Assembly (NCBI GenBank): GCA_918026815.1 | Contig: CAKJVC010000090.1 | Span: 310,001 to 374,000, forward strand | DNA from: Chalara sp. BL73 | Taxonomy: Eukaryota > Ascomycota > Leotiomycetes > Helotiales | Reading direction: 5' to 3' | Length of the DNA: 64,000 nt | Part shown: piece after piece, positions 1-64,000 of the stretch | Position numbering within the stretch: position 1 is the first letter of the stretch | How the letters are laid out: the number at the start of each line of letters is the position of its first letter | Translations under genes and position numbers: made by a program | The notes under the pieces: generated by a model | The model's input: the letters and a program-made list of their open reading frames with translations, nothing else | Told to the model about the DNA's origin: nothing | Database searches by the model: none

Positions 1-177
1 GACCTTCCGCCCATTCAGGTAGACTTTGTGATACAGTGGCGACGATCGAACTAGCGTTTGCAGAGCAGGAATGTTCGGCGCAGAATGAAGGATCGGTGCC
101 TTGAGTTCGGCGGGCAAACCATCAAGGCTGGCATTCTTTGGGTCGCAGCGTTCGATTGGGGCTCGGTGGGTTTGAAG
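1..177 (-). CDS. F-box-like protein, N-terminal part, cut by window edge
   Basis: Read on the minus strand from about 177 to 1, one frame stays open and gives an N-terminal segment with LPAEL, followed by a helix (ILHSAPNIPALQTLV), RSSPLYH and KVYLNGRKV. This matches the F-box-like start common in fungal proteins (an LP-x-EL helix, then a 'SP-x-Y' stretch). In F-box proteins this region binds Skp1 in SCF ubiquitin ligases; that role is family knowledge and is not shown here. No in-frame ATG is visible before an in-frame TAG at 178-180, so the true start must lie in an upstream exon or be damaged. An ATG-led frame from 248 runs in a different phase and may be the first exon. The protein continues beyond position 1. 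Confidence 0.4.
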
Positions 178-248
178 CTAGCGCGGGTATCTGCTGTTTT
201 GGTCATTCCATCTTCAGAAATCTCCAGATGACCAATTTCACTCTCCAT

Positions 249-2783
249 TTTAAGATTATTTGTTATATAAAATCTCTGTACGGTATAAGATTATGAAGTT
301 GTAGCTGATGACTGGAGAAATGAAAGGTAAAAGCCGACCCTTACGATAACTACGACGTGGGGAACAGGAGGGCCTTACCACCCCGGCCCGAATAAAGATA
401 ACCCACGCCAAAGAGTAATCCAACGGTATAGGTGACTTATTTCCTTATCTCAGAAGGAGGAAGTAATGCGTATATATTGGGCTAGGTTTTTTTCTGACAT
501 CTCCTTGGTCCCCTTTGGCACTTGGTTGGTTTAAATTGTTTTTGGGTTTATTTTGTTTTAAGTTACTTTTGTATGAGGTGGCAATCAGCTGTTATCTGCC
601 ATTACAAAGAAGCCGAAATGTTGCTTTTGGACTATAGAATTGTTTAACACCGCACCGAGGACCTAGCGTTAAAGCTAAGACCTGACTGTAGGTAGTATGG
701 CTTACGGGCCCGTATGACTCATCAGGGTCACGTGGTCTGCACAACCCCCCATTTTGTAGAATCTAGAGTAGAACCTAATACAACAACAATTACCATATCC
801 ACCAAGAGCAAGAGCGTGGCCTATTATATAGAGCTACGCCTTTTGCCACGTGGATGGTAAGGGAGGGGCATACCAACACTAACTATTACGGCTCTTTTTC
901 ACACAATTGAACGCCAGAGTTCTATTATAACGCAACCTTGTTTCTGTATAAGTCTTAAAATAATTTGCTAGCAAAGCAGTTGCCTAAATCATCTGCTATA
1001 GCTGTCCAACTAGTCGCCAAGATAGGACTAGTACAAATCCCCTTCCATATAGTAAATGCTAAATATGTGCGAATATTGTCATACACAGGGACGTTTGTAT
1101 CTAGTGTACTTGATTGAAGCTCAGGTTTCTTGGCGACTCAGCTACTCATTCATATTATCAATGCCTCCTATGTAAGTTGCAGGGGGCTAGCAATGAAGTT
1201 GGGCGTATCACAACACGGGCTATCATGAGAAGGGATATTGTGGGCCTGGGAAGCGTTGTGTTTCATTTTCTGACGTTTATGTATCCGACTGAACATACTA
1301 AGGAGAAGAAGTACTATTTCACACTTAAGCTAACACTGCGCCTCTTCTCGTTTTCCAGATCAACTCCAATTCAATGCTATCCTCATCCAGAAGTAGGCCG
1401 GAGCTTTACTCCCTTGTCATGTTAAAAACCATACGTGCGGTATTGTCTGAAAAGGGAAATTGGAAATAGCCTGGCAATCGAGTTGGGGAGGAATTTAGGT
1501 TATGAATAGAGACGGAGAGATGACTTATATAAAATAGTAAAAAATCCATCTCCTTGAATGAGACCTTCACGCTCCACTGCTATGGGCAATTACCTATGAT
1601 ATAACGTGGATCTATTTTTATGAGGGTCTAGTTCGGGATCCTTGGGAGCTGTCACGGCCCTGGCCTTTTCTGGCTTGGAGCTTAGCACCGGATGTCCTAG
1701 AGCTCGGGCGGAGCTCAGCACCGGACACCGCAAAGCTCGCCTATCCTGGCCTCCGGCAAGTTCTTGTATATAGAGCACTGCTTTCCTTCCCTTCTTCTGT
1801 CCGTAGCTTGTTCTCTTAGTTATGACAATTGATAGTTGTTTACACCTCTGAGTCTTTCTACCTAGACCTACGGATCGAGATCCCTATTCAGCTTGAGTTG
1901 TTAGAGGAGCCTGTTTGGGCTCCCTGGGGATTATCGCCAAAACTTGACAAGAATGAAACAAAAAGGTCTCAATCTATATCTAGCCTGATTAGAGATGAAA
2001 TATATGAATGAGTAGTGGGTACTGCTCAGGGACTGCTTAGGGACTGCTCAGATTGCTCAGGTTGCTCAGGCTGCTCAGGTGAGCTGGGTGAGGAGAGGGT
2101 GAGCCGAGGGTGATTAGCGTCTGAGTAGAAGCGGCGAGCTTACTAACCGACCTTGGGACGAAGAAAAAAAAAGTTGTGTTCAACCGCCATAATTAAAATC
2201 GCTGTAGCTTTGATCCACGACTATTAGTCGGAACGGTCCGCTATTCCCTTCCAGCCAGCGTCCCAACGCTTGTCAAAGGTCATCACTGTGGGACCTGTCC
2301 AGGGCTTATAGTCGTCCTAAAGGCACCTCATTGCCTTCCTCCAGAAGGCTTGTGGAAGGCCAGAGTAGAAATCGTAGTTTCTATAGTAGTTCCAAAGGTT
2401 TAAGAAGAATTTAAATATAAGTCACACAACCTATCCTGTAGTCAATGATTTCACACGCCAAATGCTGAAAGGAGAGATTCAGATGTCACTTAAGATATGA
2501 AGCGCCGATAGGGTAGCAACAAAGGCATTATGGATACTTCAGAAGTACGATCCAAACGTGTGTATTATCGTATAAAGAAGTTCAGCGTAATTAGACAAAA
2601 TAGTTGTGATGTATTGCTTAGTCATCCGCCAAGAGCCATTGACCGAAGTTATCCCGCTAGCTCCTTGGCTAAAACCAAACTCCCTCGTTTCCTCAAGCTC
2701 CCCCTCACAGCCTGCTCCAACCCCCTTTCTTTGGGTTAATTACAACGAATACGAAGATGTGGTCATGACCAAATCTATGTGCA
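249..2783. other. Gene-poor stretch, possible retroelement debris
   Basis: No convincing gene. Short open frames exist on both strands, but none shows a recognisable domain or plausible splice structure. Positions 1600-1820 have CCGGA/GAGCTC-rich repeats ending in TTCTCTTAGTTATGACA, and 1880-2010 could encode an acidic fragment. Together they are reminiscent of an LTR and gag start, but I see no second LTR, primer-binding site or polymerase. Confidence 0.3.
2022..2079. repeat. Short tandem repeat of a TGCTCAGG-type unit
   Basis: Six degenerate copies of CTGCTCAGG/CTGCTTAGGGA follow one another, with units of 8 to 12 bases. There is no coding reading across it. Confidence 0.75.
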
Positions 2784-4596
2784 ATGCGTCCCAGAAGGCC
2801 CCACAAGAAGTCGAGAAAAGGGTGCCTCCAATGCAAAACTCGTCACATTAAGGTAAGACGAATTGAGACCAGAGCCTCCTCAGGTTATGAAGCGGACTTC
2901 CTGAAATTTTCTTATACAGTATTCGCAAAGTCCGTTGTATAAACTGATTCTTTAAGTGTCACAGTTGCTGGTACATAGCCTGAGACTCACAGTCAAATTT
3001 CTCCCCTGCCTCCCTTTTCCTATTTGAGTTGCCGGCATATCAAAAGTGTTGATACACGTTGAGATAGGCACGTTGGTCTCTGATACATTTTGAACTTACT
3101 AAGACTTGTTACACTTATTATATGGTCGACTGCTGATGGTTGTAGTGTGATGAAAGCAAGCCTACATGCCTGAATTGTGTGAGGATTGGCCATACCTGCG
3201 AATACCGCCTTGTTAGGTCTGAATCATCACCAGCAGCTACACCAGTAGCCCAACAAGAAGTAGCCCAGCAGCAAAATGAAGTCGAAGACCAAATAGTGGT
3301 TGAACAGCAATTAGAGGGAGAACATCAGATTGTCCAGAAAAGTTCACCAGCCAGCGGCACTGTTTCTGTGGCGGCATCCCCCTATGCGTTCACGTATCAA
3401 TCCTTAGGACAGGCGAATATGCTTCATTTGGAGCTCCTACATCATGTGTCGACTGTAACATGCCAAGAGTTCCAACGGGGTGATGTTGATATAAGAGAAG
3501 CTTCTGATGCAATCATTAAACTGGCAATTAGCTCTTCCTTTCTGATGCATGAGATGCTTGCAATTGGCGCGCTTCATCTGAGTATTCTACGGCCAGATCA
3601 AAAGGATTTCTACAGTTATCATGCAGCAGAGCTGCAAAGCTATGCACTGTCAATTTTCAATAATCAGCCGCCAAACCACAGCGTCGAGAACCCTGAGGTA
3701 GTCTTCCTCTTCTCATCATTTTTAGGCATTCATGTTCTCTTTGATACTTTACTCTTTCGTCCTGAAGACTTCAGCCAATTTATTGAGCGTTTTGTGGGGT
3801 ATTTGCGCATTCACCGCGGCGTGTATACTATTGCGAAAGGCACGTGGACTGCCTTACAAGAGACAGAGCTTGGTCCTTTACTGAACGTAGGAGGGGAAGA
3901 GACTGTGGGCAACGAATGTGATGCATTGCAAGCTCTCATGGAAACAGCAGATCTGAGTCCAACTTCTGTAAGATGACTTTCAAATTACTTGATGCTAATC
4001 CGGAAGATCTCTGAAACAACTTAGTTCAGGCACTCTCCAAGTTTGAAGAGCAAGAACGGGTTGACAAGACATTTAGAAAAATCATCCCTAAAGAGTTTAA
4101 GAGATAGTCTGACCAGGAATAATTATAGGTCGACATATGCCAAAAGGCTATCGAGCGGTTACAGTGGGTATTCAATACTACTAATCTACGAGCCATAAGC
4201 CCTGAAAAGACTGGGGAAATGAGCCTGATATATGCGTGGCCGATAACAGTGTCCCCTGGTAAGTCAGATTTCATAGTATATTGTCCTATTTTTGGTGTGC
4301 CACGATTTGTGCTCGATACTTTCTCTACAACCTTTCACCCAGAACTATATCACTAATTCCCAGGTTTAGAATTTGCAGAACTACTTTTGCAAAAGCGGCC
4401 TGAAGCTTTAGCTATATTAGCGCACTACGCGGTATTACTACATTGGAGCCGCGGGCTTTGGGTCGTCAAGGACAGTGGCGCTTTTTTGATAGAAGCTATT
4501 GCAAAATATCTCGGATCATATTGGGAGTCTTGGTTGGCATTTCCGATATCTGTTTTAGAAGGGCATAACTTCATGAGAGAGCCAAATCTAGATTGA
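2784..4596 (+). pseudogene. Zn2Cys6 fungal transcription factor, probably decayed
   Basis: A binuclear zinc-cluster DNA-binding regulator of the fungal-specific transcription factor superfamily. Exon 1 (2784-2852) and exon 2 (3146-3967) join in frame across an intron (GTAAG to TTGTAG) and complete the cluster C14-x2-C17-x6-C24-x6-C31-x2-C34-x6-C41, which fixes both the start and the intron. A Gln-rich acidic linker follows. Residues from about 90 carry the conserved middle region, with a second intron at 3968-4029. Exon 3 starts at 4030, and its frame ends in the family motif AWPITVSPG at a GTAAG donor (4260). The last exon (about 4363-4596) holds RPEALAILAHYAVLL and YLGSYWESWLAFP. Exon 3 contains three in-frame stops (4105 TAG, 4120 TAA, 4126 TAG), all at positions readable as CAG or CAA, so the gene looks inactivated by C-to-T change. 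A missed intron there is the alternative, but no consensus donor and acceptor fit. Confidence 0.8.
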
Positions 4597-5006
4597 TAGA
4601 TAAGGCGAAAGATATCAATGCCGATAGCATAACAGAACCTCCGGGTCTAATTTTATACAAGTCTATTTTGTCAGACGAGATCCCCACGCTGTGTAGGGGA
4701 AGGAAGCTGTGTAGCTGCATTATGGGAAGGCTTTCGAGACGTAGGATTCTGCCTTATGCCTCATATCCGTGGCACACGGAGAAGTGCCTAGTTATATCCA
4801 TGGGATAGCAGTCGACGAATAACTTATCTCACTTTAATACAAAAACTACCGATATCCTCTAGTTATGACCAGTAAAAATGGCTCTGGTCCTCTATTTGTG
4901 CCAGCACTTAGCATTAGACGAATCCGCCGAAAGCCCGCGATTTCCCGAGGCCATCAAATATAATTTCTAATATCTCGTTCCCTATCTCCCAAGAGTAAAT
5001 GCATAT
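4597..5006. other. Intergenic, nothing recognised
   Basis: Three-prime flanks of the zinc-cluster gene and of the RTA1 gene. A 71-codon frame at 4593-4808 has no recognisable feature. Confidence 0.4.
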
Positions 5007-5979
5007 TCAGCCCGTTTTATTCAGCTCTATCCTTTCACCAGAACCCTGGCTCTCAAGCTGAATATCATCGGTCTCTTTTGATACAATATGCTCCGGATAT
5101 CTTAGATAGAATAGCACCGCGACAGCTAGCATCGGAACCGTGTCAAATACGTATAGTGTCCACTCATGCGTTAATAGATACCCATCCTCGCCCATTATGA
5201 ACTCTACAATCCTGAAAATTGAACGGACGATGATAAGCACGCTCACACCGTACAACATCCACAACTTCTCGATCCAAGACTGCTCAACAGCATAGGAGCG
5301 CTGTGTTGGTGATTTGCGTATGCGAGTGTGGAAAAGGACGGCTGTAAGCCCAAAGAGGGAAAATGCGATAAGTTGTATGAAGAGACCGGCGACTATCAGC
5401 CAGTTACCCAGTTTGCTCAAATTTGGATTCTCAGATCCCTTGGCCATCATCCCAGCACCGCCGGATTGGACTATGAAGGACAACACGTCAAATCCTACAA
5501 AGGTTGCTGTGAGCCAGCGTGGTTTAACGAGGCAAAGATGTTCGCCGCCGACAAGGATAATGATGCGACCTAGACACATGTATATAGTTGCCGCAAACAG
5601 AGCCGGTGGCAGGAGGATGAGCGTGCTTTGTAATATGTATGGCATAAGTTTGTTCGTTTTGTTAGCCGCGCTGGCGCGGGCGCAGTATCCGCCGAATTCC
5701 ACTGTAGAGGAGGTTAGTACGAAATCAGGGTATATGATGAATGTGTCGGTACGTACTGAGGCACCCAATGACGAGAGCAGAGCAGAACCAAGTGCGTGTC
5801 TTGAACATCCGCCATCCTAGAAGGCCCGATATGATGACCCATAGAACGATGCCTACTATCGAAGCCGGGATATTGGGGACATATTTCCAGACATAGTAGC
5901 CGGATTCGAGAGGGAGAAGTTTTGGCATTGCAGTGTTCTGTCTTGATATTTCCGGATCTTCCTGATTGCTGCTATGCAA
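5007..5979 (-). CDS. RTA1-family seven-helix membrane protein
   Basis: A member of the RTA1/RTM1 lipid-translocating-exporter-like family, integral membrane proteins linked in yeasts to lipid export and resistance to toxic amphiphiles. Exon 1 (5979-5757) and exon 2 (5701-5007) join across a 55-nt intron (GTACGT donor, TACTAAC branch, CTACAG acceptor), giving 305 residues. The join creates LVIGC then an ATG codon split by the intron, restoring the family pattern before GGYCARA. Seven hydrophobic segments are visible, including IPASIVGIVLWVIISGLL near the start, YILQSTLILLPPALFAATIY, and FDVLSFIVQSGGAGMM, the family signature with the GG-G motif. The C-terminal tail is acidic and cytosol-like. 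The first ATG is used; a second ATG 17 codons later is also possible. The substrate cannot be told from the sequence. Confidence 0.88.
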
Positions 5980-6671
5980 AACTTAAGATGGATGGACGAA
6001 ATGTTCCCAGGTGGGACCCCTAGAATCTAATAAAGGATTAGGAAACTGAATGTGAACAGAACTGAAGCTACTTGAGCTGGCTCCCAGTTCTTATCGAGCA
6101 AGCAATCTGCAACAGCAGGCGCGCCGAGATGTTTGGCCCCACTGCATATTCGAAGAGCGCGCGGCCAGTTACTTAAATAAGGCATGCTGTACGAAGGGGA
6201 ATATTTATATCGAGAGCGAAGGAAAGCGGTCATCTTGAAACCAGGGCAACTATACGAATCCGCGTATACCGATCCAAATACGCTGGGCTAGCTTCATTGT
6301 GAGAGATGCACAAGTCATATTGCGTGCCGTGCTTAATGAGCCAGTCTTCTTGGCAGAGTGCACAGACCTCTGCACAGTCTGTTCTTTTATAGCTGGAACT
6401 TCTCCGACTAGTGAGGACGTATTCGTCGTATTCGTCGTATTCGTAGTATTTGCTGTGTTTGTGATATTTTTCGTATTCAACAGGGACTATGAGTGGCTGG
6501 CTGGTTATTCATCAATCTGGACATTGTCGCCCCCAGCTGTCAGACTATAAACTTTCTCCTCCTAAGAAGGTCCTCCTTTCGAAACTATTATCTTCAGGAT
6601 TATACCTACTGAGGAAGATCCTTCTTTCATCAAAGGGCTCCATGATCATGTAACACCCGCCAAGCGGGTTC
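5980..6671. other. Intergenic, upstream of RTA1 gene
   Basis: No supported gene. It holds the simple repeat at 6417-6478. Next to the transposon end (6563-6640) lie two imperfect direct copies of an AAGGTCCTCCTTTCG-like string. Confidence 0.4.
6417..6478. repeat. Degenerate TATTCGTCG microsatellite
   Basis: About six copies of a TATTCGTCG/TATTTGTGT-type nine-base unit in tandem. The Asn-Thr run this gives on the minus strand is a by-product of the repeat. Confidence 0.7.
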
Positions 6672-6723
6672 CAGTTGGGCCAGTCTAGAAAAGTCTTGGC
6701 CCAGTCTAGAAATTTTCTTGGCA
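6672..6723 (+). repeat. Left terminal inverted repeat, 52 bp
   Basis: Matches the reverse complement of 12359-12410 at 51 of 52 positions by eye. It contains two copies of the subterminal motif CCAGTCTAGAAA. Confidence 0.9.
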
Positions 6724-7012
6724 TTTTGCCAAGGAACGCTCTAGCCTGGCTCAACTCTTTGTGCAACCATTTCAAGCCTGGGTGAACTTAAGCGAAGGTC
6801 CAAATGTAGTTAGAATTCCGCTTGGCATGTGCACAACATAGGCTTAGCGTGTAGTGCCAAGCGAGCCGGGGAGGCGCGTCTGTGTAAACAAAGCTAGTCC
6901 CAATGTAGTAAGCTCGGCATAAGTCGTGCATATCCCCCACAATCCTCTGATTTTCTCTTTTTTCTCTTTTTTTCTCAAACAACATTGCTAATATATGCCC
7001 ACCATATTCCTG

Positions 7013-8759
7013 GTACATGCGATAGTCAGCTAACGGATGTACAGCATATGCTTAACATGTCCGCAGCACACTTCGACAACACGGCCGTCGCTGGCGCCAC
7101 CAACCCTAGTACTTTTGGTTATTACTATAGTGAGCATATGCAAATACGCGTTGTAGCACATACTAAGCATATGCAGGCCCTATTTCTAACAACAATGTTG
7201 GCTGGCTTCCCGCGTGTTAACAGCAGCATGTTAACGGTGGAAAATCATGTAAAGATATGCTTCGCATATGTTGAAGACATACTGACAAATAATAGCTCGT
7301 ACTGCTCTTAATGTTACAGTTGATAATAATAAAAGTAAGTACAAAAGCACTATACGCTATGCATGTGCTGAGCATATGCTAACTTTGTCTAAGATCCCTC
7401 TAATGCCGCTGTTGATTTTTTATCTGTCAATACAAGCGTGTAAGTAGCATATGCATATCACAAACAAAGCATATACTGACTATATGCAACTGTAGCATTA
7501 ACGTAAGTAGTGGCACAATGTGCAGTATTACTTTTGCTGCTCAACTTGCAGTATGTACTAAGCACAGTGACAGTATATGCCTCGCTAATACTATGCAGTT
7601 TCGTCGTTACATTCGTAACTCTTATCCCGGTGCCGGTAAATATATATATTTGTCGGGAAGATATACCGTGCATATACTGACTCTATACAGTTACTAATCC
7701 CAGCCGTGTTAATACTAGTATTTAAGAAACGGTCGCGAGTTAAAAGTTAGCGTAACACATGTTTTGCATATACTCAGCTAATACTTTGCTAGTACTATTA
7801 AGTTGCACGTGCTGTTTAGCGGTTGGCGCAATGCAGATTTTGCTTTTGAACCTGGGTAAGTATATGCCAACTTTATGCTTTGTATATGCTTATTTCTGCA
7901 AACGCGGCTTACTTGAAAAATTGATCGATCGCTATGCAACTGCATATAAAGAGATTGCGTAAGTCTAGCATATGTGCTGTATATGCTTCGCTAATGCTGA
8001 CAGTCGTAATAATGCTACGTTCCGTTTTAACTTTAGTAGTTATTTCTATCGTGCAGTAAGTGAATATAAGCCACGCATAGATCTAGTATATGCGTCGTTT
8101 TTCTTCTTTTTTTCATTTTGCTATATATACTGCTATTTATACATATATATATATATATACTTATTATCTAGTTTCAAATTAAATTGAAGGCCAAAAAGAA
8201 AATTGACTATATTTTCTCTGCCGTCATTTTACCAAATATTTTATTTAATATTTCTACAAACATTGCATTTACACAAACACAATATATGCCCAGCATAAAC
8301 ACAGCTACAATAGTCAATAAACAAACTTAACCAGTTGAATCGTTTTACATCTAGATTTAATTCAACTCAGTACAGCTTCAGCATATACTAACACTGTTTT
8401 AGCTTTTTGCTACTTTATTTTCTTCGGCTAAACGCAAAGTCAGTATTAACAGTGCATACATTGAGCATATGCTGACACTATATCAGCGTAACAATGATCC
8501 TTTTTAGTTTTTCGAGTCTTTTACCTGCGACAGAAGCAGTAAGTATATGTTAAGTATGTGCTAAGCATATGCTAACTTTACGTTCAAAAAAAAAATCTCG
8601 TCTAGCTACTAAGCTCGCTCGTGGTAGTGCTAGTGTCCGTAAGTTTTACATATATTGTGCATATGCTTCGCTAATATTAACAAGCAAATCTGCTTGTACT
8701 CGTAGTACTCGTGCTAAAGCCGGTAAAGCATAAGTTCTGCATATAAGTAGCATATGCAG
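7013..8759 (+). pseudogene. Intron-dense gene in the TIR element, function unknown
   Basis: Introns read by eye: 7013-7066, 7130-7176, 7249-7295, 7335-7393, 7440-7495, 7551-7598, 7636-7690, 7746-7792, then 7959-8003, 8056-8171, 8223-8304, 8439-8486, 8539-8605, 8639-8684 and 8723-8759. Most have GTAAGT-like donors, a CTAAC/CTGAC/CTAAT branch next to GCATATGC, and an AG acceptor. Exons 7067-7129, 7177-7248, 7296-7334, 7394-7439, 7496-7550, 7599-7635, 7691-7745 and 7793-7855 join in one frame with only three stops, all TAA (for example 7218-7220). Encoded pieces include TNPSTFGYYY, LFSGWRNADFAFEPG and, further on, NNATFRFNFSSYFYRA. I recognise no family. The intron after 7856 has no clear acceptor, so the frame is uncertain there. 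The first exon, upstream of 7013, is also unclear. Confidence 0.6.
8142..8159. repeat. AT dinucleotide run
   Basis: A pure TA/AT stretch inside the long intron-like segment 8056-8171 of the TIR element. Confidence 0.6.
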
Positions 8760-8879
8760 GCTTTCTAGCGTTAGGCTTTTGTTAGTTTTTTTTTTTTAAT
8801 GAACTTCGTTCTTTTTAATCCGTGCATAAAATATGCTTAGTATATACTTAAAATGTGAAGTGACATTATCGATTTTTTA

Positions 8880-11800
8880 ACTTCTCTAATTGCTGAAGCA
8901 GTTCTTGCTTTTGGTCAAGTAGTAGTTTACGTTTTTTTGCTTTTTTTGCTTTTTTTACTTTTGCTTTCAAAATATTGACCCGGCTTTTAATTTGCTTTAA
9001 TCCTGATTCTAAGTCTTTATTTTTTTTTCGTTTTTGACTATGTTCTTAGCTAGACGGTAGCGGCATGCTTTCTGTATATGCAGACCGTATACTACCGACA
9101 GTTTCTGTGTCTACTACAATAGTATCTTTTTTACTATTTCTATCATTTTTATCGGCCGTGTGTAGTATATGCTCTGCAGATGCTAAACTTCTACCGATTA
9201 AAGTATTGTACGCTGTTGTTGCATTAAGTCGATTTTTAAAGTATATAGTACTATCGTACGGATTCTTTGGGTTAAATAAAAAGTTGGAATGCGTTTTACG
9301 TCGATAAACTGCGTTTTGATAAAGTTTGTCTAATAATTCAATATATTAGTATACAGTATATATTTGAATTTGTACTAACTTTTTTTTTTAGTAAGCTTAG
9401 CGTATCGATTCTGTTCACTTTGATTTCGCTATGTCGATAAAACACATATATTATTTTGTACTTCGACTTTGTTATATAAATCGAATACATAAGCTCTAAG
9501 TCTAAATATTTAGTTAGTACATGCTTAACATAAGTATAGAATATGCTTACTTCAGAATTGCATTCAACAATAACGTTTTTCGCCCGGTGAAGTTGTTTTT
9601 TTGAAAATGACTACTTTTTGAATTTTTTGTGTGCTTTCGTGCAAAATGCTAATAAGCAATAAGCACTTTTGATGCTGATTTGGCCAGTTTAGCTATAAGC
9701 CAAATAGGTTGTTTATTTAAAATCCAAGTTTTAAGCTCTGAATATGTTTAGTATATACTTAACATGCGTTTCGCAATTTGGTTACTAGTTTCGCAAACAA
9801 ATAACTAGTTTAATAACAAATATTTTGCAAAGTGCAATGAATATACTTTTGCAAAGTTACGCTTAAGATGTACTAAGCAGAAAACTAGCATATGCTGTAA
9901 ATGTTCTGACTATTTTCGACTAGAATCTAGTTTATGCAAGTAATTTTTAAGTTTTTTTTAATTAGCATATATTTTATATATGCTCAGCATATGCTTACTA
10001 CTTGCTTGTTTTTTACACATATCAACTTTAACTGTTTTAAGTTTTGTTGTTGTATAATAGATATGCGAAAAGTGAATAATAAACCGGCCGCTATCGGCTA
10101 GTGTTGTAAACAATAGCTTAAATAGAACTTTGTACGCTTTACGGGAATTTCAATTTGTAAAAGTATAACAATAAAGAATAATACCTGACACAGACGTTAG
10201 TATATAGTAAACATATGCTAAAAGTATGCGTAGCATACGTTTCGTTACCGGATTCTATTTAACAAAAAACAAAAAGTTAGTTTTGCTAGCAACTATTTTA
10301 AATAACATGTCTACTTTCAAATGCTTACATTAAACATATGCTCGAGCTTGTTAAGCTGTACAACAAACAATAATAAAGTGTTTATTATCAAAAGTAAAAT
10401 AAACTTCTCGAATTTATTGACATTTATTAGTTTTGACTTGGTCAAATCGAAACTCTTGCTGAACTTTTTGTAAGTATTAGTAAAACATATACTGAACATA
10501 TACTGTGAAGCATTACTTAATATATTCGTTTTTTGTAGATATTGCTTAATCCGCTTTGCACGAATAAACGCAGCTAATCGATCTTTAATAGCTAAAAACG
10601 CATAAATTGCACAAAATAATGTAGCAGAAAACTTGTTTAGTAATAATTGATATTCAGGTAATAGAATAAAGCGCTCTGTTTATGTTAACTTAAATATAGC
10701 ATATGTTAAAAATATGCAAAGCATACGCGAAGTCTGTGCTAACACGTCGCTCTGTCGAATTGCTAATACAACGTTATTAGCAATTTAAATCGGAAGTCTT
10801 GTAGAATACGGAAAATAATGCGAATGTCGTTTCTGAGCGACAAGTAGTGCATATAAATATCGAATTATATTGAAAAGAAAGTATATATTAAACTTTGCTG
10901 TACAATTGTTATAAAAAACAACACGACTTTAACTTTGCGAGTAATTATGCTCTGCGCATACAGTTAACATATGCTTAACATATAATAACGATATACTAAC
11001 TACAAAGCTTCCGTTTACTTGTTTTATAGCCGACGTAAATACAATAACTTTGTAATTCTTGGTACTTTTAATTTACTAGCGATTTCAAGTACTTTATATT
11101 AATGCGATTAGACATTTTTAGTATTGAGCTAGCTAAATGCTAAAGCTCTTGTTCACAGTTTAAACTGCAATTAAGAAAAGTTACTTGTATATAGTCAGCA
11201 TATACTTATCGTATGCTACTTATATACTGACCCTATTTCGAACGAATATAGTAGCTGGCTTTTTTTTGCACGTTTTTTTAACTTTATATATGCATCGATA
11301 TACATTTTGATTTTAAATTGTTAAAAACCCGTTATAAAAAGCTTTAGTTTCAGCTCGTAGCTTATTTGTAATTAAAACTGATACAACTTTTTGATTTGCG
11401 TATTGCTGTAAATTATTAATATTCGTTAATTTAACATTATTATATGCAAAGCATATACGTAGCACATTTTCGTAAGCAAATTCACAATGCTTGATCTTTA
11501 AGCAGTTATATAACAAATAATGAACTTAGTAGTTGTTTTCGAAAATTAACAGTTTAGTAGTTTTTTGCTTAGTTTCGAACAAAAAGAATTGAATTTAAGT
11601 TCTCTATATATTAGCACAGTATGCTTTCGGCATATACTTAGCATACTTTCGACATCTGCTTTCGCGCAACTCGAAACATATCACTTTTGGTAGCGTCGAA
11701 AAAAAATAATAGCTTAGCGAAGTGTACGAAATGTGCAACACTTTCAGAACTAGTCTTTAAATAATAAGGAATATCGAAGTAGTCGAATACTTCCGTTACA

Positions 11801-12121
11801 GAAACTGAAAACCGGCTATTACTATTCAGCGTACAGCTAAAACTTTTAAAGGAAAACTGCATATTGTAAACATATGCAAAGCATATTTTGGAATTTATTC
11901 TTACTGCAAAAAAACCTATTATAATAAGTGAAACAGTTAGCGTATTTTCAGTATATACAGTCGATTTCGTGTTATACGAAAAGAACGAAAAATAGCTTAA
12001 AGTATCGTTGTCGTTATTTCGAATAGAAAATAGTTTTTTAACATTCGTCTAGTATATGTTCAGCATATGCTAAATATATACTTCGTACGGAATTCTACTT
12101 ACGCTAAGCTCGTTTATTCAT
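8880..12121 (-). pseudogene. Intron-dense minus-strand gene in the TIR element, transposase candidate
   Basis: Exons 11856-11647, 11603-11466, 11405-11232 and 11164 to about 11000 join in one frame. The introns at 11604-11646, 11406-11465 and 11165-11231 carry the same TATGC/GCATATGC and branch-site signature. Stops in these exons are TAA, TAG or TGA at positions readable as CAA, CAG or CGA. The fourth exon encodes EIASKLKVPRIT followed by an Arg-rich stretch, weakly like the psq-type helix-turn-helix of pogo/Fot1 transposases. The last long exon (about 9307-8880) encodes LNATTAYNTLIGRSLASAEH and ends in a Lys-rich coiled coil containing LLLDQKQELLQQLEKLK. That layout fits a fungal Fot1-like transposase C-terminus, but no catalytic triad was traced. 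An ATG at 12121 is a possible start. Confidence 0.5.
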
Positions 12122-12358
12122 CTAATTACAAATTTACTTGCAGTAGTTTTTATAGTCGAATTAATTAAGCAATGCAAAAGTACAGAATTGTAACGTTTTC
12201 ATTTCAAAATTTAAAAGTTATAATATACGCGTCGCAATGGAAAACGCGAAGCGCGTTTTTTTGGCATGGCTTATTTTATGCTTGGCATATGCCGGGGTGA
12301 GATTTCTAGACTGGCTGAGCTCTTAGAGCTACGATTTCTAGACTGGGCCAAGTTTTTT

Positions 12359-12410
12359 TGCCAAGAAAATTTCTAGACTGGGCCAAGACTTTTCTAGACT
12401 GGCTCAACTG
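12359..12410 (-). repeat. Right terminal inverted repeat, 52 bp
   Basis: Inverted copy of 6672-6723. Two further partial copies of TTTCTAGACTGG lie just inside, at about 12303 and 12334, forming a subterminal repeat cluster. TA follows at 12411. Confidence 0.9.
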
Positions 12411-13470
12411 TAAGCCCCCCGCCAAGGCAAGATTAGTGTCAGAAATAGGATCTATTAAGTAGAGGAATCAATTGGAGGATCTGTGAAGGTATCACGGCGA
12501 TACAATATGGGTTTGTAGGAGCGTTGCGGATGATATTGTCTACAATTCTATGCCGTAAATATGTGTGTGAAAGAGATTTCCAGCTCCTTGGCCTACTTAC
12601 GTAAGCCGATTCCTGACAATTAGGAAGCTGGTTGAGTGAAGGAGCTACCAGACTTTGCTTCCAAAAAGCATGCCGGGCATACGGTGTCTTGCACACCGCT
12701 TCTATAGTTTTGACACGGCATTGTGATTGTGGGGGACAACATCTTGAATAGCTCGACCGCTGACCTGGGCATTCGTCTATGTGTGCCTTTAGCTAGATCA
12801 ATGTTCTCTGACAAGGTGTCCATAGTGAACGCTGATCCAATAACGGTTGATTTGGCAGTATACCATGTTTAAATTCGGTGACGTAGTCATAGATGCAGCC
12901 GCCTTCAAATTGATATTCTGCTAATCGCAATCTAAACCTTCTTGCAGATTGTCTATGTCTTATCTACTCTTCTCACAATCACTTTGCCAATCTGTTCAAT
13001 AGCTCCGAACGCAAATTTCTCCTCTCCATTCTCGAAAGCCGTTCCCAGAAGGGCATCACATTTCGTCGGATCGTTCGTCTCCAACCATGCACAGTCATGC
13101 GACTTCTATTTCCTTAACCCCTTCCGCCTCCCTTTCGCGCACCCAGTGCTCGATATCATCATACAGAATTTCATCTTTGCCAGCACTTACTCATATCCAA
13201 TTTGTGAGAACTGCATGCCGGTCAATTGTTGGTTTCGGGTCCAAGAAGTCGATGTTTGGATGCTTGAGTGAACTAGAGAGATCAGAGCCGAGGATCCTTG
13301 TACGGCTTTGCAGGACGCGAGGGGATAAGATTTCTTTTCTTGCGTTGCGAGCAAGGGGGTCGGGTGCTGATGTGAAGGATAATGCGGCAGGTAGCAGAAG
13401 TAAGCCTCTCAGCTCTGGCCTTTTGATTTGGTCACGAGAGTCTTCGATGTTATGTGATTAGTCGTTGGGT
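12411..13470 (-). other. Possible coding relic, minus strand
   Basis: On the minus strand, 13400-13210 reads as an open segment with LKHPNIDFLDPKPTIDRHAV. A second frame at about 13100-12950 gives CAWLETNDPTKCDALLGTAF and GAIEQIGKVIVRRV. These look like protein-coding segments in different phases, so introns or frameshifts must separate them. I do not recognise the family, and no start or end can be fixed. It may be a broken gene beside the transposon. Confidence 0.25.
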
Positions 13471-13902
13471 ATATAAGAAAGCTATACTTACTTTTTTACC
13501 TTCGTTAAGCGGTTTGTGAAAGTTATAATAACGAGAGGCTAAGGTCTCGTTCGATTTAGTGCACATGCCCAGGAATTGGCAGGCTCTAGGCTTCGGGGTC
13601 GGCCGTACGAGAAGCCAATTATGCGGGTGCCATATTTAACATGCAGCAGCAGGGCACCGCTTAAACTCTTAGAGAACCCTATAAAAAGAAACTTCAACGA
13701 AAATGGGGATGCTCTTATAAGTAGGGAACGTAGAAAATAGCCAACAAGTTTACGGTGGCTAAAGTTAAATTCACTGTCATCTTACACGCAGCTAGACACT
13801 CTTTTGATTCTCTGACATCTTTCTTCTTAAACTGCTAGCAAACCGTTGTCAAAACCGAATAGCAATTATCTAGATTAACATGTAAGCTTTTAAAGACTAG
13901 TG

Positions 13903-14640
13903 TTAAGTTAGGCCGCAGTCGGTTGCTGTCCACATTAGAAAGCAAGCCTTGCAAAGCGCCTGGGAACAGCACACAGGCCATATAAATACATTAAAACGAT
14001 TCGAACAAGTTGCAGTGCAATTTTGATGCATTCGGTGGCGTTGCAGAGGCCGTGGATCACCCTCTAGACGTTCGTAACGACTGCTGTGACGCTGCCGATT
14101 ACAGTGATCACCGGTTCGGGCATTGCAGGGCAGTAAAGCGGTTTTACCAGCGAAATAGAGATTCCAGTCCAAAGCTGTGTATTGCGAGATCTCCACTGCC
14201 ATTGATTTCCTTCTCAATACCTCTCTCAATTTGCCTACTGCTAACTCCATTTGTTCTTCTTTTAATAGGCGTAGATGGAGCTTCATTTCCTTACGTATTA
14301 TTAAGAGCTTTCGGTACTCAACTTCGAACCCTTCCTCCTCCAATACAGTCACTATTTTAAGGCCTGACAAGCCGACCTCTTTGAACAAATACAGTATCCT
14401 TTAGCGCAGTTCTAAAGTGTCCTTAGTTGTATAACGCTTCCGAATATTTCATCCCTTTAACTGACGAAATATAGCATCTCTTTCCACGTCAATATTGCGT
14501 TCAGCGCGCAAATGTCGACAAATCTTCTCCATGCTAATATCGTTGAAATATAGCTCTATAGTTTGGTCTTTATATGGCTTGAAATCGACCTTTCCGCGAG
14601 GCGCGATTACGAGCTTTTGACAGTTAACTTAATTGCGGCT
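13903..14640 (-). mobile_element. Clr5-like/integrase-type transposase relic, N-terminal part
   Basis: The minus strand from about 14632 gives one frame with DFKPYKDQTIELYFND, then MEKICRHLRAERNIDV and an IFRQLKG - NIRKR segment. This is the N-terminal helix-turn-helix (Clr5-like) pattern found before the integrase core in a family of fungal transposable elements. The frame continues with YLFKEVGLSGLKIVTVLEEE and an Arg/Leu-rich region. It has a TGA after RQLKG where Trp is expected and a TAA after LELR; both fit RIP-type change. After about 14180 the frame degenerates, and only a DLQRHR-like echo and a short tail remain. No complete integrase core is visible, so this is a dead fragment. Confidence 0.55.
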
Positions 14641-14690
14641 TGGTATACGGCAAAGCGGCGACATCAGTAAGTGGCATATATACTCTTTAG

Positions 14691-15028
14691 TCGGTGAAGC
14701 CGCCTTCTTTGTCAAAGAGTGGTGTTAATGCTCGAGACACTTACGGTCAAACCGCACTATATTTCGCTGCTCAAAATGGACACGCGGAAGTGGCGAGATT
14801 CCTGCTTGAGAATATGGCCGATGTGAACACTCTGGGGGCTATTACAGTAATCCTTTGCAGGCCGCTTCAGCTAATGGGTATGAAGCGATTGCCAAGTTGT
14901 TGCTTGAGAACAAAGCTGTTATCAATTCGCAAGATGTAGACTACCGGACGCCTCTATCTTCGGCTGTTTGGAAAGGACGGGTGGCGGCGTATATTGACTG
15001 GCCAGATGCAAACGGCGGACACTGTTGA
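14691..15028 (+). pseudogene. Ankyrin-repeat fragment with a frameshift
   Basis: The plus strand encodes GQTALYFAAQNGHAEVARFL, a textbook ankyrin repeat, in one frame. From about 14840 another frame takes over with NPLQAASANGYEAIAKLLL and then YRTPLSSAVWKGR. Three repeats are therefore present with a frameshift between the first and second, and a stop follows soon after. Fungal ankyrin proteins are usually much longer and start with NACHT or similar domains, so this is a broken remnant. It lies back-to-back with the transposase relic. Confidence 0.65.
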
Positions 15029-16313
15029 GATTTACGGACTTAATGCTTATCGAAGAAACGGAGAATTTATGCTATAGAATTTTTGGGATTTGCACTGTAG
15101 ACACGCCAGATTATTGTTCACGCCAACAGCGGTAGTCAATTTAAATGTCTACAGCATGGGCAACCACTTGCTGATCCTTTGTCTTGCCTAATTACATATA
15201 CCGCCTTTGAGTACCCCTGTGTTTCGGTTGACATGCAAGACTAGTATTTTCGTTCGCATGGTATCAATTACCTATGATACCCGTTTTCATTCATTCCCCC
15301 CAAGCCATTCCAGTGGGGTGAACCATCCAAATCGGACGTCTATTTGAAACTGGACTTCTCATTCAAGCTGAGCCTCCTGGTCCCGCTAGACGAGCCTGGG
15401 GGAGGTCTAGCTTCCTGTGGTCCCGAGCAAAGGAGGACAAGAGCGGTCTGTGTAAAGATAGATAGAACATGATAAGATTTTTCGACATCAGTCATGCCTT
15501 ATAAGTTCTTTCTATTTTTACAGATCGCGAAAATCACCTATTTTCCGGTCTAGGTAGAATTAGAATATTGTGGTGAGGCTTTGGCAGTAAATCAAACCTT
15601 ATTAATCCAGGCCGAAAATCAACCGAGCTCCCCAACTGGGACTCTGTCCCTACAAAATTGCCAATTTACAATATAGCGACAACTCTTAGAACTAATAATA
15701 TTAAGCGGCGGTATGGCGCAGAAGGTGCAGCTTTATTGGCAACTGCATAAGAAACAGTTAAGTTACGTAGGTGCCTAGTGGATAGATGTTAAAACGGTTC
15801 ATGTAGTTTTATTATAAAATAAATCATGCGGATGTATTAATATTATTTTAAATCTTAACCTTATCTCAAGAGGAAAGTAGCTTATAACTAAGACACGTGA
15901 CTTAGAGGCTCCTAGCAACCCACCTGGTACCCGACAGACCTAAAAGTTGTGTAGCCAAAATAGGTCCTTAATACGTCATTCATCGTGTTTCCCCCCTTGA
16001 ATAAGATGAATCTCTAGCTGATCTGCTATTAATTGATTCTAAAAAGGCTTATAGGCATCACGAAAAATACCACTATGAAGTCGGCACCTTTTAGAAACTC
16101 AGGGCCGCGATGGTGTATTTTCCCCTGTAGCACCTGACAAGCCCGTGTTCGCGTCAAAAGTGGCATTTGATTCCCTGCCCCGGCAAACCTCCTTCTCTAT
16201 GAGGGGCCGTAACATCCGCATTGTGTGATATATCTTGAATCGCAACGACCATCATAGCTATTCACCTCGCAACCAATTCTTGCTCCAGCTGCACAGATAA
16301 GTTAGGTTTGAAC
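15029..16313. other. Intergenic, nothing recognised
   Basis: No supported gene. Notable strings are an inverted repeat GGTATCA - TATGATACC at 15260-15282 and a GC-richer patch with repeated GGTCCCG/GAGCCT words at 15365-15430. Neither has a known identity. Confidence 0.35.
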
Positions 16314-18644
16314 TCAACCTTTCCCTGCGTATAACACATTAATCGTAGGTACACTTGCCCAGCCCTCATCAAAGTCTATCGCCGCAGTCATCGAGCAATG
16401 TCTCTGCGTCCCTTCGTAAGTTTGCACCTCTCCCCATCTCAGGTAATCGTTTGCCATTCCATCTGTTCGCCTCGTTGGATGGCACGCTGCGCTAATCGCA
16501 GCGCTGCAGGTTCCAACAATAGGGGCACTAGAGGGCATGCGTTGCTTCCCAACCCACATCAACAACCATAGCAGGAAGATGCAGACGAGAAGCGAGACGA
16601 ACATCGCAACAGGCGAGTACCCGATATTCGACACTAAATGGACTGGGTCGCTAACACCGTTTTCATCGTACGCCTCGATGCGTACAGGAAAGACCGACTG
16701 CGAAATGAGAAAGTGCAGGAGCATCTGCATCAGCAGGAGAAACACGGCCGGAGCCCAGGGGAGGCTGAAGAACCACAGGCCGCGCTGCTGACCACGTGGC
16801 CGGCTAACCATCAATATCTGGGGCTGGAACTCGAAGCGAGACCAGTCGCGGGCGAACGCGATCGAGGTGTAGATGTCCCTGTAGAGAATCCACATGATGG
16901 CGAGGATGAATTGTGGGAGATTCGCAGTCGCTGTAATGTCAAGGATACTGGCTTGCGCCAAGCCGCCCCCTTTAGGAAGGAGGTCTGTATTCACTTTGCC
17001 GAAGTTGCTGAAGAAATGGAACTTGTGGGAAGACTCCCTAGCTGTGAGGACTACGATGGCCAGGAGAAGTAGGACTCCGCAGAGGATCCCGAACATGCTA
17101 AATTCTAACCATTAATCTCAAGCGAATGACTATTAGGACAACTGTGAGAGCTGAATCCATTTCTTACCTAGCGCAAAAGAATAACCATCGATGCCTTGTT
17201 GCACCTCTCCAGGATCGCCTGGACCGCCCATTGTAAGGCTTGGGTCTAGGGTTAGCCCAGAGTTTCTTTACCCCTTTTCGAGTAGCTAGACACATGCCTA
17301 ACGTCGTTGGATCCTCCCGCTCCAGGAAAGATGCCACTGCGTCTCCTGGACAAGAAAGCGGCCGATTCTGCTGCTCAGAGTATCTAAGGACGAGGATCAT
17401 TCCAGCTAGCTTAAGGGCATTGCAAACGATTAGCAAGGCCACAATCGTGGGCGAATACTGCACGGAGCACGGCGGTTCAGCCTTTTCGCTGAGACAGTAC
17501 AGCACTGTTTGATTGAAAGCTTCCCAGTCCTGCCAGGAATCAATACCAAGGAGGGAAAGTATAGTGCCCCCCTTTGGGTCGCACTGGTCAAAATTTACGA
17601 GGCCATCGGACGGCGGATCCTTGTCAGATTGCGTCTTTCCGCATATCCAGTTGTTGGCCCTCTTCCCAGCAAAAGACCTGTCAAACTTGAAGATCTGACT
17701 GACATTCTGACCTGCAACTCGATCTGAGACGTTTGGAGCCACGATCAGAACGGTTCGGCGCGTTCTTTGGTAGACGTCGGCGTAAGCATCAACACAATCG
17801 TTATTGATGAGTTTATCATAGGTAGGAAGGGAAGACTGGATAGCAGTGAAGATACTCCCCTGTTGCTCCGACAGCGGCGAAGATGAGCTGATAATCGGTT
17901 GCGTATGGTTCGTGTCCAACACGAACTGTTCACTGACAACTGCCCAAGTATAGCCATTAGCTGCTAGGGTAAGGAAGACGGCCGAGTTAGATCTTGCGGG
18001 GTAAACTATCAGCAATTGCAAAGGTCCTAAGAAGTGGTGATCGCTTACAGTAGATGGAACGGTGAGGACGTTAGCATCAATAACAGGTAAACGATGATCT
18101 TTCTCCACGAAATGGCCATTAAGTTCCGGAATCCCAGCGAGCCTACACTGACACAGCGGCGGCGCTCATGCGCACCATCAATCTCTGCCCTAGAAGGGCT
18201 GTATGCAATAAGCATGAACTTCGTGCTTGCTGTTAACACGATGGTGGAGAGGATGTTGATGACCAGGTGGAGATTGGAGTCGAGTGCTTCGCTGTCGGAG
18301 CATGACCCCCGGCTGATGGTGCCGATGTCTCCATCGAGCCCGTATTTGACGCGTGCCCAGATCAGCCAGATGATGTTGAAGAGGAGAATTATGCCAGTAG
18401 CAGCTGCGTAGAGTACGAGGCCACGCTTATACCCTATCAGCCGCGAAAGACCGCGCTTTTCGGGTCGAGTTTCAATCAACTCAACCGGTCGAACGTCGAC
18501 ATCTGGTGCCTTTGTGCTTGGAGGCACATGCGTAGTGCTCGTCAGTTCGAGCGAAACCCCTAGATACGGAGGGTAGCCTGGTGGATCTGGATACTGATAC
18601 ACTTCCGAATCACCGCCACCTCTCATAGCTGATGAGCGATGCAC
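16314..18644 (-). CDS. DUF6536-family polytopic membrane protein
   Basis: Three exons (18644-18049, 17992-17168, 17097-16314) join in frame across introns of 56 and 70 nt to give 734 residues. The N-terminal cytosolic part is Pro-rich. It is followed by YKRGLVLYAAATGIILLFNI, the first membrane segment of the DUF6536 domain, a conserved CSDSEALDSNLHLVINILST stretch and a second membrane segment. The middle holds a Cys-containing extracellular-type region and GDAVASFLEREDPTTLGMCL, a motif typical of the family. The last exon supplies four hydrophobic segments and ends with GTCSAAISAACHP and RWGEV, also characteristic. The family is common and often multi-copy in ascomycetes, and its function is unknown to me. 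It lies in tandem, downstream of the TcB-TcC gene on the same strand. Confidence 0.85.
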
Positions 18645-19907
18645 AATATGGTAGGTTAGTAGGTCCTTTCAGGTTGATTTTCCGAAGCCTTCGAAGGGCT
18701 CGGAGGAGAATGTAGTCAACGCGACGAGATGGGGGAGCTTTGTATCAGGTCAGTTGGGAGATTTACCGTTGATGTCGCCGCATTGTAAAGAGGCGGAGAA
18801 CCACTGGCACGGGACAAGAACGCGAATTAGAACAGTCTCGTTATGAGCAGAGTGAGAAGACCGCCCTTTAAAAATAGATAGGACTTTAATTAGTTTCGCA
18901 CGAATCCCTTACTTCTCATATGCCCATCCTCTGGCCTTCCATGTGGAAGAGGGTGTGATACAATCCAAAAGCGGTAATAAACCAACCAAGCATTAAGTCA
19001 AATCTACCTTGTGGTCAGCCTCAAACGCCCCGGTCCCAACTTGGTAAATTCCGGGAATATTACTCCGTCAAACTAGGCGAGGCGCATGGACTGCTGACCA
19101 TGCTTCTATCACATGACATGGCGCCTCACCAGTTGCAAGCGAGAGATTAGACGCTGGCGCGGGTACAAGCTTCGCTTAACTATCTTAATAAAAGAAATAA
19201 CGGGCATATGTCAAGGCCTTAATGGTCGATGGTTCAATCGTACCCAGATTTTCTCGCTCTTGCAGTCCAGCCTTGTCAACAACTTCCTGGCTCCGATATT
19301 GAGCATACACCGCTGGATCTGAGTTATCAACAAAGGGAGGAGGGCAGACCTTAGCCTGTGTTTTTTTTCTTTGGCAGAGTTGTTGGATAAAGACAGTGTG
19401 GTTGCATTCTATAAAGGGTTTCGAGGGTGGCTTTTTAACGATAATCAAAGGAATATAATGTCGTAGAGTAAATTGCCGAAATATCAAGGAAAGAGAAAAT
19501 AGGCATAGACATTAATTGCAGTTTTTGTTGGGCAATGAAGAAAGACGCATTTAATATCTCAATAAGCTGTGCGTGACAGAGTGGCGGCTTTTATGATTAC
19601 TGCAGCTTAACTAGCTTTGGGCGGCAGTAATGTGCCATTGAAAACGAGCTCCTTGCTTTAAAATGTTCATTGGTTTGAGGATATCGTGGAAATAGAAAAA
19701 CGAAGCCGCAATTACTTTTTGGGGAAGGATTTCAAGCTTTTGCATGGCCAAACCGTCCTCCTTTCCCCTTCACCACTATTTTCTTCTTTCCCAAAAGCAC
19801 TTATACAAAAAACAAATAAGCAAAGGAGAAAGTAGAGCCAAAAAAGATCTTTTACCCTTCACTCCACACGGCCTCCGTCCCTTCCTCCTGCAAGCCAGCA
19901 AAATTCT
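18645..19907. other. Intergenic between TcB-TcC 3' end and DUF6536 start
   Basis: No supported gene. It serves as the upstream region of the DUF6536 gene and the downstream region of the toxin gene. Confidence 0.4.
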
Positions 19908-22900
19908 TCATGGAGTCAACCCTGGCCTGTTCGGAATAGGGTGGCCAGGGAATCTCTCCCTTGCTACGACAAAAGTGTTAAAAACGTGAGTCATCAACTT
20001 CCCAAAATGCTTAATCTCCTCTCGACTGCGATTCGTCTTACCCGTAATCCGATCCGGCTGCAAGAAAGCCTCCCACAACAGACTATAGATCCAGCTGAAA
20101 GCTCTATGGCGATCCGGGTCAACATATCGTCCATTCTGCGCCGCATCAATATCGAGATCGACGCCCGCTTGCTCGAATGCGGAGCGGAATTCTTGTGGGA
20201 AAACATGATGCCATTCGGCGACTCCGCGCCGGTCTGCTAGCTGATCTGCGGCCATGTCTTTGAGCATCTGTTCGAATTTGTCGACAGTCCAGTCGAGGAG
20301 TTTGCTGAGAACCCCCTTCCATTTCTCTAAGGTTTTTGGGTTTTTGATTTCGCGCCACGGCTTCGGCTTGAATTTTGGGTTATCGGGCGTTTGCTCAGGT
20401 GGCTCTTCTTCCGGCTCTGCGGGATGCTCTTGCGGTTCGGCTTCCTGTGGTGGTGATTCAGGCTCAGCTGGCGTCGTTTCAGGAGGTGCATCTGGAACTG
20501 GTGTATCTGGTGTTCCAGGTTTAGGGACAGCCTCTGGTTCAGCAGGTTTTGCTTTCCCCCATTCTGAAACCTTTCCTCTTAAATAATTGTACCCTTCTTT
20601 GGCTTTCTCTTTGCCAATATCCCACCCTCGCTTTGTTTTATCCTTAGCAACATCCCAACGTTCCTCAATCGCCTCTCCGGCTGAGCTGGCGGCTCTTTGT
20701 AAGGCAGGTTGTGCGTTGTGAATCGCCACAACCGCCATCGCCGAAACGGTCAGAGCAGCAGCTGCTACAACCTCAGCCGCTACATAAACCCCGAAAATGA
20801 CCACGGGTATAAATCTACCGTCAGGGTCTTTATAGCAGATTGGATTGCTGCGCACAAATTGGAAAATGTTCGTCCCATCTTTCATGCCCAAAGGGTCCGC
20901 GCTTATCCAGCGGACAATTGAAACTGAGTAATACCGGTACCCGTAATAATATAGTCCACTTTCTTCGTCTTTCTCCTTGGCAGAATACCTGTATCGCTTC
21001 GGCGCATCTACCTGCGAGACTGCCGCAGAATAGGACGTTCCACCATATGCGAAATACTCCTCGTATGTTATGACTTTTGCAGAACCGTCGAGCTCAAGGA
21101 CTGAAGAGCCAAGCTGATTACCGAATTGGTAGCGTGTCAACTCGGCTGGGCTAGGTGAACTGCCTTTGGTGAGAGTCTCATGAACGGAAAGCTTTTCGTC
21201 GCCAATAGAGATTACAATAGTTTCTCGTTCAAGGTCGATTCTTGATCCATCTCTACCATACTTTCGGTATACTTCATAAGATCCAATGTAGATGCGTTCA
21301 CTGGATCGGGTCGTTGATTGACCTTCTTTGCCATGGCGTCGGGTAAGCTTTCGTATTCGTTTACTACCATTTGCATACTGGTACCACGTTGTTTCCGGTG
21401 TGCCCCCAGAGCGCTGCTTAGCCGTCGCTTGCAATTGATCTCTGAAGTCCCATTTCATCAGAGAAAGATTGGGCATTGATGTGATGTTGCCCATTAATCC
21501 CTCATTTCCTTCATACCCGAAACCCTGAATTCGATCCCCAATGCTTGTGGAGCTGAGGCGGTTACTATATCTGTCTGGTTCCAACTGGCTACGCTCATGG
21601 TAGTTGAAGATCTTGGTCCAATTTTGCTGCCCCATGTGGCAAATCTTAAGCATATTTCCTGCTCCATCGTAGAAGTAATTCTCCCGATATCGGGCCATCG
21701 CAGTGTCGTCTTCGGCGTGGTGTGACGGAGTGGCATGTCCATGTTCGGTCTTAATTTGGCCTAAATGCTCACGGCCAGAAGCAGACACAAGGCGATAGAG
21801 TGCGTCGTAGGTATAATCATTGCTCGGATCAACCTTGTGATTCTGGAAGAATATTGACTCTTGAGAATCATCCTGAATATATGAAATATTACCCATAGAG
21901 TCATAGGTATAGATCAGGTCTTGCAATTTGCGAGTCCGTGAAGCTCCTGGTCTTTCTTCGGGTGAGCTATCTCGATTTTGGGATTTGGATAATATTCGCG
22001 TCAAGCGGAATACCAGAGGGTCATATTCGAATATGGTCTCAATCCCATTTCCCAAGCTATACAACACGCGCTGGCCGCGAGCGTTATATTGAGCATCTTT
22101 CAGCACGTACGTCCACTCACCCCGTCCATGTAAATTCATCTCTACCTGTTGCATTTGACCCAACCGGTTGTATGCATGCCTAACGACGCTCTCCTTATCC
22201 GGTAAAACCTTCTCAATAACCCGGTTGAGCGCATCATATTTCCACGTTGTGAGGAAGATCTCAGACTCGACTGTTATGTCGTCCGGGGTTGACCAGTCAA
22301 TTATTTGGTCAACTTGTGCGGCAAGTGTACGACCCTCAGATAGAAGGTTGCCTTTAAAATCGAAATTTTGTGTTTGCTTGATTCCACTCTGATCACGAAA
22401 GAGAACTGCTCGGGTCCTAATATTATTTTTCTCGGCATCCACCTCACTTTCGCCGTATATGGTTTCCGACACAAGGTATTGGACGCCACCTACACTCAGG
22501 AACTCTTTTACTTGACGTTGATCTGTATCATAAATGACGCTTGTTTCATACCCCCGACTATTCCATGTATAGATAGGCTTTTTCACACAATCAAGGAGAG
22601 ACCACGTTTGACCTCCTTCCATGCTTGATTTGTGGAGCATATTATGTACCATGTCATACTTATTGATTTCCGCTTTCCGGCCCAAGGGATCGAGCACCTC
22701 CAGGATATTTCCGGTGATGTCAAATACTGTTCGAGAGACGAAGAAAGACTCTTTGACTAGCTCTCCGAGCTCCCTTTTGACTCGATCGTATGATGTGTTG
22801 ATGATATCACGCCCAAATCCATCAAAATAATGAGTTATCGGAGTTCCAGCATAAACCGAAGCTTTCTCGGCTGCTTCTTGAGCACGACGGCCTAGAGTGC

Positions 22901-25900
22901 CATCCATTCTTGTTCGATACCAGCTTGGAGAATAATCGGCTGTGGGTAAATTCTTGAAGTATCCTTGCACGTCGATGTCTTCATTCGGATTCAACAGTAT
23001 GGTATCGGCTCGATCCCAGACTTGTTCGCTCCATGGTGTCTTAACAACTTTGCCCCAAGTATGGTCCGCGAACATGTTGACTACCGGCCGTTGAAGAGGA
23101 TCATACAAAGTTATGGTGCTAGCTCCATTGATCGCCTTGGATTGGTAGTTATGGATGTGTGCATATATTGGCTCATATTTCTTAATGACGCTTCCCTTGT
23201 TGTTGAAAATTTCCCACCCGCTAGTAATCCATCTTTGAGCTCCCGTTTGAGGGTCTGGTTCAGCTAGAGCCTTGGTCTGTATAGCACGACCCGATGCATC
23301 GGCATAGACGAAAGACAGTTCAAGTCGGCTATGGTCGCCTGGAGTGATTTGGGATATGTGAGTTTCTCGGACGATTGCTGCGGTAGTTGGGGGATGAGGA
23401 TTCTCGGACGAGCGAGTGCGGAAGTAGGCAAGATCATCATAGATGAACCGTGTTGTTGCATCTCCAAGAAGTGCAGCCTCACGTCCAATAGGGTCAGAGA
23501 GATAGGAAGAAATCGCTTGCTCGGTCAAGAATTGCTTGAATCCAGAGAGTTCATCCCCTTCCCTCTGTCCTGGCTTCCCCATAATGGCTTTGGCTGTTAG
23601 TCGTGCTCGAACATCATACGCGTAAGCATTGACATTCCTATTGGGGTCCATGATAATGGCCGGCTCGAGAACTCGATAATCAATTGATTTCAAGACCAAT
23701 GGCTTCCTTGAATCTTCGTTCCGAATCCCGGCCGTCATTCGGTTTCCTACGGAATCTTCGTGTTCAAGTACCAATAAATCATATTGGTCATAAGTTATGC
23801 GAGATTCTGAGCGAAAAGAGGAATTGTAGAATGGGTCACGAAAACGATGTGGCATAAAGAAGTGTCTTGCAGCATAGTCGAATTCCTGCAGAGAAGAGTG
23901 AGATCGATCTGGAGAGTAGAAGACTCGGCCAGAAGGGGCCCACCACGCTGAGCTTCCCTCGAGTTGGACATAGCCACCCCGCGCGCGCATGATATAAGTC
24001 AGAGCATCCCCGGACGGCATTTTCCCATCCTTCACAAAAATTTCCTGAAGCTGACCTTTGGTAAGCACTTGTTGATAGTTCTGGAATGGGATTGCGAGTG
24101 ATTGAACCTCGCCAAAAGGGAGAGCTTGCGAGAGATCGTTACTATGAAATTGTGTTCGAATATCCTGCAATAGGCGGCGATGCACGTGGGCTTTATCAGC
24201 AACTACTGATGTGTTCACTTCGAAAGGGATGTCATGTGCTCCATTCTCGACGCATCGGACCAAATCCGAGATCTCAGAAAATGTATACAGCCATTGAGCA
24301 CGCTTAGTTATCTTGGATGGAAAATTGACTAGCTCAGAAGACGTAGTATTCCATAATAGAGGTACTCTCCAAGAATCTTCTGTCTTGACCAGATTGGTAT
24401 ATTGATTAATGCCCAGAACCATTTGCGTCTGTTGCTGCCGTCGATGGTCGACATCATTGAGAAGAGAATCTTCTTCCTTGTGACAGCGACCATAGTTTAT
24501 GGCAACGGTCCGAAGAACGTTTCCGAAAGCATCCACAGACATTACAAGAGAATGAGAAACCCGAGGATCCACCTGCAATTTCCCGGGTTTGAGTGTGCTG
24601 AGTCTCTCATATGTGAATTCGACACTCTCTCGTGGATGTGTGAAGAATACTGCTTGACTGTTCGACTCCAAAGGTTCCAAATCACCGACTGGTTGGAAAC
24701 ACTCGACGGTGTAATTCATCTGCTTCACCGTGTAAGGGTGATCTTGGAAAATTGTCCCGTCGAGTCCATACACCTCTTCCCGAAGCATCATGCCTTTGAG
24801 ACTTCGATAGATCTCTCGATTTTCCCGGGTATTAAAGTCAAATGGGATTTCTTCGTTTCCGAATCGAATCTTTTGGGGTAAAGATGATAATGGCAATAAT
24901 GATCCTATTGCTGGCGGGCTTTCTCGATAAAATTCATCCTCATACTGCTCGGCAATATGGCGACCCTGAAGGTAAGCCCCGGTTTCATACCATGACTTAG
25001 TGAGCACTGGAGGACTGCGGAAAGCAGGATCGTAATTCGTGGCGACGTCATCAATTCCCGGAAGCGTGCTTTGAAATTCTTCACAATCGATGCTCTCCAC
25101 CATCCCAAAGCCTCTAAATTCGCGTTCAAACGGATCGAAGAACCCATCATGGTATGCATACCGTGTCACAAGCTCGTTTCCACTGATACGATCAATCGTA
25201 GTAACCTTCTCAACGACTTGCACAGGAAAGGGCAATCTTGTCAGCCAAGGTTTTCCTGCTGCTTTGTCTTTCAAGTAAAATGAAGTTGAACTTTTGTATG
25301 TGATATACGTTTCGGAGCCCAGATTGTTTTTCATGCACGTGAGCAGGTACGGTTTTCCTTGCTTCATCAAGTCCAAGTAACGCATCTGTCGCCTGCTATC
25401 ACTCAGATGACCGGAGCTCCAAACTAAACAGCCCGTTCCATGACCGAGGAGATCCACAACGGAAACCGCGTTCATATCGTCAACAGTAAGGAACGGCCCA
25501 AGCCTTGAACCTGAAGACCAAGAATTTCCAGCTTGATTCAGATAAAGCACTGGGCCATTTTCATGGAGATATATCATGTCCGATAATCCAGAGCCATCCA
25601 CATCTGCGAGACGGATCCGACGTTGCTGGAATTCATCAGAATACTCGAAAAATGGAGAATTGTCCATGCTGACTTTAGCACCGAATCGGCCATACCCTAA
25701 AGAAGGCCAATAACATGATTCCCCGTTCCTGATCCGAACCAAGTCAATTAGGCCATCTCCGCACATATCAGCCAGGAATATGGATTCATTGTACATTTCC
25801 AGAAGCAGGCGCGGTCCTTTGTCCTCGTCGATCGGTGGCCTCCAATACTGCGGTTCCAAAAAGCCATCCTCTCCAATCCCAGGGAACCAGGTGAAGACCT

Positions 25901-27587
25901 CATCATTTACAATCAAAATATCTGTAAGGCCGTCGCCAGTCAAATCGATCATCCGTGTGTTAGGGTCTTTCCAGTTGATTTGAGGCAAGAGTGGAAATGT
26001 GCGAAACGGTTCCCACTCATTTTCAAGAACCCAATCACGCTTATAAAACCCTGGTGATGGGCCATCGAGTTGCACAAAATCTAGACGCCCGTCTCCTGTC
26101 AAATCAATGAATTGTTCCTGAATTGACACTGGTGGAGAGGTTGGTAGAGATTGTGTTGCAGCGAACTTTCCATTCCCGAGGTTTGCTTTGTAGTAGTACT
26201 GACCGCCCTGTTTAGTGAGAATGCCGGGAACACCTTCAGCATCCAAGTCAACCCAGTGGTAAAGCTGGTCATCTACTCCAGATGGGATGCCCTCCAAAGA
26301 TACAGGATCTAAATCTTGCACTTCTGTTGAGACCTCTGCTTTGCTATAATCGAACTCGACAGGGGCAAACGAGTCACATATATAATGAGCTTCTCTCCTT
26401 ACGTAACGCCGATGGGTTATCGAAGATACCAAAGACAAAACAGAAGCATTCTCGAAGGGAGATGTTGTATCCTGCCTGTACGCAAGATCGGTAGATCCTA
26501 CAAGATAGTCCCTACCGATGTTCGCCTCTTCAGGGAAATGGTGGAACATGAGAATCCTCCGGCATAGCCGATACTTCCTCACTTCAAAACATGACCTATA
26601 GACTGAGAATGGATCACGTCGGACAGGCCAAGGTATGGTTTCGGCTGGCGTAGGACACTCCATATGATGCTCCCCATAGTCGAAAACCAGCTCAAACATC
26701 CAGTCCAACGAACCAGATGCTGAGCACAAACCCTTTGGGATGCGGTTTCCATACTTGATTCGTTTAGGGTATCTCGCAACAGTTCGGTACTTCTCATCGC
26801 GGTTGAGCTCATGCGCATTGGTGACATCCACACCTTGAGAGTTTTCAGCTTTGTAATCATACTCAGTGACGTTTCCCTTGTCATCAAAAACTTGACTTAG
26901 GAGCCAGCTAAATACTCGAGTTGGGTTGTTGGGGTCAAATATCCTAGATTCCAAGCTAGTACCGTACAACGAAGTGACATTCTCTTTTGTTATGACTCTC
27001 CAATGACAGTCAGAAGTAGAAGTATCTGTCCAGCTTTCAATCCGCGAGAAACTGCTCTCGATTCGTGGCCGAAAGGATTTGATGCTAAATTTGGTGCCTC
27101 GAACAGTGTGCTGGATAGGTTTTGACTTGGTCCAATATCCATCAGAATCCAATGCTCTATGTGGGACTAAATCCTCTAACCCAGAGTTTATGAAAACATC
27201 TGAATCGGTGACATCATTGTACCGTGGGAGGCCTTTGTCGGTTTTTCGAGTGATAGAAGGAATTGATAGATTCCAACCGAGTCCAAATGGTCCGTTCCCC
27301 ATCCCAGAATCGTATGAGAAGTTCAACTGAGGACCAAAACCACTCCTTCCGCTACTTGCAAATATTGGAATAGACACATTTCCAGTGCCTGTAGGTCCCG
27401 AAACTTGAAATTTCTCGCCAATGCCTCGAATAGCTCCTCCACCTTTCGGAACACTAACAGTAAGAATTCCACTCTCGGGATTGGAGATTTCAGGGGTCTG
27501 GTTTTGAGGAGCGAGAGTACCATCGCCAGACTCTGCTGGCGGCCACTGCCCTCCGCCGCCATTAGATAAACTGTTTTGTGTCTCCAT
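19908..27587 (-). CDS. Tc toxin TcB-TcC fusion with a nuclease-like C-terminus
   Basis: A single uninterrupted frame of 2559 residues. In order it has a SpvB-type domain (about 40-330), four FG-GAP/VCBS-like repeats with TGDG or GDG/DGSG cores (about 490-700) of the TcB propeller type, and a TcB middle region with EREFRGFG near 819. YD-type RHS repeats follow (about 1500-2230), then the RHS core end with SADPLG near 2229 and DPDG near 2255, where the family's aspartic self-cleavage region lies. In bacterial Tc systems TcB and TcC form a hollow shell that encloses the cleaved C-terminal effector. Here the effector region has a hydrophobic helix (2257-2289), a Pro/Glu-rich linker (about 2343-2402) and a domain with WHHVFPQ near 2458 and an Asp-rich NGRYVDPDRHRA stretch. 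That looks like an AHH/HNH-type (DUF2380-like) nuclease, by inference. No signal peptide is visible. No intron in 7.7 kb is unusual here and fits bacterial ancestry. Confidence 0.93.
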   Translation of the reverse strand: METQNSLSNGGGGQWPPAESGDGTLAPQNQTPEISNPESGILTVSVPKGGGAIRGIGEKFQVSGPTGTGNVSIPIFASSGRSGFGPQLNFSYDSGMGNGPFGLGWNLSIPSITRKTDKGLPRYNDVTDSDVFINSGLEDLVPHRALDSDGYWTKSKPIQHTVRGTKFSIKSFRPRIESSFSRIESWTDTSTSDCHWRVITKENVTSLYGTSLESRIFDPNNPTRVFSWLLSQVFDDKGNVTEYDYKAENSQGVDVTNAHELNRDEKYRTVARYPKRIKYGNRIPKGLCSASGSLDWMFELVFDYGEHHMECPTPAETIPWPVRRDPFSVYRSCFEVRKYRLCRRILMFHHFPEEANIGRDYLVGSTDLAYRQDTTSPFENASVLSLVSSITHRRYVRREAHYICDSFAPVEFDYSKAEVSTEVQDLDPVSLEGIPSGVDDQLYHWVDLDAEGVPGILTKQGGQYYYKANLGNGKFAATQSLPTSPPVSIQEQFIDLTGDGRLDFVQLDGPSPGFYKRDWVLENEWEPFRTFPLLPQINWKDPNTRMIDLTGDGLTDILIVNDEVFTWFPGIGEDGFLEPQYWRPPIDEDKGPRLLLEMYNESIFLADMCGDGLIDLVRIRNGESCYWPSLGYGRFGAKVSMDNSPFFEYSDEFQQRRIRLADVDGSGLSDMIYLHENGPVLYLNQAGNSWSSGSRLGPFLTVDDMNAVSVVDLLGHGTGCLVWSSGHLSDSRRQMRYLDLMKQGKPYLLTCMKNNLGSETYITYKSSTSFYLKDKAAGKPWLTRLPFPVQVVEKVTTIDRISGNELVTRYAYHDGFFDPFEREFRGFGMVESIDCEEFQSTLPGIDDVATNYDPAFRSPPVLTKSWYETGAYLQGRHIAEQYEDEFYRESPPAIGSLLPLSSLPQKIRFGNEEIPFDFNTRENREIYRSLKGMMLREEVYGLDGTIFQDHPYTVKQMNYTVECFQPVGDLEPLESNSQAVFFTHPRESVEFTYERLSTLKPGKLQVDPRVSHSLVMSVDAFGNVLRTVAINYGRCHKEEDSLLNDVDHRRQQQTQMVLGINQYTNLVKTEDSWRVPLLWNTTSSELVNFPSKITKRAQWLYTFSEISDLVRCVENGAHDIPFEVNTSVVADKAHVHRRLLQDIRTQFHSNDLSQALPFGEVQSLAIPFQNYQQVLTKGQLQEIFVKDGKMPSGDALTYIMRARGGYVQLEGSSAWWAPSGRVFYSPDRSHSSLQEFDYAARHFFMPHRFRDPFYNSSFRSESRITYDQYDLLVLEHEDSVGNRMTAGIRNEDSRKPLVLKSIDYRVLEPAIIMDPNRNVNAYAYDVRARLTAKAIMGKPGQREGDELSGFKQFLTEQAISSYLSDPIGREAALLGDATTRFIYDDLAYFRTRSSENPHPPTTAAIVRETHISQITPGDHSRLELSFVYADASGRAIQTKALAEPDPQTGAQRWITSGWEIFNNKGSVIKKYEPIYAHIHNYQSKAINGASTITLYDPLQRPVVNMFADHTWGKVVKTPWSEQVWDRADTILLNPNEDIDVQGYFKNLPTADYSPSWYRTRMDGTLGRRAQEAAEKASVYAGTPITHYFDGFGRDIINTSYDRVKRELGELVKESFFVSRTVFDITGNILEVLDPLGRKAEINKYDMVHNMLHKSSMEGGQTWSLLDCVKKPIYTWNSRGYETSVIYDTDQRQVKEFLSVGGVQYLVSETIYGESEVDAEKNNIRTRAVLFRDQSGIKQTQNFDFKGNLLSEGRTLAAQVDQIIDWSTPDDITVESEIFLTTWKYDALNRVIEKVLPDKESVVRHAYNRLGQMQQVEMNLHGRGEWTYVLKDAQYNARGQRVLYSLGNGIETIFEYDPLVFRLTRILSKSQNRDSSPEERPGASRTRKLQDLIYTYDSMGNISYIQDDSQESIFFQNHKVDPSNDYTYDALYRLVSASGREHLGQIKTEHGHATPSHHAEDDTAMARYRENYFYDGAGNMLKICHMGQQNWTKIFNYHERSQLEPDRYSNRLSSTSIGDRIQGFGYEGNEGLMGNITSMPNLSLMKWDFRDQLQATAKQRSGGTPETTWYQYANGSKRIRKLTRRHGKEGQSTTRSSERIYIGSYEVYRKYGRDGSRIDLERETIVISIGDEKLSVHETLTKGSSPSPAELTRYQFGNQLGSSVLELDGSAKVITYEEYFAYGGTSYSAAVSQVDAPKRYRYSAKEKDEESGLYYYGYRYYSVSIVRWISADPLGMKDGTNIFQFVRSNPICYKDPDGRFIPVVIFGVYVAAEVVAAAALTVSAMAVVAIHNAQPALQRAASSAGEAIEERWDVAKDKTKRGWDIGKEKAKEGYNYLRGKVSEWGKAKPAEPEAVPKPGTPDTPVPDAPPETTPAEPESPPQEAEPQEHPAEPEEEPPEQTPDNPKFKPKPWREIKNPKTLEKWKGVLSKLLDWTVDKFEQMLKDMAADQLADRRGVAEWHHVFPQEFRSAFEQAGVDLDIDAAQNGRYVDPDRHRAFSWIYSLLWEAFLQPDRITGKTNRSREEIKHFGKLMTHVFNTFVVARERFPGHPIPNRPGLTP

Positions 27588-29472
27588 CCAGTAGAATGCA
27601 ATTTCCTCAATCAGAGCGAATGCAAGACAGACCTCCAGACTTCACAAATCAAACTGTGAACAGCACACATCTAAGGAAAAGTTGCTGCAGGCTGTTGAAA
27701 GATACGCCTTGCTTTGTAACCTCACATTGATGAGCTTTGGCGAGTTTCTCTAAGGACTAACACAGGGATCTAATGCAACGTGGAGGATTACTGGGCCACA
27801 AAGCTTGTGTTTCTCAGCTCTCCAGAGGTTCCGTGGCAGGAATATTGTGGCTGCCTTCATTTTGTTACAAAGGAGTTGAAGCGGGGAAAGGCCCTGGGTA
27901 ATTCCTGCTGATCTGTTCATGACTCTATCAAGAGGATGCGCCTTCACACCCTCCACTATTTGGGGGCTGGAGTTTGCCGATTCTCAATGGAAAGTTGAAG
28001 GGATGATTGGCTGGGTCACGAACGCGACTTGATGCAAATCGTCGGAAATAAGCATAAGGCTGAGCCAAATACTCCTCACGGCTTCAGTGAAAGGGAGATG
28101 ACAGATGCAGGTGGTGTGAAACACGAAGACGATCACTTGAATTGATGTGATTATCAGTGGAGTGGAGATAAAGCGATTCCAAATACGATAGGTTCATAGA
28201 ATCAGAAGGAGAAGGATATGGGAGATAAAGAAAGAGAGAACTGTGAAGTCAGTAAGCGAAGTAAGGTTTAGACACTTCAACTATGCAAACAAGTAGCATG
28301 AAAACCCGATTTTACCGAGCGGCGGTACAAGGACTGCTCTGTACAGAAACTCAAGGAAATGGCCTTGTTTATAAATTTATTAATATGGCTTCGGGTTTAC
28401 CTCACAGTAGCTCAAATGGACTATTGCACTTCTCAATGTTTAATTTAATGATGCCAAAAACTTTTAAGTTTATTTTAAATCAATATTGATATTATACAGT
28501 AAAAAAAATAGCTCTTTTAAACACGATTTCGGAGCGAATAGCGCTTGCGAAGAGCCTCACAGGCTGGCAGATTCACTTATTATAGTTTTTTTTTATATAT
28601 AATCACAGGGTTCAGCTGTAAAAATTGCTGTGCAGATGAGTCCCGCTTGGCTTGAATGGGCGGCCCGTACTAGCCTTACCCCGCCTCAAAGTCTGACACA
28701 TTCTCCTCGAGGTTATTCAATTAGGGAGATCAGGCAGGTTTCTAACGAAAACATGCATAGACAGCAGGGGAATGAGTGGAAAGGTAGTTCGTATCACCGA
28801 GTAGGGCTGAGCTGCAGGACTTGTCACGTCAAGCTTTTAAGGGAGGAGTCGGTGCTCATTGCTTAACCTCGCCTAAGCCAATCAGCTGCATACCTGATCC
28901 GCATCTCTTCCCAGACAAGCATTTGAAAAGCGCCACTTGGTAAGGATCAAATCAGCCACTTCAACCTCACCATATCACTGAAATCGAAATTAGTTAGGAT
29001 TGGTGTGATGCTGGCACCTCCAACACTCCCTCGAGGATATTGTTGATTTTCTATTGTGGATTGGCTGGTTTCCTTAACAGCGTGGCTTGCCATATGTTCT
29101 TCGACATCAATCTCCCCCGCAGCCACCTCATTAGTTTGTATTACTCCCCGCTTAGATATTTGATTGAATTTCTTTTTTGGATGTTTTTTCTTTTCTTTGG
29201 ATAATGAGTCTCGGATGGGATGGAAAACTCGATCTCATCTTCTTCAGTTGTCAAATTTGACAACTATTTTTGGGCATTTAGCTACTATCCTCGAATTCTC
29301 ATCTACATTTGTCTTGATCCAACTTTTTCGTAAGTTTCGACTCACTGGTAGATTGGAGTTTAAGCTTAGACAGTGAAGTCTTTACAGCCATTCCTGCTTA
29401 TAGGCCGTTCACGGAGAAGTTTGGGGCTCAGGACGCGAAGCGCTTCATGAGGGCCGACAGCGACTTTCCACT
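27588..29472. promoter_or_regulatory. Shared upstream region of the divergent Tc toxin genes
   Basis: A 1.9-kb stretch separates the two start codons (27587 minus, 29473 plus), so it must hold both promoters. Short open frames in it show no domain. Part of it (about 28440-28610) is AT-rich with poly-A and poly-T tracts. No specific operator could be identified. Confidence 0.45.
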
Positions 29473-32400
29473 ATGTCGACCCTCCTCGTGGTTACCATAG
29501 TTCCCAATGTGCCAACCTCAGGATCAGATTTCCAAAAGTACCTAAATGGACTGCAAATAACGGCGTGGGATCGGACAGTTCGTAATACTAGCCCAGATCT
29601 CGCGTTAGGAGAGGAAGATGTTCTTCTGGGAACAGCTTCAGGTCTTGCGATCCCAGGGACAACCGCCTCAGGATCACAAACACCGCCTATATTTACAGTA
29701 GTTCCAGGTAGTAATCCACCAGCGTATGGAAATTCCATCGTTCAGCACCTCCAAGCTGTCATCACGCAGCCACCACCCCCGCTTCCTGGCCTTCCTCCTC
29801 CTCCTCCAATCACAACTTACCTGCCACTGGCTGCAGCAACTGCTCTCATTGTGGTCAATCTTGATTCCAACAAATACCAGGAGTATGTGGACCATCTTAA
29901 TTTTGATGTACGGATGTCCTATGCACGAGTTCTGACTCCAGGACAACCGGCAACTCCAGTTCCCATACCATTGACCATTGAATACAACATTCAGCCGTGG
30001 TCAACACTGAATGCGAATCCACCCTCATCTGATATTACCGGCAACCCAAATACCTACGATTGGGCCCTTGGACTCCCGACAACCTTATACTCCTGGCTTC
30101 CCCCGCCACTACCTTCGGCGTCCATTGCGTCTGTAGCTCTTGGTGATGCCTCCGCACCGCCGAATTTCTTTGCCCTGATAGCTGCTATCAACCTAGTCTT
30201 AGCAAAAGACAGCCCTTCGACTTGCCAGAGTTTGGAAACCATGACAGACCCGCTGACAGTTGCACAGTGCTCAGAAATAGCTTCTGAGATCATGTATGAA
30301 CGAACTACTGATCCGCCCCCGCCCCCTCAGCTGCCAAATGGTAATGGTATTGAGCTCTTTTATGACACTAGTCTTAATACAAACACTGTTGATGGAAATT
30401 CGGGCTCTCCAACCTGGGTACGTGGTTCACTCTTATGCTGTGAAAAGCTAAAAGGAATACTTACTTCAAACCTAGGACCAAGTTAGACAATCATGGGAAA
30501 CAAGTTGGTCTGCGTATCACGCGACCAGAGATGCCAATGCATCCAGATTAGCCCAATATGTCTTCGCAGTACAAGCCGCTGTATGGGCTGAACTTCAGAC
30601 CAAGATCGCCCCAATTGCAACGATTGACGTGGTCATTGATCCCGCTCTTAAGCCCTCATCATCGACTAATTTATCGATTCTCCTCACGGCCCCGGATCCT
30701 TCAAACCCCCCACGACCGATCTTACCGCTTGTACCAGGCTTCTATATCCCAGCTGTATACTTCTACGCGTTGGGGGCCAAATTCCCAATGACCATGTCTC
30801 CGGGAGATAGATTCAAGGCCGCAGTCACAACTCCAATGACAACTCTTAGTACAACATTGCAGATTGCACTAAACACAGGCATTCTCAAGGATCCAGAACC
30901 GCCGTCTACTATGGGGAATCCTCCGCCGCCAAATTTGAGCCTATATCTGGCACAAGCAACTCGTCGAATGGCCGCACTCTCAGCAAAATTTATCACTGGC
31001 CATGAACCGACTATTAACCTAATCCCAGGGAGTCAAGTTACTACTCTCATCGAAAATTGGCTTTCTGATCAAACTATAACTGACCCGAATGAGTTTGTGA
31101 CCGAGTTTTGGGCATCGCAAATATCTCCGCCGCCTCCCGCGACAATTCCTCCCCTGGATGACTACTTATACCTACTTTTAAATATTATTGCGGGCGGTAA
31201 CCAATCCTTTGTAAATGCGATACTCGGCTTCACTGTTCCTAACACTCTACCCACGCGGACCGTTAAATATACCACAGATCTTCTTGCTATCCAAGACACT
31301 ACTTGGAACGCTGTATTTCAGACAGACTCTACACTGCTTCCATCTTTTACAGCGCCCGGCAATTTAGCGAGGAGGTCAGCCGCGTTCATCGTTTTTCTCA
31401 GGACTATCTTCTCACCTGCGATTAATCCCGGCCAACCGGTTGTCGTAAACAACAGTCCCGCGGCTGTACTTGGCCCTGTAAGCGATGTCTTACAGCAGTT
31501 TATAAATTCCTACTCGCCAGCAGGTACCTTTACCTTCATGGGACCACTAAATAAATCACAGGTAGAAGCAACCTTGGCAGCCGCATTCCCGGGAGATCTC
31601 GTTGTTCAGAACTGGGTTAGAAATGCGGTAAATGTCATCAGCGATTTGCTAGGAATTGTGACTACAGCATCTGTTCCGGCAAACCTTCAAGTGTCTTACA
31701 TGGAAGGCCTTTACGCTCGAGGGTTCACCTCAGTCGACAGCCTTATGTCTGTATCCCAAGCCCAGTTCATTGCTGCCATGATTGGAACCGTGGTGTACAG
31801 TGATGCTAGCGCAATACACAGCGCTGTAGTGTCAAGTCCCCCCACCATGCCTGAAGGTCCGAGTTTGGGATTCCAGCCAGTCAATGACGGCTCTCTGGTG
31901 AACTGCGTTCCGCCTCTTCATCTGTCACCCCTTGGACCAGCTCAATACCTATCAGAAATGCTCAATACCGAGATTGATACCAAAACGCTGTTTGAGCTGG
32001 TTTCAGCACGTCGAGGTGCGTTAGGGTCTCTTGAGATTACCAAAGCCAACTTGGAGCTCCAAATTCCACTCATCGACCTAGTTCTTGAGAGCTTAGAATT
32101 TGCAGCGGCTAGTACAGCAGCTCCTGGTGCTATTTATGGGACAGATCCCAGGGCCATTCCTGAGCATCATATAGGAGCAGAATGTCCAGAGAAGATTGAG
32201 GATCTCATTGTAGCTGTGCCTCAACATTCTTCGCCTTCGCTTTCAGCCTCACAGCTAGACGCGTACGGTACGCTAGAGACATGCTTTACCAGTCCCGGCC
32301 TGCCTTACTCGCAAAAATTGGACGTGTGTCGGTCTTATCTTCATCGACTATGTACAACTCGATTTGATGTAATGCGGCATTTCCGACAGGACATAACCGA

Positions 32401-35400
32401 GTACCCTTTACTGAGCATACAGAATGCATCTCTCTCACCGACAGATTTTAATAAAACGGTCTGGAGGCTCCCAGTTGAATTCAACATTGCTCTAGAATAT
32501 CTGCAGATTTCTCAGTCAGAGTACAGTTCTCTCTATGCTGGAAACTTCCTGGTCAATATGACGTCGACGCTATACGGCGTCAGCCCATCAGCAGATCGGA
32601 ACTGGCGTCGCGATGTACTGCAGCTACCAGTCTTCTTACAGACTACAGGTTTGTCATACTGTGAGTTTGTTGAGCTGTGGAAGTGCAACTTCATCCCTTT
32701 TGGCCCACAGGCGAATGAGCGAACCGGTATTCTTGATACATTTCCTGATTGCCCTCCCTGCTGCCTGGACAACATCTTCATTAGTCTAAACGTGGATGGC
32801 GATGATACTCAAGTATTGTTGCAATTAATACTCTTCATCCGTCTCTGGCGTAAATTACACCACGACTGCCGCCTGGGCGATATTTCCTTTGCCTTATTGG
32901 CTGACATCTGCCAAGTTTTGGGCCTTTTCGACTCGTCTGGCGCTGTTAATCCCGACTTCGTCAGGCAACTAGCTTCTTTGCTAATGCTTGTGCATTACTT
33001 CCAACTCCCCTGGGGATTTGATCCAAGTGTCACAAGCGGTGGTGCACAGAAGACGAAGCTTCTTGGGTTGTGGCCTAGATCGCCAACTGCTCCCACGGCT
33101 TGGGCGCTTGACACCCTTTTAAGATGCACAGAGAATTTTGCGAGGCACTGCTTTGAATGCTGTGAACGGGATGCGGATTTTATTAGGATTTTGAAGGATA
33201 ATCTAACTCCTCTGTCCTGTTTGGCTGGTTTCTCACAAACCAATCTTTGGTATGCTAACCCAACAAGTACCATTCGGTTTACGGAAGTGTTGGCCAAGAT
33301 CTGTGCCTCGGACTTCACAGTTGGCGAAATTATCTTCCTCTTCACAAACGACAACCATTTGGATGGAGATGATCCATTTCCTCTCCCAGAAAGATCAGAA
33401 TCTCTTGAAATGCCCCTCAATTGGCCGGAAGATGACTCCCACGGAATCTGGGAGTTACGAGAGAAGCTCCTCTGTCTTGAGATCGGCGATGAGCATTGTG
33501 ATGAATGGAGTTGGAACAAACTTGTGGATACAATGCAAGACTTAGGGAAGAAGGATACGGTATCGATTACGGCGTTTGGAGAGCATTTCTTCCCCGAAAC
33601 TTTAGAGAGGCACGGGCATCCTGTGAGCGCTAAGGCACGACGATGGGGTGTCCCTCTTTCCACCAGCCAGACTACCCCTATGATGTGGCATGCCGACCCA
33701 TGTTGGCCGTTCCACTACGAATATGGCGAGCAAGAACCAGAAAGCCTAGAAGCGCATTCTGGTGCAGTATTTGCCGGCCAGCTTTGGATTCAGCTTCCGC
33801 TTCGGGATGAGGATGTGTCTCGTAAGATGAGAAATTCTCGTCAGTTGCGAGACGTCGAGATCAATGCCGTGCAGGATCTCTACTTTGCTCCTCGTGCTAT
33901 GATTGCACCATTCGCATTGGTATTCTCCAATTTTGACCGGGATATCAGCTACATGATTCAAGAACCCGAAGAGCACAAGCGTTTTTGTTTCTTCCAAAGG
34001 CAATTTGCACTGTTCTTCAAGCGATGCAGGGTTATCGCGGAGCACCTCGCCTGCCATGTTGGTTTCAATTGTAACTGCGTTCACCCTTCAGGCTGTTGCG
34101 ATTGCAAGAAACCAGATATCGAATTAGCGTGGCGTATATTGCAAAGCTTAATAGCTGATGAGAACTTCACGACGGACTCGTGGGAGGATCCTTCCGGCAG
34201 GCTTCCGCCTCCATCGAGTTTTGAGTGGGACCCACAATTTTCCGGGAATGGTTTTGCTGCCTTGCTTGGACTCGCTGGGACCGGCCTTTTAGGGAAGTAT
34301 AATGTTGGATCAACTTTGACCTGGGCTGAGATGCGAGGTGGACTTAGTGCTTTTGGGAGAACCGAAGATCAGTGGAGCACACCTGTTCCAACCATCATTC
34401 CATCTCTCAGTGCACTATCCACAACTGATCCTGGCGATCTCACCATATTCAAGAATGGCTTTATCTTACGAGATGCTAATGGTGAAGCACTTGACGGCTC
34501 ACAACCCTACTCGGTGGTCTGGAAAGGACTGTTGCTTGTCGACTGTCGTGGTCACTATAAGTTCAGAGCATGCCACCCAAAACATGACGGTCACCCAGAA
34601 TGTCACCAAGAGCGCGGCGAGAAGTGGATTGTGAAAATTGAGCGAGGTCAGAAGCATTGGGTTCTGCTCAACAACCACTCTCCTGGACTAGCAGCTCCTC
34701 CATTTGAATCACTCCAAGTCTGCCTAAATCGCGGAGCATATACCATCACAGTCGAATTCAAGCAGACACTGCCTGGCAAAGACCATCGCAAACACTTAAA
34801 ACACTTCCGCTCCGGTTTTGAGCTGAAATATGAAGGTCCAGATACCAAAGACTGCCTTGAAGTTGTACCATTCCGTAGATTAATTCAGAACTGGAAGACA
34901 GATAATCCGCTCCGGGTTCCAGTTTACGACGATAGCAGCAACAGCCCCTTACAGACTAACACAATCATCATCTCAAACACTGCCAAACAGTTCCTTGAAT
35001 TGCAGTATATCAGTACCATTAGAGACATTCGCAGGACGTATCAGCGAGCTTTTAAAGCTGTACTTCTTGCAACCAAATTCTGTTTGTCGGTTCGCAGGAT
35101 CGAGTGTGACTGGCAATCAGAACTTGGTTTCATGCTAGATCATCCTCATCGCTTCCGCGGAACTTCCTATACGCTTCCAGCATCTGGGCCAGCTACCACA
35201 AGCCACGTGAACTTCAACTTCAATTTCCTGCCTGTCAAAGATTACTATGGTCCGAATACTCCGGACTTACGCGAGAATCCTAGTCTGGCGAGACAAGGTG
35301 CCTTGTTCGATTGGTGGGAGCGGCTCTTCGATTACGCCACACTAAGATCTCGTGTACGTGAGCGGTTTTGTCGCGAAGTTTGGCTTCTTTTCGAAGAAGC

Positions 35401-38400
35401 TCTTCAGCAGGTTCATCTCAATCAACCCAGCAGCCTGGAACAGCGTACAGAACAGCTTCTCTGCCATTTAGGAGTCAAGTTGAGCGTGTCAAATATCCTG
35501 CTCACTTATTTTGCAACTACTCTAAAGCAGCTTACGCCATCGGACCTGGTGGATGAGCAGTGGGCGATTCGCGCTTGGTATGCAGACCGATATGTCCGAG
35601 CTGTGCAAGAAGCATTCTTTACAGAGAATCCAAACACAGGCGCACCATATCTCTGGGCATCTGATGATCCTAGTATCTCTATCAATGGTGATTCTGGCAA
35701 CCGCAATCTCGTTACTCTTGTTCAACAGTCACTTCTTAGAGGCAAATACATCCCGGTAGATATCAAAGGGGTGAGAGATATCAATGATGGCTTGAGATGT
35801 CGCGCACGTAAAGCGCTTTTCGCGTACTTGTGTGGCATGAACCGCGTCTCACTGTCTCCCCTTGGTTTGACCGCCTTCGTCACTAGCCCGCAAGATCTTA
35901 GTGATCTCCTCCTCCAAGATGTTGAAGTTGACCTGAATCAACGATCCAGCCGGATAGAAGATGCCATTCATTCAACGCAGATGTTCGTTCAACGAGCACG
36001 GATTGGCCTCGAGCCTGGCTGGACACATAAGCTCTCTGAGTTGTGGGAGTGTCGGTACTGCACATTCAGCATCTGGTCTGCTTTCAAACGCCGCCAGATT
36101 TATAATGAGAACTGGCTATATTGGGATGAGTTGCGGAAACTGAAAAAGTACGAAAGCGTCAGTTTCTTTATGAAGCGGCTCGAGTCTGGGGATTTGAGTG
36201 TGGTAGAGGATGGCCATCCCCTGTGGTGGGGTGGTGGTGGCGCCTCGGGACCACCGAGCGATCTGATACAGAGTCAAGAACTGGTGACATTGAAATTGCA
36301 ACATGATTCCTTGCCAGAGGGTCTGTCTTTGATGGGCTCTCCTATGAGGCATAGTAGACCCACTCTACTTACCCCAACTCTTGAAGATTGGACAGGAGAG
36401 AGTGGAAACCCTTCTAGAAACCCGAGCTTTGTTGGTAGCTCTGGTAGTACCTCGAATAGAAACACAGATGGTAATAACATGCCCAAGGATCCTACACCGC
36501 AGATCAATATCGAGTCTACAACATCAGAGAAAATTACCGTGGTTAAGACCCCAACAGCCCCATCCGTTGGATTCGAAACTGGTTTCGCATCACTTGCTAC
36601 GATACCGCTTTGGATCACTGCTGCGATAAGAATGGGCACTCAATTCATTCGTGTGGCAGCAGCTACCTATGGTCCAGCAGTGCCATATGAAGGCAAAGAT
36701 GACAAGGATGGCTCCTGCTGCGAGAAATGCGCCAAAATCCACGATCCCTGCGTAGATGAGTATTATTTCTGGCTTCAGGACACCAGTATCTACCGGTATC
36801 AGGATGTTGGCGGGTCATATACTGGTACAGCTACCTCAGCTCCTAGTCCTTCAGCTCCATCGCCTCCTACTTCTGGTGCTGTATATATACAAAATGCAGA
36901 TATCGACACATCGGGTGAAAGTACCCCTGGTGCAGTCGATCCTGATTCAGACTGGAGCGATCCAACCAAGTTACCTAACTTGTTGACGTGGCCAACAAGA
37001 CCAATGGTCCATTTATTTTGGACTCGCATCCATATGGGGACCCTTGATCCGCCAAGACGGTCCGATGAAGGTATGCTCATCAAGATCCCAGATCTGATCA
37101 ATAATCCAGGTGTAACCTCCTATGTACCTGGCATAACCTTTGATGGTAGAATCGAAGAATCACTCTACTTCCCAGTATCCAATACACAAGTAGGCCCTGC
37201 TCTAAATCCAGGCATCTTCAAATATGACCTGGCTACTGATAAAGCGGCAATTGTAACAGCTCTGCCCACAGCTATACCAACCCTATCCACACCACCTACT
37301 CCAAGTACAACTACCACTACGTTGGATCCTTATCCTTACTTCATACATTTCTCTCCTGGAAAGCCTCTTTTCCCGGTCTCTGGTTTCGAGGTCGCACTTT
37401 CTATCGCCGAATCCTTCCGGGGCAAGTGTTCATGGGAGAAAGCATTGAAATGGAGTCGAGTTGCGTTTGATCCTTTGGCTCGTGACAATACCTGGCAGCA
37501 GTGTCCGAAAGCGCGATTCGAAGCTTCCGCAGTTTCTGCCACATCGAGTGTCCCCGAAGGGGCTTTCACACCAGTAACCACACCTGCCGAGTCTGATAAG
37601 CAACTCCAGCATACCAAAATTCGACAAAGAGGTCCTTGCTGTCCAGCCGCACCAGTGGAGCTTCCGGTTGCCAAAGGTAGAGCAGCGCTCATGAGCTTTC
37701 TCCGAACTCTTCTGGAATGGGCAGATAGCCTCATGGCTAGGAACTCAGCAGAGCATTTTCAGCAAGCGTTAGTGATATATGATTTCATGCATCGTGTTCT
37801 TGGACAATGTCCTATCACAATCAAAGCCCACGATATAATCGATCCTCCCATGACGATCGGTACTTTCGTAGCATCCCCACCTCCTCTAAATCCCGAATTG
37901 TTGAAATTTTACCACGACGTGTCCGACAGACGTCGTCTGATACATGATTCAGTCAATCGTCGCCGCCTCCCTACAGGCAGGCAGCATCATGAACCTGCTC
38001 CTTGGTTCTCCCACGCCAGATGGGACACCGAACTAGAAGTTCCCACTTGTGAAGACGAACTTAGATGTTTCTCCTGCTGCCATCCTTACAAATACGCTGC
38101 ATTATATGCCAAGGCCATAGAATGGGTTAACATGGTTAAATCACTTGGCTCGTCTCTCCTATCAGCCTACGAAAAGGGCGACAGCGAACTCCTCGCGACC
38201 CTTCGAGAAACCCAACAACGGCAAATTCTTGATCTTGGCCTCGAAGTTAATAAGAATGCGTGGCGGGCTGCGGACTGGGACTACCAGGCACTGGATAGGA
38301 GTATGGAATCTGCTCTCACAAATCTCAGGTATTATCAGGGCTTGCTGAAGGCAGGTTTGAATGCAAATGAGAATGGGTATGTGATCAACACAGGAATTTC

Positions 38401-40523
38401 CATGGGATCGAGAATTGCAGCACAGATCAGCGATGGAGTTGCACAGGGTTCAGCTGTAGCTCCGGATCCATATTTGGGTGGTGCTGGTGTTTATGGTGAG
38501 TTGTCTCAAGTAATTGCTTGGCTAGGAAAATGATTGGTGTTGATTTTTATGCCTTAGGTACCCCCGTTAGTGTATTGACAACGCCGGGTGGTGTGAAATT
38601 GGCGGATGTGGCTACGAGTGCAGCGAGGATATTGAATGGGGTTGCTGAAGGTGCCACATCTCTTGCTGGCTTGCTAAATACCGAGGGAACGTGGGATAGA
38701 AGAGAGCAGGAATGGAAACACCAAATTGATGTTGTAGGTCTACCCCAGGGTTTGTCCAAAATGCTGTTTCCTTGTGGAAGTAGTATTACAATGATATTGA
38801 TTTCCGATGTAGATTACTTTAGAAATCCAGCAGATCAAACGACAAATCCTTTCTTCCGAACGTCGTCGAGCCACAGCGCTTCGAGAGCTGAACAATCACC
38901 AACGCCAACAGGAACATGCAGACGAAGTCCTAGATTTCCTTCGCGATAAATTCACAAAGCAGGAACTCTACCTCTTCTTGCAGCAAGAGACCGCATCCTT
39001 GTACAAACAATCATATAGCCTTGCTTTGAAAGCAGCCAAAGATGCGCAAGAGGCATTCCACTACGAGCGTGGCGATACCCATCAAAACTTCCTCCGCGGG
39101 ATATCCTGGAACTCTCTCTATGAAGGTCTGATGGCAGGCGAACGCCTTGATCTTGCACTCCATTCTATGGATCAAGTGTACATGAACTTAAACTGTCGCG
39201 AATACGAACTGAGCAAAAACTTTAGCCTCCGATTACACTTCCCTCTTGCATTCCTGGAACTCAAAGCTTGCGGCTCCTGTGAAAGTAAGTTTGTTATCTG
39301 TCATCAAACCCCTCCTCTTAGCCAGTATTCTACCATCTGAAGTACAGGTTACTAACTATTAATCCACTCAAGTTGAGATCCCAGAATGGATGTTCGACCT
39401 TGACTACCCATCACACTACATGCGGCGCATTAAAACGCTTTCCATCTCCGTTCCCTGCGTCACCGGACCCTACACCGGAATGCACTGCCGCGCTCAACTA
39501 CTCTCTAGCTCCATCCGCTACAAACCCCTTCTCCCCAGCGTATCAGCTTGCTGCTGCCCCCCAACATTTAAGGCCCACTGCGGACACGATCCATTCTTAA
39601 TCAAACGCTACAGTGCCACCGAAGCTATTGCTATTTCAGACGCCCAAGATGATGACGGCCTCTTCGAACTCAGCTTTCGGGATGAAAGATATCTGCCATT
39701 TGAATTCTGTGGCGCAGTCAGTAAATGGAGAATCGACTTGCCACCCGAGAACAATGCATTTGATTTTGATTCTCTGACCGACTTTATCATCAAATTGTCT
39801 TATACTTCTCGCGAAGGTGGCCCAGAGCTTGGCAAGATGAAGATGGGATTGGTGAGGGATCGAGTGCCCGGCAATGGTCTCCGATATTTTGATATCAAAC
39901 ACGAGTATCAGGACTCTTGGCATGCGTTTGCCTCCTCCCCTCGCCATAAGAAAGAAAAGGAGACACGTTTTTGCGAAAAGAAAGTGGAGAAAGAAGACCA
40001 ATGTGCTCCGAAACGCGATTTTGACCTCAGGTTCACGAGGAATATGTTCCCGTTCCTCACATGCAGCCGCCAGGTCATCATTAAACGCGTGCATATCTTC
40101 ATCACCACGACTGAGCACTGTGGGGATCATATCCGCCTCCAATATATTCCTCCTCGACACCGCAAATGTTGCGACGATGAAGAGCGACGGAACGATATTC
40201 TTTGCCGCCTACAAACTAAGCACTGCGGTGGCTGTGGTGAGAAATGCAGTGGAGAAGAAGAAAAAGGATGGGCGAGAGGCTGCGACGAAGGGAGGGAGGG
40301 CAGATGTTGTGAAACGTCCTATCATGGCTTTTCCGAGGCCGACATTGGTCCATTGGAGAATCGACCTAGAGAGACGGTAAGATCTCACGTAGGGAAATTA
40401 AGGTTACCGGATGAGCTTGAGGCGGTCAGCACGGCGTACTTGATTTGCGAGTATGTCGCTGTGGAGAAGGGCGAGAAGGGGCCATGCTGTAAGAAGGGGA
40501 CGGAGAGATTAGGGATTTGTTAG
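29473..40523 (+). CDS. Tc toxin TcA-type subunit, five exons
   Basis: A TcA-like protein of about 3585 residues. Exons 29473-30417, 30476-38495, 38558-38737, 38823-39284 and 39373-40523 join in frame, with introns of 58, 62, 85 and 88 nt; the third donor is uncertain by a few codons. TcA is the pentameric syringe of Tc toxins: receptor binding, pore formation and docking of the TcB-TcC cocoon. Visible parts are a Pro-rich N-terminus, a VRP1-like region (about 730, LYARGFTSVDSLM), a PA14-like Gly/His-containing segment (about 1650), a WWGGGGASG turn followed by a Ser/Thr/Pro-rich linker (about 2230-2330), a coiled-coil-rich part around exons 3-4, and a TcB-binding-type C-terminal domain in exon 5 (DLDYPSHYMRRIK, YTSREGG). 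The last domain carries an unusual Cys-rich insert. The protein is longer than bacterial TcA, which is usually near 2500 residues. No signal peptide is visible. Start choice is the first ATG of an open exon. Confidence 0.92.
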
Positions 40524-41290
40524 GTGCGGATGATTCACTTGCTTTGCTCGTAGTCGTGGAGTTTCTTATTGGCATCTCTCACAACCGTATCAGAACGTGT
40601 CGTGCTTACCTTCTCTCAAGACCTGGTTCATTCATCGCATTTGTAATTCAGTTTTACTTCTTGGTACGATTTGGGAGCCATCACAAGCTGCTAGGTTCCG
40701 TCGACCAGTATAGCTACTTGTCTCGTTCAGCTGAAGCCTTACATCTCCCAATAACTTAGAGGTGCATAGAACTCAGATTCTCAAGCGGGCTCCTCAGCTA
40801 GTCGACACAGTCCATCCATTCCAATGTAGTCAAAGCTCCTTCTCCCTCGCAGCACCTTTTCCCTTCCCCACCTCCTAACCTCGCCACCCTATCTTCCTCA
40901 AAAGCGCCTGTCAAATACCCCAATTTCTATACTAACATCAATACTGGAACCCCTAACTACCATCAAAGCGGCGCATGTCAAGTCTTCCACTGCCCGGTAC
41001 TGGGTCTTCCAGCTTGAAAGTAGCCGTCATCATACAGATCAAAAACTACCCAGGAACAGGTTATCTTTTTTTAGAAATTGCGAAGCGTTCAACAATCTGT
41101 GAGTATCAAGAGTGGGTGGGCGTGCCGTCGAATGTTGCGTTTTGGGAGATGCAAAGAAATAAACCCTCTTGAGTTCTTTTTGCATGCTTTATATAATTTC
41201 AACGCCTCACAATCTGTGAGACAATGATAGCGTGCAGTTCAATGAAAAGGTCCGAGGATGCGCGAATAAAATTGTAAGCATTCTCTACGG
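40524..41290. other. Intergenic between convergent TcA and permease genes
   Basis: No supported gene; it is the shared 3' flank of two convergent genes. Confidence 0.4.
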
Positions 41291-43235
41291 TTATTTTGGT
41301 GCTTTCCAGGATCTTTTCCATGTCAGCACCGGAGTGCCGTCGCTCAAAAGTGTTTCATAGGCAATCCATGTAAAATTCCCGGCAGCAGGGAGGACAACTC
41401 GCCAGACGAACCAGCTAAGGACACCTCCGAACAGAGCGATGACAGCTACAAACGGAGCTAGCCAGTATGGAAGGTGTGTGTCACCTTTGCCCCCTTCTGG
41501 TCTGATAAAAGGGGTTACGATCAGGAAGACCTGCGATATAAGAAATGCGCAGGCAATCGGTAGCCAGACCTTGAAAGGCCGCTCAACATGAGGGGTCCGG
41601 CGGCGAGAAAGGAAGAGACCAAGTGTGACCATGAGACTCATAAGTGCTGTAGGGTATCCGAGGACATCGAGAATAAAGTTGTACGCATCACCTGCATATC
41701 GTCAGACTATTGATCGGCGGAAAAACCTCGACACTTACCAAATGGAATAGCTACTATCTGGATGAAGCCGACGAGAAACACGAGAAGCAGGCCAGCTGAA
41801 GGCGCTCCGTTTGGCCAATTGCTGGCCCAAAACGTAGCGAATGGAAGCATACCTTCCTTTGCAAGCTCTTGATCAATTCGAGCATGTGAGAAGGTGTTTG
41901 TCATAATATATCCTAGAGCAGATAGCGAAACCAAACCTGCAGCCACTCTTCGCGCACCTTCACCAAACACCTTGCCAAGGAATAAAGCTGCAACAGTAAC
42001 GCCACTTTCTCCAATTTCTTTTGGTGTTGCGGCGGCGAAATAGGCAACGTTGGCCAGGATGTATAGGACACCAACGGTTCCAAGACCTATCGGACCTGCT
42101 CTTTTCAAAGTTCGGACAGGATCTTTTACTTCGTTGAGAACATAGGCTGGGTAAGACCAGCCATAGTAGGTGGATAACACTTTCAGAAGGGCTAGAGCAT
42201 AGTCATAACTACTGGAAGACGATCCTAGGAAGGGATCTCGGAAGCTCGCTATGGGATCTGGTACAGTGCTGATACCAAATATGAGGATATATAACCCAAG
42301 TATATCAATAACACCAAGCATGAATATTTTGAGCATAGCGAGGAAATCCTGTGGCATCAAGCGGTTAGATTGGACTAGTCAACAGTGATGATGCGCTATA
42401 TGCCCAACCTATAGGTTTGAGCGTACAGCAATGCTCACCACAATTTCATAAGATAACTTTATCATGAGATAAATTTATCGAAGGCATGGCGAACCCAGGG
42501 TTAACGTGCTATATAGCTTTGGCAAATAAAAAAGTGAATTTACACGAACCATAATCTTTACACCGTATCGTGGAACAATTGAGTGCACCAAAGTCACGCA
42601 GAACAGAGCAGTGATGGCAATAATACGCTTCGTAAGGTCACCAGGCTCAAAGCCAACGGCCAGCGCAAAATTTTCAGCAAATGCAATACAACCGGTGGCT
42701 ATACAAGTGTCATCAGTGCACGGCCTGTCCTTTAGGTGGGAATATCACAAACCAGCAGAGCTTAAAAGAGCAGCCTGAACAGTGAACAGAGTGGTTGCAA
42801 GGAGGCGTGGCTTTGGATAAGCAACTTCAAGGTATACTTTCTCTCCTCCACTTCGAGGATAAAGAGAACCCCATTCGAGCCATATAAAGAGTCCGCAGAA
42901 AGCGACGACAAAGCCAAAAGCCCATAACAAGAGAGCAGGGCCGACGCTCCCAACGCTGGTAATAATAGATGATGGAGTAGAAAAGATGCCTGTCCCAACC
43001 ATGCTGTTGACACTGGCTTTACCGTCAGTATCGTCAGCATGCTTGTATATTGTGTGTAACCTTACATTAGAAGGGCCGTGGAGTATACTCCTAAGTGTCT
43101 TCCCAGACCACCATCAACCTCTACCGTCCCTAATTGAGGTTCTATGGCAGCTACGGCGTAAGAAATTTCATCGCTTTTCCTTGACTCGTCGCCATCCATA
43201 TCTTGGAGGAGGAAGCCTCCATCACTATCAGCCAT
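41291..43235 (-). CDS. MUP1-type high-affinity methionine/amino-acid permease
   Basis: Five exons (43235-43066, 43012-42753, 42698-42550, 42348-41739, 41691-41291) join in frame to give 529 residues; introns are 53, 54, 201 and 47 nt. The protein belongs to the APC superfamily, close to the yeast MUP1/LAT-type methionine permeases of the plasma membrane. The N-terminal GMVGTGIF-type helix 1 signature is seen as VNSMVGTGIFSTPSSI, followed by WLEWGSLYPRSGGEKVYLE, an APC helix 3 region diagnostic of this subgroup. YYGWSYPAYVLNEVKDPVRT and NTFSHARIDQELAKEG in exon 4 are also characteristic. About twelve hydrophobic segments are present. Substrate specificity is inferred from the family only. The gene converges on the TcA gene. 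Confidence 0.87.
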
Positions 43236-44032
43236 GTCGAAGAGTCTTTATGAATGGTTAGACAACATTCCCATTTGGTGGATTGTGAGCGAGGTCTACG
43301 GCTTCCTTAGTTCATTTCGAGGGATTCGGGGACGGTTAATCGACGTTAGATCAGCATGCAAATCAAAACCTCGTGATGACACAGTACGTCTGACAACGAT
43401 GAGCAGCATAAGCCTATTCCGGAGCAGGGAATAAGGGATGGTAAGAAACGCGGTCCTAGAAATTGAGATACAGCACCAAGATTTTGTCGCACCGTTTGGC
43501 GATCTTGGGGAAGCAAGACTAGCAGAATAGCAAATCTGAACCTATCAATGATCGATCATATTATATTGAAAGCTTGAGGATTCAAGGGGAGAGTAGGCAG
43601 GGGTAAGTCTCGGCTCAACCTGCCTGATTAGGTGAGATGGCGAAACGCGACACGAATCCTTCACAACCTTTTTTTTCCAGTTGAAGTACAAACTTTTGCT
43701 TTAATTAAAGAATCCCCATCAAGACCGTCACGTACGCTGCGCAGGGTCCGTCAAGCTATCACTTCAGTTGGCATCTCAATGACATTACGTCACTACAGGC
43801 TCGACAGATTAAACAATGTCGGGAATTGCAGAATATCCTTCAGTTTCGAGCGACATTGCGTGATCGCTTGCACTTTCTCGATAGGCACCCTTCGGCAATC
43901 TATCTTCACTGTTCTTAAGAGGAGAGAGATGACAAATTGAATTGTAAGAAAAGGGGAATATTGCGGTCTAAAATGGGTCAATATATATGCTACCAAAATC
44001 CAGGCATGAATACCTACACTAGCAACGCAGTC
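43236..44032. other. Intergenic, nothing recognised
   Basis: Holds the upstream region of the permease gene and the 3' flank of the dioxygenase gene. No supported gene. Confidence 0.4.
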
Positions 44033-45255
44033 TCAGTATTGCAGCTTTCCTCGCATCAGATCATACTCTCTCTGCACGACTGGCTCATATTTGGGAGGAT
44101 TGTCGTCGCTCGCGCACTCTGCGAGACACTCAATTACTGAAGTGCTATCTGGGGCCACGAAATACGGGATTGAATATCGAGCTTGCGTTAATCGTTCCTC
44201 GCCAATTATTCGATCTTGCCTCGACGGAAGTGTTACACGGTGCAGAGTCGACTTCAGATAGTCTATATACAAAGGTTAAGGGTTATGAAAGGGCGGCATA
44301 AGCAAGCGGGGCTCACCATTGCTCCACCGCATCAAAAGGTCGCCAACATTCATCACCATCGCATTCTCGAGAGGAATCGCCTCCATAAATTCTCCCGGAA
44401 CATGCGGGTGCTCTACCTCTAGGCCACCACACTCGTCCTGGAATAGTATAGTGATGGAACACCAGTCTGAGTGTGCTGGCATTCTCGCGCTGGTCTGGTT
44501 TTCAAGCTCTGCTGCAGGTACTGGCGGATAATGTAACAATCGAAGTTGATTGTTGTGGCCGGAATGAAACTTGAGTAAGTATTCTGGGTGTCTCAGCTGG
44601 AGACCTGTTCCAATGGCCGTGAGAATCTTGTGTGATATTTGCGAGAATAACCAGTAGAACTCTGTCATAAATTTCCTATATCCGGGTAGAACATTCTCTG
44701 GCAACCAGATGTTTGGCTGTTCAGCGTTCTCTTCACTTCCTATTTCATAGCTTTCCTGTTCCTTCTTAGTACCAGATAAGTCCAGGTGAGAAGGGAGGCT
44801 TGACCTTGCAGTCCTTCACTTCTCTAAGTTTTCTGCCAAGCTCGAGGTCGTCGCTAATAACTTGCGAAACCTTTTCCAATCCCTGACATTCAAGCGCCGA
44901 GTCAGCTCTCTCTAATGTATAATTCTCGCATTACTTGCTTGCCACATGCTATGATGTTCCTTACCGGATAAGAATAGCCGCGATGAACTGTCGGCCCAGG
45001 TGGATGTGGTGCCAACATCTTATCGTCCAACTTCAGATCAAAGAGTCTTTTCGACCAGCCAAATGCCTCTTCTACAAGTGCTGGACTGATACCGTGATTG
45101 ACGATATAAGCAAAGCCAATGGTACGGCATGCGTCCGCAAGTGCTGCCCCGATTTCAGTTCTCTCCTTGAACCCTCCATTGTCCCAATTTGCGAAATCGA
45201 TGATTGGAAGTCTGAAAGCAGAAGCAGCCTCATCTGGTGATAATTTTGTCGCCAT
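44033..45255 (-). CDS. 2-oxoglutarate/Fe(II)-dependent dioxygenase, isopenicillin N synthase-like
   Basis: Four exons (45255-44965, 44882-44805, 44755-44317, 44262-44033) join in frame to give 345 residues; introns are 82, 49 and 54 nt. The DIOX_N part starts with LPIIDFANWD and IGFAYIVNHGI. The catalytic double-stranded beta-helix has the iron ligands in AHSDWCSITILFQD (H-x-D), the distal His in STLHRVTLP and the 2-oxoglutarate-binding Arg in ARYSIPYF (R-x-S). All active-site residues are therefore intact. The family carries out hydroxylation, desaturation or ring closure, often in secondary metabolism; the substrate is not deducible. An additional upstream exon starting at 45440 (MSKPIQIADFDF) is possible through an unverified intron. 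It is about 7 kb from the UstYa-type genes, so cluster membership is open. Confidence 0.88.
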
Positions 45256-48200
45256 GGACAGCGATAATCTATTGATCCTGATTTTGACCGTATTCCTGAT
45301 AGCGGGATTATCTGGTCTTTATACCGGTAGCTACCCCGTATTGCACCTGTTGGAGTTTTATGGAGTTTAGGGACCTGTTCTGCTTGTTCTTGTTTCTGTA
45401 ATGTGAAGTCGAAGTCGGCAATCTGGATCGGCTTACTCATACTAAAACTTTATTTACGATTGGCTGGTATTTCACAGCAAGGTATGGAAGTCATCAGACG
45501 GGTCCATTCGATTTCAACAATATTTGTGGATGTTAATGGACTTTGGTACTTGGTAGGCTCGAAATAGAATTGGCTGCTATACATTGTGACTGATGGACCA
45601 CTTTAGGGGCGGAGAGTCGTTCAGCTGACTTGTAACACAATCTTCTGCAACCGAATCTCATCAAGTTGCCGCCTTAATCAGAGGTCCTTTCCCGCTCTCT
45701 TGATAAATCTTTGCACAAAATTTAACCATTAAGATTCCTTCGCCACGGCATCTTGATATGCGTGATGCTCAGAGGTGCGACTTAGGAGCGCAAAGATTTG
45801 GCAGGATCGAAATTGTGGTGCATGCAGGCTTTGCCTTCCAAACCGTTGCGGAAGTTAATCCATAGGTACGGGTCATCATCATCGAACCATTCTCTAACCT
45901 GTAACCTTCAGATACTAGTATTGTTTTTGAAGCACGACATCAGATGGCGCACTGGATCGAGGTAAGTCTTAATACAACGAGAACTTTCGTGTAGGAGCGC
46001 ATTGGTTCTAGAAATATACCCTCTTCTTTTTTTGGAACTTACTCCTTATTCATTTTATTTTTATCTAAGGCTTCAGATCATCCGTATCAAGTTTGGCCCG
46101 GCTCTCGTATGATTAACTGATCGCTTGGGCTCCTACTGCAATGAAGCCATCCTTCTCTTTCCCTTCCGACATTCTAATAATAACTTCCCTGCTCACCAGC
46201 TAAAGAATCGGATAGCTAATCTAAGCCTCTGTTTGAGAAGCTTACATCCTCAGCCGCCTGTTCAATATTCCATGTTCGTGATGCATGTAGAATCAGAGTG
46301 GTGCCCCAAGCTTGTCCTGTAAGCGATTTTCTGCGAGGGAATAGTGATAGTAAGATCCTCTATTCTGGGAAGATTTCCTTATCTTTATTTGCTTCAGTTA
46401 GCGTCTGCAATAGTACAGTATGCTTTTTAACTGGACCAATTATCTGGTTTGCTAATCTCGACATCAAGATTAGCGCCAGTATAGACGACGGCGCGATGAA
46501 AGCAGCATCAAGATCAAAATCGTAGGTTTTTACTTTTCAATCTGCCTTAAGAATTCACAACACAGAAATGACGACGTTAATTATATTCTCTTTCACACAT
46601 TATGGTCCATTATTCTTCGGAAAAACTTGCAATGGGCTAATACGGTGCATTATTCAATTGCCAGATTGAAAATTTGATCGTTTTCGGCCTCTTTCGTAGT
46701 TAGAGAGATCGGGGGTATTAAACTGCATTTTCTATATCACTTGCTCCAATTCACTGGGTAAACTAGTGCTTGCAAGAAAGTCGTACTCAAATATCTGTTA
46801 ATTTCAGAACGGTTCGATAGATCAGGGACGGAAGATGATTCAGAAAGATATTAGATTGCGCTTCTATTCATACTGGCATACCTGCATTGCTCTACCGATA
46901 CATAGCACGAAACGTGCCCAAGAAATCTATTCTTAATTCGGCTCTTGGCTCATGGAGCGAACTTTGAAGTTGGGGAAGACGCGAGCATTCAGAATCTTAG
47001 CAATATTACAGAGACTCTTGTGCTCAAACTTCCCAAGGTCTTGGCGCTTCGATGGTCCCAGCAGCTGAAGTTGCGTGAGTATTTCAATCCAGCCATGGTT
47101 GTTAGTTGTCTGTTTCCAATTTCCACAACTGAATCACCCTTTCTAACGGATCCCTTGTAATGGCAGGCCAGCGGCAGCGTCGTACAAGGCAATTTTGGAC
47201 GAAAAGTGGCTCGACAATTGATACATAATGAAAGGTGGAAAAGAGAAAAAGGGTTCAAATGCGAATAAATATGTATTTGCGGCTGATAGTCCCCCATGAT
47301 TCAACGGCAATTTGAGCAATATTTGCGAAACTATTAGAGCAAACGGTAGATTTGGATTGCCCAATTTTTGAATTGCTTATAGCATCCCGTGCGCTAATTA
47401 CTTGAAAAGGAAAAGAGTCGCTTAAGAGATGAAAGAAAGGGTACCATCTGGATCTGTGACTAGAATAACTGTAGAACATATGTCAACGATATTATTGTGA
47501 ATGCAGTTCTCCGTCAGGTGGATGAGCTTCCCCTGATTATCATGTCCCCGGCGAATTACTATCAGTAGGTATAGGGCACAGTCCTGTGTCGGCAGCAGTA
47601 AAGCATTGGGATCAGGAAGGTAGCGATATGCCAGCACTTTCTGCAGCAGTAATCCATGTGAAACAGCACATGGCGGTGCCAGGGGTGGATATTAAGGGAA
47701 AGAGTCTAAGTTTCTAGTTTATATCTGGTGTGTTGGTGTTGTAACCCAGGACTTTAGGCCCTTAGGGGTTTGGGGTTGGGAGTTGCCAGTTTTTTTTTGT
47801 AGTGAAAAAGTCTTTAAACCGCAGTATTTACATGCCTTTCACTTAAATAGGCTTTTCTACTTAAAATGCTGCTTAGAAATGTATCCATTCTTAAAAAGCT
47901 AAGGTTATTGTAGTAGATGCTACCGTGCAAAAACATTTTACTGACATAAAAAGACATCAGCTACCTTTTTCTGAGAACCTTCTTCCTCACAGCACACTTG
48001 TACTGCTGTAACACGTAAAATTGGCTCATGCGGCCTTGCTTGCTCTCTCACTGGCCTCTCCAAAATATCTCCGAGTACAATTGAATTTGTCATCTAAGTC
48101 TCGTGCCACTTGGCATATTTTCCAAATCAATCACAAGATATCGCTCGTAAGCTTATGACATTGTTTTGCAGATGTCGCAAAGTACGAAATGTGAGGTGAT

Positions 48201-49086
48201 TGTTTGTCGATATTGCTGAATTATGCATGTGATGTGCTCCTACTAGCTAAGCCTGTCGTTTAGCATCTTTTTGCAATTACATCATGCTAAGACATCTTTC
48301 CACGGCCTGGACCTTACCAAGAGATCTCGACCCCACGATACGAGTACCAAGCAGTTTTGTGTTGGCAGAATGCTCATGTTCTCTCCCCGTTTACTAGCCT
48401 TGCAAATTCCGTTGCTTGCCTTGGATATGAATGTCATGGTGGCATTGTCCATTGTCACCGCCACATTATATATTCCCTTCTCCTGGTGAGCCACAAAGCA
48501 GAGAAAGAAGTCAACCCATTTTTTCGCCGATCATGATGCTGATTCGCAGATCGATCGCTAATGCTGGTAGAGCCAAGTCCTATTGATTGGTGGGTTTGGA
48601 TGCCACATCGGAACAGCGCGGACCCCACAATGACGTTCCAGCCACAGTTATGACGACCCTATGTTTAAATGAGGTCGATGCGTCCCAGGAGTGTAAAGAA
48701 AACAAGTAAAGGAGTGATCTTACTTGCATATTACGATCCAACTGATATATCTATACTTTTGTATGACACTTGGCGGCCAATAAAACCTGGTAAATATGCG
48801 GGGCTATGGGATACAACGAGGGAAGGCTGACGTTGAAGCGGAGAAGCTATGACGGAGAGCACTTTAATGCCCAAAGCGAAATGGAAGTTTGAATTCTGAG
48901 ACAAATGGCATTTTTAAAAACAGGTTCTTATCAGCTGTTCTATTCCTAATAAGATTTGCCTCACAACTGATATAAAAAGGGACTATCCCATCCTCTCATT
49001 CTGCTCTCCATCAAGCTTAGAACATTACTACTTTCAATCATCTTTCTGACATATCCAAACAAACGCATCAACACCAGTAATTCAAA
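45256..49086. other. Long intergenic stretch, no supported gene
   Basis: Besides a possible 5' exon of the dioxygenase (45440-45375), I find only short frames without domains. The 47800-47960 part is AT-rich with T and A runs. A possible hairpin CCATGTG - CACATGG lies at 47655-47674. Confidence 0.35.
48971..48980 (+). promoter_or_regulatory. TATA-like box of the repetitive hydrophilic protein gene
   Basis: TATAAAAAGG lies 107 bases before the ATG at 49087, followed by a CT-rich stretch and a CAATCA/CAAACAAACGC leader typical of strongly expressed fungal genes. Confidence 0.5.
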
Positions 49087-50178
49087 ATGGCATCAATCGG
49101 AGATAAGATCAAGCACGCTATTAGCGGAGATAAATCTACCACCCACCACACCACATCTGACAATGCCGCTCACAGCGTCACGGGAACAACTCACGGTGTT
49201 CACGGTCCATCAAGCAGCCACACTGCTGGCGTTCCTCATTCTACCCACACCAGTGGAGCACCAGAAGGAACTTATGGTACACACAACTCAAGAACTGCCA
49301 ATGCTTTGGATCCGCGTATCGACTCTGTAAGTAGATTCTCCACCCTGCCAGCATCACCTACCTGGGATTCTTTCTGACTAGCATACAAGGACCGAGATGG
49401 AAGCCACAATGTCGGCCACTCCACAGGTACTGGCGTAGGACACTCCACACACACTGGCACCACTGGTCTGGGTCACACTTCCGGAGCTCCAGAAGGGACT
49501 CACGGCACTCACAACTCTCGTCTTGCTAACGCTGCAGATCCCCGCATTGACTCTGTAAGTTGTGCTTCTGACAGTTTGCATCATTATCAGCTAATGGTGT
49601 TATAGGATCGTGATGGGAGCAAGACAGTTGGAACTGCTGGACACCACGGCGAGCCAGTACACCAAAGTAATCTTCTGAATAAAGCTGATCCAAGGGTCTC
49701 GACCGGCACCCATAACACCACGACTGGTTCCCATGGTAATCCGTTGACGGGAAATACTGGCACCCATGGAGGTATTTCGCACTCCACGAATGCTGGTCCC
49801 CATAATTCGAACGTCGCCAACAAGCTTGACCCAGCTGTGGACTCTGACCTTGATGGCCGGGGGAACCGTCATACAGGCGCTCACACCGGAGGCATCACTG
49901 GCCATTCGGGCTCCCATGCCACTCCAGGTAGCGGAACAGCTCAAAACACTGCGGGTCCCCATAACAGCGATCTGCTCAACAAATTAGATCCCAGAGTAGA
50001 TGTAAGTATTTAAATCTTCCGCTATGAGTAGCAAGCCCAAGGCGTTTTAATATTCTCAAAATATGTCTCTAGGCCTTGCAATTCTGAGACATACTTTTGA
50101 CTACAATGCTAACTTCTATTTCTATAGTCTGATCTGAGCGGGGGCAAGACGCTGGGTCCAGACAAGACCTACACATAA
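49087..50178 (+). CDS. Repetitive Gly/His/Thr-rich hydrophilic protein (stress or surface type)
   Basis: Four exons (49087-49326, 49390-49554, 49606-50001, 50128-50178) join in phase 0 to give 283 residues. The N-terminus is MASIGDKIKHAISGDK. The rest is low-complexity Gly, His, Thr and Ser with five or more copies of a motif N-x-x-N-x-x-DPR-(I/V)-DS-D-x-DG, as in NALDPRIDS then DRDGS, and LLNKLDPRVD then SDLSG. The short tail GGKTLGPDKTYT is typical of a fungal family often annotated as 'cell surface protein', which resembles hydrophilic stress proteins. There is no signal peptide or membrane segment, so a surface location is doubtful. Each intron falls inside the DPR-x-DS/D-x-DG motif, so exons equal repeat units. 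A TATA-like box precedes it. Confidence 0.85.
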
Positions 50179-52452
50179 ATTTGTGGATTTTCACCAAAAT
50201 CACACGAGGGGGCATGATTACCTTGTACTATACCAATTTGCAATACTACAATCCAGTCTAAATATAATTCAATTCACGTTTCTGGAGATCGTTTTGACTT
50301 CTTTTTTTTTTTGGGCAATTCTGCGATGGTTTATCGTCTAGCGAGGATCGTCGCTATATGCATGTTTCTAAAATGTACTTGCCTATATAGCTAAGGTATA
50401 AGGAGCAGATCTTCAACTAGGCTTGCTTTGGTAAATATCAAGGTCGTTGAACGTTTTAATTGTTTCACAGCTAAAGAAAAATTGACGAGCATATTATAAA
50501 GCGAACAAAGTTACTTTTCACCTCATCAGAAAGTACCCATCATCAACCCTTCAATTGTAGTATAAGAATTGAGTGTCAGCGGTTTTTGCTAAAATTGGCC
50601 TTAACGTTGTAAAAACCTTTTAGCGCTTACACATCTTTCTTCTTTCATGTCAGGTGCTGGGATATCATGTGATATGCGCAATAGGATGCCTCAGCAAAGC
50701 TTAAGTAGAGGGCTCGAAACGGAGCGCGGTAAGAAAGGTATAGATTGGTCTTAGTATCAACTAGAGTTGATTTTTGTCACACCACTCTATCCGCCTTACA
50801 TTTGAAGTTGATAATATTGCAGCTTTGGTTAACCGAGTAGGCGTTTTATGTATAATGGGGTTGGAAAAAGGGAACAGACATGTCATGTATTTCTTAGGAG
50901 TTGGGTCAAACTTGCCCTTGAGTTTGTTGTACTGGACAATTTGCGCAAGATCTGCCTGATCCATAGCAATTACACTGACTCGGCTATTTCAATGTCGTGG
51001 CAGAGGGCAAGCAACTTCCCAGTGTTTTTCGCAACTGCGCAAGCCTTGGTAGCTAGATGGTCATTCTCCTGCTTAATGTGAAACAACCTAGCGCTGAAGT
51101 TCTTCTTCTTGTATAATTCTGATGAGGCCTCATCCTTCATTTCGGCACACTCTTCCTCAAGATATATGTTTTTTTGGGCTAGCTGGGCAAAACTAAGCTT
51201 CATGAGTGACTCTTCCAGAGTTTCAGAGCAGGGTTGATAAGCTTTACCACTGCACTAAATTGATAAAAAAGATATAATAACCGAGGCCGCTGCTTGACTA
51301 GCTTATCATGCTACATACTAAGAACATGCCCCTGACACAGAGTTAACATTCCTGTGCTGGCCGGCGTATTGTTAGGCGACTTAATTAGTCTTGGTGCGGC
51401 AACGGCAGTCTTATTAGGTGTAGGGCCATGAAATGTTCAGTTGTGCAATGGAAACCCAATTGTCGCTTTCCTCTGGGCCGCCTGATGCGGCGTCAGCATT
51501 CTCTGCGTTGCCTACTTCTGCCCTGGCCCGCCAGTCTCTTCATGGACTTCCCGATCTTTCTCAGAAACGTCCTTTTGGCGTTGAAAGCCAGGCCCTGAGA
51601 CGCAGTCCTTTAGGATGGGAGTTTTCATCGCTGACCTAGAATGCTATATTGTGAATGAGGTGTATCCTGGCTTTTGTCAAGACTTGTCCTTCAGTGCGCC
51701 GCCAAAGCCATAGCTTTGCCTCCGGATGATGTCTTACAGACTTCAAGAGTCATGGCTTGGGCAGGCATGCCTCTGAGGCCACGAATATCACAGGGAGTCT
51801 TGACGATGGTAAGCCCTTTAAAGAAGAAGGACAGAAATTATTTGAAGACCAAGAATTCAAGTTGTATCAACATATCAGTAATCGAAAGAGAATTGAGAAA
51901 TTAGGGGATCACGCCAACCCCAGTTTGTTGGGCCCGATGGAACTCAAATTTGACCGGTTTGGACATACTGTTAAGGGCACAGATATTTGGAGTTAAGAAT
52001 CCCGTTCGCTGCAACTTATCTATGGTAGGTTAAAAGTTTGACTAGTGGGACTTTATCGAATAATTTCTATCATTACTGGCCGCCAAGACTCATGATCAAA
52101 GTCTATTCACAACCAAAAAGAGCTGGAATACGGAAGATAGGGCAGGGGATTCAGATTCGCGTACACCCCGGTGCTTATATACTATCAGATTGACGTATCG
52201 TCTCAAAATCTGGTAAACTATATAAATGGCGACTCAAGGGTATGTTAATATGGTGCCTGCATTGGCAGGGGTACAAGAGGGTGCAGGTCCCTCGTTATCA
52301 CACCTTTAAAAGTATGCAAACCTGCAAACTGTGTATTGCTCGAACTGTCCGCAATTGCTCTTTCTACGCCACAAAAAAAGAATCATCAAATACTCCAAGC
52401 ACACCAATATACTGCTAGACAACCCGCGGTATGTTTCCAGCGAATAAACATC
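50179..52452. other. Gene-poor stretch with small frames only
   Basis: A minus-strand frame at 51203-50970 encodes a charged, possibly coiled-coil 77-residue peptide (LEEECAEMKDEASSELYKKK). Plus-strand frames at 51433-51639 and 51757-51996 have no domain. None has enough support to be called a gene. Confidence 0.3.
50573..50633. repeat. Short inverted-repeat element, MITE-like
   Basis: The 61-bp stretch starts GTGTCAGCGG and ends CGCTTACAC, with inner GGTTTTT/AAAAACC arms. It forms an imperfect inverted repeat. No second copy was noticed in the window. Confidence 0.3.
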
Positions 52453-53205
52453 TTATGCATATCCACATAATGGATATTGCACAAAAAACTCGCTATTGTA
52501 CTCACTCCAATCCGCCCCTTCCGTCAATAGCAGCTTTCCGCAGTGCCTAGCATGACTATACTCCATAACATACCAATCCATTGCTCCTCCTCTCTCCAAA
52601 TGGCGCACTAGCTTCTTCCATGTATACAAGCAGTGCGTGATATGATACTCCCAAGTCACGTATCCATTGTCAACACCTCCACCCTCCACCTTAGATCGAG
52701 GCACAAGTTCAGTACCATTGCCATCTAGTGACCATTTCCAGTCCTTGATAGCGAGAAACTCTTCGGTGAGCTCAGCATCGTAACATTCGTGGGGAAGCCA
52801 GGTGAATGATATCATATCAAGATGGCAGCCTTTAGCAATCGCTGTCGCAGCGTCTGGTCCACATGATTTTGCGTGCTTAGGTGGGTTTTTAGGTGATGGT
52901 AGCATTGCAAGTGCTTTTTCTCGTTCTTTCTGCAGATCGAGCGGCGTGACCTTGGGAATCGTGTTACTCGCGATGCCTGAACTTGCTCTACATGAGGCGG
53001 TTCCAGAAAGGACAATTATAGTGGTGGCTAGAAAGATAAACACAGTTGAAACGGCAATCCAAGTGAAGCATTGCTTGAGGAATCTGGCCTGCTCGGCAGC
53101 CGAAATTTGATGTGTCTGAGGCACTTGCGCCTTCTCATCATCTGAGAACGCCGGCGAGTCAGAGCAGTGTTCATCTTCTGCTAATGTAGAATACGATTTG
53201 TGCAT
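52453..53205 (-). CDS. UstYa/DUF3328-type protein with two HxxHC motifs
   Basis: A single-exon gene of 250 residues. An acidic Ser-rich cytosolic N-terminus is followed by one membrane helix (about residues 46-68, WIAVSTVFIFLATTIIVLSG). The lumenal part has CGPDAATAIAKGCHLDM, FTWLPHECYDAELTEEF, an HITHC motif near 187 and an HARHC motif near 221. Paired HxxHC motifs after a single membrane anchor are the hallmark of the UstYa (DUF3328) oxidases and related fungal proteins. In ustiloxin-type pathways such proteins cyclise ribosomal peptides. This subgroup, with the CG-x-x-x-EA-type region, is often a distant relative, so enzyme activity is inferred only. It lies 2 kb from the second UstYa-type gene. 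Confidence 0.7.
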   Translation of the reverse strand: MHKSYSTLAEDEHCSDSPAFSDDEKAQVPQTHQISAAEQARFLKQCFTWIAVSTVFIFLATTIIVLSGTASCRASSGIASNTIPKVTPLDLQKEREKALAMLPSPKNPPKHAKSCGPDAATAIAKGCHLDMISFTWLPHECYDAELTEEFLAIKDWKWSLDGNGTELVPRSKVEGGGVDNGYVTWEYHITHCLYTWKKLVRHLERGGAMDWYVMEYSHARHCGKLLLTEGADWSEYNSEFFVQYPLCGYA

Positions 53206-55118
53206 CTGGTCGGATAAAATTCTAGGGATAAAGCTACTATAGGATTAGCCATCGATCATCGCCGAGAACAAAGCGTTTACCTGCTCATATTAGGCATCGT
53301 GGGCTCGAATGGAGATGATGTCCTTAGTCATAAGGGTATTGAGAAGAGCAATCTTCGATTTCTTGAGTTAGAAACTTTTACAATGAAGGACTGATGAGCG
53401 ATGGCAAAACAATCTAAGGAGGGCGGTTTCGAAACACAATCTCACGCCCTTCTCACCGATCTGGGATGCAGGCTGCTTCTATCGGACTTGTCTTGTTTTG
53501 CTTAGATCCATCCACATAAATATGACAAGGTGCACATACGAGGTGCCCTCGGCTGATCAAATGATATCTTAATGCAAGACATCCAAAGGACTCGGCCTAC
53601 CAGAAAAAGCCGCCTGTTGTGGGATTCCGTTTGAGAACTACTTGACTTAGTACGATGAAACGTTCCCTTGAAGTTCGAGCTAGGAATGGCTCGCGCGAGA
53701 ATAAACATTTGCGGAGGAAAGCCTAGTACTTCGTGACTACTTCGCAGCGCTCGGCACACATCTTCGGGCAGACACATGATTAGCCTAAGGATAAAATGCA
53801 AGATTTACATGAAGAGAGATGGAATCATGACAACTTCCAAGATTAATCGATAAAACTAGCGGGATGGAAACGCAGCTTATCGGAGAACAATAGTAGAGTA
53901 AGATCGTAAACCAAGCCTTCAGGCTTGTCAGCCAAATAGTAAACAGACCATCCTGATCGTGAGATCTCGACGTTACAGCGCGCTAACCGGATTATGTCAA
54001 TCTTCTTAGCCGTACCTGACAGTCAAAGCTTGGGACTCTCTACGACTAAATATTTCCGACAGACGGCAGATGCGGGGTGTTCATGCAGCTCCACCGGGCT
54101 GCCAATTTTGTCACAACTGGTATGGTGTGAGGTCACGTGAAGTCGGTCGACCTTCCGCAATGCAAGAAATGTTCCCTAAATCCCGAGATCCGTAGACTAA
54201 GGTCTCCTTTGTGCCCAATAGTCCTCCACAGCGTTGAGTGTGCGCAAAGTATGCCATCTTATAACAGACCGAAATAGCTCACCACCGAAATGCGGGAAAG
54301 CACATGCGGCGGGAGGAGCCTGTGCTGGATTCAAGAACGTTTGAAAGACGGTTGAACCTCCACAAATTTAACGGCTGTGTAGTTAAGCGACGTGAACTAG
54401 TTGTTGTAGCAAACGCTTTATTGGATAGATTTCAAAGCATTGAATACGGAAGGGGAACCTGAACCGAAGGCTTCTGCCGAGACTTACAGGGCCCAATCGC
54501 TTAAATCCCATCTTTTTCATAGCGTAGACCATCTACAGGGCATAATAGCGCATTCCGACACCCCGCAGTGTAGAGCTGAATTTTCTGAGATTTTCGAGTG
54601 AGGTTTGAATCGAATGAGCCGAATCTTTTGGACAAACTCTTCTTCATCTCATTCGAAGACTTGATTTTTCTGATTCAACGTGGCCGCAAGCCAACGGAGC
54701 ATTTGCGCGCATATAAATAGATTTAACAACAAGTTCAAGCCACTCTTCAAACAAAGTTTAGCTTTACCCACATTCATTCAAATTCAAGGATCAATTTCTT
54801 GGTTCAATTCATTCACGGGCATTTTCCCCGATTCGTATTGAAAGAATCCAGTTATCAGCTCTAGCTGCAAGGCTTGTAAAAGCCTCATAGCGTCTCTTCC
54901 GGGGCGAGATGAAAGATCGCTTGGCGATGAAAGTTCTCCTTGCACAGCTGCAGGCTCCGAGACTAACGTCTGAACCCGCGCGATTCTCGAGCTTACGAAA
55001 AGAGCATAATGGACAGGATAATTGAACTTAATAACTTTCAAAGTTCAGATCTATGTTGTTATATGTATCTACAGCATGTATCCTTCATATCAATCTATCT
55101 CTCAGAGCAACCAAAAAC
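53206..55118. other. Intergenic, nothing recognised
   Basis: Upstream of one UstYa-type gene and downstream of the other. Frames at 53502-53801 and 54784-55041 on the minus strand have no recognisable features. Confidence 0.35.
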
Positions 55119-56188
55119 TTAACTCTCCATAATTTGTCCCTCACCTTTTGGCTTCGCCCTCAATTCAGCAACCGGATCCAAACCTGGCCAGCTCTCAATA
55201 GCATATCCGCTAGTATTATACTTCGCAGCCCAATCATGAATCTTCTGGAAGTTCCTACACGTATGATGAACGGCAAAGTTTGGCCGCCAGTCAGAGAGAA
55301 GAGGATTGAATCCTTCGGGGCGAGGAGCGTGCGTAATTGGCGTTACATCTGAGTGGCACATTATCACCTGACGGAGATAATCGATGCAGTGATCTAGGGG
55401 AGAACTCAGTATTTGAACCAAGGTGACCAAGGATAAAGATCCCTACCGATATGAATTTGGTCCTGTCGGTCATCTGGGTTGTACCAGATATTTGTCCCGT
55501 ACACGATGTTTCGAATTGCGTTCAGGCAATGCAGCTGCACGCATAATGAGTAACTTAATCATAGAATCGTGTTTCGATAACGTACTTGATGAAATACATC
55601 TAACTGGATTAGTGGTGTTGAATCTGTTTTCGATTTTGGCTGAGTTGGAAACTTCAAGGTTTTGTTCATCTCGGGAGTAAGAGCAATCATGCCCACTGCG
55701 GATTGAATTAGATATGGCCTTCAGTACAAGATTTGGACATACCATTCATCAGCTCATACCAGCGCATGTCTTTCTCTGGCGTTGGAGGTCCTTCATATGG
55801 TGTTACTGGATCTTTGCGGGTTCCACCACCACTGATTTTGAAGACAACCTCTTCATATTCAATAGCTTCAGCAACTGGTTCTGTAACACTATTAGAAGTA
55901 ATGCACTATGATAAATTTTGGATTCCCACCAAATTCCAAAGGTTTTAATACATCCACATCTTTGTGATAGAGCGGCGTAAATGTCCAAAATGTGGACAGC
56001 CAAAGGGTTGCAATCAAAATATGTAGCAGAGCGAAGCTGGAATGAACTCGGAAAGTTGCAATTTCGTTCCTGGCACTTGGAGTTCTCGAGATGAGCCCTG
56101 TTTTGGACTCTTCATCGGAATCCAATGTCTCTCGAGAGACTGAGCGTAACCTGCTTGGGTAGAAAGACCACATCACTGAAATCGACAT
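55119..56188 (-). CDS. UstYa-like DUF3328 oxidase, candidate RiPP cyclase
   Basis: Five exons (56188-55930, 55880-55743, 55695-55586, 55534-55447, 55393-55119) join in frame to give 289 residues; introns are 47-53 nt. One membrane helix lies near residues 51-69. Then come the family motifs: RWYELM, LDVFHQ joined across an intron to LHCLNAIR (first HxxHC), and HI joined across an intron to DHCIDYLRQ (second HxxHC), both intact. The C-terminal part (PNFAVHHTCRNFQKI) is also typical. UstYa proteins catalyse oxidative cyclisation of Tyr-containing core peptides in dikaritin RiPP pathways (ustiloxin, phomopsin, asperipin). The gene starts 685 bases from the divergent small secreted precursor at 56874, an arrangement expected for a shared promoter. 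No tyrosinase or methyltransferase is seen within the window. Confidence 0.88.
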
Positions 56189-56770
56189 GAGAAAACTCTA
56201 CGACCATGAATATAGTTTTACGAGTAAGTTCAGAGATATCGAGAGATTGGTAGGAAGAGGTCTTTCAACAGGTGTTTCTGTAGAACGGCGGAGTATTTCT
56301 TGAGTTACATCGCCAAGACGGGACGCTCTCAGCTGTGGAGCATGCTATGCGGGCAAGATACCAGACTCCTGGTCCATTCATTCTCGGATATCAAGACCTT
56401 AAGCTTCCGAACTCGCCAGCAGCTGAGGTGATCATCAGACTTATCAATTCTCCCGGTTCCCATCATGCATCGTGATCTTCCAGGCTACCCCGGGATAGAT
56501 ATATTACATTGTCAGCCTCTTCATGTAAAACCCGACAGGTCGCAGACCCGCGATATCTGGTAAAGTACAATTTTCTTAATTATTCTTGGTTTGGCGATTG
56601 GAAAGCCACTGATAGGACGGTGCCAAGCAACACCCCATCGGGCTGCACTGTGTCAGGCATATTGTAAAAGTCATGCCTGCACCACACGTCACATAGTCGG
56701 CTTGATTTAGAGAATACTCAGAGGCTATGACTAATATAGCTAGACATGCGACTCGGCAGGCGAAGGTTAG

Positions 56771-56779
56771 GTATATATA
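56771..56779 (+). promoter_or_regulatory. TATA-like box of the secreted precursor gene
   Basis: GTATATATAG lies about 95 bases upstream of the ATG at 56874, within the 685-base region shared with the divergent UstYa-like gene. Confidence 0.45.
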
Positions 56780-56873
56780 GATATCAGAGGCCTGATAAGA
56801 ACGTTCTCAGCGTCGACAATCACCTACAGCATTCAATAATAGAAATCATCCATTCGAACTGTCTAACTTCGCC

Positions 56874-57288
56874 ATGCGCTTCGCCATTCTAGCTCCTATT
56901 CTCGCTGCCTGCGTGACTCTAAGCACCGCAGCCCCAATCATAGCAGAAGACGTATGTTAGTGTCCTTTATACTCCTCAAATCGCCGACCTGGGTAATACG
57001 GTGACAGGAAATCCTGACTGAGAATAGAACGCATGTTATTACAAGCGTGATGTGAATGGTGTCCTGGCAGGATATAAGCGCGATGCAGCTGGAGCTGAAA
57101 TCCTCTGTGGAAAGGCCAAGAGAGAGGAGCTTCTTTCAGATGTAAGAATCTGCACCTTTGGGGGATAGAAAAAAACAACCTTTAACCATCGACAGCTTGC
57201 GTGCTACTACAAGCGTAGCGCGGATGGAAGTCTCGTCGGATACAAGCGCGATAACGCTGGCGCTGAGGTCTCGTGTGCTGCTTGGTAA
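56874..57288 (+). CDS. Small secreted precursor with Lys-Arg-delimited repeats, candidate RiPP precursor
   Basis: Three exons (56874-56951, 57028-57141, 57196-57288) join in phase 0 to give 94 residues. Exon 1 is a signal peptide (MRFAILAPILAACVTLSTAA). Exons 2 and 3 each encode one copy of a repeat of the form ACYY-KR-x-(V/A)-(N/D)-G-x-L-x-GY-KR-D-x-AGAE-x-x-C. Each repeat has two KR sites suited to Kex2-type cleavage, and exon 2 adds AKREE. The pattern of signal peptide, short repeats, dibasic sites and Tyr-containing segments is that of fungal Kex2-processed peptide precursors, including those for dikaritin RiPPs. The UstYa-like gene next door supports this. Which segment would be the core (the one ending CYY, the one ending GY, or the AGAE stretch) is open. 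It lacks the W-C-x-x-x-x-C-W type repeats of mating pheromones. Confidence 0.7.
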
Positions 57289-58677
57289 GGTGGAGGCCGG
57301 GGGTCGTGAACGCGATGGCTGAGTACCCGGACGAAAGAACAGAAGATAGCGGTGGGGAGACTTGTTAGTGCTATCGTTCCTCTTTTTTGTAGAATTCCTG
57401 TCGTTACAATAAAATTTTGAGTGACTCCATAATTTTGACACGACTTAGCCCGCAAAGTGATTTTGGGTACTCTTTAAACTTTAAGGTTGCAGTACTAGGT
57501 CCCCAGAAGAGACATTGCTCCCTTCTTTGCGACGTAATGAACTGAAGGCCGAGTGACAGCTGCACAGCAACTCATTGTCCAATATTGTGAAGGGATGGTA
57601 ATTGATGATCACCACTTAGTGGCACTTATCCCCGCTTGTATATGTATCATGAGAAAACCTTTCGTGGAGGGTTTTTGATTGACTAAAGTAACAGATTAGC
57701 AAACGGGGTTATATTTGGTTGAGTTTACGCAGAAAAAGGCCATGCACGTCAATATGGGCACGAAGCTATGATAGTGGGTTGGAGACAAGGATAGATGATT
57801 GTAATAAAGCAGGATATATAAATCGTTTTGACTCTGGAATAAAAACAAGCTAGTTAACTATTTGTTCCTCCCTATCAATAAAAGATCTTAGAAGCGGGAA
57901 GGTGAATATGAGGTTAACGCTTTATATTTAGGCTCCTCACCTAATAAATATACTCCTAAAATATTTGAATGCGTTGATGATCTTCCTTGCCTAGCATAAA
58001 GGAATCTGGAGAAATATCTGATGTTCGGTTGTGAGGAGTTAGTTCATGGCTTATATCCGCGCTTTTTAAAAATGGAGGATGGAAACATAACTATCCGCCA
58101 AAATTGATTGAGATACATAGTCTTAAAGCTCTTTGTAACACGGGCACCTCAAGTTGCTAGTGTTGTAGAGACGCTCTTTTAACTTCGGCTAAGAAAATAC
58201 CATAAGCCATGTGGTCGGTTCGGGTAGGTTGCGCCTCTAACTTCCGCATTAGGAACACCTATGGACTATTTGATGTGCATCGTTTGACACTTGGGTAGTA
58301 CGCACTGTGGTGCCTCTCTATGCGTGACATATTTGGTGTCGTAATACAACACGGAAAAGTCTACGGGAAGAGAACCCATTTTCATCATGCCAAGATAGTC
58401 TCAAATATTGTGGGGATACCCTGCAGTTCTGGTGGCTAGAATTTCCTATCTGGGAAATATGCAGGATGCGACACGTGACGTTTTGCTTGAACCCAACTAC
58501 CATTTGGACAGTGCCACCAGCTAAAGATATCCATAATAAGAAAGATAACTTAATTTTATTACAGTCCTCCTTCTTATATATCCAACGTTTTCATCTAGTC
58601 ATCGATAAATAGATTTCAATACCTTGATTCGTCCCATACTTTGAATACATCCAAAACTACAATCGTATGGTGTAATC
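57289..58677. other. Intergenic, nothing recognised
   Basis: No supported gene and no further copies of the KR repeat, which I looked for on both strands. Confidence 0.4.
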
Positions 58678-60189
58678 ATGACACTCAACTCATTCCAGGA
58701 CATCCCAGCCTTCAAAACAAAACCACATGTAGTCGTACTTACCGATATTTGTAACGAACCTGATGATGCCGAGTCCCTCACCAGATTTCTACTCTATGCT
58801 AACGAAATTCATATCGACGGGCTTGTTGCAACCTCGTCTTTTTGGCAGCAAACGTCAACACACAAAGAGCAGATTCACCAAATCCTTGATGCGTACTCTA
58901 CAGTCGAGGCAAGCTTAAACGCTCATGTTCCTCCAAGTCGCCAGTATCCTGCTGTGGGATCTCTCCGTCAGCTGGTCCGTTCCGGGATTTCTGAGTACGG
59001 GATGAAAGGCGCACACGGGCAATTGAATGAAGGTACCGAGCTATTGATTACTGCGGTAGATGCAATTACTCCCGGGAATGGGGATTGCATCTGGGTTTTG
59101 ATTTGGGGTGGCGCCAATGTGCTTGCGCAGGCTCTTCTTGAGGTACAAAAGTCCAGATCCGAAAGTGAGATTGCGACATTTGCCGCAAAGCTTCGAGTAT
59201 ATGCGATCTCAGACCAAGATGACTCTGGAGCTTGGATAAGATTGAACTTCCCAAAGATCTTTTATATCGCTTCCGTCCACGGTTGGAATGCATACGGACT
59301 TGCTGCTTGGACTGGCATTTCGGGAGAAAGCTATTACAATTTTAATCCAGGCGGTCCCGATTCCGATCTTGTGACAGCTGAGTGGCTTAAAAGGTACATC
59401 CAGATTGGGCCATATGGTAAAGTAGCATACCCGGACCCAGTTTTCATTCCAGAAGGCGACACTCCCACCTTCTTGAGTCTTATACAGAATGGACTTACAG
59501 ATCCATGTCACCCTCAGTGGGGAGGTTGGGGCGGCCGCTATAACCTCACTGATCTAACTGGAACGAGTGGTAGCTTGCATTATAGCGATACTGCAGACTA
59601 TGTCCGCGGGAAAGATGGAAACATACATACTGGAAGCCAGGCTACAATTTGGCGCTGGAGGGACGCATACCAAGGAGATTTTGCCGCACGTATGCAATGG
59701 ACGCTTACTAGTAACTTCAAAGAGGCCAATCACGCACCTGTAGTGGTTGTTAATGGGGATTCTGAGTTGACTGCGTTGCGCATTAAGGCTACATTTGGTT
59801 CAACGGTGTACCTGGACGCGTCTCATAGTTGGGATCCGGACTCTACTGATAGTCTTCAATTTCGATGGCTGCATTACCAAGAACCATCCGCAACGCAATG
59901 GACGGTAAGATTTGAAGTACCCGAACTTGAATTCAAGGACGAGTCTAGTGGGAAGAGGAAATTTGAAAAGGTCTCAGTCAAAATTCCTGGCAAGGATGAA
60001 GGCATGGTGTTTCCTTTGCACCCAGAAGACGTAAAGAAATGGGGAGCAAAAACATATCATTTGATTTTAGAGGTGATTGATGATGCCGAATTTCCAATGA
60101 GGGCTTATCGGAGGGTGCTTGTTGAAGTCATGGATGATTCAAAGGAAGGAGAAAGTTTGAAAGGGGACCGGGCAACTCAGGCTGCTTGA
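58678..60189 (+). CDS. DUF1593 nucleoside-hydrolase-like protein
   Basis: An intronless gene of 503 residues. The N-terminal domain has VVLTDICNEPDDAESLTRFL, the Asp-rich loop shared by the nucleoside-hydrolase-like DUF1593 family, followed by a Rossmann-like fold region with VLIWGGANVLAQAL and ISDQDDSGAWIR. From about 350 a second, beta-rich domain begins at HAPVVVVNGD and contains LDASHSWDPDSTDSLQFRW, an Ig-like/PKD-like module found with DUF1593. Bacterial relatives act on cell-surface polysaccharide or nucleosides; the fungal substrate is unknown. No signal peptide is seen. The absence of introns, unlike most neighbours, is compatible with acquisition from bacteria but is not proof. Confidence 0.85.
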   Translation: MTLNSFQDIPAFKTKPHVVVLTDICNEPDDAESLTRFLLYANEIHIDGLVATSSFWQQTSTHKEQIHQILDAYSTVEASLNAHVPPSRQYPAVGSLRQLVRSGISEYGMKGAHGQLNEGTELLITAVDAITPGNGDCIWVLIWGGANVLAQALLEVQKSRSESEIATFAAKLRVYAISDQDDSGAWIRLNFPKIFYIASVHGWNAYGLAAWTGISGESYYNFNPGGPDSDLVTAEWLKRYIQIGPYGKVAYPDPVFIPEGDTPTFLSLIQNGLTDPCHPQWGGWGGRYNLTDLTGTSGSLHYSDTADYVRGKDGNIHTGSQATIWRWRDAYQGDFAARMQWTLTSNFKEANHAPVVVVNGDSELTALRIKATFGSTVYLDASHSWDPDSTDSLQFRWLHYQEPSATQWTVRFEVPELEFKDESSGKRKFEKVSVKIPGKDEGMVFPLHPEDVKKWGAKTYHLILEVIDDAEFPMRAYRRVLVEVMDDSKEGESLKGDRATQAA

Positions 60190-60561
60190 AGTGTAATCTT
60201 CGTTATTCTGAGGTTTAACGACTATTTTGAAGAATCAGGCTTTTATATTTATATTTTAGTGAATCCTTCAACATTTATAACGCTATAAAATTTAATGTCT
60301 TTTCGCAAGTTGGACACTTACGATATTTCAAACGCACTACATATTCGATCAATGATATTGCATACATTATTATATTCACGACGCATACTATAAGTGTTTA
60401 AGGATCGACATATTGTAATAATACTATTAACAACACTATTTAAATAATACAGAGTACGCCTTTTCCACCACCCCAATCCCAAATGGTATATGAATCGTTA
60501 ACACATCGAACGTTTAAACCAATCTTTGATACAGTAGTCCATGTAATGAATAAATATCCGT
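60190..60561. other. AT-rich spacer between convergent genes
   Basis: Shared 3' flank of the DUF1593 and DUF7029 genes. Nothing else is seen. Confidence 0.45.
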
Positions 60562-62028
60562 CTAGCCGGAACCATTAATCGCCCCAGGAGCCCAACTCCA
60601 GCACCCAGACTCATAAATAGGAACGTCAAGTCTATACAACTCTACTGTGTAAAATTGCGTAACAAATGCATTGACAATAAACGCAAAGGCACTAGAGAAC
60701 CACAATCCATTAACACAAGTCGTCTCTGTTGGTGCTGGGAGTGTGACGTTCGCTGTGTTGGAGATGTCAAATTCACCGTTGACAGTGAAGACGTTGATTA
60801 ACGTGGGTCTAGCCGTGACACCTGCGGACAGATCAAGGAGCCCACTAAGGAAATCAACGCCAATTGCAGCAGTGAGGGCAACGAAAGGATTAACCTGTGC
60901 TTCGATTGTAGCAGATATATTAGTTTCATGGGTATAGACAGGCTTCCAGCCTGATGTGGTGGTCTTGTCGCTGTCGAGTAGATCAAGGTGAATGTTGCCG
61001 TCTGCAATGGTGGCACTGAGATCGGCCGAGATGTCGACTTCGCCGGAAACAGCGACTTCAACGCCGAGGGAGAACTCGAGGCGGGGTCCGACGTCTAGGA
61101 TTCCTGGAATGCTAAAGGCGGATACGGAGACGGATGCTGGAGAGAATGTATAGACATCGTTGTCATATGCGAGCCCGGCGACCACTTTGACATTGGCAGA
61201 GGCAGAAAGGCTCAGATCAATGTCGACGTAGAAGCTGGTAGGCTTTAGATGAAACCAAGAGTAATGGAGATGTCCACTGACAGCTAGGGAGCCCCTAAGG
61301 GATGGGCTTTCGACTGAGATGGAGAGCTTGGTTGTGGTTGGACTATCACTCAGGGAGAGAGTTCCCGGGAAGTCTCCTAGGAAGGTCTGGGTAACTTCGC
61401 GCTTGGATGTCGTAGTTGAGGATGGTTTGGTGAAAGCGATTTCCATCTCATCGCAAGAGGCGTCAAAAGTAGACTTTTCAGCTGAAGCTGTAACAGTGAG
61501 AGTATCATTATTAAAATCCATCCTGCTGACAATATAAAGACCACGCTCATTTTCTGCGTCGCAGTCTCCCAAGTGGTTTGTGAAAAGGAGGAAAGAGGAT
61601 GATGGCCAGGTAGCGAAACTCTCCTCGTAATCGGCAGTGTTTCCAAAGGTTATATCAACAGATGACGTTGAACAGTCAACTTTAGTGATGGAATCGATAT
61701 CTTCGAGAAGAACAGAGGGATATTTCATGGTGGCATTAACCCAAGCTGTCATCTCGGTCTCGTTGACAGATGCATAGCGTAAAGTGACATTGGTTTGTGG
61801 AATGATGGATTCGATAGTTGAAATTGGAACAGAGTCGCGTCCATTGACAGCAGCTGGTATTAAGGCGGTTTTTGGTACTGAACGAACGGGACCCAATATG
61901 ATTTTTGGTTTTGGAGCTGTCGATGCATCTGGTGGAGTTTGGGCAGCTGCAGCTAAAGTGGAAAAGGTAAACGCAGCGGCAGCAACGGTATTAATTAGGG
62001 AAATCATATTGATGATAGGATGAGGCAA
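60562..62028 (-). CDS. Secreted DUF7029/DUF7223-type protein
   Basis: A single-exon gene of 488 residues with an N-terminal signal peptide (INTVAAAAFTFSTLAAAA), preferably starting at the second ATG (residue 8). The next part (about 55-210) has the DUF7029 pattern: VDCSTSSVDITFGNTADY, then FLLFTNHLGDC and GLYIVSRMDF. A Ser/Thr linker with KR follows. The C-terminal half has repeated alternating-polarity segments (VSGHLHYSWFHLKPTSFYVD), typical of the DUF7223 partner domain. Several N-x-S/T sites fit secretion or cell-wall location. Function is unknown; relatives are widespread among filamentous ascomycetes. Confidence 0.8.
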   Translation of the reverse strand: MPHPIINMISLINTVAAAAFTFSTLAAAAQTPPDASTAPKPKIILGPVRSVPKTALIPAAVNGRDSVPISTIESIIPQTNVTLRYASVNETEMTAWVNATMKYPSVLLEDIDSITKVDCSTSSVDITFGNTADYEESFATWPSSSFLLFTNHLGDCDAENERGLYIVSRMDFNNDTLTVTASAEKSTFDASCDEMEIAFTKPSSTTTSKREVTQTFLGDFPGTLSLSDSPTTTKLSISVESPSLRGSLAVSGHLHYSWFHLKPTSFYVDIDLSLSASANVKVVAGLAYDNDVYTFSPASVSVSAFSIPGILDVGPRLEFSLGVEVAVSGEVDISADLSATIADGNIHLDLLDSDKTTTSGWKPVYTHETNISATIEAQVNPFVALTAAIGVDFLSGLLDLSAGVTARPTLINVFTVNGEFDISNTANVTLPAPTETTCVNGLWFSSAFAFIVNAFVTQFYTVELYRLDVPIYESGCWSWAPGAINGSG

Positions 62029-63295
62029 TGAGGGAAAGAGAAGACTAGAAAATGAAGGCTGAAGTGACTGAGATTGATGATGATAAAAAAGGAGGGAAAG
62101 CAGTAAGGAAATGGGTGAGCCTTATAGATTCGCGAACCTCTATACTTTACATAAACTTACGAGATATCTTGAGTCTCTAACTGCTAACTTGAGAAGAGCG
62201 TGTGTTTGAAGGCATAACTACGGGAGCAGGCAATGAGGCCCGGGCAGATAGCGACAGATCGCGCTAATATTCTTAGGGATGAACAATGTCTGTGCATTCC
62301 TGTCAACTTCCACAATACATCACAAATGCGGATGCCCGTGGGGTGAACTTCCGGCCCGACCGATGGATTAACCCTATTGAGAGGTTCTTCTCTCATTCGT
62401 AAATCCAGAACTTAGCAAATCATGTGTGATGCCACAAGGTCCACCTGCACCGTTTCCTTAGCATTTTTAGGCTTTAAATTAATGCTGTTTCAGGTGTTAT
62501 GTGGTTGCTTGATAAGAAGCGGGAGCTAATTGAATATGGTCAAGCTGTCGATCATCGAAGAAGCGAACCCGATTTAAACTTCTAGAAAGATTATAGAAGT
62601 CACTTTGTAGATTGTGCGAAGACTCAGCCACATAATATTCTAAATCAAGAGCTCCGGCTTTTTGGTTGACCTTGAAAGCCCCAGAACTGTTGTCTTTTAA
62701 TTTCCTCTCAAGGCTGGGCAAAGCATGATCGAGAGTCATGAGGTTAACGAGGCAAATGGGAGATCGCAAATAGCCTTTCAAATACCACACCAAGTAAAAT
62801 TTCATCTGACGTTTTGTGAATAATATTGGGTGCTGTTATTATCTAGGCTTGAATTGTTTCCCAAGAGATGAAGAGAAATAGAATAGAATAAGTTTGTGAA
62901 GCCAGGATCATTCAGTATGCATGAATTTTAGCACAGCCACAGGTTCTCCCCCCGCATGGACCCTGCTCTTGTTGTTTCAAGTACGTGGCGCTCTCGTATT
63001 CTACGTGTCAGTGCTGTTCCATTATCCTTGTAAATCACTTAGCATCATGGTTTTAACTCTAGTTTAAACCTTATTTGTTGTTTATTCATGTTTGAAGAAC
63101 CCTACTCAACCTCCATGTCCTCTCAGTCAATATTTTCCCACTTACTATTCTTCCTTCATTTTCACAGCACCTTAATGAATTCATGATACACGATTGTGCT
63201 GCAAATGCCACCGTCGTTACCTTCGCCGGAGTGACTCTTGACGAGTCATTTTAGAAAAACACCCGATCACCACCCTTTTCTCTTTCGTAATTGAT
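62029..63295. other. Intergenic, upstream of two divergent genes
   Basis: Separates the divergent DUF7029 gene and the lectin-like gene. A 102-residue minus-strand frame (62805-62497) has no recognisable domain. Confidence 0.35.
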
Positions 63296-64000
63296 ATGGC
63301 GAATTCTTACTCAGTACACGATCCGTATTTATCCACGTAAGAAACTTTTGCTAATGCAACAAATAGTCAAGCGACGACAAATTCACACTGGTTGGTGAAG
63401 ATGAAATACATGCACCACCATATGAGTGTCATACACCTCGAAGTGCTGTGTCATCAGCCAGTGCTTCGAAGTATGTCATGGCAGACGAGGAGAGATACCC
63501 CACGGTGATAGATACCCAACCAGGTTTACATCCCTACTTGCCAGCGGATGCAAGGAGCGAAGAGACGATATTACCACTCGACAGAAGCCTGGTCAATCTT
63601 CAAAAGCTCTCCATAGCGCAACCCACTGCGCCTGTTCGCAAACATTTTGGTATACCACGCCCAATCTTCCTCCGCCTCCTGGCTGGATTCCTCGCGTTTG
63701 TCGTTATCGGTACCATAATAGGAGTGGTCGTAGGATTAAAATTAAAGTCCAAACCCAGGACTAGGTTACCTGCAATCACTTCCTCCGGTGTCTTTGTAGG
63801 AGACGGCAAAAATGGCACCAACTGGAACATGCAACTCTACTACATGAACAGCACTACTGGCGAAGTCACCTTCAGACTGCACACTGGTGGTGCGACCTGG
63901 GGTGCCGAACAAACCATGAATCTTTCTATTATTCCAGAAGTGGATGCCTCGATGACAGCCACCAGCATGGCAGGCAACGATGGCAACGTTTATCTCAATT
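63296..64000 (+). CDS. Single-pass membrane protein with fucose-lectin-like ectodomain, cut by window edge
   Basis: Exon 1 is 63296-63313 (MANSYS). A 53-nt intron (63314-63366, GTACAC donor, GCTAAT branch, AATAG acceptor) joins in phase 0 to exon 2, which begins SSDDKFTLVGEDE and runs off the window. After an acidic Ser/Pro-rich cytosolic part comes one membrane helix (FLRLLAGFLAFVVIGTIIGV), then NGTNWNMQLYYMNSTTGEV and FRLHTGGATWGAEQTMNL. These resemble the blade repeats (a WNMQLYY-type strand) of fungal fucose-specific lectin-like beta-propellers. At least one blade is visible. The sugar-binding residues cannot be judged because the rest is missing. Confidence 0.7.

Follow-up and report, generated by a model that had tools for sequence, protein, structure and literature searches.

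An 11-bp tandem repeat makes up most of the short introns in a decayed two-gene Mutator/IS256-like transposon of Chalara sp. BL73

Introduction

How new spliceosomal introns arise has long been an unanswered question, and the most familiar bursts of intron gain are those of introners. The locus described here raises this question for a transposon. We know of no other elements with terminal inverted repeats (TIRs) in which two opposing genes are cut by so many short introns. The window, by which we mean the whole 64-kb stretch of Chalara sp. BL73 DNA that was analysed, had been read from its letters as containing such an element, and this reading is supported here. We asked what the element is, what its introns consist of and how they may have arisen.

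Results

The transposon spans 6665-12417 of the window (5,753 bp) and is flanked by a 9-bp target site duplication, CCCGCCAAG, at 6656-6664 on the left with a second copy, identical at 9/9 bases, at 12418-12426 on the right. The TIRs lie at 6665-6723 (plus strand) and 12359-12417 (minus strand); inverted repeats had been correctly recognized by the sequence-only reading, but each measures 59 nt (55/59 positions matching) rather than 52. Their ends, CGGGTTCC and GGGCTTAC, are G-rich, MITE ends are often GGGGTTAC, and the CCAGTCTAGAAA core of the right TIR occurs in two more copies just internal to it, at about 12298-12358. The exact ends of the element were set by related short MITE copies in the same genome, and at MITE loci L002, L003 and L037 the flanking 9-bp duplications lie at the same edge as in the element. 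Thirty loci were examined for both ends, of which 17 gave an end pair and 13 gave none. All nine flank bases were identical in 8 of the 17 pairs; the remaining nine agreed at 3-7 of 9 and represent mutated or mispaired ends. GC content is about 30% at 8001-12000 compared with 46% in the window outside the element, confirming the AT-rich block noted earlier. Two convergent genes are present, the plus-strand gene ending at 8733 and the minus-strand gene near 8867. Since it combines a 9-bp duplication, G-rich TIR ends and the transposase relatives described below, the element is a Mutator/IS256-like DNA transposon.

Intact copies in the host genome, which the sequence-only reading had envisaged for comparison, did not turn up: a DNA search of the 58.66-Mb genome (199 contigs) with the element interior returned no second full-size copy, the window itself being the sole full-length match. 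The other DNA matches were short MITE-type pieces, numbering at least dozens. When the two read-through proteins were searched against the genome, only the window locus rose above noise. A protein match at C59:499910 (E 0.35) was set aside as noise; that locus carries a fragment of the family.

The plus-strand accessory gene occupies 7057-8733 and comprises 14 exons and 13 introns, with a coding sequence of 738 nt including the final TAA. The exons, of 36-73 nt, lie at 7057-7129, 7177-7248, 7296-7334, 7394-7439, 7496-7550 (exons 1-5), 7599-7635, 7691-7745, 7793-7855, 7902-7958, 8004-8055 (exons 6-10), 8403-8438, 8487-8538, 8588-8638 and 8684-8733 (exons 11-14). Between them are 12 short introns of 45-59 nt, at 7130-7176, 7249-7295, 7335-7393, 7440-7495, 7551-7598, 7636-7690, 7746-7792, 7856-7901, 7959-8003, 8439-8486, 8539-8587 and 8639-8683, and a single long intron at 8056-8402. 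The introns ending at 7901, 8587 and 8683 lack the terminal AG. The alternation of short exons and introns that had been seen with seven introns is thus extended to 13 and is backed by homologs. The single frame previously assigned to the first eight exons did not hold up, being a near-open frame (one stop with the present boundaries) and not the coding frame; the frame that matches the homologs contains three TAA codons across these exons. The exon model was built from homology, and a purely automatic spliced-gene model was discarded because its exons were partly wrong.

The plus-strand read-through matched four proteins: P0003 (Bisporella sp. PMI_857; the best, E 1e-66), P0004 (Tricladium), P0005 (a JGI source, 994-bp contig) and P0006 (Bisporella). 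In pairwise alignments with these four, 12 of the 13 joins were bridged by at least one homolog with a net gap no larger than one residue. P0004 and P0005 span the exon 4/5 join with a net gap of two residues, which in the multiple alignment sit a few residues downstream of the join. Both P0003 and P0006 lack the end of exon 5 and pick up at the start of exon 6, and P0006 also lacks most of exon 8, its alignment picking up within one codon of the exon 9 start. The points of resumption in these two proteins suggest acceptor sites in common with the window gene. P0005 is continuous across the first nine joins and may represent a transcript. None of the four homologs matched a Pfam family above its cut-off. 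Two of them gave a C2H2-like finger below the cut-off (E 0.02 and 0.065) in a region partly altered in the window copy, so that the accessory protein possibly has a single zinc finger in two relatives. The predicted structure of P0004 (pLDDT 33) was left unused.

The minus-strand gene (8867-11860) encodes a decayed Mutator/IS256-like transposase with homologs P0001, P0002 and P0007-P0009. The sequence-only reading had ended its minus-strand exons at about 11000; the alternation is real and runs on to about 8867, whereas the part upstream of 11114, including the 5' end, is less certain. Eight short introns of 43-54 nt were modelled, of which seven are backed by homology: 11000-10952, 10726-10676, 10516-10464, 10238-10185, 9998-9953, 9550-9502 and 9379-9330. 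P0001 aligns on both sides of each of these with 1-3 residues between, one residue being expected at these joins since split codons were left out. The eighth, 11646-11604, was placed by phase and splice signals only, and further non-coding stretches at about 11471-11406 and 11315-11113 are less certain.

The minus-strand read-through, a query of 721 aa with X at stops and partly misjoined, matched P0001 (Tricladium varicosporioides, E 1e-109) and P0002 (Penicillium argentinense, E 1e-18), and P0001 as query added proteins from Elaphomyces granulatus, Hypoxylon sp. FL1857 and Annulohypoxylon bovei. Since the source contigs of P0001 and P0004, both from Tricladium, are each 2,312,472 bases long, the transposase and accessory genes probably lie on one contig in that fungus. 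Among the five transposase homologs, PF10551 (MULE) was matched by three (E 0.042-0.12, all below the 27.6-bit cut-off) and every other family by at most one; the broken window protein gave no PF10551 match. One of the five matched IS256 (E 0.11), and two NCBI families of unrelated kind had slightly better scores. Pfam gave no DDE_1 or Tc1 match in the read-through or the homologs. The top match of a fold search with a low-confidence query model (pLDDT 48) was the ISCth4 transposase (PDB 6xg8 and 6xgx) at 9-12% identity, which we take to be a member of the IS256 family. In P0001, D297 and E417 are invariant in all five homologs and D219 in the four that cover it (the fifth does not), and these three are the presumed catalytic residues. 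In the window copy, the residue at the position of E417 is other than Glu. Profile comparison with the genome's own MULEs taken singly gave no signal (probability at most 2.5); as single-sequence templates are weak, this result was not weighed against membership. Sequence searches of solved structures returned nothing useful.

Both genes are broken. The accessory coding frame has four in-frame stops before its final TAA, and the transposase blocks as read have 16. All four accessory stops face Gln in P0003, as do the two covered by P0005 and the three covered by P0006; in P0004 three face Gln and one Ala. Of the transposase stops, 14 align with P0001, facing Trp (6), Gln (4), Lys (2), Thr (1) and Glu (1), and two are unaligned. 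The early stops seen were all TAA or TAG, which prompted an alternative genetic code with these as Gln; it was rejected because stops in the minus-strand gene also face Trp and Lys and include TGA, and because the C>T/G>A bias is general. Counting mismatches that fit only C>T/G>A against those that fit only the reverse, the transposase gave 121 vs 27 of 271 (P0001), 69 vs 13 of 263 (P0007), 71 vs 18 of 315 (P0002) and 76 vs 22 of 353 (P0008), P0009 being left out of these counts. The accessory gene gave 36 vs 18 of 78 (P0003), 44 vs 8 of 108 (P0004), 31 vs 6 of 90 (P0005) and 30 vs 15 of 60 (P0006). The composite RIP index was above 0 in 2 of the 32 2-kb bins, both within the element (8001-12000). 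The C>T/G>A signature that broke both genes is RIP-like. Given the stops, the altered E417 position and the lost terminal AGs, neither protein is expected from the window copy.

The 20 short introns of both genes consist largely of tandem copies of an 11-bp unit, CATATRCTNA(C/G). Perfect copies of CATATRCTNA number 24 in the element, compared with a mean of 0.16 in the shuffled element, and are distributed as 18 in 1,009 nt of short introns, two in the long introns and four elsewhere in the element, with none in 2,850 nt of exon; the window outside the element (58 kb) has none either. With one mismatch allowed, introns contained 47 units (shuffles 3.09), exons 10 (shuffles 1.86) and the rest of the window 21. 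The intron set used for these counts includes 11471-11406, classes 11646-11604 and its preceding exon as elsewhere, and differs slightly from the periodicity and register set in the bounds of two introns. The exons thus carry some excess of one-mismatch units. The unit is partly palindromic and therefore scores on both strands; it had been missed by the sequence-only reading. Identity at lag 11 within the 20 short introns was 0.465 compared with 0.297 after shuffling under a dinucleotide model (z 8.4), with a further signal at lag 22 (z 5.6), and in the plus-strand exons lag-11 identity was 0.219.

Read from the donor, a typical intron comprises the donor, three or four 11-mers and a short tail, and the last full 11-mer mostly ends in CTAAC, CTGAC or similar, which constitutes a branch site. 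The best register of the unit relative to the donor was position 6 (mod 11) in nine of the 20 introns, position 0 in six and other registers in five; in 2000 shuffles the largest class never reached nine and the two largest classes never summed to 15. In the position-6 class, 8 of 9 donors are GTNAG and are placed where the unit would have its CTNAG tail, and in the position-0 class 3 of 6 are GTATGC and are placed where the unit would have ATATGC. Each of these donor forms is one base away from a stretch of the unit, which also supplies the branch-site core CTNA, and the donors may have arisen from unit sequence; GTAAG is a common fungal donor anyway. The idea that the introns were shaped by RNA hairpins was dropped on fold energies, which were no better than those of shuffles (mean z -0.30 over 20 introns).

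Arrays of the unit are also found outside the introns. One lies in the right subterminal region (12042-12086) and is retained in MITE copies. A strict two-unit pattern, which introns with a single unit would escape, matched 64 genomic sites, 31 in forward and 33 in reverse orientation, compared with none for the reversed pattern. Of these, 52 lay within 0.6 kb of loci found by the TIR or the element, and one more lay about 0.66 kb away, clustered with four of the 52. The remaining 11 fell at nine loci (L084-L092), all of which match the element or its MITEs, five of them (L087 and L089-L092) mainly through the TIR and array, with little other interior in common. All 64 two-unit arrays therefore belong to sequence of the element's family or lie no more than 0.7 kb from it. 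The match within the window (9977-9997, plus strand; C84:319977-319997) sits in the transposase intron 9998-9953 on the opposite strand, the unit being partly palindromic. MITEs without either gene keep the arrays, several as a palindrome of opposed arrays, and the motif is more regular in the MITEs. Since copies lacking both genes retain the arrays, their distribution points to a role at the DNA level.

Discussion

It is likely that the window contains a decayed autonomous copy of an ascomycete two-gene Mutator/IS256-like transposon in which motif arrays double as introns. The anatomy of the element is well supported, and its function we infer. Transposases of this family act by cut and paste on the TIRs, and the same would be expected of this one. 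The primary role of the 11-bp unit would be at the DNA level, where it would be bound by a protein that the element itself encodes; the likeliest candidate is the accessory protein, with its possible zinc finger in two relatives, and the next the transposase. Such binding could serve transposition, protection from silencing or another purpose. Arrays that expanded inside the genes would be tolerated because they are spliced out, and in this way array growth could have made the introns. We therefore propose, tentatively and as a possibility short of an even chance, an intron-forming tandem repeat: a putative protein-binding unit that brings a branch site and nearby donors, such that an array growing in a gene readily becomes a spliceosomal intron. 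If this is true, the element fills its own coding sequence with protein-binding sites while its proteins are unharmed, and introns are gained as tandem repeats grow under selection for DNA binding, with anti-silencing as one example.

The VANDAL21 and VANDAL6 elements are Mutator-like, and VANDAL/VANC is the closest working model. VANC21 binds to a 9-base motif whose copies lie in one orientation in non-coding DNA, with tandem repeats also in introns of VANC21 and VANB21 (PMC5735166), and VANC counteracts silencing in Arabidopsis (PMC10398659). VANDALs and the window element have in common a transposase with accessory gene(s), a short motif tandemly arrayed in non-coding DNA, introns included, and the near confinement of the arrays to the family. 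Some VANDAL introns contain arrays whereas those of the window element are largely made of array, are in register with the splice sites and number 12 in one 0.74-kb coding sequence. The motif and the accessory protein (with a putative C2H2-like finger in two relatives), known here from sequence, also differ from those of VANDAL. Mutator-like elements with motif arrays are already known; the novelty of the present one is that its introns consist largely of such arrays. The literature searched, of which the coverage was partial, described no introns built from a tandem unit of a transposon, and their absence from it is weak evidence that none exist. Short tandem repeats with built-in splice signals, kept for a job at the DNA level, are suggested by the sequence as a further source of introns. 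This would carry VANDAL/VANC-like motif arrays beyond plants into fungi and link them to intron gain. Since named relatives exist in sequenced ascomycetes, among them BGZ60DRAFT_165405 and BGZ60DRAFT_165252 of Tricladium varicosporioides and B0O99DRAFT_695963 of Bisporella sp. PMI_857, the idea is directly testable.

The alternative that survives best, although we consider it unlikely, is introner-like multiplication, in which reverse splicing or DNA insertion spread a founder intron to many sites in the element's genes and the founder's interior simply happened to consist of 11-bp repeats. The introns do resemble one another in sequence and length, and one gene has very many of them; fungal introner-like elements, which likewise comprise many short introns alike in sequence, are known (PMC9860276). 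What the window introns share, however, is a period of 11 bp, with the number and register of units varying, rather than a single copied sequence, and the arrays occur in both orientations in MITEs without these genes. Furthermore, introners spread across host genes, their hallmark being near-identical introns across unrelated genes, whereas all 64 two-unit arrays were in or near family sequence, so that, as far as the searches show, introns of the window type occur in a single transposon family.

A further alternative, which we regard as improbable, is that the arrays act in homology-based silencing by attracting or confusing host repeat sensing. The element is RIP-like mutated, and an 11- or 12-bp periodicity features in the sensing of partial homology by Neurospora RIP; so far the agreement is purely a numerical coincidence, and in another set-up the strongest period was 10 (both PMC4858203).

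Two further accounts of the motif are each very improbable and contradicted by the present data. The unit could be merely an extended host branch site in an AT-rich composition, and it does contain the branch-site core CTRA, but the periodicity at lags 11 and 22 exceeds that of dinucleotide-model shuffles, perfect units are absent from the window outside the element (58 kb) and MITEs without these genes carry arrays. Equally, RIP itself could have produced a TA-rich motif in this AT-rich, RIP-like mutated element, but the mutated exons of the same genes are devoid of perfect units and the motif is more regular in the MITEs. A Tc1/mariner-pogo element, the frame of reference of the sequence-only reading, would also have TIRs and many short relatives but is scarcely credible here, as the target site duplication is 9 bp and not TA, no DDE_1 or Tc1 domain was found in the read-through or homologs, and the G-rich TIR ends and transposase relatives also indicate a Mutator/IS256-like element. 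A pogo/Tc1 reading of the transposase C-terminus was likewise dropped on the 9-bp duplication and the homologs.

Within the Mutator/IS256-like assignment, ISCth4 is a prokaryotic insertion sequence, unlike the fungal element of the window. Hop-type fungal MULEs carry the hallmarks of the Mutator superfamily. The PF10551 MULEs of the same genome have such hallmarks in common with the window element, whose transposase, unlike theirs, stays below the MULE cut-off; long open frames are present in several of these MULEs, some of more than 600 aa.

Other elements in the genome

Fifteen MULE copies in the same genome, such as those at loci L057, L059 and L060, have an identical score of 70.1 bits, and 13 of them contain open frames of 662 aa. 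This family looks young and only lightly mutated, whereas the Mutator/IS256-like element of the window is decayed.

Since the MITEs L008 (C92:7230-7912) and L010 (C27:653038-653717) have the same 9-bp flank, GAAACCGAT, on two separate contigs, it is likely that they represent a segmental duplication. A match to the transposase domain PF10551 lies approximately 1 kb from each. Flanks are also common to two copies on contig C83, which are 7.4 kb apart. The MITE-like loci L087, L089, L090, L091 and L092 match the family chiefly through the TIR and the arrays of the 11-bp unit, and form additional subfamilies with differing interiors. In several MITEs, the overlap of opposed 11-bp-unit arrays produces a 36-bp palindrome centred on GCATATGC, examples being found at C3:387002-387037, C7:2005606-2005641 and C168:585241-585276, with further sites present in the genome.

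Other features of the window

Within a transposase exon, the stretch at 9738-9785 resembles an array intron. It aligned without gaps to the homologs from Tricladium varicosporioides (P0001) and Penicillium argentinense (P0002), and was therefore left out of the intron count. Close outside the element there is a small tandem repeat, CGTATTCGT, at 6418-6453.

The window also has two very long open frames, at 19908-27587 (minus strand) and 30629-38533 (plus strand). In one of them the SpvB and TcdB middle domains are matched, with a best E of 6e-108, while the other matches, at E 3e-15, the ABC toxin N-terminal domain. The two are thus Tc-toxin-like genes in an apparent ascomycete genome.
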